NCBI GenBank assembly: GCA_019636345.1
Contig: JAHBXQ010000001.1
Coordinates: forward strand, 310,001 to 374,000
Source of the DNA: Pirellulales bacterium
Lineage (GTDB): Bacteria > Planctomycetota > Planctomycetia > Pirellulales > Lacipirellulaceae
Length of the DNA: 64,000 nt
Direction of reading: 5' to 3'
The translations under genes were made by a program, and so were the position numbers. Shown in pieces: positions 1 to 64,000 of the stretch. Below the pieces are notes generated by a model that saw only the letters and a list, made by a program, of their open reading frames with translations, did no database searches and was not told where the DNA came from. The number at the start of each line of letters is the position of its first letter. Positions within the stretch are counted from its first letter, which is position 1.

Positions 1-1734
1 ACCTTGGTAAATGGTGTCCAGTCCGTCGACAAATTCGGGCTCATTTGCCATCGACCGCCGTTGGCCTGGGGTAGCGACTCCCTTGAGCAGAGTTTGCCTT
101 GCGGCTTCGTTTCTCATCAGGACGAGAGCGGGCTCAAGGGCCGAAATTGAAACGGGTTTGCCCCATGCCTCAAGGAGTAACAGGATGTCGAGGATGGCAC
201 GTCCCTTCTCCACCTGGACCGCCGAAGCGGCTCTTGCTGGTTGCCCGAATATGCGTTCCAGCAGCACCGAAGCCGGTTCGTATTCACGGCCTTCGCGGCG
301 GGCCAGATCGGCTTCGGTTTCCACAAGCTCTCCGGCGAATGCCTTGGCTAGGACTGAATGCGAGATATTCTCTGCTGAAGCGGTAGCCTCCCTCACACGG
401 TCTTCGACCGAATCGATGACGCCGAGTAACCGCGTCATTCGTCGGACAATCTCTTCCTGCTCCTCTCTAGGGGGCAATGGCACTGGGATGGCCCTCGAAT
501 CGCGTACGTTGATTCGTGGCATGTCGAGACCAACGTACCGTTGCTTCATCCACTCTTGTGCGTACGGGCCTGCGAGGTAGGCGGCTAAGTATGTAGCGGA
601 AACCACATCGGAAGGACGGAGTCGCACAGTTCCCTGTGTCAGATTGACGCCATCGAGCCCAGGTGGCACAACCGCCACTCTGAGATTTCGGATTACGCAC
701 AGAAGCACATCGCCCTCTGCGATTTGTGAGCGAGAATGTTTCGCTGCGATTTCCGGGGCAGTCCTCGCGAGTTGCTCAACAAGGATTCGCCCTCGGTCGT
801 CGATGTCTTGCCCGCGAATGTAGGGAATTCCTTCGTCGACTTGTGGGCCTGGCAGAACGATGCCGTAGGTAATAACAGTGTCAGGCTCGACAAGTTCATC
901 TGTCCGACCGTATGCCCAGCTTTCTGGCACCTCCGGTAGACCAGTCAGCTCAATGTCTGATTCTGCCTTGTATCGCTTCTTCCAACCGTCACTCCGTGGG
1001 GCTCCGCCCTTTGCAGCTAGCTTCGCCAACTCTGCGGATTCCCAGGCCGCCTTGTGCTTCTTCCGCATTAGGCAGAGCAACGACTCGCCTGACTCAACAT
1101 TGGGATTTTCCTCACGCCAGTCGGCGGTGAGACGACCCGAGCAGGCGGCGGCGAGGACGGATTGGCGGAACTTCTTGAGGATGTCGGGCACGCGGTCGAG
1201 CCGCTCGCGGGCATTGTTCACCCGCGCGAGCAGAGCCTCGACCTTCGCCACGATTCGCTTCTGTTCGGCGAATGGGGGTAGTGGCAAGGGATACTTCGCC
1301 AAGTCGCCGAATGCCACTCGTGGCAGACTGTTCCCCTTCTGATGGTCTGTGGCGTATTGCACAAACGATGACTCAGAAAGGAATCGCAGAAGGTACTCGG
1401 GAAGAACGCCAGTAGATGGGCGGAAGACGAGAATGTCGGTCGAGCACACTCCGTCGAAGTCTGGGATGGTGACTTTGTTCAGATAGGGACGGAGCTTTCC
1501 GTAAAGCACGTCGCCGCGATGGAACACGGCCTTTGTGCTCTTCACGTCTGACGCTACTCCTTTTGATTCGATTCGATTTGTGCCAGACTCGATGTGCTCA
1601 AGACTGAGATAGGGGGCGTCTGGACACCGGGATGGTTCAATCTTCTCCTTCGAGGGAGAAACTAACTGTCCGAGCGGAAATGTGCCCCAACCCTCTGGCA
1701 GTATCCCGTTGCTGCCTTCATGGCCATCACTCAT
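1..1734 (-). CDS. hsdS: Type I restriction-modification specificity subunit HsdS (3' end beyond window)
   Basis: DNA-recognition subunit of a type I R-M enzyme; it directs HsdM and HsdR to a bipartite target. The open frame runs from ATG at 1734 to the window edge, 578 codons with no stop, so the C-terminus is missing. Two target-recognition domains can be placed. The first ends before a conserved region with LPPFAEQKRIV and a helical spacer (KVEALLARVNNARERLD). The second ends at LPLPPREEQEEIV followed by a second helical spacer. After the second spacer there is a further segment of more than 80 residues, longer than the roughly 400-450 aa usual for the family, which may be an added domain. 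The start overlaps the stop of the phosphatase-like gene upstream (ATGA), which indicates translational coupling. Confidence 0.93.
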   Translation of the reverse strand, partial: MSDGHEGSNGILPEGWGTFPLGQLVSPSKEKIEPSRCPDAPYLSLEHIESGTNRIESKGVASDVKSTKAVFHRGDVLYGKLRPYLNKVTIPDFDGVCSTDILVFRPSTGVLPEYLLRFLSESSFVQYATDHQKGNSLPRVAFGDLAKYPLPLPPFAEQKRIVAKVEALLARVNNARERLDRVPDILKKFRQSVLAAACSGRLTADWREENPNVESGESLLCLMRKKHKAAWESAELAKLAAKGGAPRSDGWKKRYKAESDIELTGLPEVPESWAYGRTDELVEPDTVITYGIVLPGPQVDEGIPYIRGQDIDDRGRILVEQLARTAPEIAAKHSRSQIAEGDVLLCVIRNLRVAVVPPGLDGVNLTQGTVRLRPSDVVSATYLAAYLAGPYAQEWMKQRYVGLDMPRINVRDSRAIPVPLPPREEQEEIVRRMTRLLGVIDSVEDRVREATASAENISHSVLAKAFAGELVETEADLARREGREYEPASVLLERIFGQPARAASAVQVEKGRAILDILLLLEAWGKPVSISALEPALVLMRNEAARQTLLKGVATPGQRRSMANEPEFVDGLDTIYQG

Positions 1735-2204
1735 TGGATTTCCTCCCAATGCTGCGAGAGCCACGACTGGATGCCACGCCCAGGATTGTAGGGGTACTGT
1801 TCACGGAAAGCCTGTGCCGCTGCTTCGTAAGAGTCGCTCGGCAACTCATCCGTCCGTTTCGCTAGATAGAGCAATGCCAGTGAGGGAGCACGCGACTCGC
1901 CTTGGTTGCAGTGAATGACGACTCGTCGCTCGGCAATGTGCTTGTCGACGAACGCAAGAAAGGCCTCGAATGACGGCATCATGAAGAGCGGAGCCGGTGG
2001 GTCGATCAGATTCAAGAACAAGTGGTAGTCTCGCTCCAACACCAGGTAGTTCGGGTGCGTGTTTGGCAAGCTACGGCTGGAGTAGCCGACGGCGGCACGA
2101 TGGCATGGTTCCTTGCAGGCATGCACCACCGCCACCGCACCGCTCGTGTCGAGCATACAAGCCGATTCGTTGCCAAAGAGCAGATTGGGAAGCACTTGTT
2201 GCAC
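1731..2204 (-). CDS. Dual-specificity/tyrosine phosphatase-like protein inside the hsd operon
   Basis: 157-aa protein with the cysteine phosphatase signature HCNQGESR: H98, nucleophile C99 and phosphate-binding R105, that is HCx5R, followed by the usual Ser/Ala and a hydrophobic helix. D68 in the LNLIDPP segment is a candidate general acid. By family knowledge such enzymes remove phosphate from Tyr or Ser/Thr, or sometimes from nucleotides or RNA ends; the substrate here is unknown. The start is GTG at 2204, overlapping the hsdM stop (TAGTG), and the stop overlaps the hsdS start, so it is locked into the operon between hsdM and hsdS. That position suggests it serves the restriction system, perhaps by switching activity. 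The phosphatase fold is well supported; the role is inference. Confidence 0.85.
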   Translation of the reverse strand: MQQVLPNLLFGNESACMLDTSGAVAVVHACKEPCHRAAVGYSSRSLPNTHPNYLVLERDYHLFLNLIDPPAPLFMMPSFEAFLAFVDKHIAERRVVIHCNQGESRAPSLALLYLAKRTDELPSDSYEAAAQAFREQYPYNPGRGIQSWLSQHWEEIQ

Positions 2205-3667
2205 TACGAACCACCATTCTCTAGCAAAGCGACAACGCCATTGAGTTCCAGTATCGCACTCTCCAACTCCGAGATTGCATCGGTGACGAGCTGCTCCGGC
2301 GGAGGAAGGTCGTCGGCGTCGTCGAGCGACTCATCTCGCAGCCACTTGAGGCTATCGAGCTTGAAGTCGCGTTCCTTTACTTCGGCGATACTGAACTTTC
2401 GCCAGCGGTCCTCTTTCGAGTCACTCGCCTTTCGCTTCGCCTGCCCATTGGGGTCGTTGCCATAGCATTTCTCGAACGCGGCGAAATGCTCTGCGGTGAG
2501 AGGGCGGTCCTTCTTCGTGAGGCCGGGGATGTTGGTGCGGTTGTCGTAAATCCAAACCGTCTCGGTCGGGTAGCCCTTGGTGAAGAAAACGACATTCGTC
2601 TTCGTGCCGGGGCTGTACGGCGTGAAGGTGCCGTTGGTGAGCCGGAGCACGGTGTGCAGGTCGCAGTCTTCGGCGATGATTTTGAAGACCTCGCCTGCCT
2701 GGTCGGCAAACAGGCAATTATCGGGCACGACGACCGCCGCCCGACCACCGGGCTTGAGCGTGGTGAGTACGTGCTGCAAGAAGTTGAGCTGCTTGTTGCT
2801 CGTGGCGATCGTGAAGTCGTCTCGCGTGGGTGCCTGATTCGCCCCGCGAGTGCCGAAGGGCGGGTTGGTGAGGATGCAATCGAACCGGTCACCCGGCGGT
2901 GGGTCGTAGATGGAGTCGCCCAGGCCGACATGAGGCTCCAGGTTGTGCAGGTAGAGATTCATCAGGGCCAGACGGCGAGGGCGAGCGACGAGGTCTTGGC
3001 CGTAGTAGGTGGAGGCCTTCACCCGCTTGGCGGTCGGTCGGTCGAGGTCGGCCCCGTTCTTCGTGACGCTCAGCAGCCACTCATACGCCGAGACAAGGAA
3101 CTCGCCCGTGCCGCAGGCGGGGTCGCAAATCTTGTAGTCCTTGGTTGTGCGAGGATCGGGCTTCATGCAGCGGACGATGGACTGGATGAGCAGTCGCGGC
3201 GTGAAGTACTGCCCGGCTCCCTTCTTCCCTTCCGCAGCCGCCTTTTCGAGCAGTCCCTCGAAGGCGTCTGCCTTGACGTTGACTTCGAGCGTCGTCCACT
3301 CGGTCTCGTCGACGGTGGTCAAGAGTTGCTTGAGGCTGGTCGGCTTGTTGAAACGCGACTGTGCCCCCGAGAAGATATCGCCGAGCAAGCCTTCTTGTTG
3401 ACCGAGTGCCCGCAATACGTTCGCGTAGTAGTCGGTCAGGTCGGTGCCTGCCTTGGACGTGAGGGCTGGCCAAGAGCAGTCGAGTACGGTTGTTTTCTTG
3501 GGGTCGTCGACCGCCCGCATCTTGACCTTGGTCAGGTCAATGCCCCGCTCGTTCGACATCTTGAGAAAGAGCAAGTAGGTAATTTGCTCGATGTAGTCTC
3601 CATAGTCGATGCCGTCATGGCGAAGCGTATGGCAGAAGCCCCAGAGTTTTTGGACAACGTCACTCAT
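2204..3667 (-). CDS. hsdM: Type I restriction-modification DNA methyltransferase subunit HsdM
   Basis: 487-aa N6-adenine methyltransferase of the type I system. The N-terminal helical region (VQKLWGFCHTLRHDGIDY) matches the HsdM N domain. The SAM-binding motif I (DPACGTGEFL) lies near residue 186 and the catalytic motif IV (TNPPFGTRG) near residue 266, both intact, so methylation activity is expected. ATG at 3667 is chosen over a GTG one codon earlier because an AGGA lies about eight bases upstream of it. It overlaps the end of the CBS-HEPN gene by 8 bp, and its stop overlaps the GTG of the phosphatase gene. All hsd genes read the same way, consistent with one transcript. Confidence 0.95.
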   Translation of the reverse strand: MSDVVQKLWGFCHTLRHDGIDYGDYIEQITYLLFLKMSNERGIDLTKVKMRAVDDPKKTTVLDCSWPALTSKAGTDLTDYYANVLRALGQQEGLLGDIFSGAQSRFNKPTSLKQLLTTVDETEWTTLEVNVKADAFEGLLEKAAAEGKKGAGQYFTPRLLIQSIVRCMKPDPRTTKDYKICDPACGTGEFLVSAYEWLLSVTKNGADLDRPTAKRVKASTYYGQDLVARPRRLALMNLYLHNLEPHVGLGDSIYDPPPGDRFDCILTNPPFGTRGANQAPTRDDFTIATSNKQLNFLQHVLTTLKPGGRAAVVVPDNCLFADQAGEVFKIIAEDCDLHTVLRLTNGTFTPYSPGTKTNVVFFTKGYPTETVWIYDNRTNIPGLTKKDRPLTAEHFAAFEKCYGNDPNGQAKRKASDSKEDRWRKFSIAEVKERDFKLDSLKWLRDESLDDADDLPPPEQLVTDAISELESAILELNGVVALLENGGS

Positions 3668-4748
3668 CACATTGTTCCTGGCTCACGGCTAAATCGCGAA
3701 GTTCTTGAATAAACCGTGAACTCTTTCGAAGCGTCTCAAGGTCATCTTCACCAATACCGTCAGGGTCGAAATGCATTACGTCATTGCGTATTAGATTCAC
3801 TCGCTCCATGTCATCGACAAAAGTCTTCCGGTCAATGGGCAGACCTAGCTTCTGCCAGTTAGCTGGATTCTGGAGAAGCCGGACGTATTCGCCGAACGTC
3901 AAGTCAGACACATCGCTTACTTCACGCTCCTCATCTCCTGGATTCTTGGCAGCTTTGAGTTCTTCTCGTGAGAACTTCCCATCGATTAGGCCACGAATGT
4001 GGTTCTCAATTTCGCTCAGTAGTAGAAATGGTCGACCAAGTTCATCAAGTGTCTCGCTCAGGTCCGCCACAGTAACAATTCCGCATATGCGTCTGTCCTT
4101 TGCACGTACAAGAACAAAATCGTTCTCTCTTATTCGCTCGATTACACGGAATAGCGAGTCATCTTCAGTAACGATCTCGACGGAAGAATCCATGCAGTCC
4201 TGCACAGTCTCGCATTGGTGCCCCAACCCCGTGCGCTTTGCTATCGACTGCCATGTGATTGCACCTTTAACCTCTCGTTCACTTGTCATTACCGGCAGTT
4301 GTGAAAAGTTATCACGAAGCATCACTGTTATCGCTTCCTGGAGATTCGCTGTTGGAGGAATACTCGCTGGTGCAGTGTTTGCGGCATCTAACTTGCCAAT
4401 CCGAAAGGCTGGGTCCTCAACCGCTCCTCCGACTAGGGCTTTGACAATGGTAGCATCCGCCACATCCTCCATATTTAGAACCGATTCAGCATTAGCTGTC
4501 TGAACCCTTTCTGCTTCAGTACTAGGTCGTACAAACGCAACGGATCCATCAAACCACGTGTGTTCAAAGTCGGGCTGTGTGGTGAGGTTGTGTTCTCGTA
4601 GGGTTGCCCTGATGTCGCGTACAACTCGCCAACCGCGTCGCTCGAAACCAAACCACCCCAGGAATTCACGCACAGTTGCTTGCAGAGGCTCATTCTTATC
4701 AGCCTGTTCCTCTGCGAGGTCGAGTTTCTCTTTGTGAATAGACATCAT
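3660..4748 (-). CDS. CBS-domain protein with C-terminal HEPN-like RNxxxH motif, within hsd operon
   Basis: About 362 aa when started at the ATG pair at 4748/4745; an upstream frame extension to 4895 would overlap hsdR and looks unrelated. Residues 1-100 form an unrecognised N-terminal domain with GWFGFERRGWRVVRDIR. The middle, about 110-235, looks like a tandem CBS pair (LQEAITVMLRDNFSQLPVM, then a repeat ending CGIVTVADLSETL). CBS pairs typically bind adenosyl ligands. The helical C-terminus carries LIRNDVMHFDPDGI, with R321-N322 and H326 fitting the Rx4-6H active-site motif of HEPN RNases. Lying between hsdR and hsdM recalls, by analogy only, PrrC-type anticodon nucleases linked to type I systems. 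CBS is supported; RNase activity is inferred. Confidence 0.8.
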   Translation of the reverse strand: MMSIHKEKLDLAEEQADKNEPLQATVREFLGWFGFERRGWRVVRDIRATLREHNLTTQPDFEHTWFDGSVAFVRPSTEAERVQTANAESVLNMEDVADATIVKALVGGAVEDPAFRIGKLDAANTAPASIPPTANLQEAITVMLRDNFSQLPVMTSEREVKGAITWQSIAKRTGLGHQCETVQDCMDSSVEIVTEDDSLFRVIERIRENDFVLVRAKDRRICGIVTVADLSETLDELGRPFLLLSEIENHIRGLIDGKFSREELKAAKNPGDEEREVSDVSDLTFGEYVRLLQNPANWQKLGLPIDRKTFVDDMERVNLIRNDVMHFDPDGIGEDDLETLRKSSRFIQELRDLAVSQEQCDE

Positions 4749-4767
4749 GACTCTCGAAGTAGGTAAG

Positions 4768-7464
4768 TTAGGCCGCAATGGCTGCGTTAAGTTCGGCGAG
4801 GAGTTCCTTGAGCTTGCCTTCGAAGACCCGATTCGCACGCACCCAACCGCCTGCCTGCTCGAAGACAGGCATGAACGAGAAGTCGTCTTCGTCAATTGAG
4901 AGGCTAGTTACCAAGTGATCGCGGATACGGTCGAGCCACTTTTGTTGTTCGTCGGTGAATGACTTGTTTTTGGTCAGCTTCGAGAAGGCACGGTTGATTC
5001 GCTCCTCGGCAGTCAGCAGCGGCTGGGCTTCGTCGGCCACGTGCTTGACCATCGAAATAATCTCCACAAGGGCCTTGTGGTAGTGCAGCTCGTGAGCCCG
5101 CTGAAGGTTCTCGATGGTGAACCGCTCAGGGGCAGTGGCCAGTTTGTCTTTGAGTTCCGAGAGGGCTGACGTGTTCCAGTCACGAGGCCGGTCGAGCAGA
5201 ATGCCGATGGCGTCCACCTTGTCGGTGTTCTCTTCGACGAACCGAGCGAAGGCGGCGAGGTAGTCTTCCGGCTTGTACTCGTTCCCCTTGCCGTCGCGGA
5301 TGAGGTATTCGCTGGTGACCGTGTCTTCGTGCTCCGTTGCCCGCACGAAGATTTTCTTGCGGCGGGGGTAGTTGACGAGCAGGTCTTGGAACCCCTGGTC
5401 ACGGAGCAGCTTCATCGTTTCAACAAAGTCGTCGTTCAGATTCCGTGGCAACGCACGGGCGTACTTGCCTACGTCCCCATCGGCAATGCCGAATGCTGCG
5501 AACGTCTCGCGGGCCGAGGCATCCATTTCCTTCTCAATCCGTTGCAGGCGTTTCACCAGACAGCGGACGTTGTAGTCGCGGTCGCGATTGCTCCAAATGT
5601 CGTCGATGATCTGCTGGATAGTGCGAGCGGGCCTATCGGGCGGTTCCGCCGTGATGCCGGTCGATTTGCGGAAGTATTCGAGCAATGTGCCGTCGAAGCA
5701 GTCGAAGACGACGAAGTGCGACTTATCGGGATGGTGCTCTCCCTTGCGGGTGCCGCGACCCATCATTTGCTCGAACAGGATGCGTGACTTCACCGGTCGC
5801 AGGAAGACGATGAACTCCAGGTCCGGGATATCGACGCCGGTGGTGAGCAAGTCGACCGTGACAGCAATCCCCGGATTCTTTCGATTGCGAAACTCACGTA
5901 TCTGCTGCAACGGCCGGTCGACTCGCCCTGTGATTTTGCGAACGAAGGCGTCGCCACGCCCAAAGACTTCGCGGCAGACTTCGACCAATTGGTCGCAGTG
6001 AGACGTGTGGGTCAGGTCGTTGGCGGCGAAGATGAGCGTCTTCGGGAATCGCCCGGTCGCCTGCTCGTGCTCGTCGGCGTACTTCTTCAGCTCTTGAGCT
6101 ATCTTGCGGTTGGAGTCAGGTGAGGTCACCACGCGTTCGACTTCGGTGTTCGCAAACTGGCGCTCATCTTCAAGGGCGTCGCGAGTCTCGGCCCCGCTGT
6201 CCGGGTCGATGATATCGACTTCCTCTCCTTCGTCGAGGAAGACTCCATTCATCCGCACGTCCGACTTCACACGCACGGCGTCGTAATCGACGAGAAAGCC
6301 CTCGCGGACGGCCCGCTCGTACTCGTAGCGGTAGACGACGTCCTTGAAGTAGGCTTTGGTGTGGGCGGCGGGCGTCGCCGTGAGCCCCACGCGGATCGCA
6401 TCGAAGTGGTTGAGCGTATCCCGCCATACAGAGACCTCGCCAGTGGTGTAACCGCGATGGCATTCGTCCGCCACGATGAGGTCGAAGGCGTGAATCGGTA
6501 TTTTGAGTTGCTCGGCATCGTCGTCGATTTCCTCTTCCGAGGTGGTCTGAAACACCGCTTGCCGCCCGAAGAGGTTGATGGTCATCCGTTGGATGGTGCA
6601 GACGTAGACAAAAGCATGACCTGGCGTCGGGTTCTCCAGGTAGTTCTTGGGCAATACCTTGGGGTCGAACGGCTCGTCGTCGCCAAAATCGCCCGTTTGA
6701 AACCGCTGGCTGTAGACTTCGTAGATGTGGTCGAACTTAAGGCCCGGCTCTGGCTCAAAGGCTGCGAACGCCCTCACCGCCTGGGCGGCTAAGGCACGTC
6801 GGTCGACCAAGAAGAGGATTCGTTTGGCCGCCCCCGACTTCATCAGCCGGTAAATCTGATTGACGGTCGTGAACGTCTTGCCGGTGCCGGTCGCCATGGC
6901 GACTAGCATCTGTCGCTTGCGGCCGATGATGGACTCTTCAACGGCGGCGTTCGCCTCGCCTTGGTATGGCCGCAGCCGGGGGTGATTGTTCGGAAGCCGC
7001 TGAAGCCTGGGGTAAGCTGCTTCGATATCGGTCGCCATGAGTTCCGCGAGTGCCGATGGCGTGTAGAAATCGGCAAGCTTGCGTGAGAGTTCTAGCTCGT
7101 GGCGAACGTCATGGAAGTAGACGACCTCCCCATTGGTTGAGAAGAGAAACGGGACGCGGAAGCCACGGTATTCCAATGGGCTGTCGGCGACGCCTTTTGA
7201 GTAGCGTTCGGCTTGCAGCAGAACACCTTGCGGGCCGAGGGAGAGCTTTTTTGCTTCGACGACGCCAAGCAATTGACCGTTGACGACAAGGGCGTAGTCG
7301 GCGGGACCGTTGGCCGTAGGATACTCCTCAATCGCGTGATGGGAGTACTCAGATAGCTCGTGGCCCTCCACGAATGGAACGACTTCCCAACCCAATGCCT
7401 TGAGCTTGGGGTCAATCCGCTTCTTGCGGGTGAGCCATTCGGATTCGTGAGAGGAGTCGGGCAC
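4768..7464 (-). CDS. hsdR: Type I restriction endonuclease/translocase subunit HsdR
   Basis: About 898-aa motor and nuclease subunit. The N-terminus holds a PD-(D/E)xK nuclease core (DYALVVNGQLLGVVEAKK, about residues 54-71). A superfamily 2 helicase follows, with Walker A MATGTGKT near residue 191, the DECH box (VADECHRG) near 333, and a late motif LLTTGVDIPDLEF. The C-terminal helical region resembles the EcoEI-type HsdR C-terminal domain. I place the start at GTG 7464 because GGAGGG lies just upstream and the in-frame extension to 7689 is low-complexity and overlaps the HTH gene. Only 19 bp separate it from the CBS-HEPN gene. No motif appears broken, so the system should be functional. Confidence 0.95.
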   Translation of the reverse strand: MPDSSHESEWLTRKKRIDPKLKALGWEVVPFVEGHELSEYSHHAIEEYPTANGPADYALVVNGQLLGVVEAKKLSLGPQGVLLQAERYSKGVADSPLEYRGFRVPFLFSTNGEVVYFHDVRHELELSRKLADFYTPSALAELMATDIEAAYPRLQRLPNNHPRLRPYQGEANAAVEESIIGRKRQMLVAMATGTGKTFTTVNQIYRLMKSGAAKRILFLVDRRALAAQAVRAFAAFEPEPGLKFDHIYEVYSQRFQTGDFGDDEPFDPKVLPKNYLENPTPGHAFVYVCTIQRMTINLFGRQAVFQTTSEEEIDDDAEQLKIPIHAFDLIVADECHRGYTTGEVSVWRDTLNHFDAIRVGLTATPAAHTKAYFKDVVYRYEYERAVREGFLVDYDAVRVKSDVRMNGVFLDEGEEVDIIDPDSGAETRDALEDERQFANTEVERVVTSPDSNRKIAQELKKYADEHEQATGRFPKTLIFAANDLTHTSHCDQLVEVCREVFGRGDAFVRKITGRVDRPLQQIREFRNRKNPGIAVTVDLLTTGVDIPDLEFIVFLRPVKSRILFEQMMGRGTRKGEHHPDKSHFVVFDCFDGTLLEYFRKSTGITAEPPDRPARTIQQIIDDIWSNRDRDYNVRCLVKRLQRIEKEMDASARETFAAFGIADGDVGKYARALPRNLNDDFVETMKLLRDQGFQDLLVNYPRRKKIFVRATEHEDTVTSEYLIRDGKGNEYKPEDYLAAFARFVEENTDKVDAIGILLDRPRDWNTSALSELKDKLATAPERFTIENLQRAHELHYHKALVEIISMVKHVADEAQPLLTAEERINRAFSKLTKNKSFTDEQQKWLDRIRDHLVTSLSIDEDDFSFMPVFEQAGGWVRANRVFEGKLKELLAELNAAIAA

Positions 7465-7483
7465 GTTCGCCCTCCGTCGAGGT

Positions 7484-7702
7484 CTATTTCGGCTTGCGTC
7501 GCTTCCTGGTCTTTTTCTCGGGTGTCTCGGCTTCGCTGAGCAGTGCGTCGAGTTCCTCTTTGGCGTAGAGCCGGTATCGGTTGATGGGATGGCGACGCTC
7601 CGCCAGCTTGCCACTCCGTCCCCAGTTCCGCAGCGTGTTCGGCGAGACGCCGAGGTACTCTGCGGCCTCCTTGATTCGGAGGTAGCCATCCAATTTGGGC
7701 AT
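7484..7702 (-). CDS. Small MerR/excisionase-type helix-turn-helix protein
   Basis: 72-aa DNA-binding protein. The sequence GYLRIKEAAEYLGVSPNTLRN followed by NRYRLYAKEELDALL is a typical winged-helix HTH_17/excisionase-like fold, with a lysine/arginine-rich tail. ATG at 7702 is chosen because GGAAG lies eight bases upstream; the frame is open further upstream to 7759 but that part has no family-like sequence. It is the first gene of the hsd operon, 19 bp before hsdR. It may act as a regulator of the restriction genes, comparable in role to controller proteins, or as an excision factor of the element. Confidence 0.8.
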   Translation of the reverse strand: MPKLDGYLRIKEAAEYLGVSPNTLRNWGRSGKLAERRHPINRYRLYAKEELDALLSEAETPEKKTRKRRKPK

Positions 7703-7740
7703 TGCTTCGCTTCCTGGCGTCAGGTCGGACTGTCGCAGTA

Positions 7741-7752
7741 GGTTAGCTAACC
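7741..7752. promoter_or_regulatory. Perfect 12-bp palindrome upstream of the hsd operon
   Basis: GGTTAGCTAACC is a perfect palindrome 38 bp before the HTH start. Its place in the divergent region between the HTH/hsd operon and the XRE gene makes it an operator candidate for one of the two HTH proteins. Confidence 0.4.
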
Positions 7753-7819
7753 TTACCAAACGTGGCTACGCGATGGAATCACCCACAGGGTCAAGCCGCC
7801 AACTCGCGAATGCGCGGCA

Positions 7820-7837
7820 ACCGAACGTGCGTTCGGT
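7820..7837. promoter_or_regulatory. Inverted repeat, operator candidate in the divergent hsd/XRE region
   Basis: ACCGAAC-GTGC-GTTCGGT is a perfect 7-bp inverted repeat with a 4-nt centre. It sits in the 288-bp gap between the two divergent HTH genes. The size and symmetry suit a dimeric XRE-type regulator. The rest of the gap shows no gene. Confidence 0.4.
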
Positions 7838-7990
7838 CCATAACGGTTGAAGAACGCCGGGAGCCTCTTCACTCGACGAGGCAAAGGGCTCGACTGGTCG
7901 GGGGGGTTCGCTTAGGGCGGCTGTTTGTGGCATCCTCCCGCTCAAACGCCGTTTCAATTTCGAGGCGGTGCAATGTGACAGGAGTTGATT

Positions 7991-8461
7991 ATGAAACAGA
8001 GAAACGGCGCTGCGCCTGGTCGCGGCGCCAAAGTGGTGGAACTGAGACCGAAACCAGATCCGTCGGAGGAGTTGAAGCAGCTCCGCACGCCGCGTTACCT
8101 TTCGACCTTCGGGCGCGAAGCGTTGGGACGACTCATCGTCGACTGGCGGCTCGAACACGGGCTCTCGACAGCAGAACTCGCCGACGACGCGGGCTTCAGC
8201 GTCGAGGTTATCGAGCAGCTGGAGAAGGGGAGCGGCCTGCCTTCCGCAAGGCACCTATTGACGCTCAGCGAACTGATGGAACTCTCGTTCGAGAAGCTGC
8301 TGCGGCTGGTCGGCCTCGTGGAGGAGGAAGCGGACGAGCTGCACGACGCGGCGCTTCGATACCTCGCCCAGACCTCCAACTCCGCCCCAGGGAGTCTCGA
8401 ATCGACGCTCGAAACCTTGCGATTCCGCAAGCTGTTGTCCATCGATTCGGGACATCCATGA
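7991..8461 (+). CDS. XRE-family helix-turn-helix regulator
   Basis: 156-aa protein. Residues 45-105 form a lambda-repressor/XRE HTH: LIVDWRLEHGLSTAELADDAGFSVEVIEQLEKG. The first 40 residues are polar and proline-rich; the last 50 are helical and rich in acidic residues and leucine. ATG at 7991 has AGGAG six bases upstream, which favours it over TTG at 7985. It is divergent from the hsd operon and convergent with the coiled-coil gene beyond. It could repress the hsd operon, the mobilisation genes or itself. Target unknown. Confidence 0.82.
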   Translation: MKQRNGAAPGRGAKVVELRPKPDPSEELKQLRTPRYLSTFGREALGRLIVDWRLEHGLSTAELADDAGFSVEVIEQLEKGSGLPSARHLLTLSELMELSFEKLLRLVGLVEEEADELHDAALRYLAQTSNSAPGSLESTLETLRFRKLLSIDSGHP

Positions 8462-8564
8462 TCAAGTCACGGTACCCGACATGACCGAACGGCCCAGGCG
8501 TCCTCGCGACCGGCAGGGAGCAGGTTCTCGGAAGGAACCCGCCCCCATCGGTCGTTGCTCAAGC

Positions 8565-9947
8565 TTACGGCCTCAACATTTTCAGTTCGACGAGCAGTCC
8601 TCCGTGTTCGCGCAGAATCCTTTGGCCTTCGACGCACGGGTTGACCTTCTTTCCGTCGATGTCACGGAAAGTCTCCCCATGTCTCTCCCACGACTCGTGA
8701 GTCACGGGCCATCCGGGGCGGTCGTTCTCATCGTTCGCTACGGTAATCAGATACTCCATTGATTGACGAGTGCTCGCCAGGCATTCGCACTTCGCGAGCT
8801 GCGAAAGCGACATGGGATGCTTGCCGATCTCCTCGATTCTCCTTCCCTGGCCCAGCGCATTCGAGGCGGCCATGCTGCCGGGGGAGCAGAACGGTGCGAG
8901 CAACTGTTTGACCCGCGCACTTTGCAGGTACTTGATGAGGCGAGCCCTGGCCGCCAATTCTTCCGCGTCGAGCCGTTCTTGCTCCGCCCCTTCCTTGTCG
9001 ATGCCCGACAGGGTTCGTTCCATTTCAGCGGCGTCGAGCGTCGCCTGCTCCTGGCGCCTCACCCTGGCGGTCGTTAGCCGCTGCTCGGCCGCCTTAAAGT
9101 CCATTTCGGCCGCCAGAAGTTCGCGAGCCACCGCGGCCAACTTCTTCTTCGCTTCCACCTCGACCACGGCCCGCTTCTTGATGATCTCCACGTCGGCCGC
9201 CCGCTGGGCCGCTTCGGCTTCCACCGTCGCCTTCTCAATGGCGGACGTGTCCTGGTCCAGCTTCTCCAAGAGCTGCTCCGCCTGATAAGCGTCCATCGCC
9301 TGGCGAAGAGTCGCCTTCGTCGCGACCGCGTCGGCGCTACTCGCCGCTGCGTCTGCCGACGCCGTCTGTTCGAAGGCGTTGAGCAGGGCGACCTGCTTCT
9401 TGACCTTCGCGTAGTAGTCATTCACCCACGTCGCATCGGCGAGAATCGCCTTCGCGGTCTCGTTGTTCTCCGGGTCGAACTCTCCGAGCGTCGCGTTGTA
9501 CCCTTGCAGCACCTCGATGCTCTTGCCGAGGCGACGATAGCGTTCGGCGATGGCCTCCGGTGAGAAGCCCTTCTTGACCTCTTCCAACCGCAAGCACGCC
9601 TGCACCGCCTCTTGTTCGGTCGCGACGTAGCGCCCCAGGTTGCTCTGGAGCAGCTCGTTGAATCGGGTGCTGAACTCCTGATGGAGCTTGAGCAGCGTCG
9701 GTTGGCCCGGCGCCGGGTCCGAAGCGTTGACCAGGCTCCTGGCCTGCTCGGCCACGGCGACGAACTCGGCGAGCTTTGGGTCGCTCCCGAGCAGGTTCTT
9801 CTGCTCCTCCAACATCGACTGGCGGTAGTTCTCCAACCGGTCGGCAAACGTGGCGGGTCCCTTCGCTTCCTGAGCGTACAAGTTGCTCACAGCGAGAAGG
9901 CTGATGAAGCAGCCGCTGAGGGTGAACGCGGACAAGGCTCGGGGCAT
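8565..9947 (-). CDS. Secreted coiled-coil protein, unknown function
   Basis: 460 aa, opening with a probable Sec signal peptide (FTLSGCFISLLAVSNLYAQE, cleavage after YAQ). Two long helical or coiled-coil stretches follow, the second very rich in A/E/K/R (about residues 215-345, for example EVEAKKKLAAVARELLAAEM). The C-terminal 100 residues look globular and carry three cysteines (one in the CSPGS segment, two in CECLAS) plus an aromatic segment RPGWPVTHESWERHG. The ATG overlaps the stop of the membrane-anchored gene upstream (TAATG), so the two are translationally coupled. Standing directly behind the coupling protein and relaxase genes, the pair may be part of an envelope-spanning transfer structure. 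No family recognised. Confidence 0.72.
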   Translation of the reverse strand: MPRALSAFTLSGCFISLLAVSNLYAQEAKGPATFADRLENYRQSMLEEQKNLLGSDPKLAEFVAVAEQARSLVNASDPAPGQPTLLKLHQEFSTRFNELLQSNLGRYVATEQEAVQACLRLEEVKKGFSPEAIAERYRRLGKSIEVLQGYNATLGEFDPENNETAKAILADATWVNDYYAKVKKQVALLNAFEQTASADAAASSADAVATKATLRQAMDAYQAEQLLEKLDQDTSAIEKATVEAEAAQRAADVEIIKKRAVVEVEAKKKLAAVARELLAAEMDFKAAEQRLTTARVRRQEQATLDAAEMERTLSGIDKEGAEQERLDAEELAARARLIKYLQSARVKQLLAPFCSPGSMAASNALGQGRRIEEIGKHPMSLSQLAKCECLASTRQSMEYLITVANDENDRPGWPVTHESWERHGETFRDIDGKKVNPCVEGQRILREHGGLLVELKMLRP

Positions 9948-10534
9948 TACTGCGTCTCCTTGAATGAGAGGTACTTTGCTCCCAGATCGTCGAGACTCGC
10001 GGCGAGTGCCTGGGCGTCGGCGATCGCCTGGGTGAGTTGTTGCTCTGCAAGCCGCTTGACTCGTAGCTCGGACGCGACCGACCCGCTCGAACGGGACGCC
10101 GCCTGATCGACTTGCTCGGCCAGCTCCGCGAGCGTCTTCTCCAGTGCGAGTCGACTGGCGTCTAGTTCGTGGTACTCTCGCAAAGGCTCCGTGTCTTCGC
10201 TGACGTTAACCCACTTCATGATCGATGGGTGCGTCTCGGGACGCCCCTCGGGCCACTCGTGAGTGGGCCCGAAGTATCGCTTTGCATCGCGGTCGAGTTG
10301 CTTGACAATCTGAATTACTTCGAGCAGGCCATCGTTCGCGCTATAAGCGGCCTGCTTCGCCCGCAGCTCAATCTCATCTTCCTGCGTGGAATCGTGCCGC
10401 TTATGTGACGCGATGTAGTCGGCAGTGAAGTAGTACAGAACTGCGAGTACAGGCAACAGAAACAACACCAAGAGCACAAGCTTGAAGCGTTGGGCCTTCG
10501 GGTCCTTCATGTCGTTGAGGAGGATGACTCGCAT
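9947..10534 (-). CDS. Inner-membrane-anchored coiled-coil protein
   Basis: About 195 aa. One transmembrane segment near the N-terminus (KLVLLVLFLLPVLAVLYYF) follows a basic cytoplasmic start, so the bulk is predicted outside the cytoplasm. The rest is helical and charged, with a coiled coil near residues 110-185. The start is uncertain: ATG 10534 is taken, ATG 10510 and TTG 10552 are alternatives and none has a strong ribosome-binding site. The stop overlaps the ATG of the secreted coiled-coil gene by one base. The two products probably interact in the envelope, with the single helix as anchor. Function unknown. Confidence 0.68.
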   Translation of the reverse strand: MRVILLNDMKDPKAQRFKLVLLVLFLLPVLAVLYYFTADYIASHKRHDSTQEDEIELRAKQAAYSANDGLLEVIQIVKQLDRDAKRYFGPTHEWPEGRPETHPSIMKWVNVSEDTEPLREYHELDASRLALEKTLAELAEQVDQAASRSSGSVASELRVKRLAEQQLTQAIADAQALAASLDDLGAKYLSFKETQ

Positions 10535-10666
10535 TACGATCGCTTTCTCCAAGCAAGATTCAGCGGCGCACGAGCGGCTCGCCGAGTTTCCGACGGTTGC
10601 ACGTAATGAATTGTAATAGTTGTTGACTCACGCATGTAGCCATCCCCGCCTTGCTACCGATGGGCC

Positions 10667-13396
10667 TCAGAAGTCGGGTTCGACAATCTCGTGTGCGGTT
10701 GCGTCGTCAGACTTGTCTTCTGGCTCCGCGTCACCACGCAGGGTCGCCAGCAGCTTCGGCGGCAGCCGGAGGCGGCTGATGTCTTGCGCTTCCCACTCGG
10801 GAAGATAGTCGAGCTGCTCCTCGGTCTTCTCGTGTTCTTCGTTGCGAGGCGGCGGAGGAAGCGGATCTTGCCTGCCGTCGCCCGCGAGCACGTCCTTCCA
10901 CATGCCGCCGTTAATTTCAGGGTCGGACTTAATGAAGGCGTGGAAACCTCCTTCAGGCGAGCCGCTCGGCAGGTCCGCAAAACCGCTCGGCGGCACCAGG
11001 TCGGTCTCGTGGTCGCTGGTTGTCTCCGAGGAGCTGGCCGAGGTGCTGGCGTCGCGTCCCGCGTTCAAGGTCGAGCCGGTTGTCAGGTTGGTCTTAGTGC
11101 GCCAGCCTTTACCGAAGAACTTCGACGACCAGGTGGCCAACTCGCTGTCGCACCGCAGCAGCGCCTTGTTGCCAAGTCCCATCAAGAAGCCTGCGTGCTT
11201 CTCGTTGGTGGCGGCCGCCTTTTGCTCAAACTTCAGCGCGTTCATCGTCGCGAGCACTAGCACTAGCCCCTTGGAGCGTCCCTTGTCCGCGATGCCGCTC
11301 AGCTCGTCGAGGTCAGCCATCATCTGTGCCTCGTCGATAAACAGCCAAGTGATCGGATTTTCGACCTCCGGACCGTCGAGCAGTTTGTCGGCCGCCAGGC
11401 GGATCAGGCCGCGATAGTACGAAGCCAGCACGTCGGCCGCCTGATGGCTCCCCGTCATCAGCAGGACCGGGGGTTCGCTCGGGACGCGACGGGCCCAATC
11501 CAGAACGGAAAAGTAGCGACCTTCCGCTTCGGCTTCCTTCGAAGCGCACGCCAGGGGAACGAAGTCATCGAGGTAAGCAATCAAGGTCTGGACGATGTTC
11601 CCCTTCGTCGTCCGGGTCTGGCTCAACAGCCGCTTGAAGCGGCGGCCACCGGGGCTTTGGCCAAGCACCGCGTCAAGGCTGTCGCAGCAGAGGCAGGCGG
11701 TAAGCACGTCCCGCAACCCCCACGACTCGGCCTGTCTGGAGAACGTCTCGACGATGGCCTGGAACAGGACCCGGCTGATTTTCGGCCAGAAGGGGTCCCG
11801 TGAGTCGTCCGGAAAGAGCATGTCGGCGAAGCGTCGGGTGGAGAGGACCCCGAGGTCACGCGAAATATTCCAAGCGGCTCCTCTGTCATCAAACGGATTG
11901 ATGATCTTGTACAGTGACTCATTAGCGGCGCCATACGAGTCGTCGAGCATGGTCACAAAGTCGCCCTTGGGGTCGTGGATCAGCACCCGCACACGCGGGT
12001 CCTGCAACGCCCGTTCGAGGACTTGCAGCAGCAGTTCCTTCATGAAGACCGATTTGCCGGAGCCGATATTCCCGTGAAAGAAGAAGTGCTGCGCGACATG
12101 CGACTCGCGGAGAGGGGCCCCGCCGAACCGAATCGCAGGGAGATTGACGGGGCGCCGATAGTCGGAGGCGATCAGTTGGTCCGCACGCTGCCGGTCGGCA
12201 AGCGAAAGCTCGCCAGGGATGGGCTCGGCTAGGTCTCCACGGTTGAGACGAAAGTCCTCCTCCAGTTTCGCGACGTACGCAAACCGACCGAACCCATCAG
12301 GGGCGCCGTCGTGGATTGGTTCCCACGAGTAGCGGACTTCTTTCCACTCGTCGCCGGTATGAAGCACCGTCCATGCAAAATGGCGCTCCCAGTAGTAGCC
12401 GAGAAAATCGACCTGAACGGTGTTGCCCCACTGCGAGACGACGATTTGTCCCCACGTGAATTTCTGGACGCCCCCCGGGTTGAGCAGCAGGTAGTGTCGC
12501 CCCAGAAGCGTCACCTGCCTGCTTTCCGTCAGCTCGACCGACTCAATCGGCAGCCGGTCTCCTAGCAGCCACCCCCCCAGCTTGATGTGGTCGAGGATGA
12601 CGCTGGTACCTAGTGCGTGCGTCGTACAGTGATACTGGGAGAGATTAAGCGGGCGAAACGGCTGGTGTTTACTCCATAGAGGTTCCGGAGAGGTTCTAAC
12701 CTCAGCCCAGCCCCGGTTTTCGTCGTAGACCCAGATAGCCGTTTTTTCACCGAAGCGGTCGAAGGTTCGCAGTCTCAGGTTCAATTGAGCGACGAAGCCA
12801 TCGGGGGCCGACTTAGTCAAGAACAGCTCGGACCCGTCGGCCAGCGTGTAGGTCCTTCCAAACTCCAGGACTCTCGCCTCGTCGTCGGAAAGGACGACTC
12901 GACCGCCTCGATCAAGCCTAATCGGGTAGTCGTATAAGTCCGCCTGATGGGACCCAAACAACTCGACGACAGCGTCGGGGTCGACGATCAATCTCGCGAC
13001 TCCCTCTTCCTCCGTGCCGTGTGGCTTCGGTGTCGAACTCGTCGGCGGATGCTTCGCCCCGATAGGCGCATACTCGATGCGATACCACACTCCGAACTCG
13101 TGAAGATAGGTGACCGCCTCGTGCGAGTCCGAGCGGTGAACGTCGATCTGATACCGACCATCGCCCCGAGGACCCGCCATCACGGCGGCGCCGTCCGTAA
13201 GTAGAGCGTGCGAAGGCAATCGGCCAAGTGAAACGCGACCCGCTTTGGTTTCAACTTCGACGCGGCCGTCGGCGTGCAGGTGTAGTTGAGGCTCAACAGC
13301 CGAGGTGACCGGCCAGCGCGCGTGAAGTCGCCTGCTATACGCCACAAGCTCGATGGGTAAACGAGTGTCGGAAGCAACTTGTGGTGGCGCGCTCAT
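10667..13396 (-). CDS. Type IV coupling protein-like ATPase (TraD/TrwB/HerA family)
   Basis: 909-aa P-loop ATPase that probably pumps the relaxase-DNA complex during transfer. The Walker A motif GNIGSGKS lies near residue 442, followed by VLIHDPKGDF; the Walker B motif WLFIDEAQMM lies near residue 687, then VLVLATMNALKFEQK, as in coupling proteins and HerA-like translocases. The first 400 residues form a beta-rich domain of unknown type with no clear transmembrane helix, unlike TraD, so it may work with the membrane-anchored protein downstream. The C-terminus (from about 790) is Ser/Thr-rich then acidic. The ATG overlaps the relaxase stop (ATGA), so both are coupled. A HerA-like role outside conjugation is possible but the neighbour argues against it. 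Confidence 0.85.
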   Translation of the reverse strand: MSAPPQVASDTRLPIELVAYSRRLHARWPVTSAVEPQLHLHADGRVEVETKAGRVSLGRLPSHALLTDGAAVMAGPRGDGRYQIDVHRSDSHEAVTYLHEFGVWYRIEYAPIGAKHPPTSSTPKPHGTEEEGVARLIVDPDAVVELFGSHQADLYDYPIRLDRGGRVVLSDDEARVLEFGRTYTLADGSELFLTKSAPDGFVAQLNLRLRTFDRFGEKTAIWVYDENRGWAEVRTSPEPLWSKHQPFRPLNLSQYHCTTHALGTSVILDHIKLGGWLLGDRLPIESVELTESRQVTLLGRHYLLLNPGGVQKFTWGQIVVSQWGNTVQVDFLGYYWERHFAWTVLHTGDEWKEVRYSWEPIHDGAPDGFGRFAYVAKLEEDFRLNRGDLAEPIPGELSLADRQRADQLIASDYRRPVNLPAIRFGGAPLRESHVAQHFFFHGNIGSGKSVFMKELLLQVLERALQDPRVRVLIHDPKGDFVTMLDDSYGAANESLYKIINPFDDRGAAWNISRDLGVLSTRRFADMLFPDDSRDPFWPKISRVLFQAIVETFSRQAESWGLRDVLTACLCCDSLDAVLGQSPGGRRFKRLLSQTRTTKGNIVQTLIAYLDDFVPLACASKEAEAEGRYFSVLDWARRVPSEPPVLLMTGSHQAADVLASYYRGLIRLAADKLLDGPEVENPITWLFIDEAQMMADLDELSGIADKGRSKGLVLVLATMNALKFEQKAAATNEKHAGFLMGLGNKALLRCDSELATWSSKFFGKGWRTKTNLTTGSTLNAGRDASTSASSSETTSDHETDLVPPSGFADLPSGSPEGGFHAFIKSDPEINGGMWKDVLAGDGRQDPLPPPPRNEEHEKTEEQLDYLPEWEAQDISRLRLPPKLLATLRGDAEPEDKSDDATAHEIVEPDF

Positions 13397-16218
13397 CGCT
13401 CAAGCTCCAGCGACCGCTCTTTCTCCTGCTCTTCGTTTGCGACCTCCTTCTCGCGGTCGAGCCCGAACACTTTCCGTCGCGTCCGCGACATCACTCGCGT
13501 GAGGTGACACTGCTTCAAGGATTCTTTTCCCTCGAAGACGTGCTTGAGCTTCTTGTCGTACTCCTCTTGCTGCTGGTCGTCCCGTTCAAGCTCGGCTTTG
13601 CTGCGGAGCGACAGCAGCGTGAGTTCGGCGCCCGCCTCACCTTCGCTGGTGAACAGCTCAGTCTTCTCGGATGCTCGCGAGAACTGCACGTAGGACAGCT
13701 CACGGTCCTGAGCGGGTCCTCCGGCCAGTACGTAGATGTTCTCAAACGTGCTGCCCTGCGCGGCGTGGGTCGTGACGGCGTACCCCAAGGCGATTTCCGC
13801 CTTGCGAATCGCTTTGAAAAGCGGGGGTCGTCCCTCCTCGGGACGCGTCATCACCTCCAACGGCACGTCGAGCGTCCGGCCGTCGTCCATCGCCACGCGG
13901 ATGCACTTGGCGAACGGATTGATGGAGAGAACCGTGCCGAACTGGCCGCGGTTGATTTGCTCGCGACGCGACACTTGTTTCTTGAGCCAAGTGTTCTTCG
14001 CGAAGTCCTCCACGACCTCGCCAACCGTTTCGGCGTCTCTATAGAAGTGGAGCGACTCGCGGAAGTGGACGCGGTCACCGGCGTACAACTTCTGCCCCTC
14101 GTGATTCGTGACGGCCGCCCCCAAGGTCCGTTGAACGGCGCCCAATCGCTCGGCCTGGAGCATCTCGTTGAGCGACCTGCGTTGCTCGTGCGTGCCGACG
14201 AGCACTTGGTTCTCCGCCGGGTCCCTCACCCCCTGTTCTTTCCACCGCGAGACGAGTTCTTCCATCGCTTCCCGTTCGGTCGCGCGGACGTGGACGCGTC
14301 CCCGCTCGGCGAGACTCCGCAGGGCGAGGTCCGCCTTGCCGCTCGCCAGGTTCACCGCGACCTCCACGTCCTCGGCTTGCTTCTGCCGCCAGACCTCGGT
14401 CAAGCGTTCTCCCGGTACAGCCCGGCTTGTGACGGTGAAGGCCCCGCCGTGGCCAATCGCCTGACATTGCTTCTCGTCGCCAACAAGACAGACGAGCGTC
14501 CCCTTCGCGCGCGCCAGGGACGCCAATCGGTAGAGCGAAGGGGTCTCGACCATCGCGGCTTCGTCGATGACGAGCACCGTGTTGGCGTCTAGCTGGGGAG
14601 TCTTCTTCTGGTCGGCTGAGTCGCGATGCGGCTCGCTCGCAGCCTTCGCGTTGTCGTGGAGCCATTTCGCGACGGTGAACGACTCGATCCCCGAGCTGTT
14701 CTCCAGCTCAAGCACAGCTCGCCCGGCGAGGGCGGCGCCGACGACCCGGCATCCCTCCTTCTCCCACGCGGTCTTCGCCGTGCGGAGCACGGTCGTCTTG
14801 CCGGTCCCCGCGTCCCCCGTCAGCACACGGACGCCACCCGCCACTTCGCCGCGCCGGGTCAGACCCTGGGTCAGGTAAGAGACCGCAAACCGCTGCTCCT
14901 CGGAGAGCGTGTGCTCCGTGGTCGACTCCTCGTTCTCGCGGAACACCGTGCGGAGCGTCGAGTTCTCTAGGCGATGGTGCGGGTCGCTGGCGCTCTGCTG
15001 GACGAGCGACGAGTACTCCCACTCCCCCTTGAGCACGCCTTGGGTCGACAGCACCCGCGATAGCTTTTCCTCGCCCAAGCTCACCAGCTCCCCCGACACG
15101 ATTTCTTCTTGGACGAGCGTCTCGATCTCTTTCGCGGAAACCCCTTGCGTCTGGAGCAGATTGGCGAGTTCGCGGTGCAGCTCGCGGACGGGGAACGAGC
15201 CCATCTCGCCCGCAAGCTCCTCGGCCGCCTCACGCAGAGCCAGGGCAGAGTCCTCCCGCGTGTAGGACGTTGCTAGCATCTTGCCCGTGACCTCTTTGAG
15301 GGTCTCGGTGGTGACGCCGAACGCTTTCAGCTCTTCCTTCCACTCCTCGAAGAGTTTGGGGCGGCTGACTTCTGCTTTCTCCGTCCGAGTCGATAGGGTC
15401 GCAATCTCGGCGGCTTCAGCCGTCTCGAATCCGACCTGCCGCAACTGCTCCTCGATCTTCTCGCGCCGTTTGGAGTAATGTTCGCAGGCCTCCTTCGCGA
15501 TGCCTTCGATGACAAACGAGAACCCGTTGTCGTCCATCGAGAGCTGAACGCCGAGCCGCCGGGCGAGTTGGGCCGCCAGCTCGGCTCGGTAGATGGCCCC
15601 GGCCGCCATCTTGTGGTCGAACAGCGGGCTCTCTACGTCGAGGATGCGTCCTTCGTCATCCTTGACCACGCGGCCGTAGAGTGTGCCGGTCGTGCCATCG
15701 CTTCGGACGCAAGCGTTGGCGATGACGCAGTGCGTGTGCAGGTGCGGGTCGCCCGCTCGCGAAGTGGCGTGCTCAAAAGTCGCAACGACCAGCTTCGCGT
15801 GCTCAACCTCCGAGCCTTGTTTGCCTCGCCGGGTATACGCGGCGTTCCGCTCTAGGTACTCGATGCCCGCCCGAACCGCTTCGGCCTGGCACTTCTGGAT
15901 TTCTTGCTGGACTTCCTGCGGGGCGGCCGCCCACAACACCGACACCGACTTGGGGGCCGAGAAGGTGAAGTCGAGCCCCGACTGCCGAGTCGGCTTGCCC
16001 GCGTTCTGGACCAGCTTGGTCTCGTGGTCGAGCGGGGAGAACCCGCGAAGCAACGACTTCAGCGCGTCGCGGTGGACCTTCTTGCAGTCCAGGGCGAAAT
16101 GCACAGCCCCTGACCCCAACCAGCGGCCGGGCGGCTCGCCCCCCTTGGTGTAGTACTCGTCTCGGGCGAGGTCCGTGAAGTACTTCCCGTCTCCAGTTAC
16201 GACGCTCGCAGAGAGCAT
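13393..16218 (-). CDS. MobF-family conjugative relaxase-helicase (TrwC/TraI type)
   Basis: 941-aa relaxase. The N-terminal TrwC domain has candidate nicking tyrosines Y22-Y23 (DEYYTKGG) and the metal-binding three-histidine motif HLHTHCVIAN near residue 161, preceded by DFTFSAPKSVSVLW. The second half is a RecD2/TraA-like helicase with Walker A TGDAGTGKTT near residue 471, VIDEAAMV, and a late motif ending TTHAAQGSTFENIYVLAG. Such enzymes nick at oriT, stay bound to the 5' end and unwind the transferred strand. All key residues are present. ATG 16218 has GGAG upstream. Downstream it couples to the ATPase gene, upstream lies a small DNA-binding gene; together they form the mobilisation operon. 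Confidence 0.96.
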   Translation of the reverse strand: MLSASVVTGDGKYFTDLARDEYYTKGGEPPGRWLGSGAVHFALDCKKVHRDALKSLLRGFSPLDHETKLVQNAGKPTRQSGLDFTFSAPKSVSVLWAAAPQEVQQEIQKCQAEAVRAGIEYLERNAAYTRRGKQGSEVEHAKLVVATFEHATSRAGDPHLHTHCVIANACVRSDGTTGTLYGRVVKDDEGRILDVESPLFDHKMAAGAIYRAELAAQLARRLGVQLSMDDNGFSFVIEGIAKEACEHYSKRREKIEEQLRQVGFETAEAAEIATLSTRTEKAEVSRPKLFEEWKEELKAFGVTTETLKEVTGKMLATSYTREDSALALREAAEELAGEMGSFPVRELHRELANLLQTQGVSAKEIETLVQEEIVSGELVSLGEEKLSRVLSTQGVLKGEWEYSSLVQQSASDPHHRLENSTLRTVFRENEESTTEHTLSEEQRFAVSYLTQGLTRRGEVAGGVRVLTGDAGTGKTTVLRTAKTAWEKEGCRVVGAALAGRAVLELENSSGIESFTVAKWLHDNAKAASEPHRDSADQKKTPQLDANTVLVIDEAAMVETPSLYRLASLARAKGTLVCLVGDEKQCQAIGHGGAFTVTSRAVPGERLTEVWRQKQAEDVEVAVNLASGKADLALRSLAERGRVHVRATEREAMEELVSRWKEQGVRDPAENQVLVGTHEQRRSLNEMLQAERLGAVQRTLGAAVTNHEGQKLYAGDRVHFRESLHFYRDAETVGEVVEDFAKNTWLKKQVSRREQINRGQFGTVLSINPFAKCIRVAMDDGRTLDVPLEVMTRPEEGRPPLFKAIRKAEIALGYAVTTHAAQGSTFENIYVLAGGPAQDRELSYVQFSRASEKTELFTSEGEAGAELTLLSLRSKAELERDDQQQEEYDKKLKHVFEGKESLKQCHLTRVMSRTRRKVFGLDREKEVANEEQEKERSLELER

Positions 16219-16223
16219 GGCGG

Positions 16224-16544
16224 CTACTCCATCGACTTGGTCTTCGCGGCGATCCGGTCGATGACCGCCTTCGTCTCGGCCGAATCGAGCGGCTTGGTGG
16301 CGTGCAGGTTCCCGGCGAGGAAGGCCGCCAGCCGCTCCATCTCTTTTCTGGTCTCCTGGTGCTCGAAGCGGACGCTCTCGATGACCGATTCGTCCGCGAG
16401 GGCCTTCGCGATGAGCTTCCTGACCGCGTCGCTACGGGTCTCAATGCCGTGCAGCTCCATGTAGGCGCGGAGCTTCCGATAGGTTTCCAGCGGCAGCTTG
16501 CCTTGGACGTTCTCCATCGGTTCCATCTGAAAAACGCTCTCCAT
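16224..16544 (-). CDS. Small relaxosome accessory DNA-binding protein (probable)
   Basis: About 106 aa, first gene of the relaxase operon and 5 bp upstream of it. The N-terminal part (GKLPLETYRKLRAYMELHG then SDAVRKLIAKAL) resembles a ribbon-helix-helix protein such as TrwA or TraY; the rest is helical (RFEHQETRKEMERLAAFLA). Accessory proteins of this kind bind oriT and bend it for the relaxase. Several in-frame ATGs exist (16568, 16544, 16526, 16517), none with a strong ribosome-binding site, so the start is uncertain. The fold assignment is by resemblance and position. Confidence 0.65.
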   Translation of the reverse strand: MESVFQMEPMENVQGKLPLETYRKLRAYMELHGIETRSDAVRKLIAKALADESVIESVRFEHQETRKEMERLAAFLAGNLHATKPLDSAETKAVIDRIAAKTKSME

Positions 16545-16568
16545 TAGATACGTGGCAAAGCCCATCAT

Positions 16569-17266
16569 GGCAACAGGTTACCGCGTTGCCAGCGTGTCGG
16601 CGTATACGCATTGTATCCGCGTATTCGACCTTGGGAAGCAGGGCCTCTTAGGCAATCACTGGCCCCCCGGCATACCGGCAGGTGCAACGGGTGTGCAGCG
16701 GAGAGAGGCTCGACGATGGAGGCATTTATGCCTTCTTCGGTGAGACACTCGGAGCACTTCTTGCGGTCGAGCGATGAGCGAGACTTTGACGCGTGCAGCG
16801 GAAAACCTCGGCGGCCCTGGACGCCGAGGCGCCCAAGCTGGTCGGAACAGCTCGGCCCTAGCCGGGCCCGACCAGCTTGTCATTTTTTTCGTAGTGGCCC
16901 TCCCAAGAGGGCCACGAAGCCACTCGCAGGCCCTAGCCTAATAGCGAGTGACGTTTTGGTGAGCGGTAGGAAGCTTGCTGAGTACCGCCCTAGAAAGGAC
17001 AGACAGGACCGCCGCTCAAAGAGCGGACAGGCCTGACAGCAATCCAGTTATCCACATGCCGAGGCCTGGGAGGGACCGCAAGATTCCGGCAGGGTCGAGG
17101 CTTGTATGAAAGAGGATGAGCCCGACGCCGGATGGCGTAGGGCGCGGCGGCCGAACAAGCAGTGTTTGAAGGCTGGCATGGGGGGCCAGTGAGAGAAGGG
17201 TTCACTAGCAGGAAGTGAGCCAAACGGCCCCGAGCTGGTCGAGGCCGTCTGGCTGAGGCATGGAGG
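16569..17266. other. Non-coding region upstream of the relaxase operon, oriT candidate
   Basis: No convincing gene. Six inverted repeats fall within 16806-17026: CCTCGGC/GCCGAGG (16806, 16823), AAGCTGGTCGG/CCGACCAGCTT (16835, 16868), GTGGCCCTC/GAGGGCCAC (16894, 16907), CACTCGC/GCGAGTG with an inner AGGC/GCCT (16921, 16944), GCGGTA/TACCGC (16963, 16983) and CCGCTC/GAGCGG (17012, 17021). Lying beside the MobF operon, this is the best place for an origin of transfer. The second hairpin is followed by seven T at 16883-16889 and may instead be a plus-strand terminator. Confidence 0.5.
16835..16889 (+). terminator. Probable rho-independent terminator
   Basis: An 11-bp perfect stem, AAGCTGGTCGG with CCGACCAGCTT, is followed by GTCA and seven T on the plus strand. 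It would stop plus-strand transcription coming from the relaxase promoter region. Confidence 0.55.
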
Positions 17267-17554
17267 CTACGAAGCTCCGTTCTCGCCGTTCGACTCGCCG
17301 TTCTGCGAGTGCATCCACGTGTGGGCGAGGTCCGCGACCTTGGCGACCAACAGCAGGTCTTCGCGGCCGAAGCTCGTGGACTCTCGCCAGCCCTTGTCCT
17401 TCGGACCCTCCCGCTGCTCTTCATCAACGCGGTAGAGCCGGGTCAGCGTCGCGTTGAAGCGTTCGCCGTTTTCGGTCTCGTTCCGCCAGATGGTCGCCTT
17501 GATGCGGCCGAGTCGGACTTCGTGGATGGGCTGGTTCTTGGTTTGCTCAGTCAT
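17267..17554 (-). CDS. Small conserved-looking protein of unknown function
   Basis: 95 aa with a compact core: IHEVRLGRIKATIWRNETEN, then RFNATLTRLYR, then SFGREDLLLVAKVADLAHTWM, and a Gly/Asn-rich tail. The pattern of a short beta sheet followed by one helix ending in LAHTWM looks like a real folded family often carried on mobile DNA. A single-stranded nucleic-acid-binding role of the PC4 kind is conceivable but I cannot show it. ATG 17554 has AAGGAG seven bases upstream, and that ribosome-binding site lies inside an inverted repeat (17559-17635), so translation may be controlled by RNA folding. Confidence 0.75.
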   Translation of the reverse strand: MTEQTKNQPIHEVRLGRIKATIWRNETENGERFNATLTRLYRVDEEQREGPKDKGWRESTSFGREDLLLVAKVADLAHTWMHSQNGESNGENGAS

Positions 17555-17558
17555 CTTT

Positions 17559-17635
17559 GTTTCTCCTTAGAAAGTGGGCGACCCATTCGCCCTTCGTAAT
17601 CGATGAGGGCAATGGCGTCGCCCACGAGGAGAAAC
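17559..17635. repeat. Nested inverted repeat covering the ribosome-binding site of the 17554 gene
   Basis: The outer arms are GTTTCTCC (17559-17566) and GGAGAAAC (17628-17635). The next arms are GTGGGCGAC (17574-17582) and GTCGCCCAC (17617-17625), and inner arms are GCCC and GGGC. On the minus strand the ribosome-binding site AAGGAG is within an arm and would be paired in the folded mRNA. Confidence 0.6.
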
Positions 17636-18137
17636 TTGAGAACGAAACGAACAGAGCGGCTCCCCCGCGGAAAATAGCAGCGGGGGTGACAAGGGCCGGG
17701 AGCGCAGCGAGGCCCTTGGCGACGCCGTTGCTCCGCGGGCTAGGGAGCCTCTTTAGCAAGAACGTTCGAAGAAGATGGCCTGCAAACCAAGAATCGGCGT
17801 CCGCAAGAGTCCATCGAGCCGCCTAGGCGAACCCTGGGAACGAGCGGGCCAACGTCACGCGGGGCGAGCCGGTGGGACGCCGTTTGATTTGCAGGGGGAG
17901 AAAGGGCATGGTTGGGGGTTCGCGACGAGGCCGACGTGCCTGGTCGCTCATGTCGTGCTCACCAAACGTGACGCACTCACTGACGGCGGAAGAGACCGCG
18001 GTAAAGGAGCGGGTGACTCCCCTCCCTAAGCGTGTTGGCCTAACCAGCCGAGGTCGTTCTCGACCGCTCTTCGCCGGTAGAGCCGGATGCCTCGAAAGGG
18101 GCTTGTCCGTGCTCGATGGGTGCTCCGCTGACTAATC
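17636..18137. other. Intergenic stretch without a convincing gene
   Basis: Only hairpins stand out: CCCCCGC/GCGGGGG around 17664-17690 and AAGGGCC/GGCCCTT around 17691-17720. No reading frame has family-like sequence or a good start. Confidence 0.4.
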
Positions 18138-19035
18138 CTTGTGCCTTTGTATCGCACAAGAGTAATCCAGTGGTTCGACCCAATTCGCCCGACCGTCCGC
18201 CAGGACGGTCCAGACACGGGCGACGCAGAAAGACCTGGCGTTGAGATTGTCGCTCAACGCAAGGCCGTCTTGCTGGAAGTGGTGACCCGGTCTAACGGAC
18301 CGGCTAATCCACCCGAGGGGGATGACGGGGCCCTTGGCCTCCTTCAACCTCGGCCGAGCCGTGGACCCGGCGTTCGGCGACGAACGCCGCCGCTCGTAGG
18401 TTGCGAGCGGGCATCCGGGAGAAAAGCCCGGAGCGGAAAGAGCTCAAGCGGAGAAAGGGGGGCAACCCCTTCTCGGTCAGTATCTCGAAAGACGCAGCCA
18501 GTAGGTTCGGGGCAGCCGACAGGCGACCCCGGACGGCGAACAGCCCTCGACGGGACGGTAAGCGGCAGTTTGTGTGTTTTGGCCGCTGAAATGTTGGCTC
18601 CCATTTTGGAGTCAACGAAAGTGCGACCGGGGGGACCCGGCACGCACCGTTGAGACCTCTGCGGAGGTTCAGGTCCGCTGTCTAACGGGCAGCTAGCCAC
18701 GTGAGTCGAGATGCAGATGGCAAGACTAATGCGGGAAGCGGTTCCCTTGCCGCCGTCGTGGTGACGGCGGGGCGACGCGTAACCGGCGTCGAGTCAGAGA
18801 GAACCGTGGGAGTGGGCGCCAAGTAGAAGCGGTCGAATGTTCGAAGCAGCGCTTCGAGCAAACGACCGGCGGAGGATGGGCTGGAGCAGGTCCAGACCCG
18901 TTTGAGCTTCCGGCTAGTCACCGGAAGGAGTCCTCAACGACGAAAGGCGTGACCGGCCAGTGGCAATCGAGCCGAGGCCGTCAGTGAGTTCGCCAAGGGC
19001 CCCGGAGTCTCAGGACACCGGGGCCCTTCTTGGCG
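18138..19035. other. Dense array of perfect hairpins, candidate structured RNA region
   Basis: About 900 bp with no convincing gene but at least a dozen tight inverted repeats. Examples: CTTGTGC/GCACAAG (18138, 18154), GACCGTCC/GGACGGTC (18191, 18203), CGGCGTTCG/CGAACGCCG (18368, 18381), TCCGGG/CCCGGA (18414, 18427), GTGCG-CCGGG with CCCGG-CGCAC (18621-18647), CCGCCGTC/GACGGCGG (18750, 18763), CGGTCG-TCGAAGC with GCTTCGA-CGACCG (18830-18868), CTTCCGG/CCGGAAG (18907, 18921). It ends with a long stem at 18991-19035 (CGCCAA and AAGGGCCCCGG with their complements). Loops are short. The strand and any transcript are unknown. It could be a large non-coding RNA, an origin or secondary-structure-rich spacer DNA. 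Confidence 0.4.
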
Positions 19036-19340
19036 GAGCGAGGAGCGACGCGGACGCGTGCGAGCTTCCCTGGTGGGTTGCTAGCGAGTGTCGGCGAGCC
19101 GATAGCGAGCGACCGAGTGCGACGAGCAATGGTATCGCAAGCAGGATAGGGTTTTGATTCGCGGAGCGAATCAGTATGGATTTGGACGAAGTTCCATAGG
19201 AAACACACACGGGAGCGAGGGAAGGCTCACGCGTGTGATGGAAAGGAGGGTTGGCAGACCGAAGGTTTTCTAAGCGGTCTTTGTGCGTTTGGGCCGGAAC
19301 ACAAACGCACCTCCGTTTCCGTTGCGGGCGGTATGGCGCC
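19036..19340. other. Intergenic stretch with hairpins
   Basis: No gene seen. GATTCGC/GCGAATC lies near 19156-19172. GTGCGTTTG (19283-19291) and CAAACGCAC (19302-19310) form a perfect 9-bp stem just beyond the stop of the minus-strand gene ending at 19341 and may mark its transcript end, though no T run follows. Confidence 0.4.
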
Positions 19341-19739
19341 TCAGGAGTAGTACCCACCAAACGCCATCGCGTCACAGTCGGAAACGTTGTTCGGCAGTTC
19401 GTGGTCCGGCAGATTCGGTGCGTACCCGCGGACATGCACCACGCCTTGGTGGAAGCTGTAGAAGGCAATGAGCTTGCCAACCCCAAGCGAATAGATACTG
19501 CCGTGCTCTGGGGCCAGCCGGTGATGCACTTGAGCCGCATCGTGGTGCTTACGGATGGCGACGACGGTCATGGCGAAGAGCTCCCCAGCGGAGGCGGCTG
19601 CGACCTCAGCCCAGTAGTCGATATAGCTTTCTATGCCAGAGAGGCATCGGATCTCCACGTTCGCTGGCAGCGGCTGGTGGGCCGAGAGCATCTCGGCGGA
19701 AAGTGCTTCGGGGTGTTCAGGACTTGCTTGTCTTTGCAT
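19341..19739 (-). CDS. Hypothetical protein of the accessory zone
   Basis: 132 aa, with no recognised domain. The sequence is of normal composition, with mixed hydrophobic blocks (VEIRCLSGIESYIDYWAEVA, then ELFAMTVVAIRKHHDAAQV, then GKLIAFYSFHQGVVHVRGYA), consistent with a small folded cytoplasmic protein. ATG 19739 has GAGGAG eight bases upstream. The ribosome-binding site lies in the left arm of a 145-bp inverted repeat shared with the divergent gene at 19899, so the two genes may be controlled together. Confidence 0.6.
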   Translation of the reverse strand: MQRQASPEHPEALSAEMLSAHQPLPANVEIRCLSGIESYIDYWAEVAAASAGELFAMTVVAIRKHHDAAQVHHRLAPEHGSIYSLGVGKLIAFYSFHQGVVHVRGYAPNLPDHELPNNVSDCDAMAFGGYYS

Positions 19740-19746
19740 AGGGTTA

Positions 19747-19891
19747 CTCCTCGGTTACGACGTTATGGAGGGCGGGTAACGAGAAGGTTCTCGGAGTTGG
19801 TCAAGAGCAGAGGTCTGAGCGAAGCGAGGAAAGCTCTTGACCAATTCCGGGGTTCTCTCGTCCCACAGCCCTCCACGTCGTGACCGAGGAG
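19747..19891. repeat. 145-bp imperfect palindrome between divergent genes
   Basis: Arms pair in series: CTCCTCGGTTACGACGT (19747-19763) with ACGTCGTGACCGAGGAG (19875-19891, one mismatch), GGAGGGC (19767) with GCCCTCC (19868), ACGAGAA (19779) with TTCTCTCGT (19853), TTGGTCAAGAGC (19797-19808) with GCTCTTGACCAA (19833-19844). The ribosome-binding sites of both flanking divergent genes lie in the outermost arms. Confidence 0.8.
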
Positions 19892-19898
19892 GAACAAG

Positions 19899-20078
19899 AT
19901 GAGACAGCAGGTTCTGAACGCCCCGAAGAATCCAAGTGACTTGGCCGAGGGCTCCGGTCGGTTATTAGTCACCGTAGAGGGCGATGGAGCCATAACAGCG
20001 TTGCACGCCATTGGCTGCGGGCGAACCGCCGCCGAAGTAGGAGCAAAGTGCCGGAAGGCGTCCGCCATCGAAGGATGA
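19899..20078 (+). CDS. Small protein upstream of the 20082 gene
   Basis: 59 aa: an N-terminal polar segment then GRLLVTVEGDGAITALHAIGCG and GRTAAEVGAKCRKAS. ATG 19899 has GAGGAGG in good position, which is the main reason to accept it. The stop is 3 bp before the TTG of the next gene, so the two are probably cotranscribed and coupled. The segment TAAEVGAKCRKASAI could be a small helix-turn-helix but this is weak. No family recognised. Confidence 0.55.
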   Translation: MRQQVLNAPKNPSDLAEGSGRLLVTVEGDGAITALHAIGCGRTAAEVGAKCRKASAIEG

Positions 20079-20081
20079 TGA

Positions 20082-20849
20082 TTGAGAGAAGACTATCGCT
20101 ACCTGGCAGCGAGCCGGGAAGGCTTCATTCAGCAAGTGGCGACAAGCTACGTCAACCGTGGCTACCGCTTCTTCGTGCCCGTCTGGATTCCCGACGGCAA
20201 GGAACCGGAGCGAGTCGACGAGAAGCTCATCGGCTGGTACGGCGTGGCGATGGACTCCGGCAAACGGTTCCGCCGCAAGGACAAGGGCCTGGCGAACCTC
20301 CAGTACATCCGCTTCGGTCGCTTCGCGCTCCTACTCGCAACGCAAGGCCAGCACGAGTTCTTCGAGTGCGAGGCGGGGAACATCCGCGATTGCTGGAAGG
20401 TACCCATTATCGCCCTCGGCTACTCCATCAAGTACGTGCAGGGCGGGAACGTCTTGAAACGGACTCAGGCGAACCCACTTGGTAGCCCCGAGCGAGACCG
20501 GAAGCACCGCGTGCGTGTTCAGATTGCCCGCAGTCTCTACACACAGCTCACGGCGGAGTTGGTCGGCCAGGCCTGCTGCCGACGAGAAGAATGGTTCCGC
20601 TGGCGATTCTGGAACCTCGGCTTCGAACCGTACGCCCCGGTCCGCAAGCAGATGCTCGAACTGCTCCGTCGCGTGAACTCGAAGCGAAAGGCTTCGGGAC
20701 TCTCTATCATCCCCGCCGACGTCATCCGTTTTCGTCGACGGATCGTGAAGCCGTTTGAGTCAACGGTCGCGAGCACGGCGGAGTTGGCGGAGGTCATCGA
20801 AACAAGATCCATTCAGCGAGGGCACATCAACCAGCTGTCACGAAGCTGA
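20082..20849 (+). CDS. Conserved-looking protein of unknown function, plasmid-type accessory gene
   Basis: 255 aa, starting at TTG 20082 with GAAGGA six bases upstream. The sequence is rich in basic and aromatic residues: SYVNRGYRFFVPVWIPDGK, EKLIGWYGVAMDSGKRFRR, LQYIRFGRFALLLATQGQHE, FFECEAGNIRDCWKVPI. A central basic helical part (RDRKHRVRVQIARSLYTQL) and a C-terminal block FEPYAPVRKQMLELLRRVN follow. This looks like a nucleic-acid-binding or replication-type protein, but I recognise no domain and see no catalytic signature. A reverse transcriptase or recombinase can be excluded. It follows the 59-aa gene closely. Confidence 0.7.
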   Translation: MREDYRYLAASREGFIQQVATSYVNRGYRFFVPVWIPDGKEPERVDEKLIGWYGVAMDSGKRFRRKDKGLANLQYIRFGRFALLLATQGQHEFFECEAGNIRDCWKVPIIALGYSIKYVQGGNVLKRTQANPLGSPERDRKHRVRVQIARSLYTQLTAELVGQACCRREEWFRWRFWNLGFEPYAPVRKQMLELLRRVNSKRKASGLSIIPADVIRFRRRIVKPFESTVASTAELAEVIETRSIQRGHINQLSRS

Positions 20850-21477
20850 AGAGCCGGGTCCGACGGCATGCAACCGGGAAGTTGTGGTCGCTAACACTGC
20901 GATATATGGGATGCGTCTTCGACCATTCTTGTCTCTGACCGTCTAGCAACGGTCTCGTGAGTACACCCGGTTGCGATTCCCCGGCCAGCGATCGCCACCG
21001 ACGGCCAACGAGCCGCCGCTCCCGCCAGTTGCGAAGGCCGCCCAACCCGGTTCTTCGGTGAAGTCGGCGTGAAAGCTCCCCTTCCAAGCGGCGGGTCGCC
21101 GTCCAGGATGGCCACCGCGGGAGGGGCCCGCGGCGCCCGCCCGGCCCGGTCCGTGCCAGCGCGAGGGCGGCAGCCACCCAGTCCGAGATCCCGGCCCTGC
21201 CCCGCAGGTCCTCACTGCGGCGTTCACGCTCCCGATGACATCGCTTAGAATGACAGCAGCCCTCGCGCGAAAGCGCCTGGGCCGACAATCCGAACTGACG
21301 CGCGAGCGTCAAAGCGCTGCTTCCGCGAAAACCGCCAAATTCTCAATAGAGAGGCAGTGCCTTGAAGCCGCGCCCCGAAAGGGGCGCCGGCCAGGGCACG
21401 TTCTCTATACCCCTTGGCGGGGGTTCGCGGAGCGTACTTGGTTCGGCGCCCTGTTTTTGTTTTCGGGAAGCTGTTCG
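20850..21477. other. Intergenic stretch, no gene seen
   Basis: 628 bp of high GC. Short inverted repeats such as ACCGT/ACGGT near 20938 occur. Minus-strand frames here are glycine/arginine-rich and lack family features, so I do not call a gene. Confidence 0.4.
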
Positions 21478-21777
21478 ATGTCCGCCCGCCGTCCTGCCAC
21501 TGGCAAGAAAACGCCGCCCCCAAAACTCCCCTGTGACGCCGCCACCTGGAAGCGGGTGGCAGAGCGGCTCGCTCTTTCGCCGCAGCAGAAGCGGATCGTC
21601 GAGTTGATCCTCTGCGGCAAACAGGACCGCGATATCGCCGAGACCCTGGGGCTTACGGTTCCTACGGTGCGGACCTACCTGACGCGGGTCTTCGCGCGGG
21701 TCGGCGTCACCGACCGCATGGACCTCGTGCTCCAGGTTTTCGCACTGGCCGTAGAAGAGGCCGCGGTCCGCAAGTGA
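21478..21777 (+). CDS. LuxR-type helix-turn-helix protein
   Basis: 99 aa. After a short proline/lysine-rich start, the rest is a LuxR/GerE DNA-binding domain: LALSPQQKRIVELILCGKQ, DRDIAETLGLTVPTVRTYL, TRVFARVGVTDRMDLVLQVF. No receiver or ligand-binding domain is present, so it is a stand-alone DNA-binding unit. ATG 21478 is chosen because the family starts close to it; a longer frame to 21235 has unlikely sequence. It stands alone, 230 bp before the PEP-CTERM gene and in the same direction, and could regulate it. Confidence 0.8.
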   Translation: MSARRPATGKKTPPPKLPCDAATWKRVAERLALSPQQKRIVELILCGKQDRDIAETLGLTVPTVRTYLTRVFARVGVTDRMDLVLQVFALAVEEAAVRK

Positions 21778-22004
21778 CATTGCCAGCAATGACACGTGAG
21801 TGATGTCATCATTCGCGATGGCTTGCCGGGTCGCTCACGTTGATACAGACTCAGCGCTTCCAACTGACCGTCGCCACAGCAAAGACAACGAAAAAAGTCG
21901 GCCCTGCTGCCAGATGTGTTAACGTGGGGACTATCCCAGCGCTAATATTCACGGTGAGCCATCACCACTACGATGTGAACATCGATGAACGGGAGTAACA
22001 TCTC

Positions 22005-22697
22005 ATGGATAACGCCAAACTAGTGTTGCTGTACGTACCTGCATTATTGTTTGCTGTTTGTTGGGTCGAGCCGGCTTTGGCGCAGAATATCGACTCCGAA
22101 GCAATTGAGTGGGTGGTGTTCCCTAACTGGTCACCCGGTGACCGTTCGGGGCAAGGTAGCTCCAGCGAGTTAACGGTAAATGCTTCATTCGACTTATTGT
22201 CGGGAGCATTCCTGAGTGGCACTCCGTTCGCTATGAGTAACGGGCTCGCCACTAATCCTGTAGGAAGTGGCCAAAACACGTTTACGCTTCTTTATGAATT
22301 TGTGAACCTAGGTGGCCTTCCGGCAGAGGGGATTTTTCAGATTGGTGATCTTGAGCCCGGGTCGTCAATCGTGTTCACGGGACTTGTCGGGGGAGTTGAG
22401 ACCGCCGTTGACTGGTCAGTTGACATCTTTGAGGTCAATGGCCTCTCAGTCCCACTTCCTACGTGGAACGACGCAACGAATACGCTGTTTGGAAATGTCA
22501 CATCGAGTTCAGCAATTTCGACACAAGCAAGATTGCAAACAGATATTGCCTTAGACGCCGTACGTCTCGACGTTGTAAGTGGTGCTGGGGATGGTATGGT
22601 CATCCGAACCGGTACGGTGCCAATCCCAGAGCCAACTTCACTCACGCTGATTTTCATTGGCTTTCTAGGCATGAGCATGCGACATCGCTCTGCATAG
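22005..22697 (+). CDS. PEP-CTERM secreted protein
   Basis: 230 aa with a Sec signal peptide (VLLYVPALLFAVCWVEPALA, cleavage before QN). The middle is a Gly/Ser/Thr/Asn-rich extracellular beta domain. It ends with the sorting signal PEPTSLTLIFIGFLG and a short basic tail, the PEP-CTERM pattern that is processed by an exosortase and is typical of planctomycete surface or exported proteins. GGGAG precedes the ATG. The gene is visibly richer in A/T than the genes around it, which fits acquisition from elsewhere. Its function on a mobile element is unknown. Confidence 0.85.
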   Translation: MDNAKLVLLYVPALLFAVCWVEPALAQNIDSEAIEWVVFPNWSPGDRSGQGSSSELTVNASFDLLSGAFLSGTPFAMSNGLATNPVGSGQNTFTLLYEFVNLGGLPAEGIFQIGDLEPGSSIVFTGLVGGVETAVDWSVDIFEVNGLSVPLPTWNDATNTLFGNVTSSSAISTQARLQTDIALDAVRLDVVSGAGDGMVIRTGTVPIPEPTSLTLIFIGFLGMSMRHRSA

Positions 22698-22920
22698 GAT
22701 GCACTCATCGACGTGCTGTCAGAACGTGCATTAGTGAGCCGGAAACTCTCCCGCTCCTAACCCGTTTTCGGAAAGTCTTTAACGTCGAGGGCCATAATCC
22801 TCTGCGTTTTCTGGGGGTAACATCATCGCGACGCGTCATTTCGCGAGATTCAGTTCTTGAAGAGTGCCGCATATTCCTGCTACTTGTGGGGGTACACCCG
22901 CGTACGAGTTGAGCAGAAAG

Positions 22921-22980
22921 GGTTGAGGCTCCGGCGGCGTGCAGCCAAATTCCATAACCTCAAGGAAAGAGAACCTCAAG
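22921..22980. repeat. 60-bp repeat, copy 1
   Basis: Starts GGTTGAGGCTCCGGCGGCG and ends AGAGAACCTCAAG; nearly identical to 24338-24397 (only a few substitutions). Contains TTGAGG/CCTCAA inverted repeats. Lies between the PEP-CTERM gene and the zinc-ribbon gene, in a 380-bp gap with no gene. A second inverted repeat, AAAGAAGG/CCTTCTTT, is at 23024-23046. Confidence 0.85.
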
Positions 22981-23077
22981 CCACCTGCGAAACGAAAATG
23001 TGGCGTGAAAGGGTTGGTTTGTCAAAGAAGGCGCTAGTCCTTCTTTCCCTGACTGTTCTCCGTAAGTCGTGTACGAC

Positions 23078-23482
23078 TCACCCCACAAAAGGCTCCTCCC
23101 CGCACCCCGGACACGACAGGCGCTGCTGCTGCTGGCGATACGCCGCTTCGAGACGCTCTTGCAGCCGCCGGTCGTCGCGGAGGTAGCCGTAGAACTTGCC
23201 GCACTGGGAGCAGACGACCCTCGGCGGACGCTGGGAGTCGTCGATGCGCCAGCTCCCGACCAGCCCGCCCTGTTCATTGAAAGCTTGCGGCGTGTGGTCG
23301 CATGACTCCGCCGCTTCTGAGCTTTCGCGCGGCGGCGTAGGCGGTCTCTGCCAAGGCGGCTCCGACGGTCCCTCTAGCAAGTCGCACGCGCCGCAGCGCG
23401 GACACGAGTCGAGACCGACGGGGCTGTAGAACTTCGCCGTGCAGCGGTGACAAGCGTGATAGACCATGTTCGGTTCTTGCAT
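23078..23482 (-). CDS. Zinc-ribbon protein
   Basis: 134 aa with cysteine pairs that suggest two or three zinc ribbons: CHRCTAKFYS with CPRCGACDLL near the N-terminus, then VVCSQCGKFYGYL with CPGCGEEP at the C-terminus. The linker is proline/serine-rich. ATG 23482 has GGAGGA upstream, so the longer frame to 23623 is not used. Such small proteins usually bind nucleic acids or act as adaptors; no more specific call is possible. It is 62 bp downstream of an HTH gene on the same strand. Confidence 0.75.
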   Translation of the reverse strand: MQEPNMVYHACHRCTAKFYSPVGLDSCPRCGACDLLEGPSEPPWQRPPTPPRESSEAAESCDHTPQAFNEQGGLVGSWRIDDSQRPPRVVCSQCGKFYGYLRDDRRLQERLEAAYRQQQQRLSCPGCGEEPFVG

Positions 23483-23544
23483 CGTCTGAGTTCCTCCGGT
23501 CGTTGCCCGAATACTCGCTCGGCGGCGAACGGCCTGCGCCGTGC

Positions 23545-23829
23545 TTACGCCAGGTCGAGCAGTGAGCTGTGAATGTTTGCGGAGCAAGGCTTCGCCTCCG
23601 GCTTGAGCCGCCGCTCCTCCCACGCGAGCACGTCGGTGAGCCTTGCGTACCGAATCCGCCCCCGCCGCTCATACGGCAACTCTCCCGACTCCATCGCCTC
23701 GACCACGTTCTCGCGCCGCATCCGCTGCAACTTGCGGATCTGCTCGACCGTGAGCCAACGCGGCAAACCTTCCCCGTCCGCCTTCGCGGGCGGCTGAGCG
23801 TGGTTCGCGTTGTGCTTTGAGCTACGCAT
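23545..23829 (-). CDS. Small helix-turn-helix (excisionase/MerR-like) protein
   Basis: 94 aa when started at ATG 23829. The core GLPRWLTVEQIRKLQRMRRENVVEAMESGELPYERRGRIRYARLTDVLAWEERRLK matches the architecture of winged HTH_17/excisionase proteins, with a recognition helix and a basic wing. The upstream extension to 23982 is low-complexity. It could be a recombination directionality factor for the tyrosine integrase at the far end, or a local regulator of the zinc-ribbon gene. Confidence 0.65.
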   Translation of the reverse strand: MRSSKHNANHAQPPAKADGEGLPRWLTVEQIRKLQRMRRENVVEAMESGELPYERRGRIRYARLTDVLAWEERRLKPEAKPCSANIHSSLLDLA

Positions 23830-24337
23830 CAACTCGGGCGCCGTCTTCTCAACAAGGAGTCTTGCCAAAGGCTTCTCGCCTGCCGTCGCAGCGTTTCGTC
23901 CGTCGGGGCTCACCTCAGGGGCCCCCGGCGGACGAAACGCGAAAGACGGCCAGGCCGTCATCGAGCCACACCGTCTCGCCACCCCCCCCTCCCAACCTGC
24001 CGTTGCAGTGCGAGTCCCGAGGGGCGGCGACCGCAGCTCGCGGCTGATGCAAGACTACTCGCGAGCGACCCCGTCGCCCGTGCTTACCGCCAGGCCGCAT
24101 CGAGCGGCGGCCGAGACCGTGAAAGAGAGCTTTCACACGGCGAATAAAGGCGTTCGCCGAAGGGCTGACGCCTAGCGGAAAATGACGCCCCAGAGCGCCG
24201 ACATCCGCCTAAACAGATGAGCTACAACGACTTGCAACCCAAAACAAGAATGCTCTTGCCGACGCCCGCTGAGCCGCGAAACAGCAACTCTCCTCGGGTC
24301 GAGCGCCACGCCGAGGTCGTAGGGGGCGAAGCGAAAA
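23830..24337. other. Intergenic stretch, no gene seen
   Basis: About 500 bp without a convincing gene. Frames are arginine/alanine/proline-rich in all readings. The right end borders the second copy of the 60-bp repeat. Confidence 0.4.
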
Positions 24338-24397
24338 GGTTGAGGCTCCGGCGGCGTGCAGCCAAATTCCAGAACCTCAAGGGAAGAGAACCTCAGG
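24338..24397. repeat. 60-bp repeat, copy 2
   Basis: Nearly identical to 22921-22980. It overlaps the stop codon of ardC (24393-24395). On the minus strand the TTGAGG...CCTCAA stem is followed by CCTTTTC, so it may serve as a transcription terminator for ardC. Confidence 0.85.
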
Positions 24398-25205
24398 CGA
24401 CCTCACTCACTTCGAGCAACTCGACCGATTCGAGCGACTGAAGAATGAGCGTCGAGACCTTCTGCACCCGTTCGAGCGACTTGGAGAGCATCTCCGCGTC
24501 CCCCTTGTGCGAGCAGATGTAGTCGGCCGAGTGCTTCATCGCGTTGGCAAGCCCGGCGGCCCGCGTCACGACATAAGCAACCGACTCGGCCTCCAACTCC
24601 TTGACGCCACGAGAGAGCTGGAGTCGTTCCACCTTCTTGTGAAGCAGCTCGTGCCCCAGCTCGTGGGCCAAGGTGTTGAACTCCTCCGCGGGCGAAAGCC
24701 CTTCCCGTAACCCGATGCGTCCCCCGAGGGAGACACCGTAGGCGTCTGGGAAGAAGTCGTAGAAGACCGCGATGCCAAACGACATCACGACCTGGTGGAG
24801 CCGAGCCAGTAGCTCGCCCGGTTCCCCGGAGAGCCGGTTCGGCTCGGGCATCTCCTCCCCGTCGGTCTGCGAGACGTCGAACACATGGACCGCGCGGAAG
24901 CCAAATACTTCCCGCTCGTCACTCTCGTCCGCGTCTTTCTTGCCGACCATGGGGGCGAGGATGCAGATCCCCTTCTCACCCTTCTTGACGCTCCGCCCGT
25001 GCCGCTTCCAAGCATGGAAGCCCGCCACGAGGGTCGCGTCCGGCTTCTGCCGAGCGATCAGCATGCAGTTCCCGAACGAGTAGTTGTGGAACCGGCTCAT
25101 CGCATCGAGGTACTTTGCGTACTCCTCGGTGCGCCCCTGCTCAAGCTGGCTCGCCAACTCGGCCAGGGCCTGGTCGCTCATCTTCTTCGCATCATCTTTC
25201 TTCAT
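24393..25205 (-). CDS. ardC: ArdC-type antirestriction protein with metallopeptidase domain
   Basis: 270 aa. The N-terminal ArdC domain (FHNYSFGNCMLIARQKPDAT, then AWKRHGRSVKKGEKGICILAP) is a ssDNA-binding module. The C-terminal half holds an IrrE/ImmA-like zinc peptidase motif, NTLAHELGHELLH (HExxH). ArdC proteins protect incoming plasmid DNA from host restriction during conjugative entry. ATG 25205 has AAAGGAG upstream, lying in an inverted repeat. On an element that also encodes a full type I restriction system, it would guard the DNA on arrival in a new host while the element's own methylase accumulates. Symbol given by family resemblance. Confidence 0.9.
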   Translation of the reverse strand: MKKDDAKKMSDQALAELASQLEQGRTEEYAKYLDAMSRFHNYSFGNCMLIARQKPDATLVAGFHAWKRHGRSVKKGEKGICILAPMVGKKDADESDEREVFGFRAVHVFDVSQTDGEEMPEPNRLSGEPGELLARLHQVVMSFGIAVFYDFFPDAYGVSLGGRIGLREGLSPAEEFNTLAHELGHELLHKKVERLQLSRGVKELEAESVAYVVTRAAGLANAMKHSADYICSHKGDAEMLSKSLERVQKVSTLILQSLESVELLEVSEVA

Positions 25206-25623
25206 CGCAAGTGCTCCTTTCTCATTGAGCCGACAGACTCAACGAAAACGAGTAAGGAAAGAGCCCGTCGGCGGCGTTCGCCTGGCCTGAGGGCACAAGA
25301 GGTCAAGGGGAAGCCTTGGGCCGCAGGCCCAAGCAGCAGCGAGACCCCTCTCGACAGAGAGATAGGGCCGAGCGGCCCTTGACCCTTGTGGCACGATGGG
25401 CCAGACGCCGGAGACGGACGTCAGAGAGAACCTTCTGAGCGAACGCTCAGAACCTTCGAAAGCTAGCTAGGTGCTGCACGCCGCCAGCCTCGTGCAATCG
25501 CCATCGGTCGGCGACTCGGCGAGACTCGCCAGCGGTGTCGGTTCTACTCGCAACAAGAAAATGGAAGCGGGACGATCAGCCCACAACCTGCAACCACGGC
25601 GGAAGGCTAGCAGCTTCATCGAG
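25206..25623. promoter_or_regulatory. Hairpin-rich ardC leader/intergenic region
   Basis: No gene seen. TCCTTTCTC (25215-25223) can pair with GAGTAAGGA (25250-25258) with one mismatch, with TTGAG/CTCAA inside; the first arm contains the complement of the ardC ribosome-binding site. Further on, GGTCAAGGG (25301) pairs with CCCTTGACC (25376-25384) and encloses a perfect 8-bp stem CTTGGGCC/GGCCCAAG (25315, 25326). Confidence 0.5.
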
Positions 25624-26031
25624 CTACTCAACTTCCTCCCGCTCCCCAGGGGATGCGGAAGCAGTTGAAAAGAGTTCAGCCAACACCAGGGCGGCCGCGT
25701 GGTCGGCGTCCTTGGTGGGCACAGGGAGTGAAGCGTTTACTCGCCGCCGCTCTCGCCAAAGCTCGGCGAGCGTTGTGAGCAGTCCCCGCACCACGGTGCT
25801 CCGGTTGACCGGCAGCCCGGTCCGCCGCCGGATGGCGGGCACGATCTCATAGCCCAGCAACTCATCCAGCTCGGGCGGGATCGCGAACTCACGACGCACG
25901 TTGCACGGCTTGCTCCTCGTGGGAGACTCGGCAGGCGGCGATGACGGCGGCGCCACGCAAGCACGCGCCGCATGCAGCAGGTCGGAAGCCACGGCGCTCG
26001 ACGGCGTCCCATTCGAAAGACCCTTGGCCAT
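25624..26031 (-). CDS. Small protein downstream of parA, probable partition partner
   Basis: 135 aa; 9 bp downstream of parA on the same strand. The first 45 residues are low-complexity (Ala/Pro/Ser). The central segment RREFAIPPELDELLGYEIVPAIRRRTGLPVNRSTVVRGLLTTLAELW resembles a ribbon-helix-helix or similar DNA-binding fold with a following helix. ParA operons commonly encode such a centromere-binding partner (ParB, ParG or ParR type). ATG 26031 follows a GGGG run. No ParB-type domain is recognised; the call rests mainly on position. Confidence 0.6.
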   Translation of the reverse strand: MAKGLSNGTPSSAVASDLLHAARACVAPPSSPPAESPTRSKPCNVRREFAIPPELDELLGYEIVPAIRRRTGLPVNRSTVVRGLLTTLAELWRERRRVNASLPVPTKDADHAAALVLAELFSTASASPGEREEVE

Positions 26032-26040
26032 ACGCACCCC

Positions 26041-26991
26041 CTAGTTCAGCACTTTAAGTTTGGCGGGGGCGTTGACCTCCAAAGCGGGCAGCAGGTCAAC
26101 CGCAGGACGCACCAGCGAACGGACGTGCTCTGGGATGCGGAAAGCGAGCGGGTCGAGCTGGCCCGCCAGGAACTGCGGGCGGTTCGCGACGCGGTGCTCG
26201 ACCTCGGCAGCCAGGCGGCGATACTGCCGCACGATTAGGTGCCCCCGACACTCGTAACGCTGGAAGACGGTCTTGCCCATCGCCGATGACTCGGGCAACA
26301 CGGCCGCCTGCGAGATCGACGTGTCGAGTTCCCTCCCCGGCAGCGCCGAAGCGACGAGCCGTTCGACTTCCTCGCGGCTGCGACGGACCCGGCGGTCGAC
26401 GCACGAGAGCAGGATGCCGAGCACTTCGAGCTTGTGGTTGCGGTAGCGACGCACGTCGTTGATGTCGCGGAACGCCTCGGTCAGCCCCTCGACCGACAGG
26501 TGATGGGGGAAGGCCGAGAGCAGAATCCACTCCGCCTCGGAGTACGCGGCGATGGTGGCGATCGAGCGGGCCGCCGGGGGCGTGTCGAGCAGGATGTAGT
26601 CGTACGACTTGCGGGCGTCGCGCAGCGGCTGCTCCAAGAGCCGCGTCGTGTCGACGAACTTGGAGACCCGTTTCTCGAGCTCCGCCAGTTCGGTGCGTGC
26701 GGCGACCAGCTCCACCCCATCGGGCATCCCCTCACGGATGGCGAGCGACGCCAAGTCGTCTTCGCCGCAGAGCAGTTCCAGCGTTCCGGCGTAGCTCGCC
26801 GGGGGGACGCCCAGGTGCTTGGTGGCGCCCGCGTGCGGGTCGAGGTCGATAAGCAGCACCATCCGGCCCCGCTCCCCGAGCGCCGCCGCCAGGTGACAGG
26901 CGTTGGTGCTCTTGCCGACGCCCCCTTTTTGGTTGCCGATAACGATGGTGGTCGCCAACGGGTCGTGAAGTATCGAGTCGTGCTCTCCCAT
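26041..26991 (-). CDS. parA: ParA-family partition ATPase
   Basis: 316 aa. Deviant Walker A motif IGNQKGGVGKSTNACHLA with the two signature lysines, Walker A' DLDPHAGATKHLG, and a later YDYILLDTPPAA motif. These ATPases distribute low-copy plasmids, or stabilise integrative elements when excised, with a DNA-binding partner. ATG 26991 has AAGGAG upstream; that site lies in a short inverted repeat (26999-27018). It is divergent from the Rep-like gene, a typical plasmid replication-partition layout, so the element probably has a replicating form. The C-terminus, from about 250, is not conserved with the Walker core. Confidence 0.94.
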   Translation of the reverse strand: MGEHDSILHDPLATTIVIGNQKGGVGKSTNACHLAAALGERGRMVLLIDLDPHAGATKHLGVPPASYAGTLELLCGEDDLASLAIREGMPDGVELVAARTELAELEKRVSKFVDTTRLLEQPLRDARKSYDYILLDTPPAARSIATIAAYSEAEWILLSAFPHHLSVEGLTEAFRDINDVRRYRNHKLEVLGILLSCVDRRVRRSREEVERLVASALPGRELDTSISQAAVLPESSAMGKTVFQRYECRGHLIVRQYRRLAAEVEHRVANRPQFLAGQLDPLAFRIPEHVRSLVRPAVDLLPALEVNAPAKLKVLN

Positions 26992-27377
26992 ACTGGTTCT
27001 CCTTCAATGCCTGAGGAGTGAGTAGCACGACCGCGGGCCGGATGGCAACAGGCGAAACGGAACCCCGGACCGCTGGTCGCGACGGGGGTCCGGAGTCCCG
27101 GAGCAAGTTGACCTCTTGCGCTGGGATGCGAGACGTTCTTCAATCGTCCGCAAGAGACTGCGCATCAAAGAAAAAGACGCGACGCCCTTGGGGACGTCGC
27201 GTGCTGATGCATTTTGAAGGAAACGAAACAGAGCAGGCCCGAGCGAGCGGGTAGGAGCCGTCGAGCGCTCCCGCTGCGTGGTCCTCAGTTGACGCTTCGA
27301 CGTTCGCACATTTTGCGGGGCGTCGTCAAGCAGCGACCGCACGTCCGCGCCGACTCTGTTCTGTGCAAGGAGCAGAG
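26992..27377. promoter_or_regulatory. Divergent parA/rep region with terminator-like hairpins; origin candidate
   Basis: No gene seen. CTCCTTCA (26999-27006) can pair with TGAGGAG (27012-27018) across the parA ribosome-binding site. ACGCGACG (27177-27184) and CGTCGCGT (27195-27202) form a stem, with an A-rich stretch on the left, so on the minus strand it is followed by a T run (see separate entry). CCGGACC/GGTCCGG lies around 27064-27095. I see no clear iterons, but a replication origin would be expected here. Confidence 0.45.
27165..27215 (-). terminator. Probable rho-independent terminator on the minus strand
   Basis: On the minus strand the stem ACGCGACG...CGTCGCGT is followed by CTTTTTCTTT. 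It would end a minus-strand transcript that starts in the rep leader, which could be an antisense RNA to the rep mRNA. Confidence 0.55.
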
Positions 27378-28640
27378 ATGAATAAATCAACCAACCGCGG
27401 CCAATTCCGTCCCGCCCCGTGGATGCAGGAAGGCCGAATCGCCGGGGGCTTCGCCTTCATCGACTCGGCCGCCTTGGCCAACGTCTGGCGAAGCTACGAG
27501 CGAAACGACCTGAAACTCGTGGATGTCCGCTCGTGGCTGGCGCTGCACGAGATGATGGCGCGACGCCGAGCCGCGACCGAGCGACGCAGACCCACCTACT
27601 CGGACCTGGAACTGGCCCGGCTCACCGGGACCCCGGAAGCCCGGAGAGCCAGCAGCTCCCGCAGGCGGCTCATTCATTGTGGGTCGATTGAGTGGAGCGA
27701 ATCGACGGTTCGCTTCCGACGGCGCGAGGGCGAAGTCATTGGCGGCCGCGCCCGCATTCCCGTGCCGCGACGAGTGCTGCGTCATCTCGCTCGGCAAGGG
27801 ACGGCGGCCGACGTGGCGACCGTTATCGGGCACGCCGCGCGCTGCCTCTACTATCAACGTGACGCGAAGCAGCTTCGGTCGGGCGGCGCTTGCACGGCGT
27901 CATGGGTCGCCCAACAGTTCGGCGTTGGCGAGCGTTCGGTGCATCGCAGCCGTCAGAGGCTCATCGAGCTAGGCTGGCTCAGGCCGGTCGAGGATGGCCG
28001 ACAAGGGGGCCGTCTGGGGGCGCGGTTTGTCATCGACCTCGCCTGGCGACGGCCCGACCGAGGTCACGAAACGGCAGCCCAACGCGAGGGAAATGACGCC
28101 GATTCGGCAGCCCCTACTATTCACCATGAACCCTCTTTGAGGATTCAAAGACCAGAACTCGATGCTGGTGTTTCTACGAAACCGATTCTGAGAAACGTGG
28201 TCCCTGCGGACCTCTCCGACCCGAGGCGACTCGAAGCGCTGTTTGAAGAAGCGGGGAAGGCGGGCTTGGTCAGTCGCACCGAGGCGGGAAAGCTCTCGTT
28301 CTTCGCCGCCGCCGAGCGGGCGAAGCGTTGCGGCGCCGAGAACCCGTGCGGGTTCTTCGCGGCCATGGTGCGGCGAGGGCTGTGGCGGCACATCGCGGGC
28401 GTGGACGAGGACCGGGCCCGTAAACAGATCGCAGCGGCCTACGCGCCGCTCGACGAAGGTCCGCGCCGGAATCAGCGACAGCCTTGGAAGGGAATGGAAG
28501 GCTCCCCGGCACGCGTGGCGCCGGGGGCAGATGCCGACAGCGTCGGAATCGGCTACAATCGGGGCTTCCCGAGCGGCGACCGCTCCGGAACAGTGTTCAG
28601 CGAGTTGAAGAAAGGATGGGCCCGTAGCTCAGTCGGTTAG
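27378..28640 (+). CDS. Plasmid replication initiator-like protein (Rep)
   Basis: 420 aa, starting at ATG 27378 with AAGGAG six bases upstream. The middle has a winged-helix layout: TYSDLELARLTGTPEARRA and later CTASWVAQQFGVGERSVHRSRQRLIELGWL, each a helix-turn-helix typical of plasmid Rep proteins and replication-linked regulators. The second half contains PADLSDPRRLEALFEEAGK and a C-terminal helical segment. The last codons (AWARSSVG region) read into the tRNA gene that begins at 28618, and the stop TAG falls in its D-loop, so the C-terminus may be truncated by the junction. Rep is inferred from fold and location. Confidence 0.72.
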   Translation: MNKSTNRGQFRPAPWMQEGRIAGGFAFIDSAALANVWRSYERNDLKLVDVRSWLALHEMMARRRAATERRRPTYSDLELARLTGTPEARRASSSRRRLIHCGSIEWSESTVRFRRREGEVIGGRARIPVPRRVLRHLARQGTAADVATVIGHAARCLYYQRDAKQLRSGGACTASWVAQQFGVGERSVHRSRQRLIELGWLRPVEDGRQGGRLGARFVIDLAWRRPDRGHETAAQREGNDADSAAPTIHHEPSLRIQRPELDAGVSTKPILRNVVPADLSDPRRLEALFEEAGKAGLVSRTEAGKLSFFAAAERAKRCGAENPCGFFAAMVRRGLWRHIAGVDEDRARKQIAAAYAPLDEGPRRNQRQPWKGMEGSPARVAPGADADSVGIGYNRGFPSGDRSGTVFSELKKGWARSSVG

Positions 28641-28976
28641 AGCAGGGGACTTAACTGCAAGGAGCCTAAACGACCAACCGGTCGCATGGCTTGAAGCAAC
28701 TGGGTTGCCTTGGCCTTCCCTTGGGAGGGCTTTGGTAGAATTCGTCAAATTCGGGGAAGGCTAAGTCGTAGCGTCGTCTTGGATGCCGCAGCGATAGGCT
28801 AATCCCGAGCCAAGCCCGCCGTCACACGCAAGGTGTGGGGGTGGGAAGGTGTAGAGACTGTACGGCGAACTCGTAAAGAGAAGAGACAGTCCAGACCACA
28901 AACCCGAAAGGGGCGGCGAAAGCCGTAGCTGGTAAGCATAATCCCTTGGTCGGGGGTTCGAGTCCCTCCGGGCCTA
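28618..28976 (+). tRNA. tRNA-Ile2(CAU) interrupted by a group I intron
   Basis: Exon 1 is 28618-28651 and exon 2 is 28937-28976. Joined, they give a full cloverleaf: acceptor GGGCCCG with CGGGCCU (G1-U72 wobble, A73), anticodon stem GGGGA with UCCCU, loop CUCAUAA (anticodon CAU at 34-36), T stem GGGGG/CCCTC. The body closely resembles bacterial tRNA-Ile2 (for example GCAGGnGACTCATAAT). C4-G69 and C5-G68, known identity features for lysidine synthase TilS, are present. It lacks the three G-C pairs of initiator tRNA, so it is not tRNA-fMet. No CCA is encoded. Splicing must occur between U33 and C34, before the anticodon. Confidence 0.88.
28652..28936 (+). ncRNA. Group I intron (tRNA-type, IC3-like)
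   Basis: 285 nt, ending in the obligatory G at 28936. Conserved core elements are visible: TCAAATTCGGGGAAGGCTAAG-type P4-P3 strand (28745-28765), CCGAGCCAAGC (28805-28815), the AAGGTGTAGAGACTGTACGGC strand (28846-28866) and GACAGTCCAGACC (28885-28897). P7 is GACTGT (28856-28861) with ACAGTC (28886-28891). The same core occurs in the Azoarcus tRNA-Ile intron, a self-splicing group I ribozyme. No homing endonuclease is encoded. P1 pairing to the 5' exon is not worked out with confidence; GGUC at 28680-28683 can pair with the last four exon bases GACU. Confidence 0.85.
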
Positions 28977-29120
28977 CCTTCCTTCCCTCTTGGCGAGAGG
29001 CTTTAGCGGTGTCGCGTACCTGCAACGGTGTCCTGGACTCGCGGCCACCTCAGCAAGTTGGCGGTTCGGCAAAGACGCCGAAGCTGGTCCAACTTCATTC
29101 AGCTGAAGTGATAGTGAACT

Positions 29121-29144
29121 CGCATCGGTGTCCTCACCGATGCG
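29121..29144. terminator. Perfect 9-bp hairpin downstream of the P-type ATPase gene
   Basis: CGCATCGGT (29121-29129) and ACCGATGCG (29136-29144) flank a 6-nt loop, 46 bp past the ATPase stop. No T run follows, so it may stabilise the 3' end rather than terminate. Confidence 0.4.
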
Positions 29145-29189
29145 GCGAAGTCACCTGCTCCAGCAGCAGGGAATACTATGAGTCCTTTC

Positions 29190-31640
29190 TCAGCGTTCTG
29201 ATTGGTAAGCGAGTAATCGCAGCGCGTTAAAGACAACCACTAGCGTGCTGCCTTCGTGGAGGGCCACTGCAGGACCAATGTTGAGCCCGAATATCGTCGC
29301 AGGCACGAGGAACGCGACCATGCCGAGACTCATCCATATATTCTGACGGATGATTCGCCGAGTGGCCCGACTGAGTCCGATTGCTAGCGGGAGGTGTTCG
29401 AGGTTGTCGGCCATCAGGGCGACATCGGCTGTTTCGAGAGCCACGTCGCTACCGGCCGCCCCCATCGAGATGCCTACCGACGCGGATGCCATGGCGGGGG
29501 CGTCGTTGACTCCGTCTCCCACCATTGCGACACCCCCTTCGCCTCGCAGGCGCTCGATCTCGGCGACCTTGTCGTCGGGCATCAGGTCGCCACGGGATTC
29601 GTCGACCCCTACCTCTTTAGCGACGGCATCGGCGACTCGCTGGTTGTCGCCCGAGATCATGATCATCCGTTTGATGCCCAGTTCCCGCAGTCGGAGCAGC
29701 GTGCGTTTGGACGCTTCGCGCGGCTTGTCCATCAGCCCGATGACGCCCAGGTAACGGTCGCCGCGACGCACGATCATCGTGGTGCGGCCATCGCTCTCCA
29801 GCGATTCGACCACTCGACGGATGGCGTCAGGAACTGGAGCGCCACCGACTTCGCTGAACAGCTCGTCTTTACCTATGTAAACAGCCTCCCCTTCGACATT
29901 CGCATGAATGCCACGACCTGTGACGCTTTGCAAGTCAGTGGCGTTTGCAACTCGTGACTCGTCAATTCTCGATCGCCCGTCACGAACCACCGCTTTCGCC
30001 AAGGGGTGCTTGCTGAGGCTTTCCACAGCAATGGCTGTCAGCAACAAGTCACTTGCGTCAACGCCTTCGGCTGGTCGGACATCGGTTACTTTTGGCTCTC
30101 CCGCGGTCAACGTGCCGGTTTTGTCGAAAGCGATCGCGTCGAGGCTGCCAAGACTTTCCAGCGGACCGCCGCCCTTAACCAGGACGCCGCCTCGCGCAGC
30201 TCGCGCTACGCCGCTCAGCACCGCACTTGGCGTTGCGATCGCCAATGCGCACGGACTGGCGGCGACGAGGACCGCCATCGCCCGGTAGAACGATTCGCTG
30301 AATGACTCGTCCAGCACAAGAGGCGCGAACAAGAGTAGCAGGACGATAGCGATAACCGACGGCACAAAGTAGCGTTCAAACCGCTTGGTGAACTTTTGAG
30401 TCGGTGATACCCGTGTTTCCGCTTCACTCACCATCGTTACCACACGGGCAAGTGTATTCTCAGCCGCCGTTTTGGTGACTTGAACTTCGATGGCTCCCGC
30501 TTGATTGATCGTGCCTGCGAACACCCGATGCTCGGCGGCAACCGACTCGGGATCGGCGGCGGCGTCATCACGATCGCCCACTGGTTGCTTGTCCACGGGC
30601 ACACTCTCGCCGGTAATAGGCGCTTGATCGACGCTCGTTTCGCCTTCGATGACGAATCCATCCGCAGGAATGCGTTCATCGGGCTTCACGATCACAATGT
30701 CTTCGACTTGAAGCTCTTCGACGGCGATTTCTGTTTCTTGTCCATTTCTACGGACGCGCGCTGTTCGTGGGGCCAGCTCCGAAAGGGCTTCGATCGCCCG
30801 TTTGGCTCGACCCATCGCGTAGCCTTCCAGGGCATGACCGATGCTGAACAGAAAGAGCAGCAAGGCGCCTTCCGCCCAGGCCCCCAAAGCTGCGGCGCCT
30901 GCGGCTGCGATTAGCATCAGGAAATCGATCTCGAACTTGCCGCTACGAATCTTCTCGATTGCCTCTTTGGCCGTGAAGTAGCCGCCAAAGAAGTACGCAA
31001 TGATGAACGTAGTAACGGGAATCCATTCATCTACTCCAGTGAATGTTTTAAGCAGCCAGCCAATCAGCAAGAATAGACCGCAGAGAATTGCAAAGAATAG
31101 CTCGGTCTTCTGTCCGAAGATGCCACCGTGAGCGTGGTCGTGATCTGCGTGATCGTGGTCCTCTTGATGGCCTTCATCGAATCGTTCTCCAGCGATCGCT
31201 GGCTGCGACCTCGACCAGTTGCCAAGCGCCTCGCGGATGACGCTTTCGTTTGCGATGGTTCGATCGAATTCAACTCGCACGCCACCTTCTACTGACACGG
31301 CCGCTTCCAGTACGCCATTGACTCGCGCCAGACGCGACTCGATGGCACTCGCCCGTCTTGCGTGCATCGGTTGAAGTTCTGTGTGGTAGTGGCCGAATCG
31401 CTGTCCCAGCTCCAGTCCGATCTGTTGAGACAGGTCTCGGACTTCAGCCAGCGACAATACGTTGGGGTTGTAGTGGATACAGAACTCGCCATTGGTGTCC
31501 TCTGATGATTCGACCACATGACTTGAGTCGATTCCCTTTTTTGCATCTAGCAATCTTCTCAGGCGATCAACGCAAGCGTCCTGTGAATCGGGCACGTCTG
31601 GCAGGACGAAATCAATTTTAAGTCGAGCTTTCTGTGGCAT
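29190..31640 (-). CDS. P1B-type heavy-metal transporting ATPase (P1B-4-like)
   Basis: 816-aa ATP-driven metal exporter of the inner membrane. The N-terminus (1-155) lacks CxxC metal-binding motifs but has a His/Asp-rich stretch (EDHDHADHDHAHGG). Core motifs follow: TGESVP, phosphorylation site DKTGTLT, GDGVNDAPAM, and the transmembrane metal motif SPCALAIATP. The last helix carries ALHEGSTLVVVFNALRLL. The SPC plus HEG(G/S) pair is the signature of the P1B-4 group (Co, Zn or Fe exporters such as CoaT/CtpD), rather than the CPC of Cu or Cd/Zn pumps. Precise ion unknown. It is at the left edge of the metal block, convergent with the intron-bearing tRNA. Confidence 0.93.
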   Translation of the reverse strand: MPQKARLKIDFVLPDVPDSQDACVDRLRRLLDAKKGIDSSHVVESSEDTNGEFCIHYNPNVLSLAEVRDLSQQIGLELGQRFGHYHTELQPMHARRASAIESRLARVNGVLEAAVSVEGGVRVEFDRTIANESVIREALGNWSRSQPAIAGERFDEGHQEDHDHADHDHAHGGIFGQKTELFFAILCGLFLLIGWLLKTFTGVDEWIPVTTFIIAYFFGGYFTAKEAIEKIRSGKFEIDFLMLIAAAGAAALGAWAEGALLLFLFSIGHALEGYAMGRAKRAIEALSELAPRTARVRRNGQETEIAVEELQVEDIVIVKPDERIPADGFVIEGETSVDQAPITGESVPVDKQPVGDRDDAAADPESVAAEHRVFAGTINQAGAIEVQVTKTAAENTLARVVTMVSEAETRVSPTQKFTKRFERYFVPSVIAIVLLLLFAPLVLDESFSESFYRAMAVLVAASPCALAIATPSAVLSGVARAARGGVLVKGGGPLESLGSLDAIAFDKTGTLTAGEPKVTDVRPAEGVDASDLLLTAIAVESLSKHPLAKAVVRDGRSRIDESRVANATDLQSVTGRGIHANVEGEAVYIGKDELFSEVGGAPVPDAIRRVVESLESDGRTTMIVRRGDRYLGVIGLMDKPREASKRTLLRLRELGIKRMIMISGDNQRVADAVAKEVGVDESRGDLMPDDKVAEIERLRGEGGVAMVGDGVNDAPAMASASVGISMGAAGSDVALETADVALMADNLEHLPLAIGLSRATRRIIRQNIWMSLGMVAFLVPATIFGLNIGPAVALHEGSTLVVVFNALRLLAYQSER

Positions 31641-31738
31641 CTAGCGTTCCTGCATTACGTGTTCTTGAGACTACCGCATCCGCCAGTTCCCCAAGGACTC
31701 TCAAGAAAGTGGGCCAATCACGATGTCTCTATTACGTA

Positions 31739-33205
31739 TCATCTACCAAGCACCGTTAGGTAGCGTCTCTCGGGTGACTCGATAAGCATCAAAACGGGTT
31801 TGTCTCTAGGTAGTTCCTCCGTCACTCGCAGAAAATCGTCCATGTTGCGGATCGCGCGGTCATTGAGTCGCAGAACAACCATCCCAGCAGCGATCCCGTC
31901 CTTATAGGCTACTCCTGCGATCTTCACATTCGTGATGAGCACTCCCGTTGTATCCGGTTGATAGCCCAGCAGCTCTGTGGTGTCAGGATGCAGCTCATCG
32001 ACACACAGCCCGAACCTTTTGCAAAATTCCTGCGGCGGTTCATGTTGGTGAGCCTGCTGAACATGTCTCGAGGGATGTTGACCTTCAGGCCGATGGTCCA
32101 TAACGATGCTTACGTCTTCTGCGTGTCCATCGCGAAAAACGGTCATCCGATGCGGTTCGCCTGGTGCAGGTTCGTCAACGACCTGTCGCAACGGAGATTG
32201 CTCGTCGATCGGCTGGTCGTCGAAATGCGTAATCAGGTCGCCCACCTGCAACTTTGCATTCGCGGCTGGCGTGTTGTCCGCCACGTACATTACGTAGAGG
32301 CCACCCGATTTGGGCAGCTCTAACTGACGGGCCATCGCGGGGGAGATAGGCTGTATGTCGCAGCCCATGTAGGCGCCTTCTGGGGCACCCTGTTGCATCA
32401 GCTTATCCGCAGCTTGTTTAGCCGCCTTAATTGGGATCGCTAGTCCAATGCCTTGGAACCCGTCATCGACGCCGATGCTGCCTGCGAGCATTCCCACAAT
32501 CTTCCCCTGCAAGTTCGCAAGTGCCCCACCCGAGCTGCCTGGATTGGAAGAGGCGTCGCTTTGAATCAACGGCGTGGAGTTGAGAGGGGTGTGGCGTTCG
32601 GTTGCCGCTACTGTGCCCGTACTAACCGACCTCTCCAGACCGTAAGGATTGCCGACTGAGACAACCCAATCTCCCAATTGCAAGGCATCGGAATTCCCAA
32701 GGCTTGCGGCAGGCAGTTCTGCACCGGCTTCTATCCTCAGAACGGCCACATCGCGACCAGAGTCGGAAAGGACCTCGACAGGCTCGAATCGGCGACCATC
32801 CGGCAGGGTGACAAAGATGACATCTGCACCGGCAACCACGTGATTGCAAGTTAGGATGACACCAGAGCGGTCGATAATGATCCCAGAACCACGTTCATCG
32901 CCTGATACATAAGGAAAATCTGGCGAGGAGTGCGTTTGCCAAATATCTTGGTTTCTTTGCCGTTGTTCATGCAGTCGCCATTGGGGTGTTTCACGCGGCC
33001 CTCGCAGTGTCTCGACAAGAACGACACTAGGCGATACCAGCTCTGCTGCGCTGCGAAATTCTTGCGACAGCTCTTTTGCGTGGGACACTTTGCTATTCTC
33101 GTGCTGACTATTAGCTTCCTCCGCCCTTGTATAGTGGGAGAGGAGCACAGTCGTCATCATAGCGGATAACAGCGGCACCGAAGCATTAACCGTCAAGTAG
33201 TTCAT
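31739..33205 (-). CDS. HtrA/DegP-like periplasmic serine protease with PDZ domains
   Basis: About 488 aa. A signal peptide or anchor (NASVPLLSAMMTTVLLSHYTRAEE) is followed by a trypsin-like domain with all catalytic residues: His in LTCNHVVAGA, Asp in SGRDVAVLRI, Ser in NPGSSGGALAN. Two PDZ domains follow (roughly residues 285-370 and 400-485). The linker between them is His-rich. HtrA proteases degrade or refold damaged envelope proteins. Placed between the P-type ATPase and RND genes, it fits protection against metal-damaged periplasmic proteins. ATG 33205 is chosen over TTG 33214. Confidence 0.92.
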   Translation of the reverse strand: MNYLTVNASVPLLSAMMTTVLLSHYTRAEEANSQHENSKVSHAKELSQEFRSAAELVSPSVVLVETLRGPRETPQWRLHEQRQRNQDIWQTHSSPDFPYVSGDERGSGIIIDRSGVILTCNHVVAGADVIFVTLPDGRRFEPVEVLSDSGRDVAVLRIEAGAELPAASLGNSDALQLGDWVVSVGNPYGLERSVSTGTVAATERHTPLNSTPLIQSDASSNPGSSGGALANLQGKIVGMLAGSIGVDDGFQGIGLAIPIKAAKQAADKLMQQGAPEGAYMGCDIQPISPAMARQLELPKSGGLYVMYVADNTPAANAKLQVGDLITHFDDQPIDEQSPLRQVVDEPAPGEPHRMTVFRDGHAEDVSIVMDHRPEGQHPSRHVQQAHQHEPPQEFCKRFGLCVDELHPDTTELLGYQPDTTGVLITNVKIAGVAYKDGIAAGMVVLRLNDRAIRNMDDFLRVTEELPRDKPVLMLIESPERRYLTVLGR

Positions 33206-33327
33206 CGTCGGCAATCCATTTCATTGGGTGAATCAAAAACGGGAAAGCGAGTGCGGCAACGAGCGGGGGGCATCCACCGCAGTCTCGCTCTCCCGCCGTA
33301 GTCGCAAGACCATTGAGTGATATCGAA

Positions 33328-33846
33328 CTAATGATCATGCCCTTCGTGGTCATGGTCATGCTCGATGACCCCTCGCAACTGTTTGCCTGAAACAGAAACG
33401 ACCAACTGGGCTTGGACGCCCTCGTGGTCGAGTTCTTCAGCAAGCTCTGCATCGGACGACACAAACCGTGACGATTGACCTGGGGGATCGCCAGCCTCTG
33501 GGCTCGCAGCCAAAGAGAACTGCTCTGCTTGCCCATCGTGGCTGAGATTGATCGTCAACTCCTTGGTGTCCACGGGAATGGCTTGCTTTCCGGCAGAGTC
33601 TAGGATGTACACGGTGATGGTCCCAGCGTGCTCATCATGCAGGAGTTCGGCGTGGTACTCTTCGTTGCCCAACTCGATGAGAGAGCCGTGGTGTGGGCCC
33701 TCCGTGGGATGTTCGTGCGACTCGCCTGTGGCAGCTGATTTTGACGACTGACCGCCGCTCTGGCCTTGTCCACACCCGCTGAGGGTGACGGCTGCGGCAA
33801 TAATTAAGCACGCGACACTCGCAGAAATGTGAGAATACAAGTTCAT
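33328..33846 (-). CDS. His-rich lipoprotein
   Basis: 172 aa. The N-terminus is a lipoprotein signal: hydrophobic stretch CLIIAAAVTLSGCG with lipobox cysteine (LSGC). The mature part has His-rich ends (ESHEHPTEGPHHGS and EHDHDHEGHDH) around a beta-rich centre (AGTITVYILDSAGKQAIPVD). Such proteins can chelate metal in the periplasm and hand it to the RND pump. Family not recognised. It is next to the RND pump gene and in the same direction. Confidence 0.8.
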   Translation of the reverse strand: MNLYSHISASVACLIIAAAVTLSGCGQGQSGGQSSKSAATGESHEHPTEGPHHGSLIELGNEEYHAELLHDEHAGTITVYILDSAGKQAIPVDTKELTINLSHDGQAEQFSLAASPEAGDPPGQSSRFVSSDAELAEELDHEGVQAQLVVSVSGKQLRGVIEHDHDHEGHDH

Positions 33847-33908
33847 GGCTACTCCTTTTCGTGTTAGTCAACAAATAAAATACTCTGCCCGACATGGGCA
33901 CCCTTGTC

Positions 33909-36900
33909 TCAGCTTTCCTCTTCTTCAGCTACTAGCTCGACTTGCTGCTGGCCGACTTGGACGACTCGCTGTGCGGCCCCGATTCCCAGAGACCAGAACA
34001 GCGCGGGACGCACCAGGAACTCTAGCAGCGTGCTGGTGACCAAACCGCCGATGATGACGGTCGCCACCGGATAGAGGATTTCCTTGCCAGGCTCGCCCGC
34101 TGACAGAGCGAGCGGTATCAGACCAATGCCCGAGGTCAATGCCGTCATTAGCACTGGGGCCAGTCGGTCTTTGCCAGCGCGAACTACCATGTCCCGCGAC
34201 CACGACTCTCCTTCGTACTTGACTAGGTGCAGGTAGTGGTTGATCAGCAAGATGCCGTTGCGGGACGCGATACCGCACAACGAAATGAACCCCACCATGC
34301 TGGCAATGGTGAGCGTCTGGCCGGTGAGGTACAGCGACGCCACGCTGCCAATGAACGCCATAGGCAACGCCACCATGACTTGCAGGGCCAGATTGGCTGA
34401 CCGGAAGAGCTTGTAGAGCACCAAAAACATGGCCACGAGCGAGATGCCGAACAAGATCGCGATCATCCGGGACGCCGACTTCTGGCTCTGAAACTGTCCG
34501 CCGTACTCGACAAAGTACCCAGTGGGCAACTCCGCGACGACGGGCTGAAGCTTTTGCTGGATGTCGCCGACCACATCGACTAGGCCACGACCTGAAACGT
34601 TGCACTGGACGACGATCCGTCGTCGCACTTGCTCACGGTTGATCGTGTTAGGACCAGCGGCCTTGTAGATTCGAGCCACGTCTTCGAGCTTGACCGTGCC
34701 GCCCTGCGGCAATTCGATTCGCAGTCGCCGCAGCGCTTCGACATCCTCCCGAGAATCCTCCCCCAGCCGAACCATCAAGTCGAAAGTGCGTTGACCATCG
34801 AGCACTTCAGAGACGACTTCTCCCTGCATCGCGGTTTCTACAAACTCGTTTACGTCAGCGCGTCGCAGTCCAAACATTCGCAGCTTGTCGCCGTCCGCCT
34901 CAATGCGTAGCTGTGGAATGATGACCTGCTGCTCAACCTGGAGGTCGCGGATGCCTTCGATACCGGAGATCGCACCCCGTATGCCTTCTGCTTGACGACG
35001 CAGTTCATCCAAATCGTCGCCGTAAAGCTTGATGGCGACTTGCGCTTTGACGCCTGACAGCATGTGAGAAATCAGGTGGGCAAGAGGCTGCTCCACAGAT
35101 ACCACGATGCCGGGGATGTCTGCGAGGGCATCGCTCACTTTCTCGATAACCTCCTCTCGCGACCGCTCGGAGTCGGGGCTGACCGTCGCAATGACTTCCG
35201 TGACGTTCACCCCTTCGGCGTGCTCGTCGAGTTCCGCCCGTCCCGTCTTGCGTACAAACGTCTTGAGGTCCTCAAACTCGACAAGTCTCGCTTCGACCTT
35301 CTTTGCGACCTGGTTGGAAGTCGCGAGAGAAGTTCCGGGGGGCAAGAGCACATTGATTTGCACCGCTCCTTCATTGAACGGCGGCAAAAAGTCGCTTTCT
35401 AGTCGGAACATGGCCCAACCGGCGACGGCAGCAGCCGCCAGCGCTAACATCAGCACCATCCACGACAGCCGAAGACTGATTCGGATAACGCCATCAGCAA
35501 CGGCTTTCAGAACCCGCAGCACGAGCCCATCTTTCTCTTCTCCGGAACCGCCTTGATGGCGGAGCAGCCAGTAGCTCAGGACGGGCGTGACCGTCAGGGA
35601 TACCAGCAGCGACGAGACGAGTGAGACGATGTACGAGACGCCCATCGGCCGAAACAACTGGCCTTCCATGCCGGTCAGAGCAAACAAAGGCACGAACACA
35701 AGCACGACGATGAGTGTGCCGTAGACGATGGAGTTGCGGATCTCAACGCTCGCCTGAAACACCACCAACAGCGGGTTCTTCGGCGACTCGGAATGCCGGT
35801 TCTCCCGTAGCCGGCGGAAGATGTTCTCGACGTCAACAATCGCGTCATCGACAAGTTCCCCGATCGCGACGGCCAAACCGCCGAGAGTCATTGTGTTGAC
35901 CGACAGTCCGAACGCCGCAAATACTATCGCCGTGATGGCGATGGAAAGCGGAATCGCCGTGAGCGTGATAAGCGTTGTTCGCAGGTTCATTAGGAAGATG
36001 AAGAGAATGATCACGACCAGCACACCGCCATCGCGGAGTGCTTCAAAGACGTTCTCGATTGCCAGATCGATGAATTCCTTTTGCTGGTACAGCTCCGGCA
36101 TGATGCGGACATCGCCTGGCAGAGAAGGGGCCATTTCTTCTAGGGCCTTGGTCACCTTGTCGGTGACGACTCGAGTGTCGGCTTGGGGCTGCTTAAGGAC
36201 AGTCAAGACGACGGCCGGTCCGCCGTTGATCTGCCCCTCGTCGTCGCGCTGGAAGGCCGCGCTGTCTCCCCGCTTGACCTGCGGCCCTTCGACCACATTG
36301 GCGACTTGCGATAGCGTGACCGATTGGTTGTCACGCTGCTTGAGGACGATGCCCCTGATTTGCTCGACCGTTTTGACACGCCCGAGCGAGCGGACGAGAA
36401 ACTCGTTGGGGCCTTGCTCGTCCAGGTATCCGCCAGCAGTGTTTTGATTGCTCTCTTCGAGCGCTTGCTTCACCTCATGCAGCGTTACGCCGTATCTCAG
36501 CATGAGGTCGGGATCGACCAGAACTTGAAACTGCTTCCGATCGCCCCCCATCACAATGACCTGGGAGACACCCTCAATCGTGAGGAGCCGTTGCCTGACG
36601 ACCCAGTCGGCCAGCGTACGAAGTTCAAGCTGAGTTGTGTCCTCTTCGGCCGTCATCCCGATGATCATGATCTGGCCCATGATCGACGAAATGGGCATCA
36701 ATTGAGGCTTCACATTGGGGGGAAGCCTGTCATTGGCTAACGCCAATCGCTCGGCGACGATCTGCCGGTCGTTGTAGATGTCGGTGCCCCAGTCGAATTC
36801 GACATAGATGACAGACAAGCCAATTCCCGACGACGTGCGTACCGCCTGTACGCCTGTCGCCCCGTTAAGCACAGTTTCAATCGGAAACGTGACGAGCGTT

Positions 36901-37085
36901 TCGACTTCCTCAGGCGCCATGCCCGGCGCCTCGGCCATGACGACAACCCTCGGACGGTTGAGGTTGGGAAACACGTCAATTGTCAACCGCGACGCCTGCC
37001 AGGCACCGTAGCCGACCAGGAACACCGCCAGCGCGGCGACGAGCACCCGGTTGTGGAGCGAGAATCGGATGATTGTGTTGAGCAC
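33909..37085 (-). CDS. Heavy-metal RND efflux pump inner-membrane subunit (CusA/CzcA family)
   Basis: 1058 aa, a full-length RND transporter with two sets of six transmembrane segments separated by large periplasmic loops. Landmarks: the N-terminal first helix and DVFPNLNRPRVVVMAEAPGM, the transmembrane-4 segment AIGELVDDAIVDVENIFRRLREN with the proton-relay aspartates, and the late GGLVTSTLLEFLVRPALFW. It uses the proton gradient to move metal ions from periplasm or cytoplasm outward. The family includes Cu/Ag and Zn/Co/Ni pumps; I cannot assign the metal. It forms a tripartite complex with the adaptor and TolC gene products that follow. Confidence 0.94.
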   Translation of the reverse strand: MLNTIIRFSLHNRVLVAALAVFLVGYGAWQASRLTIDVFPNLNRPRVVVMAEAPGMAPEEVETLVTFPIETVLNGATGVQAVRTSSGIGLSVIYVEFDWGTDIYNDRQIVAERLALANDRLPPNVKPQLMPISSIMGQIMIIGMTAEEDTTQLELRTLADWVVRQRLLTIEGVSQVIVMGGDRKQFQVLVDPDLMLRYGVTLHEVKQALEESNQNTAGGYLDEQGPNEFLVRSLGRVKTVEQIRGIVLKQRDNQSVTLSQVANVVEGPQVKRGDSAAFQRDDEGQINGGPAVVLTVLKQPQADTRVVTDKVTKALEEMAPSLPGDVRIMPELYQQKEFIDLAIENVFEALRDGGVLVVIILFIFLMNLRTTLITLTAIPLSIAITAIVFAAFGLSVNTMTLGGLAVAIGELVDDAIVDVENIFRRLRENRHSESPKNPLLVVFQASVEIRNSIVYGTLIVVLVFVPLFALTGMEGQLFRPMGVSYIVSLVSSLLVSLTVTPVLSYWLLRHQGGSGEEKDGLVLRVLKAVADGVIRISLRLSWMVLMLALAAAAVAGWAMFRLESDFLPPFNEGAVQINVLLPPGTSLATSNQVAKKVEARLVEFEDLKTFVRKTGRAELDEHAEGVNVTEVIATVSPDSERSREEVIEKVSDALADIPGIVVSVEQPLAHLISHMLSGVKAQVAIKLYGDDLDELRRQAEGIRGAISGIEGIRDLQVEQQVIIPQLRIEADGDKLRMFGLRRADVNEFVETAMQGEVVSEVLDGQRTFDLMVRLGEDSREDVEALRRLRIELPQGGTVKLEDVARIYKAAGPNTINREQVRRRIVVQCNVSGRGLVDVVGDIQQKLQPVVAELPTGYFVEYGGQFQSQKSASRMIAILFGISLVAMFLVLYKLFRSANLALQVMVALPMAFIGSVASLYLTGQTLTIASMVGFISLCGIASRNGILLINHYLHLVKYEGESWSRDMVVRAGKDRLAPVLMTALTSGIGLIPLALSAGEPGKEILYPVATVIIGGLVTSTLLEFLVRPALFWSLGIGAAQRVVQVGQQQVELVAEEEES

Positions 37086-37103
37086 TAGTGGAGTCCTTTC
37101 CGA

Positions 37104-38492
37104 TCAATGATTGTGGCCGGCGTGGGGGTCGATGGCGCCGCCCGATTTGTTCTTTAGCGCGAGATGCATCTGGTACGCGCCGTCGCCCGCGATGATGTCG
37201 CCCTTGAAGACGGCTCCGTCGTTGGCGATTACCACAGCGTTCTGATCCCGGTAACGGATGTGGACCGGCACTCGATCAAAATGATCGCCGTTCTGCCGGT
37301 AGACGTAGGCTTCAGCGCCCTCATCGACGACAGCCGTGGTCGGCACGACGATCTGGCGTTCCCAGGTCTCGACAGGGATGCTGAGTTCCATCCTCTGCCC
37401 CGGCTTAAAAGCCCATTCGAGGAACTTCTTGCCACGCGGACCGGATTTCTCCAGTGCAATGCGGTTCGGCAAGCGGACATAGACTTTGAAAGCGCGGGAC
37501 TCCGGGTCGATCTGGCCAGCGACGTAAAGAATCTCCAACCCTGTTGGTTGTCCGCCCGGCGACGACTGGCCGAGCTGCTTCGCCTCAACGGGAAGGCCCG
37601 CCTCAGCGGCGCGTCGGATGGAAGCTGCGTCATCCTCGAATGCCAAAGCTTCGATCAATAGTTCGCAGTGGTCGCTAAGCAGCGCCAGTTCGCGTCCGAT
37701 CTCAACGTGTTCTCCAAGTGCAATCCCTAGGCTCTGCACTGTGAAAAGATGTGGCGCTTCGCACGCCTCTTCTGTCTCAGCATGCTCGGGCGCGCGTACC
37801 GTGATTTCACGGAACATCTTGCCGGACCGGCGAACCTCTTCGACCTGATCTTCGGTGAGGCCATGAAGAAGCATGGCTTGCCTGGAGGCATCTAGTGCAA
37901 CTTTGATCCGGTCTTGCTCGTACTGTTGCTCAAGAATTCGCTTACCCGCCACTACGCCTGTTTCTAGCGCGTTCAGACGCGCAAGCTCACGCTCAACCAC
38001 TCCCAATTGCGATAGGGTTTCTAGAAACTCACGCTGGGCCGCGACAAGTTCTTCGTGCGTGAGCCGCATCTCGAACAAGGGCTGTTCGGCTTCGACGGCC
38101 TCTCCCTGAGTAATAAAGACCTTTTCGACGACTCCTGTGAGCGGCGTGGTAATGTGGACCTGTGAGCGTCCCGGAACTTCAACCACGGCGGCGGGCACAT
38201 TGAGTCGACGTGCATAGTCACTAGGGGCGATCGCGAATGGCTCAAAATCGATATTCTTGAGCCCACGTTCGCTCAGCGTGATCGACGACGCTTCACTGTG
38301 TCCAGGATGGTCGTGAGCGTGATCGTCGTGGGAGTCTTCTGCTGGCGAGCTTGTCGGGGCACCGTCCACCCGAGTCGCCGCTTGCAGCAGGGGCAGCCAC
38401 GTGTCTCTCATGACGAAGGCCCCGCCTGCAATCAAGGCAGCGGCCGCAAATGCGGCTAGAAGCCATAACTTCTTCTTAGGATGTGTTGACAT
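37104..38492 (-). CDS. RND efflux periplasmic adaptor (HlyD/CusB-like)
   Basis: About 462 aa. A signal/anchor (KLWLLAAFAAAALIAGGAF) precedes a His/Asp-rich segment (DSHDDHAHDHPGHSE), likely metal-binding. The body has the lipoyl-type half motif LTGVVEKVFITQGEAVEAEQPLFEM, a helical hairpin (about 170-240) and a beta-barrel part (GQRMELSIPVETWERQIVV). These proteins link the RND pump to the outer-membrane channel. Start ATG 38492 has CGGAG upstream; the longer frame to 38768 has no signal. It is 18 bp upstream of the RND gene and cotranscribed. Confidence 0.93.
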   Translation of the reverse strand: MSTHPKKKLWLLAAFAAAALIAGGAFVMRDTWLPLLQAATRVDGAPTSSPAEDSHDDHAHDHPGHSEASSITLSERGLKNIDFEPFAIAPSDYARRLNVPAAVVEVPGRSQVHITTPLTGVVEKVFITQGEAVEAEQPLFEMRLTHEELVAAQREFLETLSQLGVVERELARLNALETGVVAGKRILEQQYEQDRIKVALDASRQAMLLHGLTEDQVEEVRRSGKMFREITVRAPEHAETEEACEAPHLFTVQSLGIALGEHVEIGRELALLSDHCELLIEALAFEDDAASIRRAAEAGLPVEAKQLGQSSPGGQPTGLEILYVAGQIDPESRAFKVYVRLPNRIALEKSGPRGKKFLEWAFKPGQRMELSIPVETWERQIVVPTTAVVDEGAEAYVYRQNGDHFDRVPVHIRYRDQNAVVIANDGAVFKGDIIAGDGAYQMHLALKNKSGGAIDPHAGHNH

Positions 38493-38658
38493 ATTAGTAC
38501 TCCGAGAAATGCCTGCACCCGCAGGCAGAAGCCGCCCAAGTAAAAGGGCGCGCCAATCGAGTCCGTTGTGAAGCGGACAGAACTTGTAGTCCGCGTTGCC
38601 AACAAGAAGCCGTCGTGAGAATCGGGTGGTTACCCGTTCGGCGGCAAGCTGGAGCGAT

Positions 38659-39090
38659 TCAGATAAGAAGAACGCTCTTGGCGAGATGCGCGCGCACCGG
38701 TAGCGGTCGGCGTCCGCACGAGGAGAGTTGCCACTCAAGATGGCCGCGCAGAACCTCGGGAGGCGCAAGCGACTCAGGTAGTGCTGCCGACATGTCGAAC
38801 TCGGACAAAGCTATCTCAGCAAGGTCGAAGCCTACACCAGGCGCAAGCCAGTTGCACTGCTCTTCTTCGCAGCTACGGGAAGGGAAGTCGGGTTCGAGTC
38901 CTCGCTGGTCTGCTTCGCTAGCGAACGAGACGTTCCCTTCGCTTGTCGAATGACCGGTAGCGCCGGCATGATTATGACCGCACGCAGACGAACGCTCATC
39001 AACGGATCTTTCATGACGACAGCCTGAAGCACACGACGTACTCTCGCCATGCGCATGGTGGGCGCAGCAACCCAACAGTGCGTGCGTCAA
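38659..39090 (-). CDS. His/Cys-rich secreted protein, start uncertain
   Basis: 143 aa from TTG 39090. The N-terminus THALLGCCAHHAHG is followed by CASGCRHERS, then ACGHNHAGATGHS and CEEEQCNW, a pattern of Cys and His pairs suited to metal binding. The C-terminal half is less charged. In-frame upstream codons (starting about 39117) would give a hydrophobic leader IRFLLAIAVLTHALLGCC, typical of a signal peptide, but no ATG, GTG or TTG precedes it. The true start may be non-canonical or the gene may be degraded. It lies between the adaptor and TolC genes and matches the style of the 46832 gene. Confidence 0.5.
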   Translation of the reverse strand: MTHALLGCCAHHAHGESTSCASGCRHERSVDERSSACGHNHAGATGHSTSEGNVSFASEADQRGLEPDFPSRSCEEEQCNWLAPGVGFDLAEIALSEFDMSAALPESLAPPEVLRGHLEWQLSSCGRRPLPVRAHLAKSVLLI

Positions 39091-39236
39091 AACGGCGATG
39101 GCAAGAAGGAAACGGATTAGTTGCTCGCTGGATAGGCGTTGATCGATTTATTTAGTGATAGCCTTCGAACTCACAAGTGTATCCCACAGAACGACTTCGG
39201 GCAATCGCGGCTCGTTGCGGCAGCTACCTCGTGCCT

Positions 39237-40649
39237 TTACTGCGGTACATTTGCAAGACTCCCGTCGAGCAGTAGCCCGTCGATCAGGGCGTAGCTCTGC
39301 CAAAGCTCTCCGAGAGCGTCCAAGTAGGCCAGGTTCGTCTGCGAATAGGTCTGCTGGGCAGCGAGCAGATCGAGATACCCCACTTCTCCTTGCTCATAGC
39401 CTTTACGCACCAAGTCGAGGGTGCGCTGAGAACGCGGCAGGACATCCGCCGCGTAATTCGTCGCGGTGACTTGTGCATCCGAATAGCTTCGAAAAGCGTC
39501 GGCCAGTCTCTGGCCTAGGCTTTGCTCGATACGCTGAATATTCCGTTCCGCTTCCGTTATCTCAGCCTGGGCTTGCCGTATACCGCCCTGATTCCGGTTC
39601 CACAGCGGAATCGGCATGCCAACCTGCACGCCAGCAATCGTATACTCTGACGACGCATCATACTGCACACTCACCTGCGTACTTATGTCGGGCACGGCTT
39701 CGACGCTCGCGCGGTTGAGTGCGCGACGCGCGCGCTCCATGTCGGCTACCGCAGCGGCTATCTCTGGGCTTTCCGATTGGAGTCTGACCAGTTGATCTTG
39801 CCAGTCCAGTTGCTCGGGTAGGTTCGTTACGTCGCCTTCCAATGCTTGCTGGGGCAGTACTGGTCCGCTTACCACCGCGGAGAGACGTCGCCAAGCTTGT
39901 TCTTGAGCGTTTTTCGCCGTCCTTAGGAACACACGGGAATTCTCTTGACGGATTTCGGTCTGCAACAGACCCGCGACTGGGATCTCTTCCGCCTCGACAA
40001 GCGACTTGGAAGCTTCCGCTGCGTCGGATGTCACCTGGAGCAACTCTTCGGCAAGTTCCACGCGACGCTGTGCTAGGAGTGCCTGGTAGTAGGCTTTGCG
40101 AACGTCTGTCAGCACCCGTCGCTGGGTTGCGGCAAGCTGTTGTTCAGCCCGCGTGATCTCCGCCGCGACGACGGCCCGGTCACGCTGAAGTTTGCCTGCA
40201 GTGATAAATGTTTGCCCAACATATCCGCCTTGCTGGCCTGCGCGTCCATCGTTGCCGACTTCGCCAGCGGTGTAGCCGGCCGTCGGATTAGGCGGCAGCC
40301 CAGCCTGCACCCATTTCCCCCGCAGCGCTCGCACGCGAGCCGAAGACTGAGCAACGGCCGGGTTATTGGACATCGCCATTTGCTCCAGGGCTTGGAGCGT
40401 AAGCCCTTCACTCTGAGCTACCGGCGTAGGCGTCACGAGTTCCTCCGCCACTTGCGAAGGCCCTTCAACGCTCGGCGGCATAGCTAGCTCGACGGAATCG
40501 CCCTTATCCTGGTAGCTCGTCTGCACGACTTGCGGCGTTTCATTTGTGGTAACCGAAGCCGGCGAGCTTGATGTTACCTCGCGCGGACCTGATGCGCAGC
40601 CCGCAGCAACCAGCAGAGCGATTGGGATTGATATATGGCTTGCGGTCAT
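39237..40649 (-). CDS. TolC-family outer-membrane efflux lipoprotein
   Basis: About 470 aa. The lipoprotein signal is short (ISIPIALLVAAGCAS, lipobox AAGC). The mature protein has the two-repeat OEP architecture with long helices such as AEITRAEQQLAATQRRVLTD and AFRSYSDAQVTATNYA, and the exit motif GQRLADAF. It forms the outer-membrane tunnel of the tripartite pump. ATG 40649 is chosen because AAGGAGGT is six bases upstream, which rules out the longer frame. It is convergent in order with the adaptor and RND genes, as in cus-type operons. Confidence 0.93.
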   Translation of the reverse strand: MTASHISIPIALLVAAGCASGPREVTSSSPASVTTNETPQVVQTSYQDKGDSVELAMPPSVEGPSQVAEELVTPTPVAQSEGLTLQALEQMAMSNNPAVAQSSARVRALRGKWVQAGLPPNPTAGYTAGEVGNDGRAGQQGGYVGQTFITAGKLQRDRAVVAAEITRAEQQLAATQRRVLTDVRKAYYQALLAQRRVELAEELLQVTSDAAEASKSLVEAEEIPVAGLLQTEIRQENSRVFLRTAKNAQEQAWRRLSAVVSGPVLPQQALEGDVTNLPEQLDWQDQLVRLQSESPEIAAAVADMERARRALNRASVEAVPDISTQVSVQYDASSEYTIAGVQVGMPIPLWNRNQGGIRQAQAEITEAERNIQRIEQSLGQRLADAFRSYSDAQVTATNYAADVLPRSQRTLDLVRKGYEQGEVGYLDLLAAQQTYSQTNLAYLDALGELWQSYALIDGLLLDGSLANVPQ

Positions 40650-40708
40650 CCTTGACCTCCTTACCTTATTCATCGGTGTTGCCAGCATTCTTTGACCACC
40701 GAGTCTTG

Positions 40709-41851
40709 TTATGCGTGCCGAAGGGCAGGGACGATTTCGGTTCGCGACGCATGCCAGCCCGGCGCCAGCCCCGCGAGAATCCCCACAGCCAGGGAAACCA
40801 GCAGCCCTTGGGTTGCTAGCACAGCCGACGGCTCAAACGCTATGGTGACGCCCTCGGCGGCGACCGACATGCCTGTGGATGAGAGGATTAAGATGCTGCC
40901 GACGACTCCCAGAATTCCGCCGAGCGTACTGAGGACCACACTCTCGATGAGCACCAGACGAAACACCCGCTGCGGACGCAGTCCCAACGTCTGCAGCACC
41001 GCGTGCTCCTTGATGCGGTCTTGGACCGACATGACGGTTGTCGTCGCTACCAGCGAGAGCACCAAACCGACGCAGGCGTAGCCCAGCCAGTGGACGAAGC
41101 CGATCAACTCCGCTAGGTCGCCGAGCGTGTCCGCCTGGAACATGCCCTTGGTCCTGGTTGTAGTCGCCACCGGCCCAGAGCGAAACTCCTGGTCGATCTG
41201 CTTGGCCAGATTGTCGGCGTCAACTCCATCGGCCACGTGGACTTCTAGCTGCGTGACGGTTCCCACGTCGTTGGCGCCTCTGGCTCGTTGCAGGAACTCC
41301 AGGTGCGTGTAGATCAGGTTGTTCTCGGCCGCAACGCTGGACCGAAAGACGCCTCTTACCACAACCGACACGTCTCCAATGGTAAACTTGTCGCCCTCGG
41401 CCAATCCACGGCGTGTCGCAACGTCCGCTCCCACTAGCGCCGCATCGTCCTGCTGAGCAAACGAGCCCATGCTCCCCGAGGTGAGTGACAAGTCTCGCGC
41501 CGTGGTGAGTTTTTCCGGCGGCATCCCTTGGAACACGATCGCATCCAGGCTCGCCCGGCAGTTGTTTGTAAACACTTTGATCGGCACCACGTCGCGGACC
41601 CCCGGCACCTTGGCGATTGTGCCGCCGTAGTCTTGCGGCAAGCGACTGCTCTGCGGACAGAAGCGATTTTCCTGGAAGACAATTAACGTGCGGTCAGCGC
41701 TGGCGTCGGAGGTAAGCGCTAGCAGTCCCTGTTGCACCGAGCCGATGAAGCAGAACACGAGCAGCGCAACGGCTGTACCGCTCACGGTCAGTAGCGTGCG
41801 CGCGCGATGCCGCCAGAGGCTTTTGAGTACGTAGGGAACGAATTTGAACAT
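40709..41851 (-). CDS. ABC transporter permease (MacB/FtsX-like), permease 1
   Basis: 380-aa membrane protein. A first transmembrane helix ([24 protein letters not shown]) is followed by a large extracytoplasmic domain and three C-terminal helices ([54 protein letters not shown]), the MacB/LolC pattern. The coupling helix motif [17 protein letters not shown] is present. This class exports substrates from the periplasm or the membrane using ATP. It sits 2 bp from the ATPase gene, so they form one unit. Confidence 0.92.
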
Positions 41852-41853
41852 CT

Positions 41854-42564
41854 TTAGGCCGTCCTCAAGTGAGTGGAGGTCGTCTCTTTGCCGTTCTCCA
41901 TGAGCCGCCCACGTTCCAAACGGATTTGCCGTTTGGCCCGCTTTCCGGCGTCGGCGTCGTGGGTCACCATCAGCAGCGTCATCCCCAACTCGTCGTTGAC
42001 GCGACTAAGCAATTGTAGAATCTGCTCGGTTGTTTCGTCGTCCAGGCTTCCTGTCGGTTCGTCGGCGACTACGACGGTCGGGTTCGCCACGATGGCCCTG
42101 GCGATGCCGACCCGCTGTTCCTGTCCGCCCGACATCTGACGCGGGTAATGAGAAGCCCGCGAAGTGAGGTCGACGGCTTCCATGGCGATCTCAACTCGCT
42201 TCTGGCGTTCCGCCGCCGACATCGACAACAGCAGCAGCGGCAGTTCCACGTTTTCGTAGGCAGTGAGAACAGGAATGAGATTGTGCGTTTGGAAAACGTA
42301 GCCGATGTGCGCAGCCCGCCAATCGGCCAGCTTCCCACGCGACAGCTTCGTGATTTCCGTTCCGGCGACGTTGATCTCACCCGAGGTCGCCTGGTCGATG
42401 CCGGCGATAAGGTTCAGCAGCGTGCTCTTGCCGGAGCCGCTCGCGCCCATCAGCGAAACGTAGTCGCCTTCCTCGATCGACAGGCTGACTCCATCGAGCG
42501 GACGAATCGTCTCCTCACCGTTGGCGTATTCTTTTGTGACGTGCAGCACATCAACTAGGGACAT
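41854..42564 (-). CDS. ABC transporter ATP-binding protein (LolD/MacB-type)
   Basis: 236-aa nucleotide-binding domain. Walker [13 protein letters not shown]-loop [20 protein letters not shown], signature [17 protein letters not shown], Walker [13 protein letters not shown] and the switch histidine in [11 protein letters not shown] are all intact. The class drives MacAB- and LolCDE-type exporters. It pairs with two permease genes (40709 and 44238) and an adaptor gene (42584). 20 bp downstream of the adaptor. Confidence 0.95.
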
Positions 42565-42583
42565 GGCAGGGCTCCTTATTCAA

Positions 42584-44209
42584 CTAGCTATTTGTTTCAG
42601 CGACCTGTGCGGTTCTTGCAGCGGAGCCGCTCGGCGGTGACCAATTGCCGGGTGCAGAACGATCTTCACCGGTCACGCGCACCCGCATGCCGTGGGACAG
42701 CAATTCTCGGCCGCCGACGATCAGTTTGTCTGTCGGGACGAGTCCGTTGATGATTTCTACCAATCCGTCCTCGGTGGCACCGCGCCCAACCTCGACCGAC
42801 TTCTGCTCAGCTAGGCCCGTGGTCAGGTTGGCTACCCAGACGGTGGCGCTGCCTTTCGCGGCGCTAACGAGAGTTTGCGGAACGAACATCCTTAGCGGCG
42901 ACTCGCCCGGCTCTTCCTCGACGACCGGTGATGGTGGGGCAAGGAACGTGACTTTGGCGAGCATTTCGGGCTTGATGACGGTGGGCGGATTCTGCACCGC
43001 GACTTTCACTTGCAGTGTGTTCTTCTGAATGTCTGCTTGGGTGGTGACCGAGATGACTTCTCCAGCGATGGCTTCGCGCAGGGCCGCGGTTTCTATCTGC
43101 GCCGGCTGGCCGATTTGCACCTGGGGCACATCTTCCAGCCGCACGTCGACCCGCACTTGCAGGCTCTGCGGATCATAGAGCCCGACGACGGCGCTTGAGC
43201 CTTGCTGCGACGATGCGCCCATTCCAGACAGCCACTGACCAGGGCGAGCCTCCAGGCTCAAGACACAGCCGTCAATGGGTGAGCGGACCGTCATACGTTC
43301 AAGCTGCAGCTGGGCTGTCTCTACCGCGAGGCGACTCTGTTCGACGCGAGAGCGGATGATCGTGAGCATTGCTTTCGCTTCGGCAACCCCTCGCTTCTCT
43401 TCGGTGAGAAGCGTGAGTTGATCGGCGAGCGCCGTTCGTTTTCGCTGGAGGGACTCCAGTTGAGATTCCAGCGTCGGACGCCTCGCAACGAGCGTTTCGA
43501 CAGCATTGTTGGCGGTCGCCAGTTCGCCCCGGGCCTCGCGTAGGACGCGGCCGGTGATGGCGTCCCCCGCGAGTTCTTTACGGCGGACGTTCTCGGCGGC
43601 CAGAGACTGACGGGTCTTCGCGGCCTCGATTGCGTACGGCAGGTTATCGAGTTCTCGTCGCGTCTTGGCCAGTAGCGCGTCGGCGTCCGCCAGCGACGCC
43701 TGTAAGACGACCGGCCTCTCTAAGTTCGTCTGAGCCGCCACCAAGGTGGCCTCGGCGCGGTCCAGTTCTCCTTTCTGCATTTCGAGACGGGCCTGGGCAT
43801 CCGCAAGAGCGATCTTCGCATCGGTGTCGATAAGCGTCGCCACCGGCTCACCTTGATCCACGTGCTGGCCTTCGATGACGAGCAATTCACGAATCACGCC
43901 TGGAGCCAGCGAAGAGGCGAGCACCGGCGTGGGACGCGGTTCGACCCAACCCGCCGCCTGGAACAGCGGCGTGCCCTCCTGCTTGATCTCCGCCCTGCTG
44001 ACGACCACGGGCGTGATTGTAATCGGGTGGGCCGGCAGGAAACTCTCGCGCGCCGCCCAACCGAACAGCCCAACGAACCCTGCGAGGATCGCCAGCGGCA
44101 AGACATACCGCGTCAGCCACGAGCGATTCTGCCTCAGTTTCGCCGCTTTCGGCGCGCCGCGGTCGACAGCCAGTTGACTGAGGTCGAGTTTTGAAGATTC
44201 TTCTGACAT
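42584..44209 (-). CDS. HlyD-like periplasmic adaptor of the ABC exporter
   Basis: About 541 aa. One transmembrane segment (YVLPLAILAGFVGLFGWAA) anchors the protein. The periplasmic part has a barrel-sandwich element (IEGQHVDQGEPVATLIDTDAK), a long coiled coil (about residues 130-320) and a second barrel half (TVRSPIDGCVLSLEARPGQW), as in MacA/HlyD. It would connect the ABC permeases to an outer-membrane protein. ATG 44209 has GGAG upstream; the frame upstream to 44404 has no features. Both the position and the partners make an efflux complex likely. Confidence 0.92.
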   Translation of the reverse strand: MSEESSKLDLSQLAVDRGAPKAAKLRQNRSWLTRYVLPLAILAGFVGLFGWAARESFLPAHPITITPVVVSRAEIKQEGTPLFQAAGWVEPRPTPVLASSLAPGVIRELLVIEGQHVDQGEPVATLIDTDAKIALADAQARLEMQKGELDRAEATLVAAQTNLERPVVLQASLADADALLAKTRRELDNLPYAIEAAKTRQSLAAENVRRKELAGDAITGRVLREARGELATANNAVETLVARRPTLESQLESLQRKRTALADQLTLLTEEKRGVAEAKAMLTIIRSRVEQSRLAVETAQLQLERMTVRSPIDGCVLSLEARPGQWLSGMGASSQQGSSAVVGLYDPQSLQVRVDVRLEDVPQVQIGQPAQIETAALREAIAGEVISVTTQADIQKNTLQVKVAVQNPPTVIKPEMLAKVTFLAPPSPVVEEEPGESPLRMFVPQTLVSAAKGSATVWVANLTTGLAEQKSVEVGRGATEDGLVEIINGLVPTDKLIVGGRELLSHGMRVRVTGEDRSAPGNWSPPSGSAARTAQVAETNS

Positions 44210-44237
44210 ATAAACGCTCCGGCTAGTTTCCCTGCCG

Positions 44238-45407
44238 CTAAATTGCCTTGATTGCTTCCACAACCGGGAGCCGCATTGCCTTCGCCGCCGGAGGAATCGC
44301 TCCCACGACGCCCAGGAGCGCCGCAACGGTGCAGGCCACCGAGATGCCGACGCTATCGACGCGCAGCATGAACGCGCCCATCGTGAACCGCACAGCGGCC
44401 CCATCGACCAACAGCAGCCCCAATACGCATGCTACTAGGGCGGCAGCACACGCGAGCAGCGTCGCTTCTTGAACGAGCGTGAGCAGGATCGCGCGCCGCC
44501 GAAAGCCCATCGCCTGCAGCGTCGCCAGTTCGCGTATGCGGCCCACCACTGCGCCGTACATAGTGTTCAGCCCGGCAAAGATACCGGAACCTGCCACCAG
44601 CGCGACTACAACCCAACCCAACATGCGAACCGGTTTGTAGTGCTTCTGCAGAGCGGCGTAGTAAGCACTTTCGGCCACCGCTTTCAGCTCCAAGTCGACG
44701 CGTTCTTTACAGAACATGTCGATATCGGCGACCTGTTGAGGTGACTCCATGGCGACCGCGACCAGGCTCAGGTCTTGGCGTTTGAGCGTCGTTTGCAAGT
44801 CCGCGAGCGGGGCCCACACCTCCGACTCAAACGCTGAGCCAGCGGCCGTGAACCTCCCGCTGACCTTCCACATCTTGCCGTCGAATGCGATCTCGCTGCC
44901 AACTGCCAGGTCCTCGTCTCGTGCTCCTAGCTTGGAATGTGCGAGGCGACCTACCAAGACTTCGCCTGCCTGCGGCCAACTGCCTTCCACAATCTGAACC
45001 CGGTCACGCACCAAGGGGGCGCTTGTCGTGACCCCTCTGACCAATCCCATCCCAGGTTCTTCAAGGCCTTCTGTCGTGATCCGCGTGCCCAAGTACAACT
45101 CCGGCGAGATGTACTCGACGCCGTGACCTTGACGAACGCCATCGACGCTCGCTGAAAGCAGTGAGGCCGTGCTGCCTGGAATCGACGAGTTCTCAATGTC
45201 CGCCGCAGACGACAGCGAATACACGAGCACCACGTTGGGATTGCCGGTTGCCGAGAGAGACTTCTCCAGACCGCGAATGAATCCCACGACTACTAGCACC
45301 AGCAGCACGACGATCGTCAGACCGCCGAACGTCAATGCGCTGCGGGAGGGGCGGCGGAACAGGTTCCGCACGCCATAGTCCCAGGGCAGGAGTTTTGATG
45401 CGAGCAT
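44238..45407 (-). CDS. ABC transporter permease (MacB/FtsX-like), permease 2
   Basis: 389 aa. N-terminal helix (SALTFGGLTIVVLLVLVVVGF), extracytoplasmic domain, then three helices including GWVVVALVAGSGIFAGLNTM and VALLGVVGAIPPAAKAM. It also carries the coupling-helix pattern ATLQAMGFRRRAILLTLVQE. Two related permeases with one ATPase suggest a heterodimer such as LolCE. ATG 45407 is chosen because GGAGA precedes it; a longer frame to 45524 is not supported. Same direction as the other genes of the block. Confidence 0.9.
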   Translation of the reverse strand: MLASKLLPWDYGVRNLFRRPSRSALTFGGLTIVVLLVLVVVGFIRGLEKSLSATGNPNVVLVYSLSSAADIENSSIPGSTASLLSASVDGVRQGHGVEYISPELYLGTRITTEGLEEPGMGLVRGVTTSAPLVRDRVQIVEGSWPQAGEVLVGRLAHSKLGARDEDLAVGSEIAFDGKMWKVSGRFTAAGSAFESEVWAPLADLQTTLKRQDLSLVAVAMESPQQVADIDMFCKERVDLELKAVAESAYYAALQKHYKPVRMLGWVVVALVAGSGIFAGLNTMYGAVVGRIRELATLQAMGFRRRAILLTLVQEATLLACAAALVACVLGLLLVDGAAVRFTMGAFMLRVDSVGISVACTVAALLGVVGAIPPAAKAMRLPVVEAIKAI

Positions 45408-45444
45408 GGTGAGAGTCTCCAATTGGCAGCCGACGCGGCTGCCT

Positions 45445-45969
45445 CTATTTGCGAATGAACACGCGGTTGGCGAGCATCGAAAAATTGCCGCTCTTGTCTT
45501 TCTTGGCGGTGCCTTCGACCACAACCATGTCGGACTCCTTCAGGCCGAGCAGCTTGCGTGAATCGACCGGCACCACCTGCCCGCCGGCGTCCACGACCTT
45601 CACCAGCGTCGTGCAAGCCAGACGTTCCGTGGCGCAGCAATCGCCCGTGCAGAGTTCGCCCTCAGCAGAGTCTTCCCCTTCGGCAACCACTGACATCGAT
45701 GCGTCGAGCAGCATGAACGCCGCCCGGCCGTCGATCCACGGATTGGCTGAGCCGCCGACACGACCGACAAGCACCAAGGGCGCACCATCCTCGGCGGACT
45801 CGCGGGCAGCAATGACGCCCACTGCGCCGTCGGGTTCTGCGCTCAGCAGGAATTGCGTTCCATCAATGTCAGATTGCGCGGTCGACTCCTCAGCTGGCGT
45901 GCTGCCGCAACCGGAAAGGCCAACCAACGTAGAGGCTAATGCCAAGAGTGCTAGGTATGTCCAATTCAT
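45445..45969 (-). CDS. Lipoprotein with Cys-rich segment
   Basis: 174 aa. Lipobox after a hydrophobic stretch (TYLALLALASTLVGLSGCGS). The mature part has a small-barrel look (LVLVGRVGGSANPWIDGRAAFM, later VVVEGTAKKDKSGNFSMLANRVFI), reminiscent of OB-fold periplasmic domains, with a cysteine cluster LCTGDCCATERLACTTL in the middle that may bind metal. The start overlaps the stop of the double-HMA gene (ATGA), so both are coupled. Family not recognised. Confidence 0.78.
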   Translation of the reverse strand: MNWTYLALLALASTLVGLSGCGSTPAEESTAQSDIDGTQFLLSAEPDGAVGVIAARESAEDGAPLVLVGRVGGSANPWIDGRAAFMLLDASMSVVAEGEDSAEGELCTGDCCATERLACTTLVKVVDAGGQVVPVDSRKLLGLKESDMVVVEGTAKKDKSGNFSMLANRVFIRK

Positions 45970-46661
45970 CTTTGGATTCCTCCATTTATGAGTTGTTGAG
46001 CTTGATGGTTTGACTTCGGCGCGGCTTCAGTGGCCCAGGAAATCGCCAAAGTTCCGTAGTTTCCACGAATCGCGACCGGACGTTCCTTGGCTGCGGAGAC
46101 CGCATCGATTACGAGCCACGGAGAGACCGGCGTTTTCGGGTTCGTTTCGACTATCAAGGTCTCGCGCTCCATATCGACACTCACCTTAGTAACCCCTTTC
46201 AGGCCGTAGAGCTGAGCTGCGATCTTTTGAGCGCATCCCTTGCAATGCAGGTTATCAATGACGATATGCTGCGTGGCCCCCATCTGCTGAACAGCGCGCA
46301 GTTCCTGTTCGTTCTGCGGACGAACGATTTGATACGCGGCGGTTGACGTGCTCAACGAGGTGGGACCTCCGTCCCCTTGCTCGACGGCGTGCCAGATGCG
46401 CCCCAGCGTCGTTGCGCTTGGGACGGGCAGCGTGACGTTCACCGTGTGCGTCGAGAGGTCAACTCCTACTGATTTGACGCCCTTGAGCGTGTAGAGCTGG
46501 CCAGAAACCTTCTGGGCGCAGCCTTTGCAGCACATTTTTTCTGCGATGACCTGTACTTCGCTATCTCCCGGTGGGAGTGCGGCCGTTTGGGCGAAGCCGG
46601 TTGAAGATGCGGCGGCGATCGTGATGGCTGCTGCAATCAGGTAATTGGTATTTATGCGCAT
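45966..46661 (-). CDS. Periplasmic protein with two heavy-metal-associated domains
   Basis: 231 aa. Signal peptide at the N-terminus (LIAAAITIAAASSTGFAQT). Two copies of an HMA domain follow: the first with KMCCKGCAQKVSGQLYTLKG, the second with HCKGCAQKIAAQLYGLKG. The CxxC of classic HMA domains appears as CKGC in both. Such domains bind Cu+, Ag+ or Hg2+-type ions and pass them on. The two copies are about 40 percent alike, so they look like an internal duplication. It is likely a metal chaperone or sensor for the ABC or RND exporters. Confidence 0.88.
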   Translation of the reverse strand: MRINTNYLIAAAITIAAASSTGFAQTAALPPGDSEVQVIAEKMCCKGCAQKVSGQLYTLKGVKSVGVDLSTHTVNVTLPVPSATTLGRIWHAVEQGDGGPTSLSTSTAAYQIVRPQNEQELRAVQQMGATQHIVIDNLHCKGCAQKIAAQLYGLKGVTKVSVDMERETLIVETNPKTPVSPWLVIDAVSAAKERPVAIRGNYGTLAISWATEAAPKSNHQAQQLINGGIQR

Positions 46662-46831
46662 AGCTCCTCCATGGAATTGATGTGGATACTCCTGGCGGCC
46701 GCATGCCTACGCGCTGAGCGCAGGGGCAACCGAAGGTGGGAAGACGACAGATGCCTGACAGCGACAGGTCACCTAACAGCGACCGATCAGGCTTGCATAG
46801 CGCAGGCAGAGTGCCCCGCGCAGAAGAGAAC

Positions 46832-47296
46832 TCAAATCAAGAAGCGGCAAAACTTCGCGCAGCGCCGAAGGGCCGATTCGTCATCCAGATTAGGAGGCGC
46901 GGACCAAGTTACGAACGCCGAATGATCGGACGCACCGCCGGGAACAAGGTCATTGCTAATAGCAAAGATGCCGACGAACGCCAATTCAAAGGGCTTGTCG
47001 AACGATCTCGGCAACTCGAATGGCTGCGGGACCTGATGGCACCAGCAGCTATCGGGGCAAGGGCATGAATCGTGGCGATGCTGGTGCTCTTGATCTTGCT
47101 GAGGTGCCGGCTCCTCGTCTGAATCACAAACATGCTTGTGACAGCAAGATTCAGGCTCGGCCGAGCTAGCAACCCCACCTGTGCCGCAAGCCCCAAGGGC
47201 GCAATAAAGCCCAGCATTCTGGGCCAGCGTCGACAATGATAGCAGGATCGCCGCGACGGCGATTTGCTGCTTCAGATTGTCGACACGTGGAAACAT
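46832..47296 (-). CDS. His/Cys-rich secreted protein
   Basis: About 154 aa, first gene of the metal block on this strand. A signal peptide (QIAVAAILLSLSTLAQNAGL) is followed by YCALGACG, then CCHKHVCD, then a QDQEHQHRHDSCPCPDSCWCHQ stretch; metal binding is likely. The tail (SFDKPFELAFVGIFAISNDL) is hydrophobic. It shares the layout of the 38659 protein (signal, Cys/His cluster, longer tail). ATG 47296 is preferred over TTG 47308. Confidence 0.65.
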   Translation of the reverse strand: MFPRVDNLKQQIAVAAILLSLSTLAQNAGLYCALGACGTGGVASSAEPESCCHKHVCDSDEEPAPQQDQEHQHRHDSCPCPDSCWCHQVPQPFELPRSFDKPFELAFVGIFAISNDLVPGGASDHSAFVTWSAPPNLDDESALRRCAKFCRFLI

Positions 47297-47692
47297 GGGT
47301 AAGCCCAAACGAACTTCTGACTACGACTACAGTGAGTAGTACTCGGCAACTTCGAGCTAATCAGTTTATCCGAAACGGCTTCTGGCCGCAAAGTCAACCC
47401 GGAACGCCTAAAATGGCGGTGCAATCATCCCCCCTTGAGTAGATGTAAGGACGTGGTTACGGCGTAAGGTCCAAGTCTGGGCCTCGCTGCAAAGCCCCGC
47501 GCAGGCGACCACAGTGGAGCTGACGCCTCTAGCAGTTTGCTGAGCCGCGAACTAAGCGAAGTTGCATCGACTTCGCGGACTTTGGCCTCGGGCGAACTCG
47601 CTGAGGTGGCTCCCACCGCCGCTTTCCGACCAGTAGAAGCGTCAAGTCTCTATCGAGGCGGTGACCAGGCAGCAATCGTTGTATAGGGAGGG
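47297..47692. other. Intergenic stretch between metal genes and integrase
   Basis: 396 bp with no convincing gene. It must hold the promoter of the metal block, which lacks any visible regulator gene, and the 3' end of the integrase transcript. No clear hairpin stands out. Confidence 0.4.
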
Positions 47693-48904
47693 TCAGCTCG
47701 CCAGGTTCTTCCTGACCCACTCGACTACAGGCTTGTCCTCGGGCGATACGGGCTTCATGTAGACGTCGGCCATCTGCGAACTCGCGGAGTGACCCAGCCA
47801 GCGTCGCATCGCTCCAATAGAGCAACCCGGACGCGACCCGAACTCGGTCGCTCCGAGGTGGCGCAAGACGTAGAATCCTCCCAGGCCATCTCCCGCGGCG
47901 CCAAGGTCATCACGCAGCCCGCCCCACCACTGCGCAACCGAGTCCGTATTGTCGTGGACAAGCGGCTGGAGCTTTCGCGTCAGGAACATCAACTCGCCCG
48001 ATGACCGCTTTGCGGACTTGAGATAGGCGGCGATCGACTTCCACACGAGCGGCGGCGTCTCGCCATAGCGATCGACCCCGGTCTTGCCGCGACGTAGGTC
48101 GTAGCTCTTGCGGTCAATCTGGCCGACCCGTACTGCGGCAAGGTCTCTCTGACCGAATCCGCATCCGATGGCCATCCAGACCATTGCGGTCTCGCGAACA
48201 CCGCAGGCCTTGAGAACCAGCTTGAGTTGCTTGAGCGACGGCAGCGTCCGCTTCACGGCTGGCTTGCCGTGCAAGCGGTCGCGCGAGTCCCAGTTCCACG
48301 TTAGCATCTGACTGCCGTGCTCCGGCCGCCCGGCTCGGTCGATTATCGTCTTCAAGAATCGCATCCGCTTGGAGACCTGAGAATGCGAGTAGCCTGATTC
48401 GACAAGCGACCGGTTGTACGCCTCGACGTCTAGCATCTGGAGGTCGGCCAACTCCATCCGCCCGACGGCGCCGTTACCGTACCGGGAATTCAGGTAAGCC
48501 AAGAACTCCTTGGAATAAAGCTGCCTTCGCTCGTAAAGGTTCTTCGTGATCGTGCCCGGCCGTCGTGGCTCACTCTCAGACCTCACGCGAGCCTCCTCGA
48601 AGTGCAGAAGGCTCGACGCAACGTGTAGCAAGCTACCCGTCCGCACATCAGATTGCACCAGCCGAGCTTTCTGAGCCGCCGGGTTCGGCCTTGGACGCGT
48701 CTTCTTCTCGGGAACCACTCCCTGGAGGAACGAAGCGACCCAGTCGTGGTACTGCTTCTCGGCCTCGCCCTTGCTGGCGGCATCGAAGCGATGCTTGCGG
48801 GGCGTCCCCGTGGCGGGGTCGCGGTACGATACGTGCCAACCGATTCCACGGGTCTCGGTATATTTGAGCTGCGGCACACGCCGCTTGCGGGTCTTGCCTT
48901 GCAT
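47693..48904 (-). CDS. Tyrosine recombinase (integrase) of the element
   Basis: About 403 aa. The N-terminal part has YTETRGIGWHVSYRDPATG and a core-binding region (RRQLYSKEFLAYLNSRYGNG; SQVSKRMRFLKTIIDRAGR). The catalytic domain has the first Arg in FGQRDLAAVRVG, the VLRHLGATEF box (third catalytic Arg), LGHSASSQMADVYM with nucleophile Tyr near the end, matching the R-x-x-x-Y family. It reads away from the right att site, which starts 125 bp upstream. ATG 48904 lacks a clear ribosome-binding site; a TTG at 48964 falls within the repeats described below. It probably inserts the element into tRNA-Ile2(CAU). Confidence 0.9.
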   Translation of the reverse strand: MQGKTRKRRVPQLKYTETRGIGWHVSYRDPATGTPRKHRFDAASKGEAEKQYHDWVASFLQGVVPEKKTRPRPNPAAQKARLVQSDVRTGSLLHVASSLLHFEEARVRSESEPRRPGTITKNLYERRQLYSKEFLAYLNSRYGNGAVGRMELADLQMLDVEAYNRSLVESGYSHSQVSKRMRFLKTIIDRAGRPEHGSQMLTWNWDSRDRLHGKPAVKRTLPSLKQLKLVLKACGVRETAMVWMAIGCGFGQRDLAAVRVGQIDRKSYDLRRGKTGVDRYGETPPLVWKSIAAYLKSAKRSSGELMFLTRKLQPLVHDNTDSVAQWWGGLRDDLGAAGDGLGGFYVLRHLGATEFGSRPGCSIGAMRRWLGHSASSQMADVYMKPVSPEDKPVVEWVRKNLAS

Positions 48905-48947
48905 GGTCTGGCCATCCCGACGGAGGAAGCTTCGGGGCGAGTCACTA

Positions 48948-48987
48948 CCAGAAATGTAGTGCAAAACCGGCCAGAAATGTAGTGCAA
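48948..48987. repeat. Tandem 17-bp direct repeats between integrase and att site
   Basis: CCAGAAATGTAGTGCAA occurs at 48948-48964 and again at 48971-48987, 23 bp apart centre to centre. They lie between the integrase start and the tRNA fragment and could be arm-type binding sites of the integrase or of an excision factor, or operator sites for int. Confidence 0.7.
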
Positions 48988-49024
48988 GACCACTATTCTC
49001 CGTGAAAGAGATGCGTCAGCATGT

Positions 49025-49068
49025 GACTCATAATCCCTTGGTCGTAGGTTCGAATCCTACCCGGACTA
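49025..49068 (+). tRNA. 3' fragment of tRNA-Ile2(CAU), right attachment site
   Basis: Starts with GACTCATAATCCC and includes the anticodon CAT, the 3' side of the anticodon stem, a full T arm (GTAGG TTCGAAT CCTAC) and acceptor 3' strand CCGGACT plus A73. The sequence before 49025 does not pair with it, so the 5' half is missing. The 16 bp CATAATCCCTTGGTCG at 49029-49044 is identical to 28937-28952. This marks the integrase's right junction (attR) and the end of mobile DNA. Confidence 0.8.
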
Positions 49069-49217
49069 CTCGTCGAGATCGGCTGGAACTTGGCGCGGGC
49101 CGCGGACGCGTTTGGCCGCGCTGACGGCGCCGACGCAGCGTCACGCCCGATGAAAAGACGTTGCGGCGGGGCCCCGACATCGAGGCCCCGCCGCACCACG
49201 TGCAGTTCGTGATTGCG

Positions 49218-50474
49218 TCAGATCGAACGTCGTCTCCGCCGGGCGGCGATTCCTGCCAGCCCCAGGCCGGCCAGCCAGATTGTCGCCGGTTCGGGGATGT
49301 AGGGGTCGGGGACGTCGATCGGGTCCCCGGTGAGCGTGCCGACCGCTTCGATCGCGTCGATGTCCTCGAACTCCACGCCGAACCTCCCGCGAATGTCGAA
49401 GGCGGTGTCCCACAAGTGGCCGCCGTGCGACAGGAACGCGCCGACGATTCCGCCGGCCGCGTCGAAGTAGGCGTGGATGATCTCGCCGCCGTCGATGCCG
49501 ACGGCGTCGATCGGGTCGATGCTGAACAGGATCTCGTCGCCGGGAGCGAACAGTCCATGGGCCGCGATCGGTCCCAAGTCTCGTGCCATCAGGGCATCGA
49601 GATCAATCAAGTCGCGAATCTCCCTCGGGAACGCGGCCCCCGGGCCCAGGAAAGCGTGTTCGACCGCCGCGACGACGTCCGCGTGCAGCACCCAGGGGGC
49701 GATGGCTTTGGCGGCGATGTCGTAGGCCCAGACGGAGACGCCCGAAGCAGAATCGTTGTCAAGCGAGAACCGATCGGAGTCGGCGACATGCAAGCCTCCG
49801 AGATAGCCCTCGACGACCACATTGCCGCCGGGCAGATGCGTGGGGGGCTCGGGCCCCCACACTTCCAGGCCATCGAGGTCGAACACGGGGTGATGATTGA
49901 CGCCCGGCCCGGGGCCCGGGGGATGGGCGATGCCAAGCGTTTCGGCATCGGCCCAGATGCCGAAGGCGCCGGTTGGATCTTCCCACCAGACATGCACGCC
50001 GCCGACAACGCTCGTGTCGAGGGTCGACGAGAACAACAGCGACGCTTTGTTCTCAATCACTTCGCGAAACAAAAAGTCGCCCCGATTGGCGATTGCGTCG
50101 ACTTGTCCCTGAGGAAAGTTGAACCCCGGCACGCCGAAATCGAACGCGTCGTTCGAACCGCTGTTGCCGCCCCCCACGCCGGCGCGGGGAATGCCGTCCC
50201 ACGACACCACCTGCAGCGGGTCGGGGGCGCCGAACGCGTCGTGATCGTCGAAGCTGACGATCCGCGGATCGGTTCCCGGGATGCCGCGGTTGTGCGAATA
50301 CTCTTTGCCGATCACGACATGCGCCGGCGTTGCGCCGGTTCCGCCGATGAAGATCCCTGCGGGGAAAGGGACCGTCGTGTAGTAATCGCCCGCCCAAGCC
50401 GGCATGGCGGCGCCGGCGACGCATACCGCCGCGAGCGCTTGGCGCCACCGTCCGGAAACAATGTACCGACTCAT
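49218..50474 (-). CDS. PEP-CTERM secreted protein
   Basis: 418 aa. Signal peptide (RQALAAVCVAGAAMPAWA), a Gly/Asp-rich extracellular part and the C-terminal sorting signal PEPATIWLAGLGLAGIA followed by five arginines. This protein class is typical of planctomycetes. It has no known enzymatic motif. GGGAGG lies upstream of ATG 50474. It begins just right of the attachment site, so it is probably resident chromosome rather than cargo. Confidence 0.9.
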   Translation of the reverse strand: MSRYIVSGRWRQALAAVCVAGAAMPAWAGDYYTTVPFPAGIFIGGTGATPAHVVIGKEYSHNRGIPGTDPRIVSFDDHDAFGAPDPLQVVSWDGIPRAGVGGGNSGSNDAFDFGVPGFNFPQGQVDAIANRGDFLFREVIENKASLLFSSTLDTSVVGGVHVWWEDPTGAFGIWADAETLGIAHPPGPGPGVNHHPVFDLDGLEVWGPEPPTHLPGGNVVVEGYLGGLHVADSDRFSLDNDSASGVSVWAYDIAAKAIAPWVLHADVVAAVEHAFLGPGAAFPREIRDLIDLDALMARDLGPIAAHGLFAPGDEILFSIDPIDAVGIDGGEIIHAYFDAAGGIVGAFLSHGGHLWDTAFDIRGRFGVEFEDIDAIEAVGTLTGDPIDVPDPYIPEPATIWLAGLGLAGIAARRRRRSI

Positions 50475-51012
50475 GAGACCCTCCCGTCGTCAGAGCAAGA
50501 GAAAACGATTCGCCCGGCAGGCGCACGGGCGCCGGCAAACCCCGGGCGGAGCGGCGCCATGTACGGGCCGTTCCGTCGGCGACATGCTGAACCAGACGCA
50601 TTCCACGAGAGAAGCAAGCACGGGGGTTAAAATCCGTAGCATGTTCCCCGCAACCGTCAAGCTACCGGCCCCTGCCGCGCAGTCAAGCAAATTCGCAGTA
50701 CGCGGATCGATTCTTCATCGACGAGCGCCAGCAGTCGGAGCGATCTCGCGACCCTGCGGCTGGTTGACCAATGGGAAACTACCAGCGTCCGCCGAACGAA
50801 AAGCAGACCTAAATCGTTTCCAATGAGCGGCTTGCGTCCAAGATGCCGTCGCGCGGGGCGGGCGATCCGTGCCGTCGAGACCGTCTCGAACGGGTTCCGT
50901 GGGGTTCCGTGCAACGGTCAGTTTCGGATACGCTCGCTCGGACGGAGCAGGACGGTCAAGTTTCTGCGGGCGACCTCGCTGTTTCCGCATTATTTGACAA
51001 GGAAACCCCTCG
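50475..51012. other. Intergenic region
   Basis: 538 bp without a convincing gene. A weak AAGGAAA ribosome-binding site precedes the dehydrogenase start at 51013. The divergent gap holds promoters for both neighbours; no operator is recognised. Confidence 0.4.
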
Positions 51013-52011
51013 ATGAACGTCGCCGTCTTCAGCACCAAACCGTACGATCGCCGCTTTTTCGACGCCGCCAACGGGCGGCATGGCCACGAACTGACTTATC
51101 TTGAAGCGAGGCTGAGTCCCGAGTCGGTCGCGTTGGCGGCGGGGTTCCCGGTTGTCTGCGCGTTCGTCAACGACCGGCTCGATGGTCAGACGCTCGCAGT
51201 CCTGGCCGCCCACGGCACGCAACTGGTCGCCTTGCGATGCGCGGGGTTCAACAACGTCGATCTGGCCGCCGCGAAGACGTACGGCATCGCCGTCGCCCGC
51301 GTGCCGGCCTATTCGCCCCATGCCGTGGCCGAGCACACGGTTGCGTTGTTGCTGACGCTCAACCGCCGCATCCACCGCGCGTTCAACCGGGTCCGCGAGG
51401 GGAACTTCGCGATCGACGGGCTCCTGGGATTCGATCTTCAGGGCAAGACGGTCGGAGTCTTGGGCACAGGACGCATCGGGGCCCTGGTCTGCCGGATCTT
51501 GCACGGGTTCGGGTGCCGCGTCCTGGCGTACGACGTGCATTCCAATCCCGAGTGTCTCGTCCTGGGCGTCGAGTACGTCGAGTTGCCTGAGTTGCTCGCC
51601 GCGGCGGACGTCGTCACGCTTCATTGTCCCCTGACGCCGCAGACGCACCACGTCATCGACGGCGCGGCGATCGCGCGGATGAAACCCGGCGTCACGATCG
51701 TCAACACCAGTCGCGGCCCGCTGGTCGACTCGCAGGCGGTCATCGCCGGGCTCAAGTCGGGCAAGATCGGCGCACTGGCCCTCGACGTTTACGAAGAGGA
51801 GGAGGACGTCTTCTTCGAGGATCTCTCGGACAAGGTCTTGCAAGACGACACCCTGGCGCGATTGCTCACGTTTTCCAACGTGCTGATCACTAGCCATCAG
51901 GCGTTTTTCACGCGCGAGGCGATGGAGAAGATCGCCGAGACGACCCTCGCCAACGTCAGCGGATTCGCCGCGGGACGGATCGAGCCGGCGAACTTGGTGC
52001 GGGCGCCGTGA
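51013..52011 (+). CDS. D-2-hydroxyacid dehydrogenase (D-lactate dehydrogenase-like)
   Basis: 332 aa. NAD-binding Rossmann motif [17 protein letters not shown], catalytic Arg in [11 protein letters not shown], Glu in [14 protein letters not shown] and His in [12 protein letters not shown] all present. The family reduces 2-oxoacids such as pyruvate to D-lactate with NADH; LdhA is the closest type by the YEEEE and SHQAF patterns. The chain length is usual for LdhA. It is monocistronic by spacing. No unusual feature; resident metabolic gene. Confidence 0.93.
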
Positions 52012-52145
52012 GAAGGGCCGTGTACGCTGGCGGCTGACTGCGGTTAAGCTTTCAATGGGCGAGGCTTGGCGAGGCGAGTTCGACGGAGCCTCGCTCTCCA
52101 TGTTTGGCGCCGAATCCGCCGCCCCGCGATGGAAAGACGCGTTCG

Positions 52146-52598
52146 ATGCCGGTCTTCGATTACCGCTTTACCGTCAACGCCCCTTTGAAAGCGGTCGGCG
52201 AGTTTCATCGCGATACCAGTGCGCTGAAAACCCTCACTCCGCCGCCGACTCTCGTCCAATTGCACGACGTCGAACCGCTGGGCGAGGGGTCGACCTCGCG
52301 TTTCACGCTGTGGGTCGGACCGCTGCCGTTGCGGTGGACGGCAGTCCATCGCGGGGTCTCCGACCGCGGGTTCACCGACGTCCAGACCGAGGGCCCCGCC
52401 CTCAAGTGGGAGCACACCCACACGTTTACCCCGGTGTCGGACTCGGTGACCGAGATTCACGAGCACATCGTGTACGCGCACCGGTCGGGCTTCTGGGGAT
52501 TCGTGACCCGGCTGCTGTTCGCGCGGCCGAACCTGAGGTTGATGTTCGCTTACCGCAAGCTGGCGACGCGGAGAAGTCTGCGGCGGCCCGGCGAATGA
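52146..52598 (+). CDS. SRPBCC-fold (polyketide cyclase/START-like) protein
   Basis: 150 aa. Beginning MPVFDYRFTVNAPLKAVGEF with a helix-grip pattern (VEPLGEGSTSRFTLWVGPLPLRW, VTEIHEHIVYA), as in the SRPBCC superfamily that binds hydrophobic ligands. The exact ligand is unknown. It starts at ATG 52146, 134 bp after the dehydrogenase; no strong ribosome-binding site. Confidence 0.8.
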   Translation: MPVFDYRFTVNAPLKAVGEFHRDTSALKTLTPPPTLVQLHDVEPLGEGSTSRFTLWVGPLPLRWTAVHRGVSDRGFTDVQTEGPALKWEHTHTFTPVSDSVTEIHEHIVYAHRSGFWGFVTRLLFARPNLRLMFAYRKLATRRSLRRPGE

Positions 52599-52627
52599 TT
52601 CCCGAGTCCACCGGTTGCGACGGGTGG

Positions 52628-52654
52628 CTGGGGTCGAACGAAGTGAGCCCCCAG
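52628..52654. repeat. Short inverted repeat of intergenic type
   Basis: CTGGGG...CCCCAG arms surround GTCGAACGAAGTGAGC. It resembles small intergenic palindromes dispersed in planctomycete genomes; whether this one is repeated cannot be told from one window. Confidence 0.4.
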
Positions 52655-52770
52655 GCGATCTCCGAGGGGCTCCGCTGAACTGTGCCCCCAGGCGTCCTTC
52701 CAAGGGCGCAAACGGTATCACCACGATCCGCCGTGAAGCTTGGTTGCCGGATTCTCCGTCTCAAGCGAGA

Positions 52771-54870
52771 ATGGCAGAGAGAGCCGCTTTGGCCACCTCC
52801 TCCGCCCTTCTTGCTGCCGCCGGGCTGGATATGGCGACCGTCACCGAACCGTTCATCGCCGACGATCGCGCCGTTGCCGGGCCGGCGTTCGGCAGTCTCC
52901 CGGTTGCCGACCCCCCCCTAGACGGTCCGTCTCCTGCGCTCGTCGATTCCGAGTCGGTCGCCTGGGTGGCCAGCTTAGTCGTGCATGTCGTGCTGATGGT
53001 CGCACTGGCTGCGGCGTCCCTCGCACTGCCGGCGCGCGAGGCCGACCTGGGGCTCGCTTTCGAACCGCTCGATCTGCCCGAGGAGGTCGAGATTGCCGAG
53101 GAGTTCGCCTCGGCTGACGACGAATACGACGCGCTCGGGGCGCTGAGCGCCGGCGGAATGGACTCGGCGCTTGCCTCGGCCCCGCAGTTGTCGCTCGAGT
53201 CGCTGGTGTCGATCGACGAGCCGCTGACGCCGGTCGTCGCCGAAGCGGCGCCGCTCGATTTGATGCGCAACGCCCTTGAAGCGCCGGAGAAGTTCGACGC
53301 CCCGCTCGCCCAGGGGGTCGGCAGCGTCGGCGCCACAGGGGCCGAGGGCGCCATCGACCGGATCACCCACGAGATCCTCGCTTCGCTGCAGCAGCGCCCC
53401 ACGCTGGTCGTCTGGATGTTCGACCAATCGGGCAGCATGCGCACTGAGCGCGAGGCGGTGCTGAAACGATTTCGACGCATCTACGACGAACTGGGTGTGA
53501 TCGAGGCGGCCGAGAATCCCGCGTTCCGACGACACAAAGACAAGCCGCTGCTGACGGCGGTCGTCGGCTTCGATGCCGAACCCCGCGCCCTTACCCCGGA
53601 GCCCACCGACGACTTCGCCGCGATCGAGCTCGCGATCAAGTCGATGCGCGACGCCGACACGCAGGTCGAGAACGTGTTCACCGCCGTCGCCATGGCCGCG
53701 GAGAAGTACCGCCGATACCGTTCGGCGAGTCAGGGAGGCCGCAACGTGATGATCGTCGTGTTCACCGACGAATCGGGGGACGACGCCGCGGCGCTCGACG
53801 AGGCGGTCGATCTGTGCCGCAAGAGCGCGATCCCCGTCTACGTCGTGGGCCGACCGGCGCCGTTCGGGCGACAGTTCGCCCGCGTCAAATGGGTCGATCC
53901 CGACCCGCGGTACGACCAGCGACCGCAGTGGCCCCCGGTGCGGCTGGGACCCGAGTCGCTCCTGCCCGAGCGGCTCAAGCTGTCGTTCGCCGACGGCCGC
54001 GACCGGGGCGAGATCGAGGAACTGCTCGATTCGGGGTTTGGTCCCTACGCCCTCACGCGGCTCTGCTTCGAGACCGGCGGCATCTACTTCACCGTCCACC
54101 CTAACCGCACGCTGGGACGTTCGATAGGCCCGGGCGAGATCGACACGTTGGCGGTTCACTTTGCGAGGTTCTTCGATCCCGACGTCATGGTCCGCTATCA
54201 GCCCGAGTACGTCTCGGTCGCGCAGTACGAACGGCTGATCGGATCGAATCGCGCCCGGCGAGCGCTCGTCGAGGCGGCCGCGCTCACTTGGACCGCGACG
54301 ATGGAGAACGTCCGTCTGCGCTTTCCCAAACGGGACGAAGCGGAGCTCGCCCAAGCGTTGACGACCGCTCAACGCACCGCAGCCGTGTTGCAGCCGAAGA
54401 TTGACCGCGTCGTGCAGATCCTCGCGACCGGAGCCGAGGATCGCGACCGGCTTGCCGAGCCGCGGTGGCAGGCCGGGTACGACTTGGCGATGGGGCGGGC
54501 CCTGGCGGTCCAGGTTCGCACGGCCGGCTACAACGCCATGCTCGCTCAGGCGAAGCAGGGGATGCCCTTCAAGAGCGAGCGGAACAACACCTGGATCCTG
54601 CGCCCGGGGTCGGACTTTCCCAACAGCGCGCTGGAGAAGACGGCGCAGCGGTCGCGCGAGTATCTCGACCGGGTCGTCGCCGAGCACCCGGGGACTCCGT
54701 GGCACTACCTCGCCCAGCGCGAACTGGCCGTGCCGCTGGGCTGGCAATGGACCGAAGGCTACACCCCCCTGCCCCGACAGAACCCGCCGAACAACAATCG
54801 CCCCCCCCGCCCGCAGCAGGACCGGCCGATCCCCGAAGGCCCGCCCCGCCGCGACCCGCCGCCGTTGTGA
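52771..54870 (+). CDS. Von Willebrand factor A-domain membrane protein
   Basis: About 699 aa. One transmembrane helix near residue 60-85 (WVASLVVHVVLMVALAAASLAL) places the rest outside the cytoplasm or facing the membrane. The VWA domain carries a MIDAS motif MFDQSGSM and a later VFTDESGDD. A large C-terminal helical region and a proline-rich tail (NNRPPRPQQDRPIPEG) follow. VWA proteins mediate metal-dependent protein binding. ATG 52771 is chosen as the last start before the conserved part; a longer frame begins at 52615. Not part of a recognisable operon. Confidence 0.82.
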   Translation: MAERAALATSSALLAAAGLDMATVTEPFIADDRAVAGPAFGSLPVADPPLDGPSPALVDSESVAWVASLVVHVVLMVALAAASLALPAREADLGLAFEPLDLPEEVEIAEEFASADDEYDALGALSAGGMDSALASAPQLSLESLVSIDEPLTPVVAEAAPLDLMRNALEAPEKFDAPLAQGVGSVGATGAEGAIDRITHEILASLQQRPTLVVWMFDQSGSMRTEREAVLKRFRRIYDELGVIEAAENPAFRRHKDKPLLTAVVGFDAEPRALTPEPTDDFAAIELAIKSMRDADTQVENVFTAVAMAAEKYRRYRSASQGGRNVMIVVFTDESGDDAAALDEAVDLCRKSAIPVYVVGRPAPFGRQFARVKWVDPDPRYDQRPQWPPVRLGPESLLPERLKLSFADGRDRGEIEELLDSGFGPYALTRLCFETGGIYFTVHPNRTLGRSIGPGEIDTLAVHFARFFDPDVMVRYQPEYVSVAQYERLIGSNRARRALVEAAALTWTATMENVRLRFPKRDEAELAQALTTAQRTAAVLQPKIDRVVQILATGAEDRDRLAEPRWQAGYDLAMGRALAVQVRTAGYNAMLAQAKQGMPFKSERNNTWILRPGSDFPNSALEKTAQRSREYLDRVVAEHPGTPWHYLAQRELAVPLGWQWTEGYTPLPRQNPPNNNRPPRPQQDRPIPEGPPRRDPPPL

Positions 54871-54976
54871 TGACGAAGTTTTCGCGCCATGGGGACCGAG
54901 GGACAATTGCCCCGGTTTTCGCCGCCAGCGATGATAGGAGCGTGAGCGTCGCTCGATCGCACCCCGAGACGGTGAT

Positions 54977-55885
54977 ATGTGGCTGAAACTGAGAACGTGG
55001 CTTGCCGAAGTCGACGGCTTGTTGCGGGGCGAATCGACGGCGCCTGAGCTTCTCGCGAAAACCGGCGACGTTTCCGTCAGTGTTCGCCGCACGCTGGGCG
55101 CCATCATTCTCTTGTGCATGATCTACGGACTATGCATGGGGAGCTACTCGCTGCTGAAAGCGACGCCCCCCGAATTGGCCGGCGGGGCGGACCGGTGTTG
55201 GCAGCTTGTGGCGTCCATGGTGAAGACGCCGCTGGTGTTTTTGCTGACTCTCCTGGTGACGTTCCCTTCGCTGTACGTGCTCAACGCATTGATCGGATCA
55301 AGGCTGCGCGCCGACGGCTTGTGCCGATTGCTGACGGCGGCTGTCGCAGTGAATGCTGCGGTGCTCGCCTCCTTGGGCCCGATCGTCGCCTTTTTCTCGG
55401 TCAGCACGAACAGTCACCCGTTCGTCGTGGTGATGAACGTCGCGATGTTCTCGATCGCGGGGTTCCTGGGACTCGCGTTCCTGTTGCAGACATTGCATCG
55501 ACTCACGGTCCTGGTCGAGTCGCGAGTCGCCCGGGACCTCCCGGCGAAGCGAGTCGAGGCAAGTCAATCGCACTTTGGCCCTGAGACGGCAGGCCAATCT
55601 CCCGACGATTCGCCGAGCGACGCTGCAAGCGCGGCGCTGCTCGAAAAGAAGTCCCTTGATTCCAGCCCGCTGGAGATGCCGGCGGGTCAATCGCTTGCGC
55701 AGCGTACGCGATTGATCTTCCGCTGCTGGGTCGTCCTGTTTGCGCTGGTGGGCGCCCAAATGGGGTGGGTCATGCGGCCGTTCATCGGCTCGCCTGACTT
55801 GCCGTTCACCTGGTTCCGCGAGCGGCAGTCGAACTTCTTTACGGCCGTTCTCCACGCCCTCGGCAAGCTGCTTTTCGGCGAATGA
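54977..55885 (+). CDS. Multipass membrane protein, paralogue 1
   Basis: 302 aa with four or five predicted transmembrane helices (for example RRTLGAIILLCMIYGLCMG, KTPLVFLLTLLVTFPSLYVL, VAFFSVSTNSHPFVVVMNVAM and LVGAQMGWVMRPFIG). It resembles the next gene in the segments V/MVKTPLVFLL...FPSLYVL and QMGWVMRPFIGSPD, so the two arose by duplication. Function unknown. It overlaps the next gene by 4 bp (ATGA). Confidence 0.78.
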   Translation: MWLKLRTWLAEVDGLLRGESTAPELLAKTGDVSVSVRRTLGAIILLCMIYGLCMGSYSLLKATPPELAGGADRCWQLVASMVKTPLVFLLTLLVTFPSLYVLNALIGSRLRADGLCRLLTAAVAVNAAVLASLGPIVAFFSVSTNSHPFVVVMNVAMFSIAGFLGLAFLLQTLHRLTVLVESRVARDLPAKRVEASQSHFGPETAGQSPDDSPSDAASAALLEKKSLDSSPLEMPAGQSLAQRTRLIFRCWVVLFALVGAQMGWVMRPFIGSPDLPFTWFRERQSNFFTAVLHALGKLLFGE

Positions 55886-56610
55886 CGCTTTCCGACGCAT
55901 CGACGCGAACTCAAGGACCCTGGCGGACGATGGTTTCGCTCCTGGGCACTGCCGACGACGTGCTTCGACGAGCGGAGTGGACGACCCGTTCCGAGCGGAT
56001 GGGTCCGGCCGTCGCCCGGCTCGCGGTTTGCTTGCTGGTCTTTTCCCTGTGGTACGGGGCGGCCATGGGGACGTTCCGCGGACTGACTGGCCAAGACCAG
56101 TGGCTCTTGCAGACGTTCTATTCCGCAGTGAAGGTCCCCCTACTGTTGTCGGGGGCGTTTCTCATCGGGCTCCCCAGCTTTTTTGTGTTGTGCACCTTGT
56201 GGGGCTTGCGACGCGACTTTGGCGAAGCGCTGCGTGCCCTGATCGCCGCTCAGGCCGGACTGGCGATCGTGCTCGCGTCGCTCAGCCCGTTGACGATGAC
56301 CTGGTACGCTTCGTCCGCACGCTACGATCAGGCGCTCGCGTTCAACGGCGCCATGTTCGCCGTCGCCAGTCTCGCTGCGCAATTCTTGCTGCGGGCGTTC
56401 TTTCGGCCCCTCGTGCGGCGCGATCCGCGCCACCGCAAATTGCTCGTCGCGTGGGCGGCGATCTACGTACTCGTGGCGATCCAACTCGCTTGGCTGTTGC
56501 GCCCCTTCCTGGGTGCGCCGGACAGGGAAGTTCAGTTCTTCCGGCCCGAGGCGTGGGACAACGCCTACGTCAAGATCGTCCAGATTGCCTGGAGGGCGTT
56601 GGGGTTCTGA
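55882..56610 (+). CDS. Multipass membrane protein, paralogue 2
   Basis: 242 aa with about five transmembrane helices. Shares with the gene before it the motifs AVKVPLLLSGAFLIGLPSFFVL and QLAWLLRPFLGAPD. The shorter length lies in the linker between helices 4 and 5. It is translationally coupled to its paralogue, so the two may form a heteromeric membrane complex. Function unknown; no transporter or enzyme signature visible. Confidence 0.78.
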   Translation: MTLSDASTRTQGPWRTMVSLLGTADDVLRRAEWTTRSERMGPAVARLAVCLLVFSLWYGAAMGTFRGLTGQDQWLLQTFYSAVKVPLLLSGAFLIGLPSFFVLCTLWGLRRDFGEALRALIAAQAGLAIVLASLSPLTMTWYASSARYDQALAFNGAMFAVASLAAQFLLRAFFRPLVRRDPRHRKLLVAWAAIYVLVAIQLAWLLRPFLGAPDREVQFFRPEAWDNAYVKIVQIAWRALGF

Positions 56611-56673
56611 TCCCGATCGGTCGCTTCTTGCCCCCGGTCATTGCCCGGGGGCTCACGGGGAGCCCGTCGCACG

Positions 56674-57345
56674 CTACTGATTCGCCACCGCGTCCAGCGC
56701 GAACTCGCTGTTCGGGTTGTGTTTGTAGAAGTGCTCGGCGATCTTCGTCGAGATGACCTCGACGAACTGTCGCTGAAACGCGTGCACCGGCTTGTCGGCC
56801 GCGGGGATGCCGCTGTTGCGGGGGAAGAGGACCTGACCGAGTTGCCGATCCCACATCAGCTTGCCGCGCTCGTTCATGTCGTACACCGACACCGTAACGT
56901 CCGCATTGCCTTGGTACAACGTCTTCCCTTTGTACAGCTCGAAGTCGTCGAGCTCGATGTACACGACGCGGGTCGCCTTGACGCTGCGGCCTAGGTCCTT
57001 GAAGTTCTCCCAATCCTGCTCGTCGATCCAGTTGTCGACCTCGCGCTGGCTCACCACGTCGATCTTCTTGACGTTCTGTTCGAGCAAATTGGCGACTCGT
57101 TCGCCGACGGCCCGGGCGGCGCCGGCGTGGCGATACTCTTGCGACGACGGAGGCCGGCAGACGACCACCACGCGCTGATTCTCAAGATCGCTGCACTCCG
57201 CGGGAACGACGTTGCCCCCCTGGAACAGGTAGACCCCCGTGGCGATGATCGAGCCGATGCATCCGGTTCCCGTCGCCAGCAGGATCGCGGCAGCGAGCAA
57301 GGCCGCGCGATGAACAGTCGGGGCGTGGGCGAATGTGCGATCCAT
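56674..57345 (-). CDS. Lipoprotein of unknown function
   Basis: 223 aa. Signal and lipobox LLAAAILLATGTGC at the N-terminus. The rest is a mixed alpha/beta domain with RVVVVCRPPSSQEYRHAGA and TRVVYIELDDFELYKGKTLY followed by VTVSVYDMNERGKLMWDRQLG, of a type found in planctomycete proteins similar to periplasmic components that carry a LolB- or Curli-type fold; I do not assign a function. ATG 57345 has AAGGA upstream. A longer frame to 57819 is rejected. Confidence 0.75.
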   Translation of the reverse strand: MDRTFAHAPTVHRAALLAAAILLATGTGCIGSIIATGVYLFQGGNVVPAECSDLENQRVVVVCRPPSSQEYRHAGAARAVGERVANLLEQNVKKIDVVSQREVDNWIDEQDWENFKDLGRSVKATRVVYIELDDFELYKGKTLYQGNADVTVSVYDMNERGKLMWDRQLGQVLFPRNSGIPAADKPVHAFQRQFVEVISTKIAEHFYKHNPNSEFALDAVANQ

Positions 57346-57425
57346 GCGTCGATCCTTGCGGGCGCGGCCCGCGACGGAGGAGGTGTTTCGGTTCGAGCGA
57401 GCGGTCAACTCGCGGCAGTCGGTCG

Positions 57426-57836
57426 TCAACCCACGGCCAGGCGTCGCACCCAGTCCAGGGCGGCGACCCCCAGCAGGACAGTTCCGGCATACACGACGCC
57501 GTCCCATCGCGGACGGCGCCACGGCCACGCGCCGCGGGCCGCGGCCCACGCGAGCCACGGCGCACCGAGGAGCGCCGCCACGGCGAGCCCGGCGCCGGCC
57601 AGATTCGCCGCCGCCGCTCGCGCGACGTCGCTGCGCACCAGGCAGGCCCAGGCCGTAGTCATGCCGCACGACGGACAGGCGAACCCCGTCCAATCGCGAA
57701 ATGAACACGGCCCCCACCCGAATTGCTCGTGCGTTCCGTAACCGCGGGGGTCGGGCGTCGCCGTCGCGGCGGCAGCCACGAGCGCGGCCAGGACGGCCGC
57801 CCCCAGGGCGGCCAGCCAACGGTCGCGCCGCGACAT
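57426..57836 (-). CDS. DUF2752-like membrane protein
   Basis: About 136 aa with three hydrophobic segments (LAALGAAVLAALVAAAATA; VARAAAANLAGAGLAVAALLGAPWLAWA; VVYAGTVLLGVAALDWV). The centre has the DUF2752 hallmark FACPSCGMTTAW. The family is common in Bacteroidetes and Planctomycetes and its function is unknown. ATG 57836 is used; GTG 57887 is an alternative because no start has a good ribosome-binding site. Confidence 0.78.
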   Translation of the reverse strand: MSRRDRWLAALGAAVLAALVAAAATATPDPRGYGTHEQFGWGPCSFRDWTGFACPSCGMTTAWACLVRSDVARAAAANLAGAGLAVAALLGAPWLAWAAARGAWPWRRPRWDGVVYAGTVLLGVAALDWVRRLAVG

Positions 57837-58173
57837 CGATTGCGACGAAGCTCGAATCTCGGCGATCTCGGTTTGCTCGGGCGTCACGGAGGGACTACCT
57901 AGCCGCGCGGAGAGTAGGAAACGGTCGCCCAAACTGCAAGGCGAATCAAACGAGCGGTGGCGCCGAGTGGCTCGCCCTCCTCGGCGGCGCTCTCACGACG
58001 ACAACCGCCTTCCTTCCGAGAACCGCAAACAGCATGCATTCCTGCTTGCTGCGAGTTCGGGGCTGTCTGGAATCAACAATTCGACCTGACCGCTTCTTGG
58101 CTGCAATCGGGGGCTGCAAGTCCGTCTAATCGCGAACTTCAAGCATGCAGTCGTGTGCCGACGTTGTCCCGGT

Positions 58174-58992
58174 TTACCGCTTGCTAGCAAGCGCTGCGAG
58201 CGCCGGCACGTCCGCTTCGTACACGCACAACCGGGCGATCGCCACGGCTCGGCCCGTGTCATCGTCGGCCTCGATCACCGCGCCGTTGATGCGCACGTCG
58301 CCGCTGGCGACTTCGAATTGCGTCGGGTTAGCCGTCAACTTGGTCTCCATCACGCGGTCGATCCGCCGCCCGAGGATGCTGTCGTGCGGGCCGGTCATTC
58401 CCACGTCGCACTGAAACGCCGTTCCGCCGGGCAGGATCTGCTCGTCCGCCGTGGCGACGTGCGTGTGGGTCCCCAGTACGGCCGTCGCCCGGCCGTCGAA
58501 GTATCGGCCCAAGAGTTGCGCCTCGCTGGTCGCTTCGACGTGGATGTCGACCATCCGCACCGTCACGTCCCCCGGCATCGCAGCGAGGGCCCGATCCGCG
58601 GCTCGCCAGGGATTGTCGACGGGGTTCATGAACAACTGCCCCAGCACGCAGCAGAACCCCACCTGCCCCCCGTTGCGAGCCGGGACCGTCGCCCAAGTGC
58701 GGCCCACGGCCTCTTCGGGCAGATTGGCGGGGCGCACGATGTTCGCTTCGCGCTCGAGCACGGATTGGATCTCTCGCCGCCGGTAGACATGGTCCCCCAG
58801 CGTGATCCCGTCGACCCCGGCTGCGATCAGGTCCTTGTAGATCTGCGGCGTGAGTCCCGACCCCCCGGCCGCGTTCTCGGCGTTGACGATCACCGCGTCG
58901 AGTCGCTCGCGCACGATCAGCCCCGGGAGGGCGTCGCAAATAATATCGCGCCCGGGCCGTCCGACGACGTCGCCAATGAACAATACCCGCAC
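58174..58992 (-). CDS. YmdB-type metallophosphoesterase
   Basis: About 272 aa, starting at GTG 58992. Metal-binding motifs: FIGDVVGRPGR, VNAENAAGGSGLT, TLGDHVYRRRE, VLGTHTHVATAD. This is the TIGR00282/YmdB family of phosphodiesterases, which in Bacillus cleave 2',3'-cyclic nucleotides and act near RNase Y. The gene is 47 bp downstream of rny on the same strand, the same neighbour as in Bacillus. All residues seen are consistent with activity. Confidence 0.9.
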   Translation of the reverse strand: MRVLFIGDVVGRPGRDIICDALPGLIVRERLDAVIVNAENAAGGSGLTPQIYKDLIAAGVDGITLGDHVYRRREIQSVLEREANIVRPANLPEEAVGRTWATVPARNGGQVGFCCVLGQLFMNPVDNPWRAADRALAAMPGDVTVRMVDIHVEATSEAQLLGRYFDGRATAVLGTHTHVATADEQILPGGTAFQCDVGMTGPHDSILGRRIDRVMETKLTANPTQFEVASGDVRINGAVIEADDDTGRAVAIARLCVYEADVPALAALASKR

Positions 58993-59039
58993 GGCTGTCT
59001 CTTCAACGCTGAGTGAGACTCTGCATTCGCCAATAATCG

Positions 59040-60635
59040 CTATCGCGCCAGTTCCGTCACGCGCGTCTCGCGGATGAGCGTCACCTTGATCTCGCCGGGA
59101 TACGTGAGCTGTTGCTCGAACGAGTTGGCGATGTCGCGGCAGATCTTCGCGGCGGATTCGTCGGTCGTGTCGTCGGCGCTGACGATCACCCGCACCTCGC
59201 GCCCGGCCTGGATTGCGAACGCCTGCTGCACCCCAGAGAAGCTCGTGGCGATCGTTTCCAGTTCTTCCATCCGCTTGATATACCGATCGAGCGACTCCCG
59301 CCGAGCGCCGGGACGCGACGCGCTGCACGCGTCGGCCGCCGCCACCAGCACCGTGTAGGGCATGTCGGGTCGGATGTCGTCGTGGTGCCCCAGGGCCGCG
59401 TGGACGACTTCGGGCCCTTCGCCGAACCGCTTGAGCAAATCGGCGCCGATCTTCGGGTGCCCCCCCTCCTGGTCGTGGTCGGCCGCTTTGCCGATGTCGT
59501 GCAGCAGCCCGGCCCGCCGCGCCAGGTCTCCGTCCATCCCCAGTTCCTCGGCCAGCATGCCCGCGATGAAGCAGACCTCGATCGAGTGCCGCAGCACGTT
59601 CTGGCTGTAGCTGGTGCGATAACGGAGCCGCCCCAGCAACTCGACGACTTTCTTGTGGAGCCCGAACACGTCGGCCTCCTGCATCGCCTCCTCGCCGTGC
59701 TTCATGATGGCGGCCTCGACCTCCTTCTCGGTCTCGGCGACAAGCTCCTCGATTCGGGTCGGGTGGATCCGCCCGTCGGCGATCAGCTTCGACAGGGCGA
59801 TTCGGGCGATCTCCCGCCGCACGGGGTCGAACGCGCTGACGATGACCACCCCGGGAGTGTCGTCGATGATGACGTCCACGCCGGTCGCTTTTTCGATCGC
59901 CCGGATGTTCCGCCCTTCGCGGCCGATGATGCGACCCTTCATCTCGTCGTTGGGGATGTCGACCGTGCTGGTCGTCGATTCGGCCGTATGAGCCGCGGCG
60001 AACCGCTGGATCGCGGTGATCAGCATTTCCCGGCTTTGTTCCTGCACCTTTTGCTCCGCCTCGCGCTGATAGCGAAGCACAAGCGCGCCCTGTTCCTTGA
60101 CGAGCTCCTTCTCCAATCGGCTGAGCAGCCTCGCCTCGGCGTCGGCGGGGCTCAGGCCGCTCAGTTGGTGCATCGTCTGGCGTTCGAGATCCAGCAGGTC
60201 GTCCAGTTCCTTCTGCCGCCGGCCCGCGTCCTCCAGCTTTTCGGCGAGGCGGCGCTGGTTCCCCTCGACCATTTTCTCCTGCTTGGCGAGCTGCTCGGCT
60301 CGGACGGTTTGTGCGTCTTCGAGCTTGTCGAGCTGCCGTTCCCGCTCGTGGAGTTGACGTCGGATTTCCTCGTTTTCCTTTTCAAGCTTGGCCTTTTCTT
60401 GGAGGGCCATCTCGCGGGCTTCGATCTGGGCCTCCTTGCGGCGCGCAGCGGCCTCAGTCTCGGCCCGTTGCAGGATCAGCGCCGCCTCCTTGTCGGCGTC
60501 GCGGCGACGGAGGTAGTCGAGCCCCTTGACGGCGCCCATGCCCAGCAGAGCCGCCGCAAGCACCGCGGCGGTGGTCTGCCCGTCGGTCAGGGCCAAGAGC
60601 CCAGGAAGAAGCGTTCCAAGTCCAGCGACAATCAT
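59040..60635 (-). CDS. rny: Ribonuclease Y
   Basis: 531 aa. An N-terminal transmembrane helix ([20 protein letters not shown]), then a long coiled coil with [20 protein letters not shown], a KH domain ([19 protein letters not shown]) and an HD domain with [19 protein letters not shown]. The family makes endonucleolytic cuts in mRNA at the inner face of the membrane. Length and domain order are standard. Upstream of the YmdB-like gene, it forms an RNA-turnover pair. Confidence 0.97.
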
Positions 60636-60796
60636 GGCCTATGTTCCAGCAGGTGAACCGCAGGGAATCTCGCGGATCCGCGGCGTCCAAGACCGAGCGA
60701 GCGGAAACCGGCGCGATTGCCAGCCGGTCGACGAGAAGGGATCGCGAGACGGCGCACCAGCGCCGGCGACCCGACAAGACGAAGCGGAGATTCAGG

Positions 60797-61075
60797 TTAA
60801 CGCCCGCGGCGCTCCGACCGACCGCCGTGAGACAGCGGCCCCCCGGCGACCGTCGCTGCGGCCAGTCGGCCGCGCCCTCGACGATCGCAAGGATGGAGAG
60901 GCGGACCGCGCAGCTCGGGAACGGCCGCAAAGGCCCCCCGCACCGGCGCGGCGATCATCGCAGCCGCGACCCCGAGCGAAGCGACGGTTGGTCGGCGCAC
61001 GTTTCCCCCGACGGCAAGCCAAAGCCCTGCCGCGGACGCAAGCATCGCCAAAAGGACCAGCACCAACGCCATCAT
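60797..61075 (-). CDS. Possible small membrane protein
   Basis: About 92 aa from ATG 61075. Two hydrophobic stretches (ALVLVLLAMLASAAGLWLAV, VASLGVAAAMIAAPVRGAFA) followed by an Arg-rich tail. No family recognised and composition is close to GC-driven background, so this may not be a gene. It lies between rny and tilS on the rny strand. Confidence 0.3.
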   Translation of the reverse strand: MMALVLVLLAMLASAAGLWLAVGGNVRRPTVASLGVAAAMIAAPVRGAFAAVPELRGPPLHPCDRRGRGRLAAATVAGGPLSHGGRSERRGR

Positions 61076-61491
61076 CTCGAAACCTCGGCCGCGTCGCAGG
61101 AACCTGACGCTTGCCCTGGTTGACTTCTCGAACGAACGACTCAAAACAATCGCAACGGCCCGATCTCGCCGCGGGGTCGCGGACGTTCGGACGCGTAGTG
61201 GATACGCATGCTCATAGCGGCGCAAGCGGCGGGGCCCGCGGAGGGCCTCAGAACCTCTCGCTGCCGGCTCGCAAATGCTCGGCAGGGCGGCCTTTGCGTC
61301 GAATCTGTACAATATCAAATCTCCCCCCGGCTGCAAATGGCGGAGAACGCGACTTGGCCATTCAAGGGGAGTTCGTTGCTCCCGCGAGAGAGTGACGCGC
61401 CGGTCCGCCGGAACCGCGCACTCCCCCCCTGGCGACCGACTTGCCTCCGCTCTGCACCGACCCCAGCGTCCATGAACTCCACGCCGGCCCG
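61076..61491. other. Intergenic region before tilS
   Basis: 416 bp with no convincing gene on either strand. The plus-strand frame of tilS is open upstream to 61441, but the sequence before 61492 looks unlike the family. Confidence 0.4.
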
Positions 61492-62598
61492 ATGGATGAC
61501 TTGAGCCGCATCGCGACTCGCTCGTGGCCCGCCGCGGCCTGGCGCGACGTGCATGTCGTCGTCGCCGTTTCCGGCGGGGTCGACAGCCTGGCTCTCGCCG
61601 CGGGGCTGATTGCCGCCAAGCGCACGGCTGGCGGGGCGGGTCGACTCTGGCTAGGGCACGTCAACCACCAGCTTCGCGACGCCGAATCCGACCGGCAGGA
61701 ACAGTGGGTCGCCGCACTCGCGGGGCGGCTTCAGACGCCGCTCGCGGTCGAGCGGCGCCCCGTGAGCCAGCGCGCCCGACGCGATGGTGATGGCGTCGAG
61801 GCCGCGGCGCGGGCCGAGCGGTACGCCGCGCTTGCCGAGATGGCCGAGGCCCGGGGTGCGCGGTACGTGGCCGTCGGCCATACCCGCGACGATCAAGTTG
61901 AAACCGTGTTGATGCGGCTGCAACGGGGCGCGGGCTTGCGCGGTTTGGGGGGGATGCAGCGATGTCGGCCCCTGAGCCCTAGCGTGTCGCTCGTTCGCCC
62001 GCTGCTCGCTGCAACGCGGCAGGAATTGCTTGCCGCGCTCGAAGCGGCGGGACTCGAGTGGTTCCACGATTCCTCGAACGACGACCCGCTGTACGCCCGC
62101 AACCGGGTGCGGCACGAATTGCTGCCGGCGCTTCGTTCCGTCGCGGGGCCGGACCTCGACGCGGCGATTCTCGAACTGGCCGACGACGCCCGCGAGGCGT
62201 GCTCCCTGGTCGAATCGCAGGCGCAGGTCGTGCTTGCAGAATGCCGCTGCAGCCAGGACGCCGTGAGGACGCGGGAGGAGGCGGCGCGGCCCAGCCCGTG
62301 CGCCGCTGGCGCCGCAGAGCCTCGCATTCCCCGATTAACCCGCCACGACGATCGTGAGCGTCGTCTGATCCGCTTGGATCGCGAACGGCTCGCTGCGGAG
62401 TCGCCTTGGATGCGCGCAGAGGTCTTGCGAGCCGCTTGGCGCGAGGTCGCTCTGCCCGAGCAAGCGATGACCCGCCGGCATTGGCAGCAGCTTGCCCAGC
62501 TTGCCGAGTCGAAGTCGGGCGCGACCCTCAACCTCCCTGGCAACCTGCGGGCGATCGTCGCGGGCGACGTGCTGGCGATCAACGCGCAGGGCCGCTAG
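61492..62598 (+). CDS. tilS: tRNA(Ile)-lysidine synthetase TilS
   Basis: About 368 aa. PP-loop ATP pyrophosphatase motif VAVSGGVDSLAL at residues 22-33, HVNHQLRDAESDRQE, GHTRDDQVETVLMRL and WFHDSSNDDPLYARNRVRHELLP are all characteristic. The enzyme converts C34 of tRNA-Ile2(CAU) to lysidine so that it reads AUA, an essential function. The last third (about 260-368) is the variable C-terminal domain. Its substrate gene, the intron-bearing tRNA-Ile2, is on the mobile element about 33 kb away. Confidence 0.93.
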   Translation: MDDLSRIATRSWPAAAWRDVHVVVAVSGGVDSLALAAGLIAAKRTAGGAGRLWLGHVNHQLRDAESDRQEQWVAALAGRLQTPLAVERRPVSQRARRDGDGVEAAARAERYAALAEMAEARGARYVAVGHTRDDQVETVLMRLQRGAGLRGLGGMQRCRPLSPSVSLVRPLLAATRQELLAALEAAGLEWFHDSSNDDPLYARNRVRHELLPALRSVAGPDLDAAILELADDAREACSLVESQAQVVLAECRCSQDAVRTREEAARPSPCAAGAAEPRIPRLTRHDDRERRLIRLDRERLAAESPWMRAEVLRAAWREVALPEQAMTRRHWQQLAQLAESKSGATLNLPGNLRAIVAGDVLAINAQGR

Positions 62599-62758
62599 CT
62601 GCCGGGTCTGCCTTGACCGCCCCTTGCCGGCGTATCTACCATCCCCCGCCCGGTTTGCGCTCACGGTGCGCGCCGGCGGCGGTTGTACGCCTCCGATTCC
62701 CTCGCGTCTATCCCAGGTCCGAATCATCCTCGCGCGGCTGATCGACTCCTGCTGGTCC

Positions 62759-64000
62759 GTGTTCAAGATCGTCCTGGTCGTCGCACTCCTCGCGGCGGTT
62801 GGCGGCGGAGCGTATCTGTACGCGCACATGGCAGACGAGATTCGGCAGCACGTCGAGTCGGTCCTCGCCGAGCGCTTCCCGCAGCTCAAGGTGAGCGTCG
62901 GCGGTGCGCGGCTCATCGCCGAGCGAGGCATCGCGGTTTACGACATCGAGTTTTCGCTCCCCGGAGCTGCGCGCGACGAACGCCGCCTATTGCACGTCGA
63001 CGAACTGCTGTTGGCGTGCAATCCCAAGGTGACGCAGCTCGTACAGGGCAACCTCGACGTGAAGCGGATCGAGGTGAAGCATCCGCAAGCATGGCTGTCG
63101 CGCAGTTCAACCGGCACATGGAACATCGCCACGCTGTTCCCGTTGCCTCCCTACAAAAACTCGCTGCCGCCGATCGTCGTGCGCGACGGTTGGCTGTCGG
63201 TGAGCGACGAAGCCAACCCGGGCGCCGAGCCGCTGGTGATTCGCGACCTCAACGCCACGGCCGCGGTCGACCCGACCGCCGAAGATCCGCAGCGGGGCGT
63301 CGCCGTGCGGATCGACGGCACGGCCGGCGGGCCGCTGGTCGATCGAGTCGAATTCCGCGCCACGTTGTTTCCGCTGGCGCATGAGCTCGGCGCCACGGCG
63401 AAGGTCGGCGGCGTTCACGTCAACGAGACGCTCATTGCGTGGTTGCAACCCCGCATGAGCCCCGCGACCCGCGGGGCCAAGGTTCGCGGCGAGCTGAGCG
63501 GCACGGTCTCGGTCTCGCTCGTCGCCGAGCGCTGGCGCGAGGCGGTCGTCGCGGCCGACCTGCACTGGACCGCGGGGCGGATCTCCGACCCGCGCCTGCC
63601 GCGCCCGCTCACCGAGGCCACGGCCCGACTGACCGCCGACGCCGCTCGCTTGCGGATCGAGGACTTCAAGGCGAAGTGCGGCCCCAGCGACGTCTCGCTC
63701 TCACTGGTTCGCCAAGGTTGGCACGTCGCGGCGCCGATCGCGATGGCCGGTCGCGTGGCGGGGATGCCGCTCGACGCGGAGCTGTACCGCGTGCTCCCGC
63801 CGTTTTTGCAGGACCAATGGGATCAGTTCCAACCGACCGGGCTTGTTCATGGCGAACTCCAAGCCCGGTTCGACGGCGCGCAGTGGCGACCCGAGTCGGC
63901 CCATCTCCGCGGCGAACAACTCGCGTTTAGTTCCGACAAGTTCCGCTATCGGCTGCGCAACGGCAGCGGCACGCTCAAGTTCACTCCCGCCGATGCCGAG
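62759..64000 (+). CDS. AsmA/TamB-like large envelope protein, 3' end beyond window
   Basis: From GTG 62759 the frame stays open to the window edge, 414 codons, so the gene continues. An N-terminal transmembrane anchor (VFKIVLVVALLAAVGGGAYLYAHM) is followed by repetitive beta-strand sequence (RLIAERGIAVYDIEFSLPGA, NLDVKRIEVKHPQAWLS, IVVRDGWLSVSDE) as in AsmA-like proteins, which span the periplasm and transfer lipid or help outer-membrane assembly. Start uncertain since no ATG precedes the anchor. The assignment is by architecture. Confidence 0.72.
   Translation, partial: MFKIVLVVALLAAVGGGAYLYAHMADEIRQHVESVLAERFPQLKVSVGGARLIAERGIAVYDIEFSLPGAARDERRLLHVDELLLACNPKVTQLVQGNLDVKRIEVKHPQAWLSRSSTGTWNIATLFPLPPYKNSLPPIVVRDGWLSVSDEANPGAEPLVIRDLNATAAVDPTAEDPQRGVAVRIDGTAGGPLVDRVEFRATLFPLAHELGATAKVGGVHVNETLIAWLQPRMSPATRGAKVRGELSGTVSVSLVAERWREAVVAADLHWTAGRISDPRLPRPLTEATARLTADAARLRIEDFKAKCGPSDVSLSLVRQGWHVAAPIAMAGRVAGMPLDAELYRVLPPFLQDQWDQFQPTGLVHGELQARFDGAQWRPESAHLRGEQLAFSSDKFRYRLRNGSGTLKFTPADAE

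Follow-up and report, generated by a model that had tools for sequence, protein, structure and literature searches.

We found that the gene lying between hsdR and hsdM in a complete type I restriction-modification operon encodes a protein that joins a CBS pair to a C-terminal HEPN domain and that, judged by its sequence, is a member of the DS-11 anti-phage family. The gap that holds this gene is a slot with exchangeable cassettes, the CBS-HEPN gene being one of them. The explanation we prefer, and hold to be probable, is that a DS-11-family HEPN RNase with an adenosine-ligand-sensing CBS pair sits in the operon as such a cassette; the protein probably works on its own and not under the control of the DNA cutter. 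Coordinates refer to the window, the 64,000-nucleotide stretch of DNA analyzed here, unless another locus is named.

Operon organization

The operon reads on the minus strand in the order MerR-like HTH gene, hsdR, CBS-HEPN, hsdM, phosphatase-like gene, hsdS, SMC-like ATPase gene, and OLD/PtuA/AriA-like ATPase gene (Table 1). The restriction-modification set is complete, with hsdR, hsdM, and hsdS each present and open; HsdR retains GTGKT and a D...EAK nuclease motif, and HsdM retains NPPF. The CBS-HEPN reading frame runs from ATG 4748 (alternatively 4745) to TGA 3660 and encodes 362 aa. It starts 19 nt past the hsdR stop, and its end overlaps the hsdM start by 8–11 nt, with the stop codon lying within the start of hsdM. 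At most junctions of the operon, the genes overlap or are separated by a few bases, as would fit a single transcript. A sequence-only reading of this DNA had placed a CBS-pair gene between hsdR and hsdM, and we confirmed its coordinates, minus strand, and CBS domains (PF00571); the same reading was right about hsdR, CBS-HEPN, and hsdM as operon members and left out hsdS, the upstream MerR-like gene, and the phosphatase-like gene between hsdM and hsdS. The existence of hsdS rules out the CBS-HEPN protein as its replacement. The phosphatase-like gene retains an intact HCX5R motif, marks a second site for cargo in the operon, and gave no match to any defense family.

Table 1. Features of the operon, the CBS-HEPN protein, and the adjoining conjugation genes (window coordinates)
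Feature	Coordinates	Strand	Basis or remark
hsdS, 5' part	1..1734	–	Methylase_S E 2e-18; runs past window edge to L009 9800
Dual-specificity phosphatase-like gene, hsdM/hsdS slot	1731..2204	–	DSPc E 5e-5; HCNQGESR motif
hsdM, N6-adenine methylase	2204..3670	–	start ATG 3667 or GTG 3670; N6_Mtase E 3e-57, HsdM_N, PADLOC MTase_I E 3e-158
CBS-HEPN gene, DS-11 anti-phage family	3660..4748	–	NF053863 E 3.4e-118, Pfam CBS, AF2
HEPN active-site motif R321-N-D-V-M-H326	3771..3788	–	fits Rx4-6H with polar residue after R
Second HEPN motif Ex3R, E248-R252	3993..4007	–	invariant 61/61
CBS2 nucleotide-site motif G223-x2-T226-x2-D229	4062..4082	–	invariant 61/61
F148, counterpart of DS-11 Y157 (adenine contact)	4305..4307	–	PMC13092281; F or Y in 61/61 homologs
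hsdR, EcoEI type, GTG start	4768..7464	–	EcoEI_R_C, ResIII, HSDR_N; nuclease and motor motifs present
MerR/excisionase-like HTH gene, operon head, possible regulator	7484..7702	–	HTH_17 E 7e-13; start 7759 also possible
TrwB-type coupling protein	10667..13396	–	
TrwC relaxase-helicase	13393..16218	–	

Family and domains of the CBS-HEPN protein

The NCBIfam model NF053863 ("DS11_antiphage") matches the protein over its whole length (model positions 1–305 of 305; E 3e-118) with 394 bits, the curated cut-off being 260 bits. The layout comprises an N-terminal domain (residues 1–75), a CBS pair (about 121–240; PF00571, two stretches, E 1.3e-15), and a HEPN domain (about 236–362); Pfam recognizes the CBS pair only, and PADLOC gave no match. 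The second CBS stretch carries a motif of the G-x2-T-x2-D type, which in CBS domains generally has a role in adenosine-ligand binding. DS-11 was validated in Escherichia coli in 2026 as a one-protein anti-phage system (DefensePredictor, PMC13092281); it combines CBS and HEPN in one protein, is predicted to form a dimer with ATP, and loses defense with Y157A in the CBS site and with mutations of the HEPN active site (PMC13092281). The window protein has the domain order, the aromatic position of the adenine site, and the HEPN motif in common with DS-11. It differs in carrying F148 where DS-11 has Y157, and phenylalanine is more frequent than tyrosine across the family (39 of 61 homologs), while the homolog from E. 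coli KE47 has Y at 157, like DS-11.

The HEPN signatures defined in 2013 are Rx4-6H with a polar residue following R, plus Ex3[KR] (PMC3710099), and both are found in the C-terminal domain. The sequence-only reading had pointed to RNDVMH and gave R321 and H326 their correct positions; R, N, and H proved invariant in all 61 aligned homologs, which argues against a chance match, although the figure is somewhat inflated because one of the two patterns of the homolog search was RN[DN][VM]MH itself. Loss of R and H among homologs, which that reading had named as evidence against itself, was not seen. Five homologs recovered without the motif pattern still have R and H (RNNMMH in L014, RNDVFH in L015, RNEVMH in L105, RNTIMH in L037, and RNEIMH in L086), and the invariant residues E248, R252, T226, and D229 lie outside the search patterns, the Ex3[KR] signature having had no part in the selection.

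The AlphaFold2 model has a mean pLDDT of 90.7 for the whole protein and 92.8 for the C-terminal domain, which forms six helices over 127 aa, all-helical as expected for HEPN (about 100–130 aa). Foldseek with the C-terminal model returned nothing significant (best E 0.35; HepS at rank 10, HepT at rank 12), and with the whole model gave CBS matches only, among the matches listed. Thus, the HEPN assignment rests on motifs and family and not on the Foldseek search, which gave the C-terminal domain no significant solved relative, and we count the missing HEPN match against our preferred explanation. The best PDB sequence match was chain 5 of 9znf, a CBS-domain protein of 339 aa, with the similarity confined to the CBS part (E 4e-8).

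Distribution of homologs

Our sample of 93 usable proteins came from 80 genome loci of many phyla, 6 viral-contig loci, and plasmid and planctomycete matches; a search of annotated phages for the CBS-HEPN protein found none. Most homologs are solitary, adjoining housekeeping or unrelated genes. The sequence-only reading would have counted homologs mostly outside restriction loci against itself, and about 81 of the 93 do lie outside methylase operons, with about 12 inside. Those associated with type I operons are the window copy, L014/L145 and L045 (both in the order hsdR-CBS-HEPN-hsdM), L093 (directly ahead of hsdM), and L037 (one gene off); others occur in DISARM/Dpd/Hma-like operons (L083, L086, L015/L146, and L105/L147) or with IIG-like methylases (L034, L043, and L044). 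Of the 11 adenine methylases recovered in the flanks, 4 were co-directional with the CBS-HEPN gene and at most 50 bp from it, against 0.07 expected under uniform placement (0 of 20,000 placements). We count this excess against our preferred explanation, as it could mean a functional rather than an opportunistic link.

On a larger tree, the methylase-operon label (a set of 14, in which the assignment of L087 and L088 was loose) was only weakly clustered and needs 11 changes, at least 6 of them forced. For the three CBS-HEPN proteins in the hsd slot, AU tests (p 0.25 for the window copy with L045, 0.53 for the window copy with L014, and 0.18 for all three) do not separate single from multiple entry, so we make no claim of independent entry. 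Elsewhere, nucleotide comparison indicates that the CBS-HEPN gene moves alone: L083, in a DISARM/Dpd-like operon, and the solitary L092 have in common only a 1.1-kb block of 80% nucleotide identity, which covers the CBS-HEPN gene.

Cassette exchange between hsdR and hsdM

Among 16 operons of the window's hsd lineage, the slot holds a CBS-HEPN gene in 3, other genes in 6, and nothing in 6 (L138, L141, L142, L143, L144, and L158), with 1 truncated. The closest comparison is provided by G002 and G035, whose HsdR is 83% and HsdM 92–93% identical to those of the window and whose slot is filled by either an ORF of 88 aa or a gene resembling DUF559 endonucleases. In the other operons of the lineage, with HsdM 63–75% identical to that of the window, the slot is empty, as listed above, or contains a DUF4365/XopAX-like gene (L136), a FEAKG-motif protein (L137), DUF6308 (L140), or the L139 gene described below. 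The CBS-HEPN gene is foreign in composition relative to its neighbors (GC3 0.46 versus 0.75 for hsdR and 0.79 for hsdM), and the in-slot CBS-HEPN proteins are 30–43% identical, versus 68–73% for their HsdM partners.

The hsdM/hsdS gap also varies in content, with the phosphatase-like gene in the window, a PIN-like gene assigned by eye in L142, an HNH gene in L159, and other ORFs in L158. In L139, from another planctomycete, a different small protein occupies the hsdR/hsdM slot (7077–7766, minus strand) and carries a HEPN-like RHFLAH (motif only). In L157 (about 7885–8700), GC-rich palindromic repeats (CCCTCCCCGGCCCTGAGAGGCC...) flank the DUF559 slot gene and are perhaps a means of insertion.

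Relation to the Hsd system

According to our preferred explanation, the CBS-HEPN protein would dimerize and its CBS pair would bind an adenine derivative; an infection-linked shift in that ligand would turn on the HEPN RNase, and cleavage of RNA would halt phage growth. Hsd would form a first layer by restricting unmodified DNA, and the CBS-HEPN protein a second, largely independent layer that has promoter, translation coupling, and transfer in common with Hsd. For the window protein, RNase activity, trigger, and independence from Hsd are what we infer. Membership in DS-11, together with the DS-11 mutant data, makes the RNase-defense part well supported and already known; in this respect, the sequence-only proposal of a nucleotide-sensing CBS-HEPN RNase in phage defense stands. 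Its further proposal, that the RNase fires once the Hsd complex is disabled, is not supported, given the solitary homologs and the one-protein DS-11 system.

That further proposal follows PrrC: the Hsd complex would bind the CBS-HEPN protein and keep it silent until anti-restriction proteins of a phage release it. The position of the gene within hsd and its overlap with the hsdM start fit such an arrangement, as do the PrrC precedent, the broader idea put forward for HEPN proteins linked to RM (PMC3710099), and the order hsdR-CBS-HEPN-hsdM seen three times within one hsd lineage. However, relatives at 92–93% HsdM identity lack the CBS-HEPN gene, which implies that Hsd functions without need of it, and the slot copies have diverged from one another without visible co-evolution with Hsd. 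It is for these reasons, and for the solitary majority and the one-protein nature of DS-11, that we prefer layered defense over Hsd control, which we consider unlikely, while leaving room for a special Hsd link in the window operon.

The methylase adjacency could instead be functional if the ligand read by the CBS pair is SAM, MTA, or ATP/AMP, such that a phage SAM lyase, which converts SAM to MTA and so disarms the methylase-based system, triggers the RNase. CBS pairs do bind SAM and MTA (MJ0100, 3kpb/3kpc; sequence E 1.5e-5, fold TMt 0.84), phage SAM lyases produce MTA and neutralize RM and BREX (PMC12255297), and the breakdown of cofactors has been put forward as a signal still without an assigned system (PMC12707154). 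Yet OpuCA/DarB-type binders of c-di-AMP and AMP match the CBS pair equally well, and most homologs lie away from methylases. This reading is attractive and testable and draws on analogy; we judge it improbable, and likewise the wider form in which the protein would guard the methylase cofactor economy, firing on a SAM-to-MTA or ATP/AMP shift brought about by phage anti-restriction, and would have been acquired repeatedly for that purpose by type I, DISARM/Dpd-like, and Hma-like operons. Very unlikely is a passenger or maintenance gene that persists by horizontal transfer on a conjugative element and gives the host no defense: foreign composition, a slot that tolerates unrelated genes, and the adjacent TrwC and TrwB genes would suit it, but the catalytic and ligand residues are all intact, the gene is tightly spaced and overlaps hsdM, and several other slot genes resemble nucleases.

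Comparison with known systems

PrrC (EcoprrI) and RloC resemble the window protein as HEPN RNases, and PrrC is likewise embedded in hsd. As the sequence-only reading noted, the domain layout is unlike that of PrrC, whose sensor is an ABC-ATPase in place of the CBS pair; control by Hsd has been shown for PrrC, whereas for the window CBS-HEPN protein the indirect evidence speaks against it. TgvAB, in a type I operon of Vibrio cholerae VPI-2, is also nested in hsd and consists of independent anti-phage genes active without HsdR nuclease activity, but it is a type IV GmrSD-like DNA nuclease and not an RNase (PMC11411939). The R-linked ORFs of Campylobacter hsd loci (e.g., RloF) are variable genes between hsd genes as well, although both the genes and the hsd lineage differ from those of the window. 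CBS-HEPN fusions of like architecture were predicted in 2013 with nucleotide sensing proposed, but as regulators of RNA stability and without a link to type I operons (PMC3710099). DS-11 itself was described as a one-gene system, whereas the window copy lies within a type I operon.

HEPN genes in R-M operons were proposed as back-up defense in 2013, across at least 16 HEPN clades (PMC3710099), and independent defense genes embedded in a type I operon were shown in 2024 (PMC11411939). Our literature searches on the combination of CBS, type I RM, and HEPN gave no direct precedent. New here are the DS-11 family in the hsdR/hsdM slot, the natural swap at 92–93% HsdM identity, and the recurrence in several types of methylase operon; some of this may already be in a 2024 preprint on embedded defenses that both PMC13092281 and PMC11411939 cite. 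The finding of a newly validated defense RNase next to genes for methylases and helicases, in operons of several types, narrows down its candidate triggers to phage-perturbed cofactors of the adenosine type, and near-identical operons with and without the CBS-HEPN gene offer a natural control for the dependence of embedded defense genes on their host system.

Neighboring genes

The R-M operon adjoins the TrwC relaxase and TrwB coupling protein genes, so the whole is probably carried on a conjugative element. A ParA-like gene accompanies these conjugation genes at 26041–26991. The gene at 24393–25205 (minus strand) reads as one for an ArdC-type anti-restriction protein and would share its element with the type I system. 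To the left of the window, straight after hsdS, an SMC-like ATPase gene (L009 9825–7867, minus strand) has no Pfam family and weak similarity to LmuB, and beyond it lies an OLD/PtuA/AriA-like ATPase gene (L009 7815–5242, minus strand); the pair is possibly a further defense module.

Follow-up and report, generated by a model that had tools for sequence, protein, structure and literature searches.

A group I intron divides the crossover sequence in a spare tRNA-Ile2 gene on an integrative element that appears to interrupt the host gene

A 54-kb mobilizable element in a Pirellulales bacterium appears to integrate at the anticodon loop of its host's only tRNA-Ile2(CAU) gene, and the complete tRNA-Ile2 gene that it carries has a group I intron within the crossover sequence. 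The architecture, a split native gene together with an internal intron-bearing spare, is very probably real, and we think it probable that conjugative or mobilizable elements integrate in this tRNA-dependent way with the spare shielded from the integrase by a self-splicing intron. The analysis covers a 64,000-nucleotide stretch, here called the window, which corresponds to C1:310001-374000, C1 being contig JAHBXQ010000001.1 of the host genome (G000). The host assembly has 5.18 Mb and is 95.9% complete, and the element lies on one 998-kb contig. The features are collected in Table 1.

Table 1. Features of the tRNA-Ile2 genes, the element and its surroundings (window positions, or contig positions where marked C1)
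Feature	Position	Strand	Evidence or remark
5' exon, element-borne replacement tRNA-Ile2(CAU)	28618..28651	+	34 nt; ARAGORN with introns allowed
Group I intron	28652..28936	+	285 nt, ends in G; Rfam Intron_gpI and 33-sequence alignment
3' exon, replacement tRNA-Ile2	28937..28976	+	40 nt; ARAGORN with introns allowed
ORF P0002, function not assigned	27363..28640	+	overlaps 5' exon by 23 nt
Orphan 5' half, native tRNA-Ile2	C1:305024		search with tRNA sequence; unrelated sequence after
Orphan 3' half, native tRNA-Ile2	49029..49068 (C1:359029)	+	search with tRNA sequence; unrelated sequence before
Integrative element, part in window	1..49033		core positions and G+C step
attL core	C1:305055-305061		4.9 kb left of window
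attR core CTCATAA (anticodon-loop overlap)	49027..49033	+	core comparison
Tyrosine integrase P0001 (start taken at M21)	47693..48904	-	PHROG integrase, E 4.4e-17
Two putative arm-type integrase sites (TGTAGTG)	48955..48984	+	motif scan
Four further putative arm-type sites (TGTAGTG)	C1:305140-305209		left element end
Type I restriction-modification genes	2204..7689	-	hsdM 2204-3670, hsdR 4768-7689
TrwB-type coupling protein	10667..13396	-	Pfam TrwB_AAD_bind, 1.7e-35
TrwC-type relaxase with helicase domain	13393..16218	-	Pfam TrwC, 3e-75
ArdC-like anti-restriction protein	24393..25205	-	Pfam ArdcN, 5.4e-10
ParA-like partition ATPase	26041..26991	-	profile matches
Cargo: heavy-metal P-type ATPase, HtrA-like protease, RND pump, HlyD and OEP partners, ABC transporter parts, HMA protein	29190..46661	-	
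tilS (lysidine synthetase), host chromosome, outside element	61441..62598	+	TIGR02432 178.5 bits, over cut-off; Pfam

With introns allowed, ARAGORN called tRNA(cat) i(35,285) at window positions 28618-28976 and drew a cloverleaf for the joined exons, with the intron between tRNA positions 33 and 34 so that the 7-nt anticodon loop is divided as CT^CATAA. Default ARAGORN and Rfam at gathering thresholds gave no match anywhere in the window. The whole of the Rfam model Intron_gpI matched positions 28707-28916; the score of 45.3 bits (E 3.3e-10 in 801 bases) falls short of the gathering score of 50, a cut-off that is a library threshold and not in itself a defining feature. The upstream exon ends in ACT, which places a U before the 5' splice site, and the last base of the intron is G, the exact splice sites being taken from the tRNA fold. 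At the level of sequence, this stretch is thus confirmed as a tRNA-Ile2(CAU) gene with a group I intron at 33/34. A promoter scan found none, and the ORF that runs into the 5' exon had no match in Pfam, NCBIfam or PHROGs.

To the window intron we aligned 32 of 42 relatives of at most 290 nt, near-duplicates being left out (n = 33). A 52-pair structure with a P3/P7 pseudoknot was paired in 96.5% of the cells of this alignment and had changes on both sides in 39 pairs. None of 500 shuffles reached 96.5% paired or 39 double-change pairs (shuffle mean 21.9 double-change pairs), and when the partners were moved by 1-3 columns 32-44% of cells were paired, with 15-19 double-change pairs. These statistics are tilted in favour of the structure because most of it was predicted by RNAalifold from the same 33 introns, P7 being added by hand. 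Within this alignment P3 was paired in 97.5% of cells with both-side changes in 5 of 6 pairs, and P7 in 100% with both-side changes in 2 of 4; the window intron has a group I core with P3-P8 and the P3/P7 pseudoknot. An IStron, that is a group I intron combined with a transposase, was ruled out, as no ORF of at least 100 aa lies inside the 285-nt intron. The earlier note on this DNA had read here a tRNA-Ile2(CAU) gene whose exons rejoin into a cloverleaf, a 285-nt group I intron with a terminal G right before the anticodon, and a mobile element as the carrier. All of this holds, and both ends of the element have now been located; what that reading missed is that the host tRNA-Ile2 gene is itself cut by the element and that the intron sits in the crossover sequence.

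Searches with the tRNA sequence found two orphan tRNA-Ile2 halves, one on either side of the element. The acceptor strands of the native 5' and 3' halves pair with each other at 7/7 positions, whereas native halves pair with halves of the intron copy at 5/7; the acceptor strand GGGCCCG of the intron copy pairs 7/7 with its own 3' exon and 5/7 with the native 3' half. The two native halves were therefore one gene, and the intron copy is another. This also disposed of a classic integration beside the intron tRNA in which the element restores the 3' half, since the 3' half at 49029 fits the 5' half at C1:305024 and does not fully fit the copy. ARAGORN found no tRNA gene at either element end (loci L002 and L005). 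The assembly gave 45 tRNA matches over the cut-off, with tRNAs for all 20 amino acids, and the only other CAU tRNAs among them were an elongator tRNA-Met and an initiator tRNA-Met, classed by known features of the two kinds. A second functional tRNA-Ile2 was thus rejected, which leaves the intron copy as the sole tRNA-Ile2 that was found. The earlier note had observed that an intact tRNA-Ile2 gene elsewhere would make this copy unnecessary; none was found in the 95.9%-complete assembly. As the host's own tRNA-Ile2 gene is cut by the same element that carries the copy, the element-borne gene would be needed.

It could be argued that the native halves still yield a tRNA by trans-splicing, as archaeal split tRNAs do, and that the intron copy is dispensable; indeed, their acceptor stem is still perfectly complementary. 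We regard this as hardly credible, as 54 kb separates the halves and the element sequence past the core is no continuation of the tRNA. To our knowledge no trans-spliced bacterial tRNA exists. A misassembly, in which the tRNA halves are misjoined repeats and there is no integrated element, is also very improbable. tRNA genes are short repeats, and a contig from the same genus (G025) does end inside tRNA-Ile2, but here everything lies on one contig, the ends are marked consistently by integrase, repeats and G+C steps, and the same layout occurs in two other assemblies.

Measured from core to core (CTCATAA at C1:305055 and C1:359027) the element has 53,972 bp. Its G+C content is 59.8%, against 65.7 and 66.7% in the flanks, which carry recG on the left and genes for RNase Y, ymdB, tilS, exonuclease VII and dxs on the right and are, judged by these genes, ordinary chromosome. 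The left flank also contains a 'Planctomycete extracellular' Pfam match. The relaxase and coupling protein genes mean that the carrier is not a temperate phage, and no type IV secretion genes were found among the element proteins scanned, a subset of the ORFs; we therefore call the element mobilizable. The hsdS-like gene of the type I system runs past the left edge of the window.

The start of the integrase gene lies 123 bp from the attR core. Besides its PHROG match, P0001 matched the NCBIfam tyrosine recombinase model (E 4.8e-4), far below that model's cut-off, and had no Pfam match; its AlphaFold model is poor (mean pLDDT 53.7). Ten copies of the motif TGTAGTG, a putative arm-type site, were counted over the two strands of 94 kb, and 6 of these 10 lie within 150 bp of the two cores. 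Relatives of P0001 with 58-65% identity in three genomes (G011, G002 and G052) adjoin complete tRNA-Arg genes, with a second copy in tandem in G011. These tRNA-Arg genes are candidate target sites and, as they are complete, rebuilding of the target may be the norm in this integrase family. In the window element attP and attB have only GACTCATAA (9 bp) in common and the tRNA is not continued at either element end; with just 9 bp in common, integration would destroy the host gene and rebuild it at neither end. A syntenic empty site was not found for this host or for the Perlucidibaca genome described below.

The closest known system is the tRNA-dependent lysogeny of actinobacteriophages (Guerrero-Bustamante and Hatfull 2024, PMC10865867). 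In the text available of PMC10865867, an actinophage with a 10-bp core in a tRNA gene was shown by experiment to need its own tRNA for lysogeny, the tRNA-dependent phages listed have cores of 9-11 bp, and two Gordonia phages at tRNA-Ile2-CAT, OneUp and Mollymur, have cores of 10 and 9 bp. Strand exchanges by tyrosine integrases are typically 6-8 bp apart (PMC10865867, available text). The authors of that paper also speculate that a second plasmid may integrate into a plasmid-borne tRNA gene, a hazard that an intron would remove. The window element resembles what that text describes in its tyrosine integrase, an attB in a tRNA gene, a core of about 10 bp and a tRNA that is reconstructed at neither attL nor attR; its own tRNA has the same isotype as the target. 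It differs from those phages in being a mobilizable or conjugative element, in its phylum and in a spare split by an intron at the crossover; PMC10865867 nowhere uses the term 'group I intron'. Given the relaxase and coupling genes here and the TrbI and CagX genes in the Ideonella element below, we do not use 'lysogeny' in the name. The element thus appears to follow the logic of tRNA-dependent integration outside phages, and what is new is the intron-split spare tRNA.

The same layout was found in two other genomes, an Ideonella (G320) and a Perlucidibaca (G330), both metagenome-assembled. In the Ideonella genome the cores at C12:280045 and 348598 are 68,553 bp apart, and the intron copy starts at 338556, 58.5 kb inside the element and directly after genes for CagX (TrbG-like) and TrbI. 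Here the joined native gene equals the spliced copy over 76 nt, so that only the intron tells them apart. In the Perlucidibaca genome the cores at C5:125136 and 137042 are 11,906 bp apart, the intron copy starts at 135265, and the element carries RND efflux genes; the acceptor stems of the native gene and the copy differ, each pairing with itself at 7/7 positions. Both elements have a tyrosine integrase with an Arm-DNA-bind_3 domain (Pfam) at attL and TGTAGCC repeats at both ends, and their integrases are 69% identical over 421 residues. The two are not fully independent cases, because they share one integrase lineage. The window integrase resembled theirs at chance level only (E 0.67, 0.88; E 1.3), which argues for at least two integrase lineages. 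A further integrase adjoins an orphan half in an Opitutaceae genome (G337), with chance-level tblastn matches to the window integrase (E 0.3, 0.6). CTCATAA is part of the core in each of the three elements, and the intron divides it as CT^CATAA. Once spliced, the copy would equal the native gene around the core over 34, 76 and 32 bp (G000, G320 and G330), in G000 the native attB, and the parts of the core are separated by introns of 285, 245 and 277 nt.

That other intron loci share genes with these elements was rejected: when 13 mobile-element proteins were compared by tblastn with 63 loci, only L168 and L179, the loci of the Ideonella and Perlucidibaca genomes themselves, matched. A search for the Ideonella integrase at E 1e-60 in 399 genomes of that MAG's order returned one, the Ideonella genome itself; IMG/VR gave nothing for two integrases, and a plasmid search with the Perlucidibaca integrase was likewise fruitless.

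Together, these observations suggest a mechanism. The anticodon loop is a common strand-exchange site of tyrosine integrases, and we infer its use at the host tRNA-Ile2. Integration would cut the native tRNA-Ile2, and the element would supply a complete tRNA-Ile2 of its own. The transcript of this spare would have to self-splice, after which TilS would modify C34 so that AUA codons can be read. In DNA, the intron would part the 7-bp crossover sequence and leave the RNA product unchanged, so that the split core would keep the spare from serving as attB for the element's own integrase. Were the intron absent, the integrase would be expected to cut the spare or to permit tandem or self integration. 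We infer splicing, the essentiality of the spare and present-day mobility from sequence. That the intron shields the spare from the integrase is a view towards which we lean, because an intronless spare should serve the integrase as a target roughly as well as the native gene does.

The intron could instead mainly guard the spare against other elements that target tRNA-Ile2 and not against its own integrase. Three integrase types were seen at split or orphan tRNA-Ile2 genes, and such protection was proposed for archaea by Randau and Soll and is also proposed in the Caldiarchaeum case (PMC3293823, in the text available). We hold such exclusion as the main role to be rather unlikely, as the intron sits just where the element's own integrase has its core; the two roles are compatible.

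The distribution of the intron bears on whether it protects at all. The tRNA gene is matched in 41 of 43 genomes of the host's family, and among the matches listed from these 43 the intron is matched over more than 3 bases only in the host itself. All 41 CAU tRNAs listed from 44 family loci, several of which are the same gene seen twice, are intronless. Once its halves are joined, the native gene belongs to the GGTCCGG type that is common in the family, whereas a single base distinguishes the spliced copy from the tRNA gene of another genus (G002). The earlier note had suggested a search for relatives in planctomycetes, and such relatives came to light: the nearest intron, in a Pirellulales MAG, is 89% identical at gap-free positions, and a Roseimaritima MAG has an intron-bearing gene with exons identical over 74 nt and an intron 86% identical at gap-free positions. 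The intron copy in the host looks acquired.

To find further intron-split genes we used the fact that an intact gene has CATAA after T33, whereas an intron at 33/34 puts its last G there. The resulting pattern, GCATAANNNYYYGGTCGNNGGTTCRA, gave 53 stretches in a genome-contig collection and 5 in IMG/VR, and a matching 5' exon lay upstream of 49 of the 58 (44 genome-contig, 5 IMG/VR). By record title the 53 genome stretches include Burkholderiales, gammaproteobacteria, Patescibacteria, planctomycetes, Chloroflexi (Anaerolineales), Verrucomicrobiota (Opitutaceae) and Armatimonadota, so the earlier note's statement that few such introns are known outside proteobacteria and cyanobacteria does not stand. 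Searching annotated phages and plasmids for the intron gene (E 1e-10) was fruitless. Three loci without a 5' exon (L183, L185 and L191) were rejected as intron loci, since each is a displaced 3' half and its genome has an intact gene that lacks the intron, and L174 is probably a chance match to the pattern. Intronless tRNA-Ile2 halves were sought in the genomes of 50 of the 53 stretches (L159, L174 and L193 left out). Three of these genomes (G334, G336 and G342) are not intron genomes; the remaining 47, in 5 of which the 5' exon was not resolved (G301, G308, G322, G323 and G341), make 48 intron-type genomes with the host. The full layout is on one contig in 3 of the 48 (G000, G320 and G330). 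In two others, G316 (Burkholderiales) and G337, an orphan half lies on a different contig from the intron copy, and in one (G327) the intron copy has a truncated native gene about 240 bp away. In the other 42 these patterns, which would miss other D-loop or core variants, revealed no orphan half.

As 42 of the 48 intron-type genomes showed no orphan half, the intron mostly occurs outside this arrangement and could be a passenger: the replacement tRNA-Ile2 would have been captured from a lineage that already bore the intron, leaving the spare needed and the intron without a protective role. The Roseimaritima gene could represent such a lineage. The spares of actinophages work and are not described as intron-bearing in the available text of PMC10865867, so that an intron is not needed in general. 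Moreover, the layout was sought only in intron-bearing genomes, and the frequency of intronless spares on such elements falls outside the count. On the other hand the intron form is rare (besides the 53 stretches in the genome-contig collection, the host alone among 392 sampled genomes of the phylum, 0 of the 391 others), and its presence in three split-gene layouts with two integrase lineages would have to be put down to coincidence if the intron were of no help, an argument weakened by the choice of genomes by intron first. We consider a passenger intron unlikely, though a serious competitor to a shield against the element's own integrase.

The tRNA-Ile of Azoarcus also has a small group I intron in its anticodon loop, placed after the anticodon; here, in contrast, the intron lies before the anticodon (33/34) and on an integrative element. 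Structures of the Azoarcus intron are named in the available text of the bacterial group I intron review PMC3984707, in which the word 'integrase' does not occur. Rhizobium phages, according to the accessible text of PMC8631192, carry a replacement tRNA-Leu without the 12-bp att motif, the absence of which is presumed there to prevent (super-)integration into the phage. Unlike here the motif is simply absent, and 'intron' has no occurrence in that text. Archaeal tRNA introns have been proposed as protection from integration (PMC3293823, PMC4390854, available parts). The Caldiarchaeum tRNA-Thr intron shares with the present one a link to a mobile element and the proposed protection from further integration, but was proposed to enter via attP, as far as the available text of PMC3293823 goes, whereas the present intron is in an internal full-length copy. 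Archaeal introns are moreover removed by a protein endonuclease; here the intron is of group I. No openly licensed paper that combines a group I intron with an element-borne replacement tRNA was found by title or start of abstract among the matches listed.

What keeps self-splicing introns in tRNA anticodon loops, and whether tRNA introns protect genes from integrating elements, has been argued mostly from archaea in the sources at hand. Here intron and integrase crossover coincide in a gene on which the host cell appears to depend, and in the Ideonella genome, where over 76 nt the intron is the only difference between spare and native gene, a simple recombination test becomes possible. The arrangement would also explain tRNA-Ile2 genes missed by annotation with default ARAGORN and Rfam gathering thresholds, and tRNA-dependent integration would no longer be a matter of actinophages only but would include conjugative or mobilizable elements of other phyla. 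In its widest form, that bacterial group I introns act as att-site shields at the DNA level and arm the spares of at least two integrase lineages, the proposal is tentative, and we would put it just short of an even call; if true, it would give a bacterial tRNA intron a beneficial role and provide a bacterial form of the Randau-Soll hypothesis.

The 5' domain of the window intron showed a weak match to the Rfam motif LOOT (RF03000; 18.2 bits, E 0.67, gathering cutoff 46.4). Both contain GCCUAAAC and GCAUGGC, which resembles an 11-nt tetraloop receptor. Longer introns of 614-639 nt occupy the same position of tRNA-Ile2 at five loci (L143, L157, L159, L172 and L175), whose source records are labelled Moranbacteria, Moraniibacteriota or simply "bacterium". 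Each carries on its opposite strand an ORF of 121-128 aa, and by eye these predicted products look like HNH endonucleases. An intron at 33/34 of tRNA-Ile2 is also present in three IMG/VR viral contigs (L198, a 234-kb contig, L199 and L200). All phage introns observed up to 2014 lay in protein-coding genes, according to a review of that year (PMC3984707).

Upstream, the 5' exon of the intron-bearing tRNA-Ile2 is overlapped by 23 nt by a 425-aa ORF on the same strand, which matched no family in Pfam, NCBIfam or PHROGs. In phage Fionnbharth, the spare tRNA overlaps the 3' end of a gene on the opposite strand (PMC10865867).

Integrase relatives lie no more than ~130 bp from complete tRNA-Arg(CCG) or tRNA-Gly(TCC) genes, on their 5' side, at L084 and L087 (genomes G011 and G095), and AATTGTAGTGCA...GAAATGTAGTGCA repeats separate the two. 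In a Roseimaritima MAG, an ORF opposite in strand to the intron-bearing tRNA-Ile2 overlaps the 3' part of the tRNA gene. A Pfam search with this ORF gave no match; its start resembles, by eye, an integrase C-terminus.

Features and their coordinates
Feature	Genome	Coordinates
Intron 5' domain	G000	window 28663-28749
425-aa ORF	G000	window 27363-28640
ORF overlapping tRNA-Ile2	G299	L264:4165-4620
Locus with truncated native tRNA-Ile2	G327	C2:770031-770576 (L245)
Locus with intronless tRNA-Ile2 at contig end	G025	C158:10000-11508 (L113)

In a Nitrosomonadales MAG, a native tRNA-Ile2 is truncated in the T-arm and followed ~240 bp further downstream by the copy with the intron, perhaps reflecting a different integration point. 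In G025, which belongs to the same genus as G000, a contig ends within an intronless tRNA-Ile2, and sequence read by eye as similar to an integrase C-terminus lies directly downstream. The contig end and the adjoining integrase-like sequence make tRNA-Ile2 a possible hot spot in the lineage of these two genomes.
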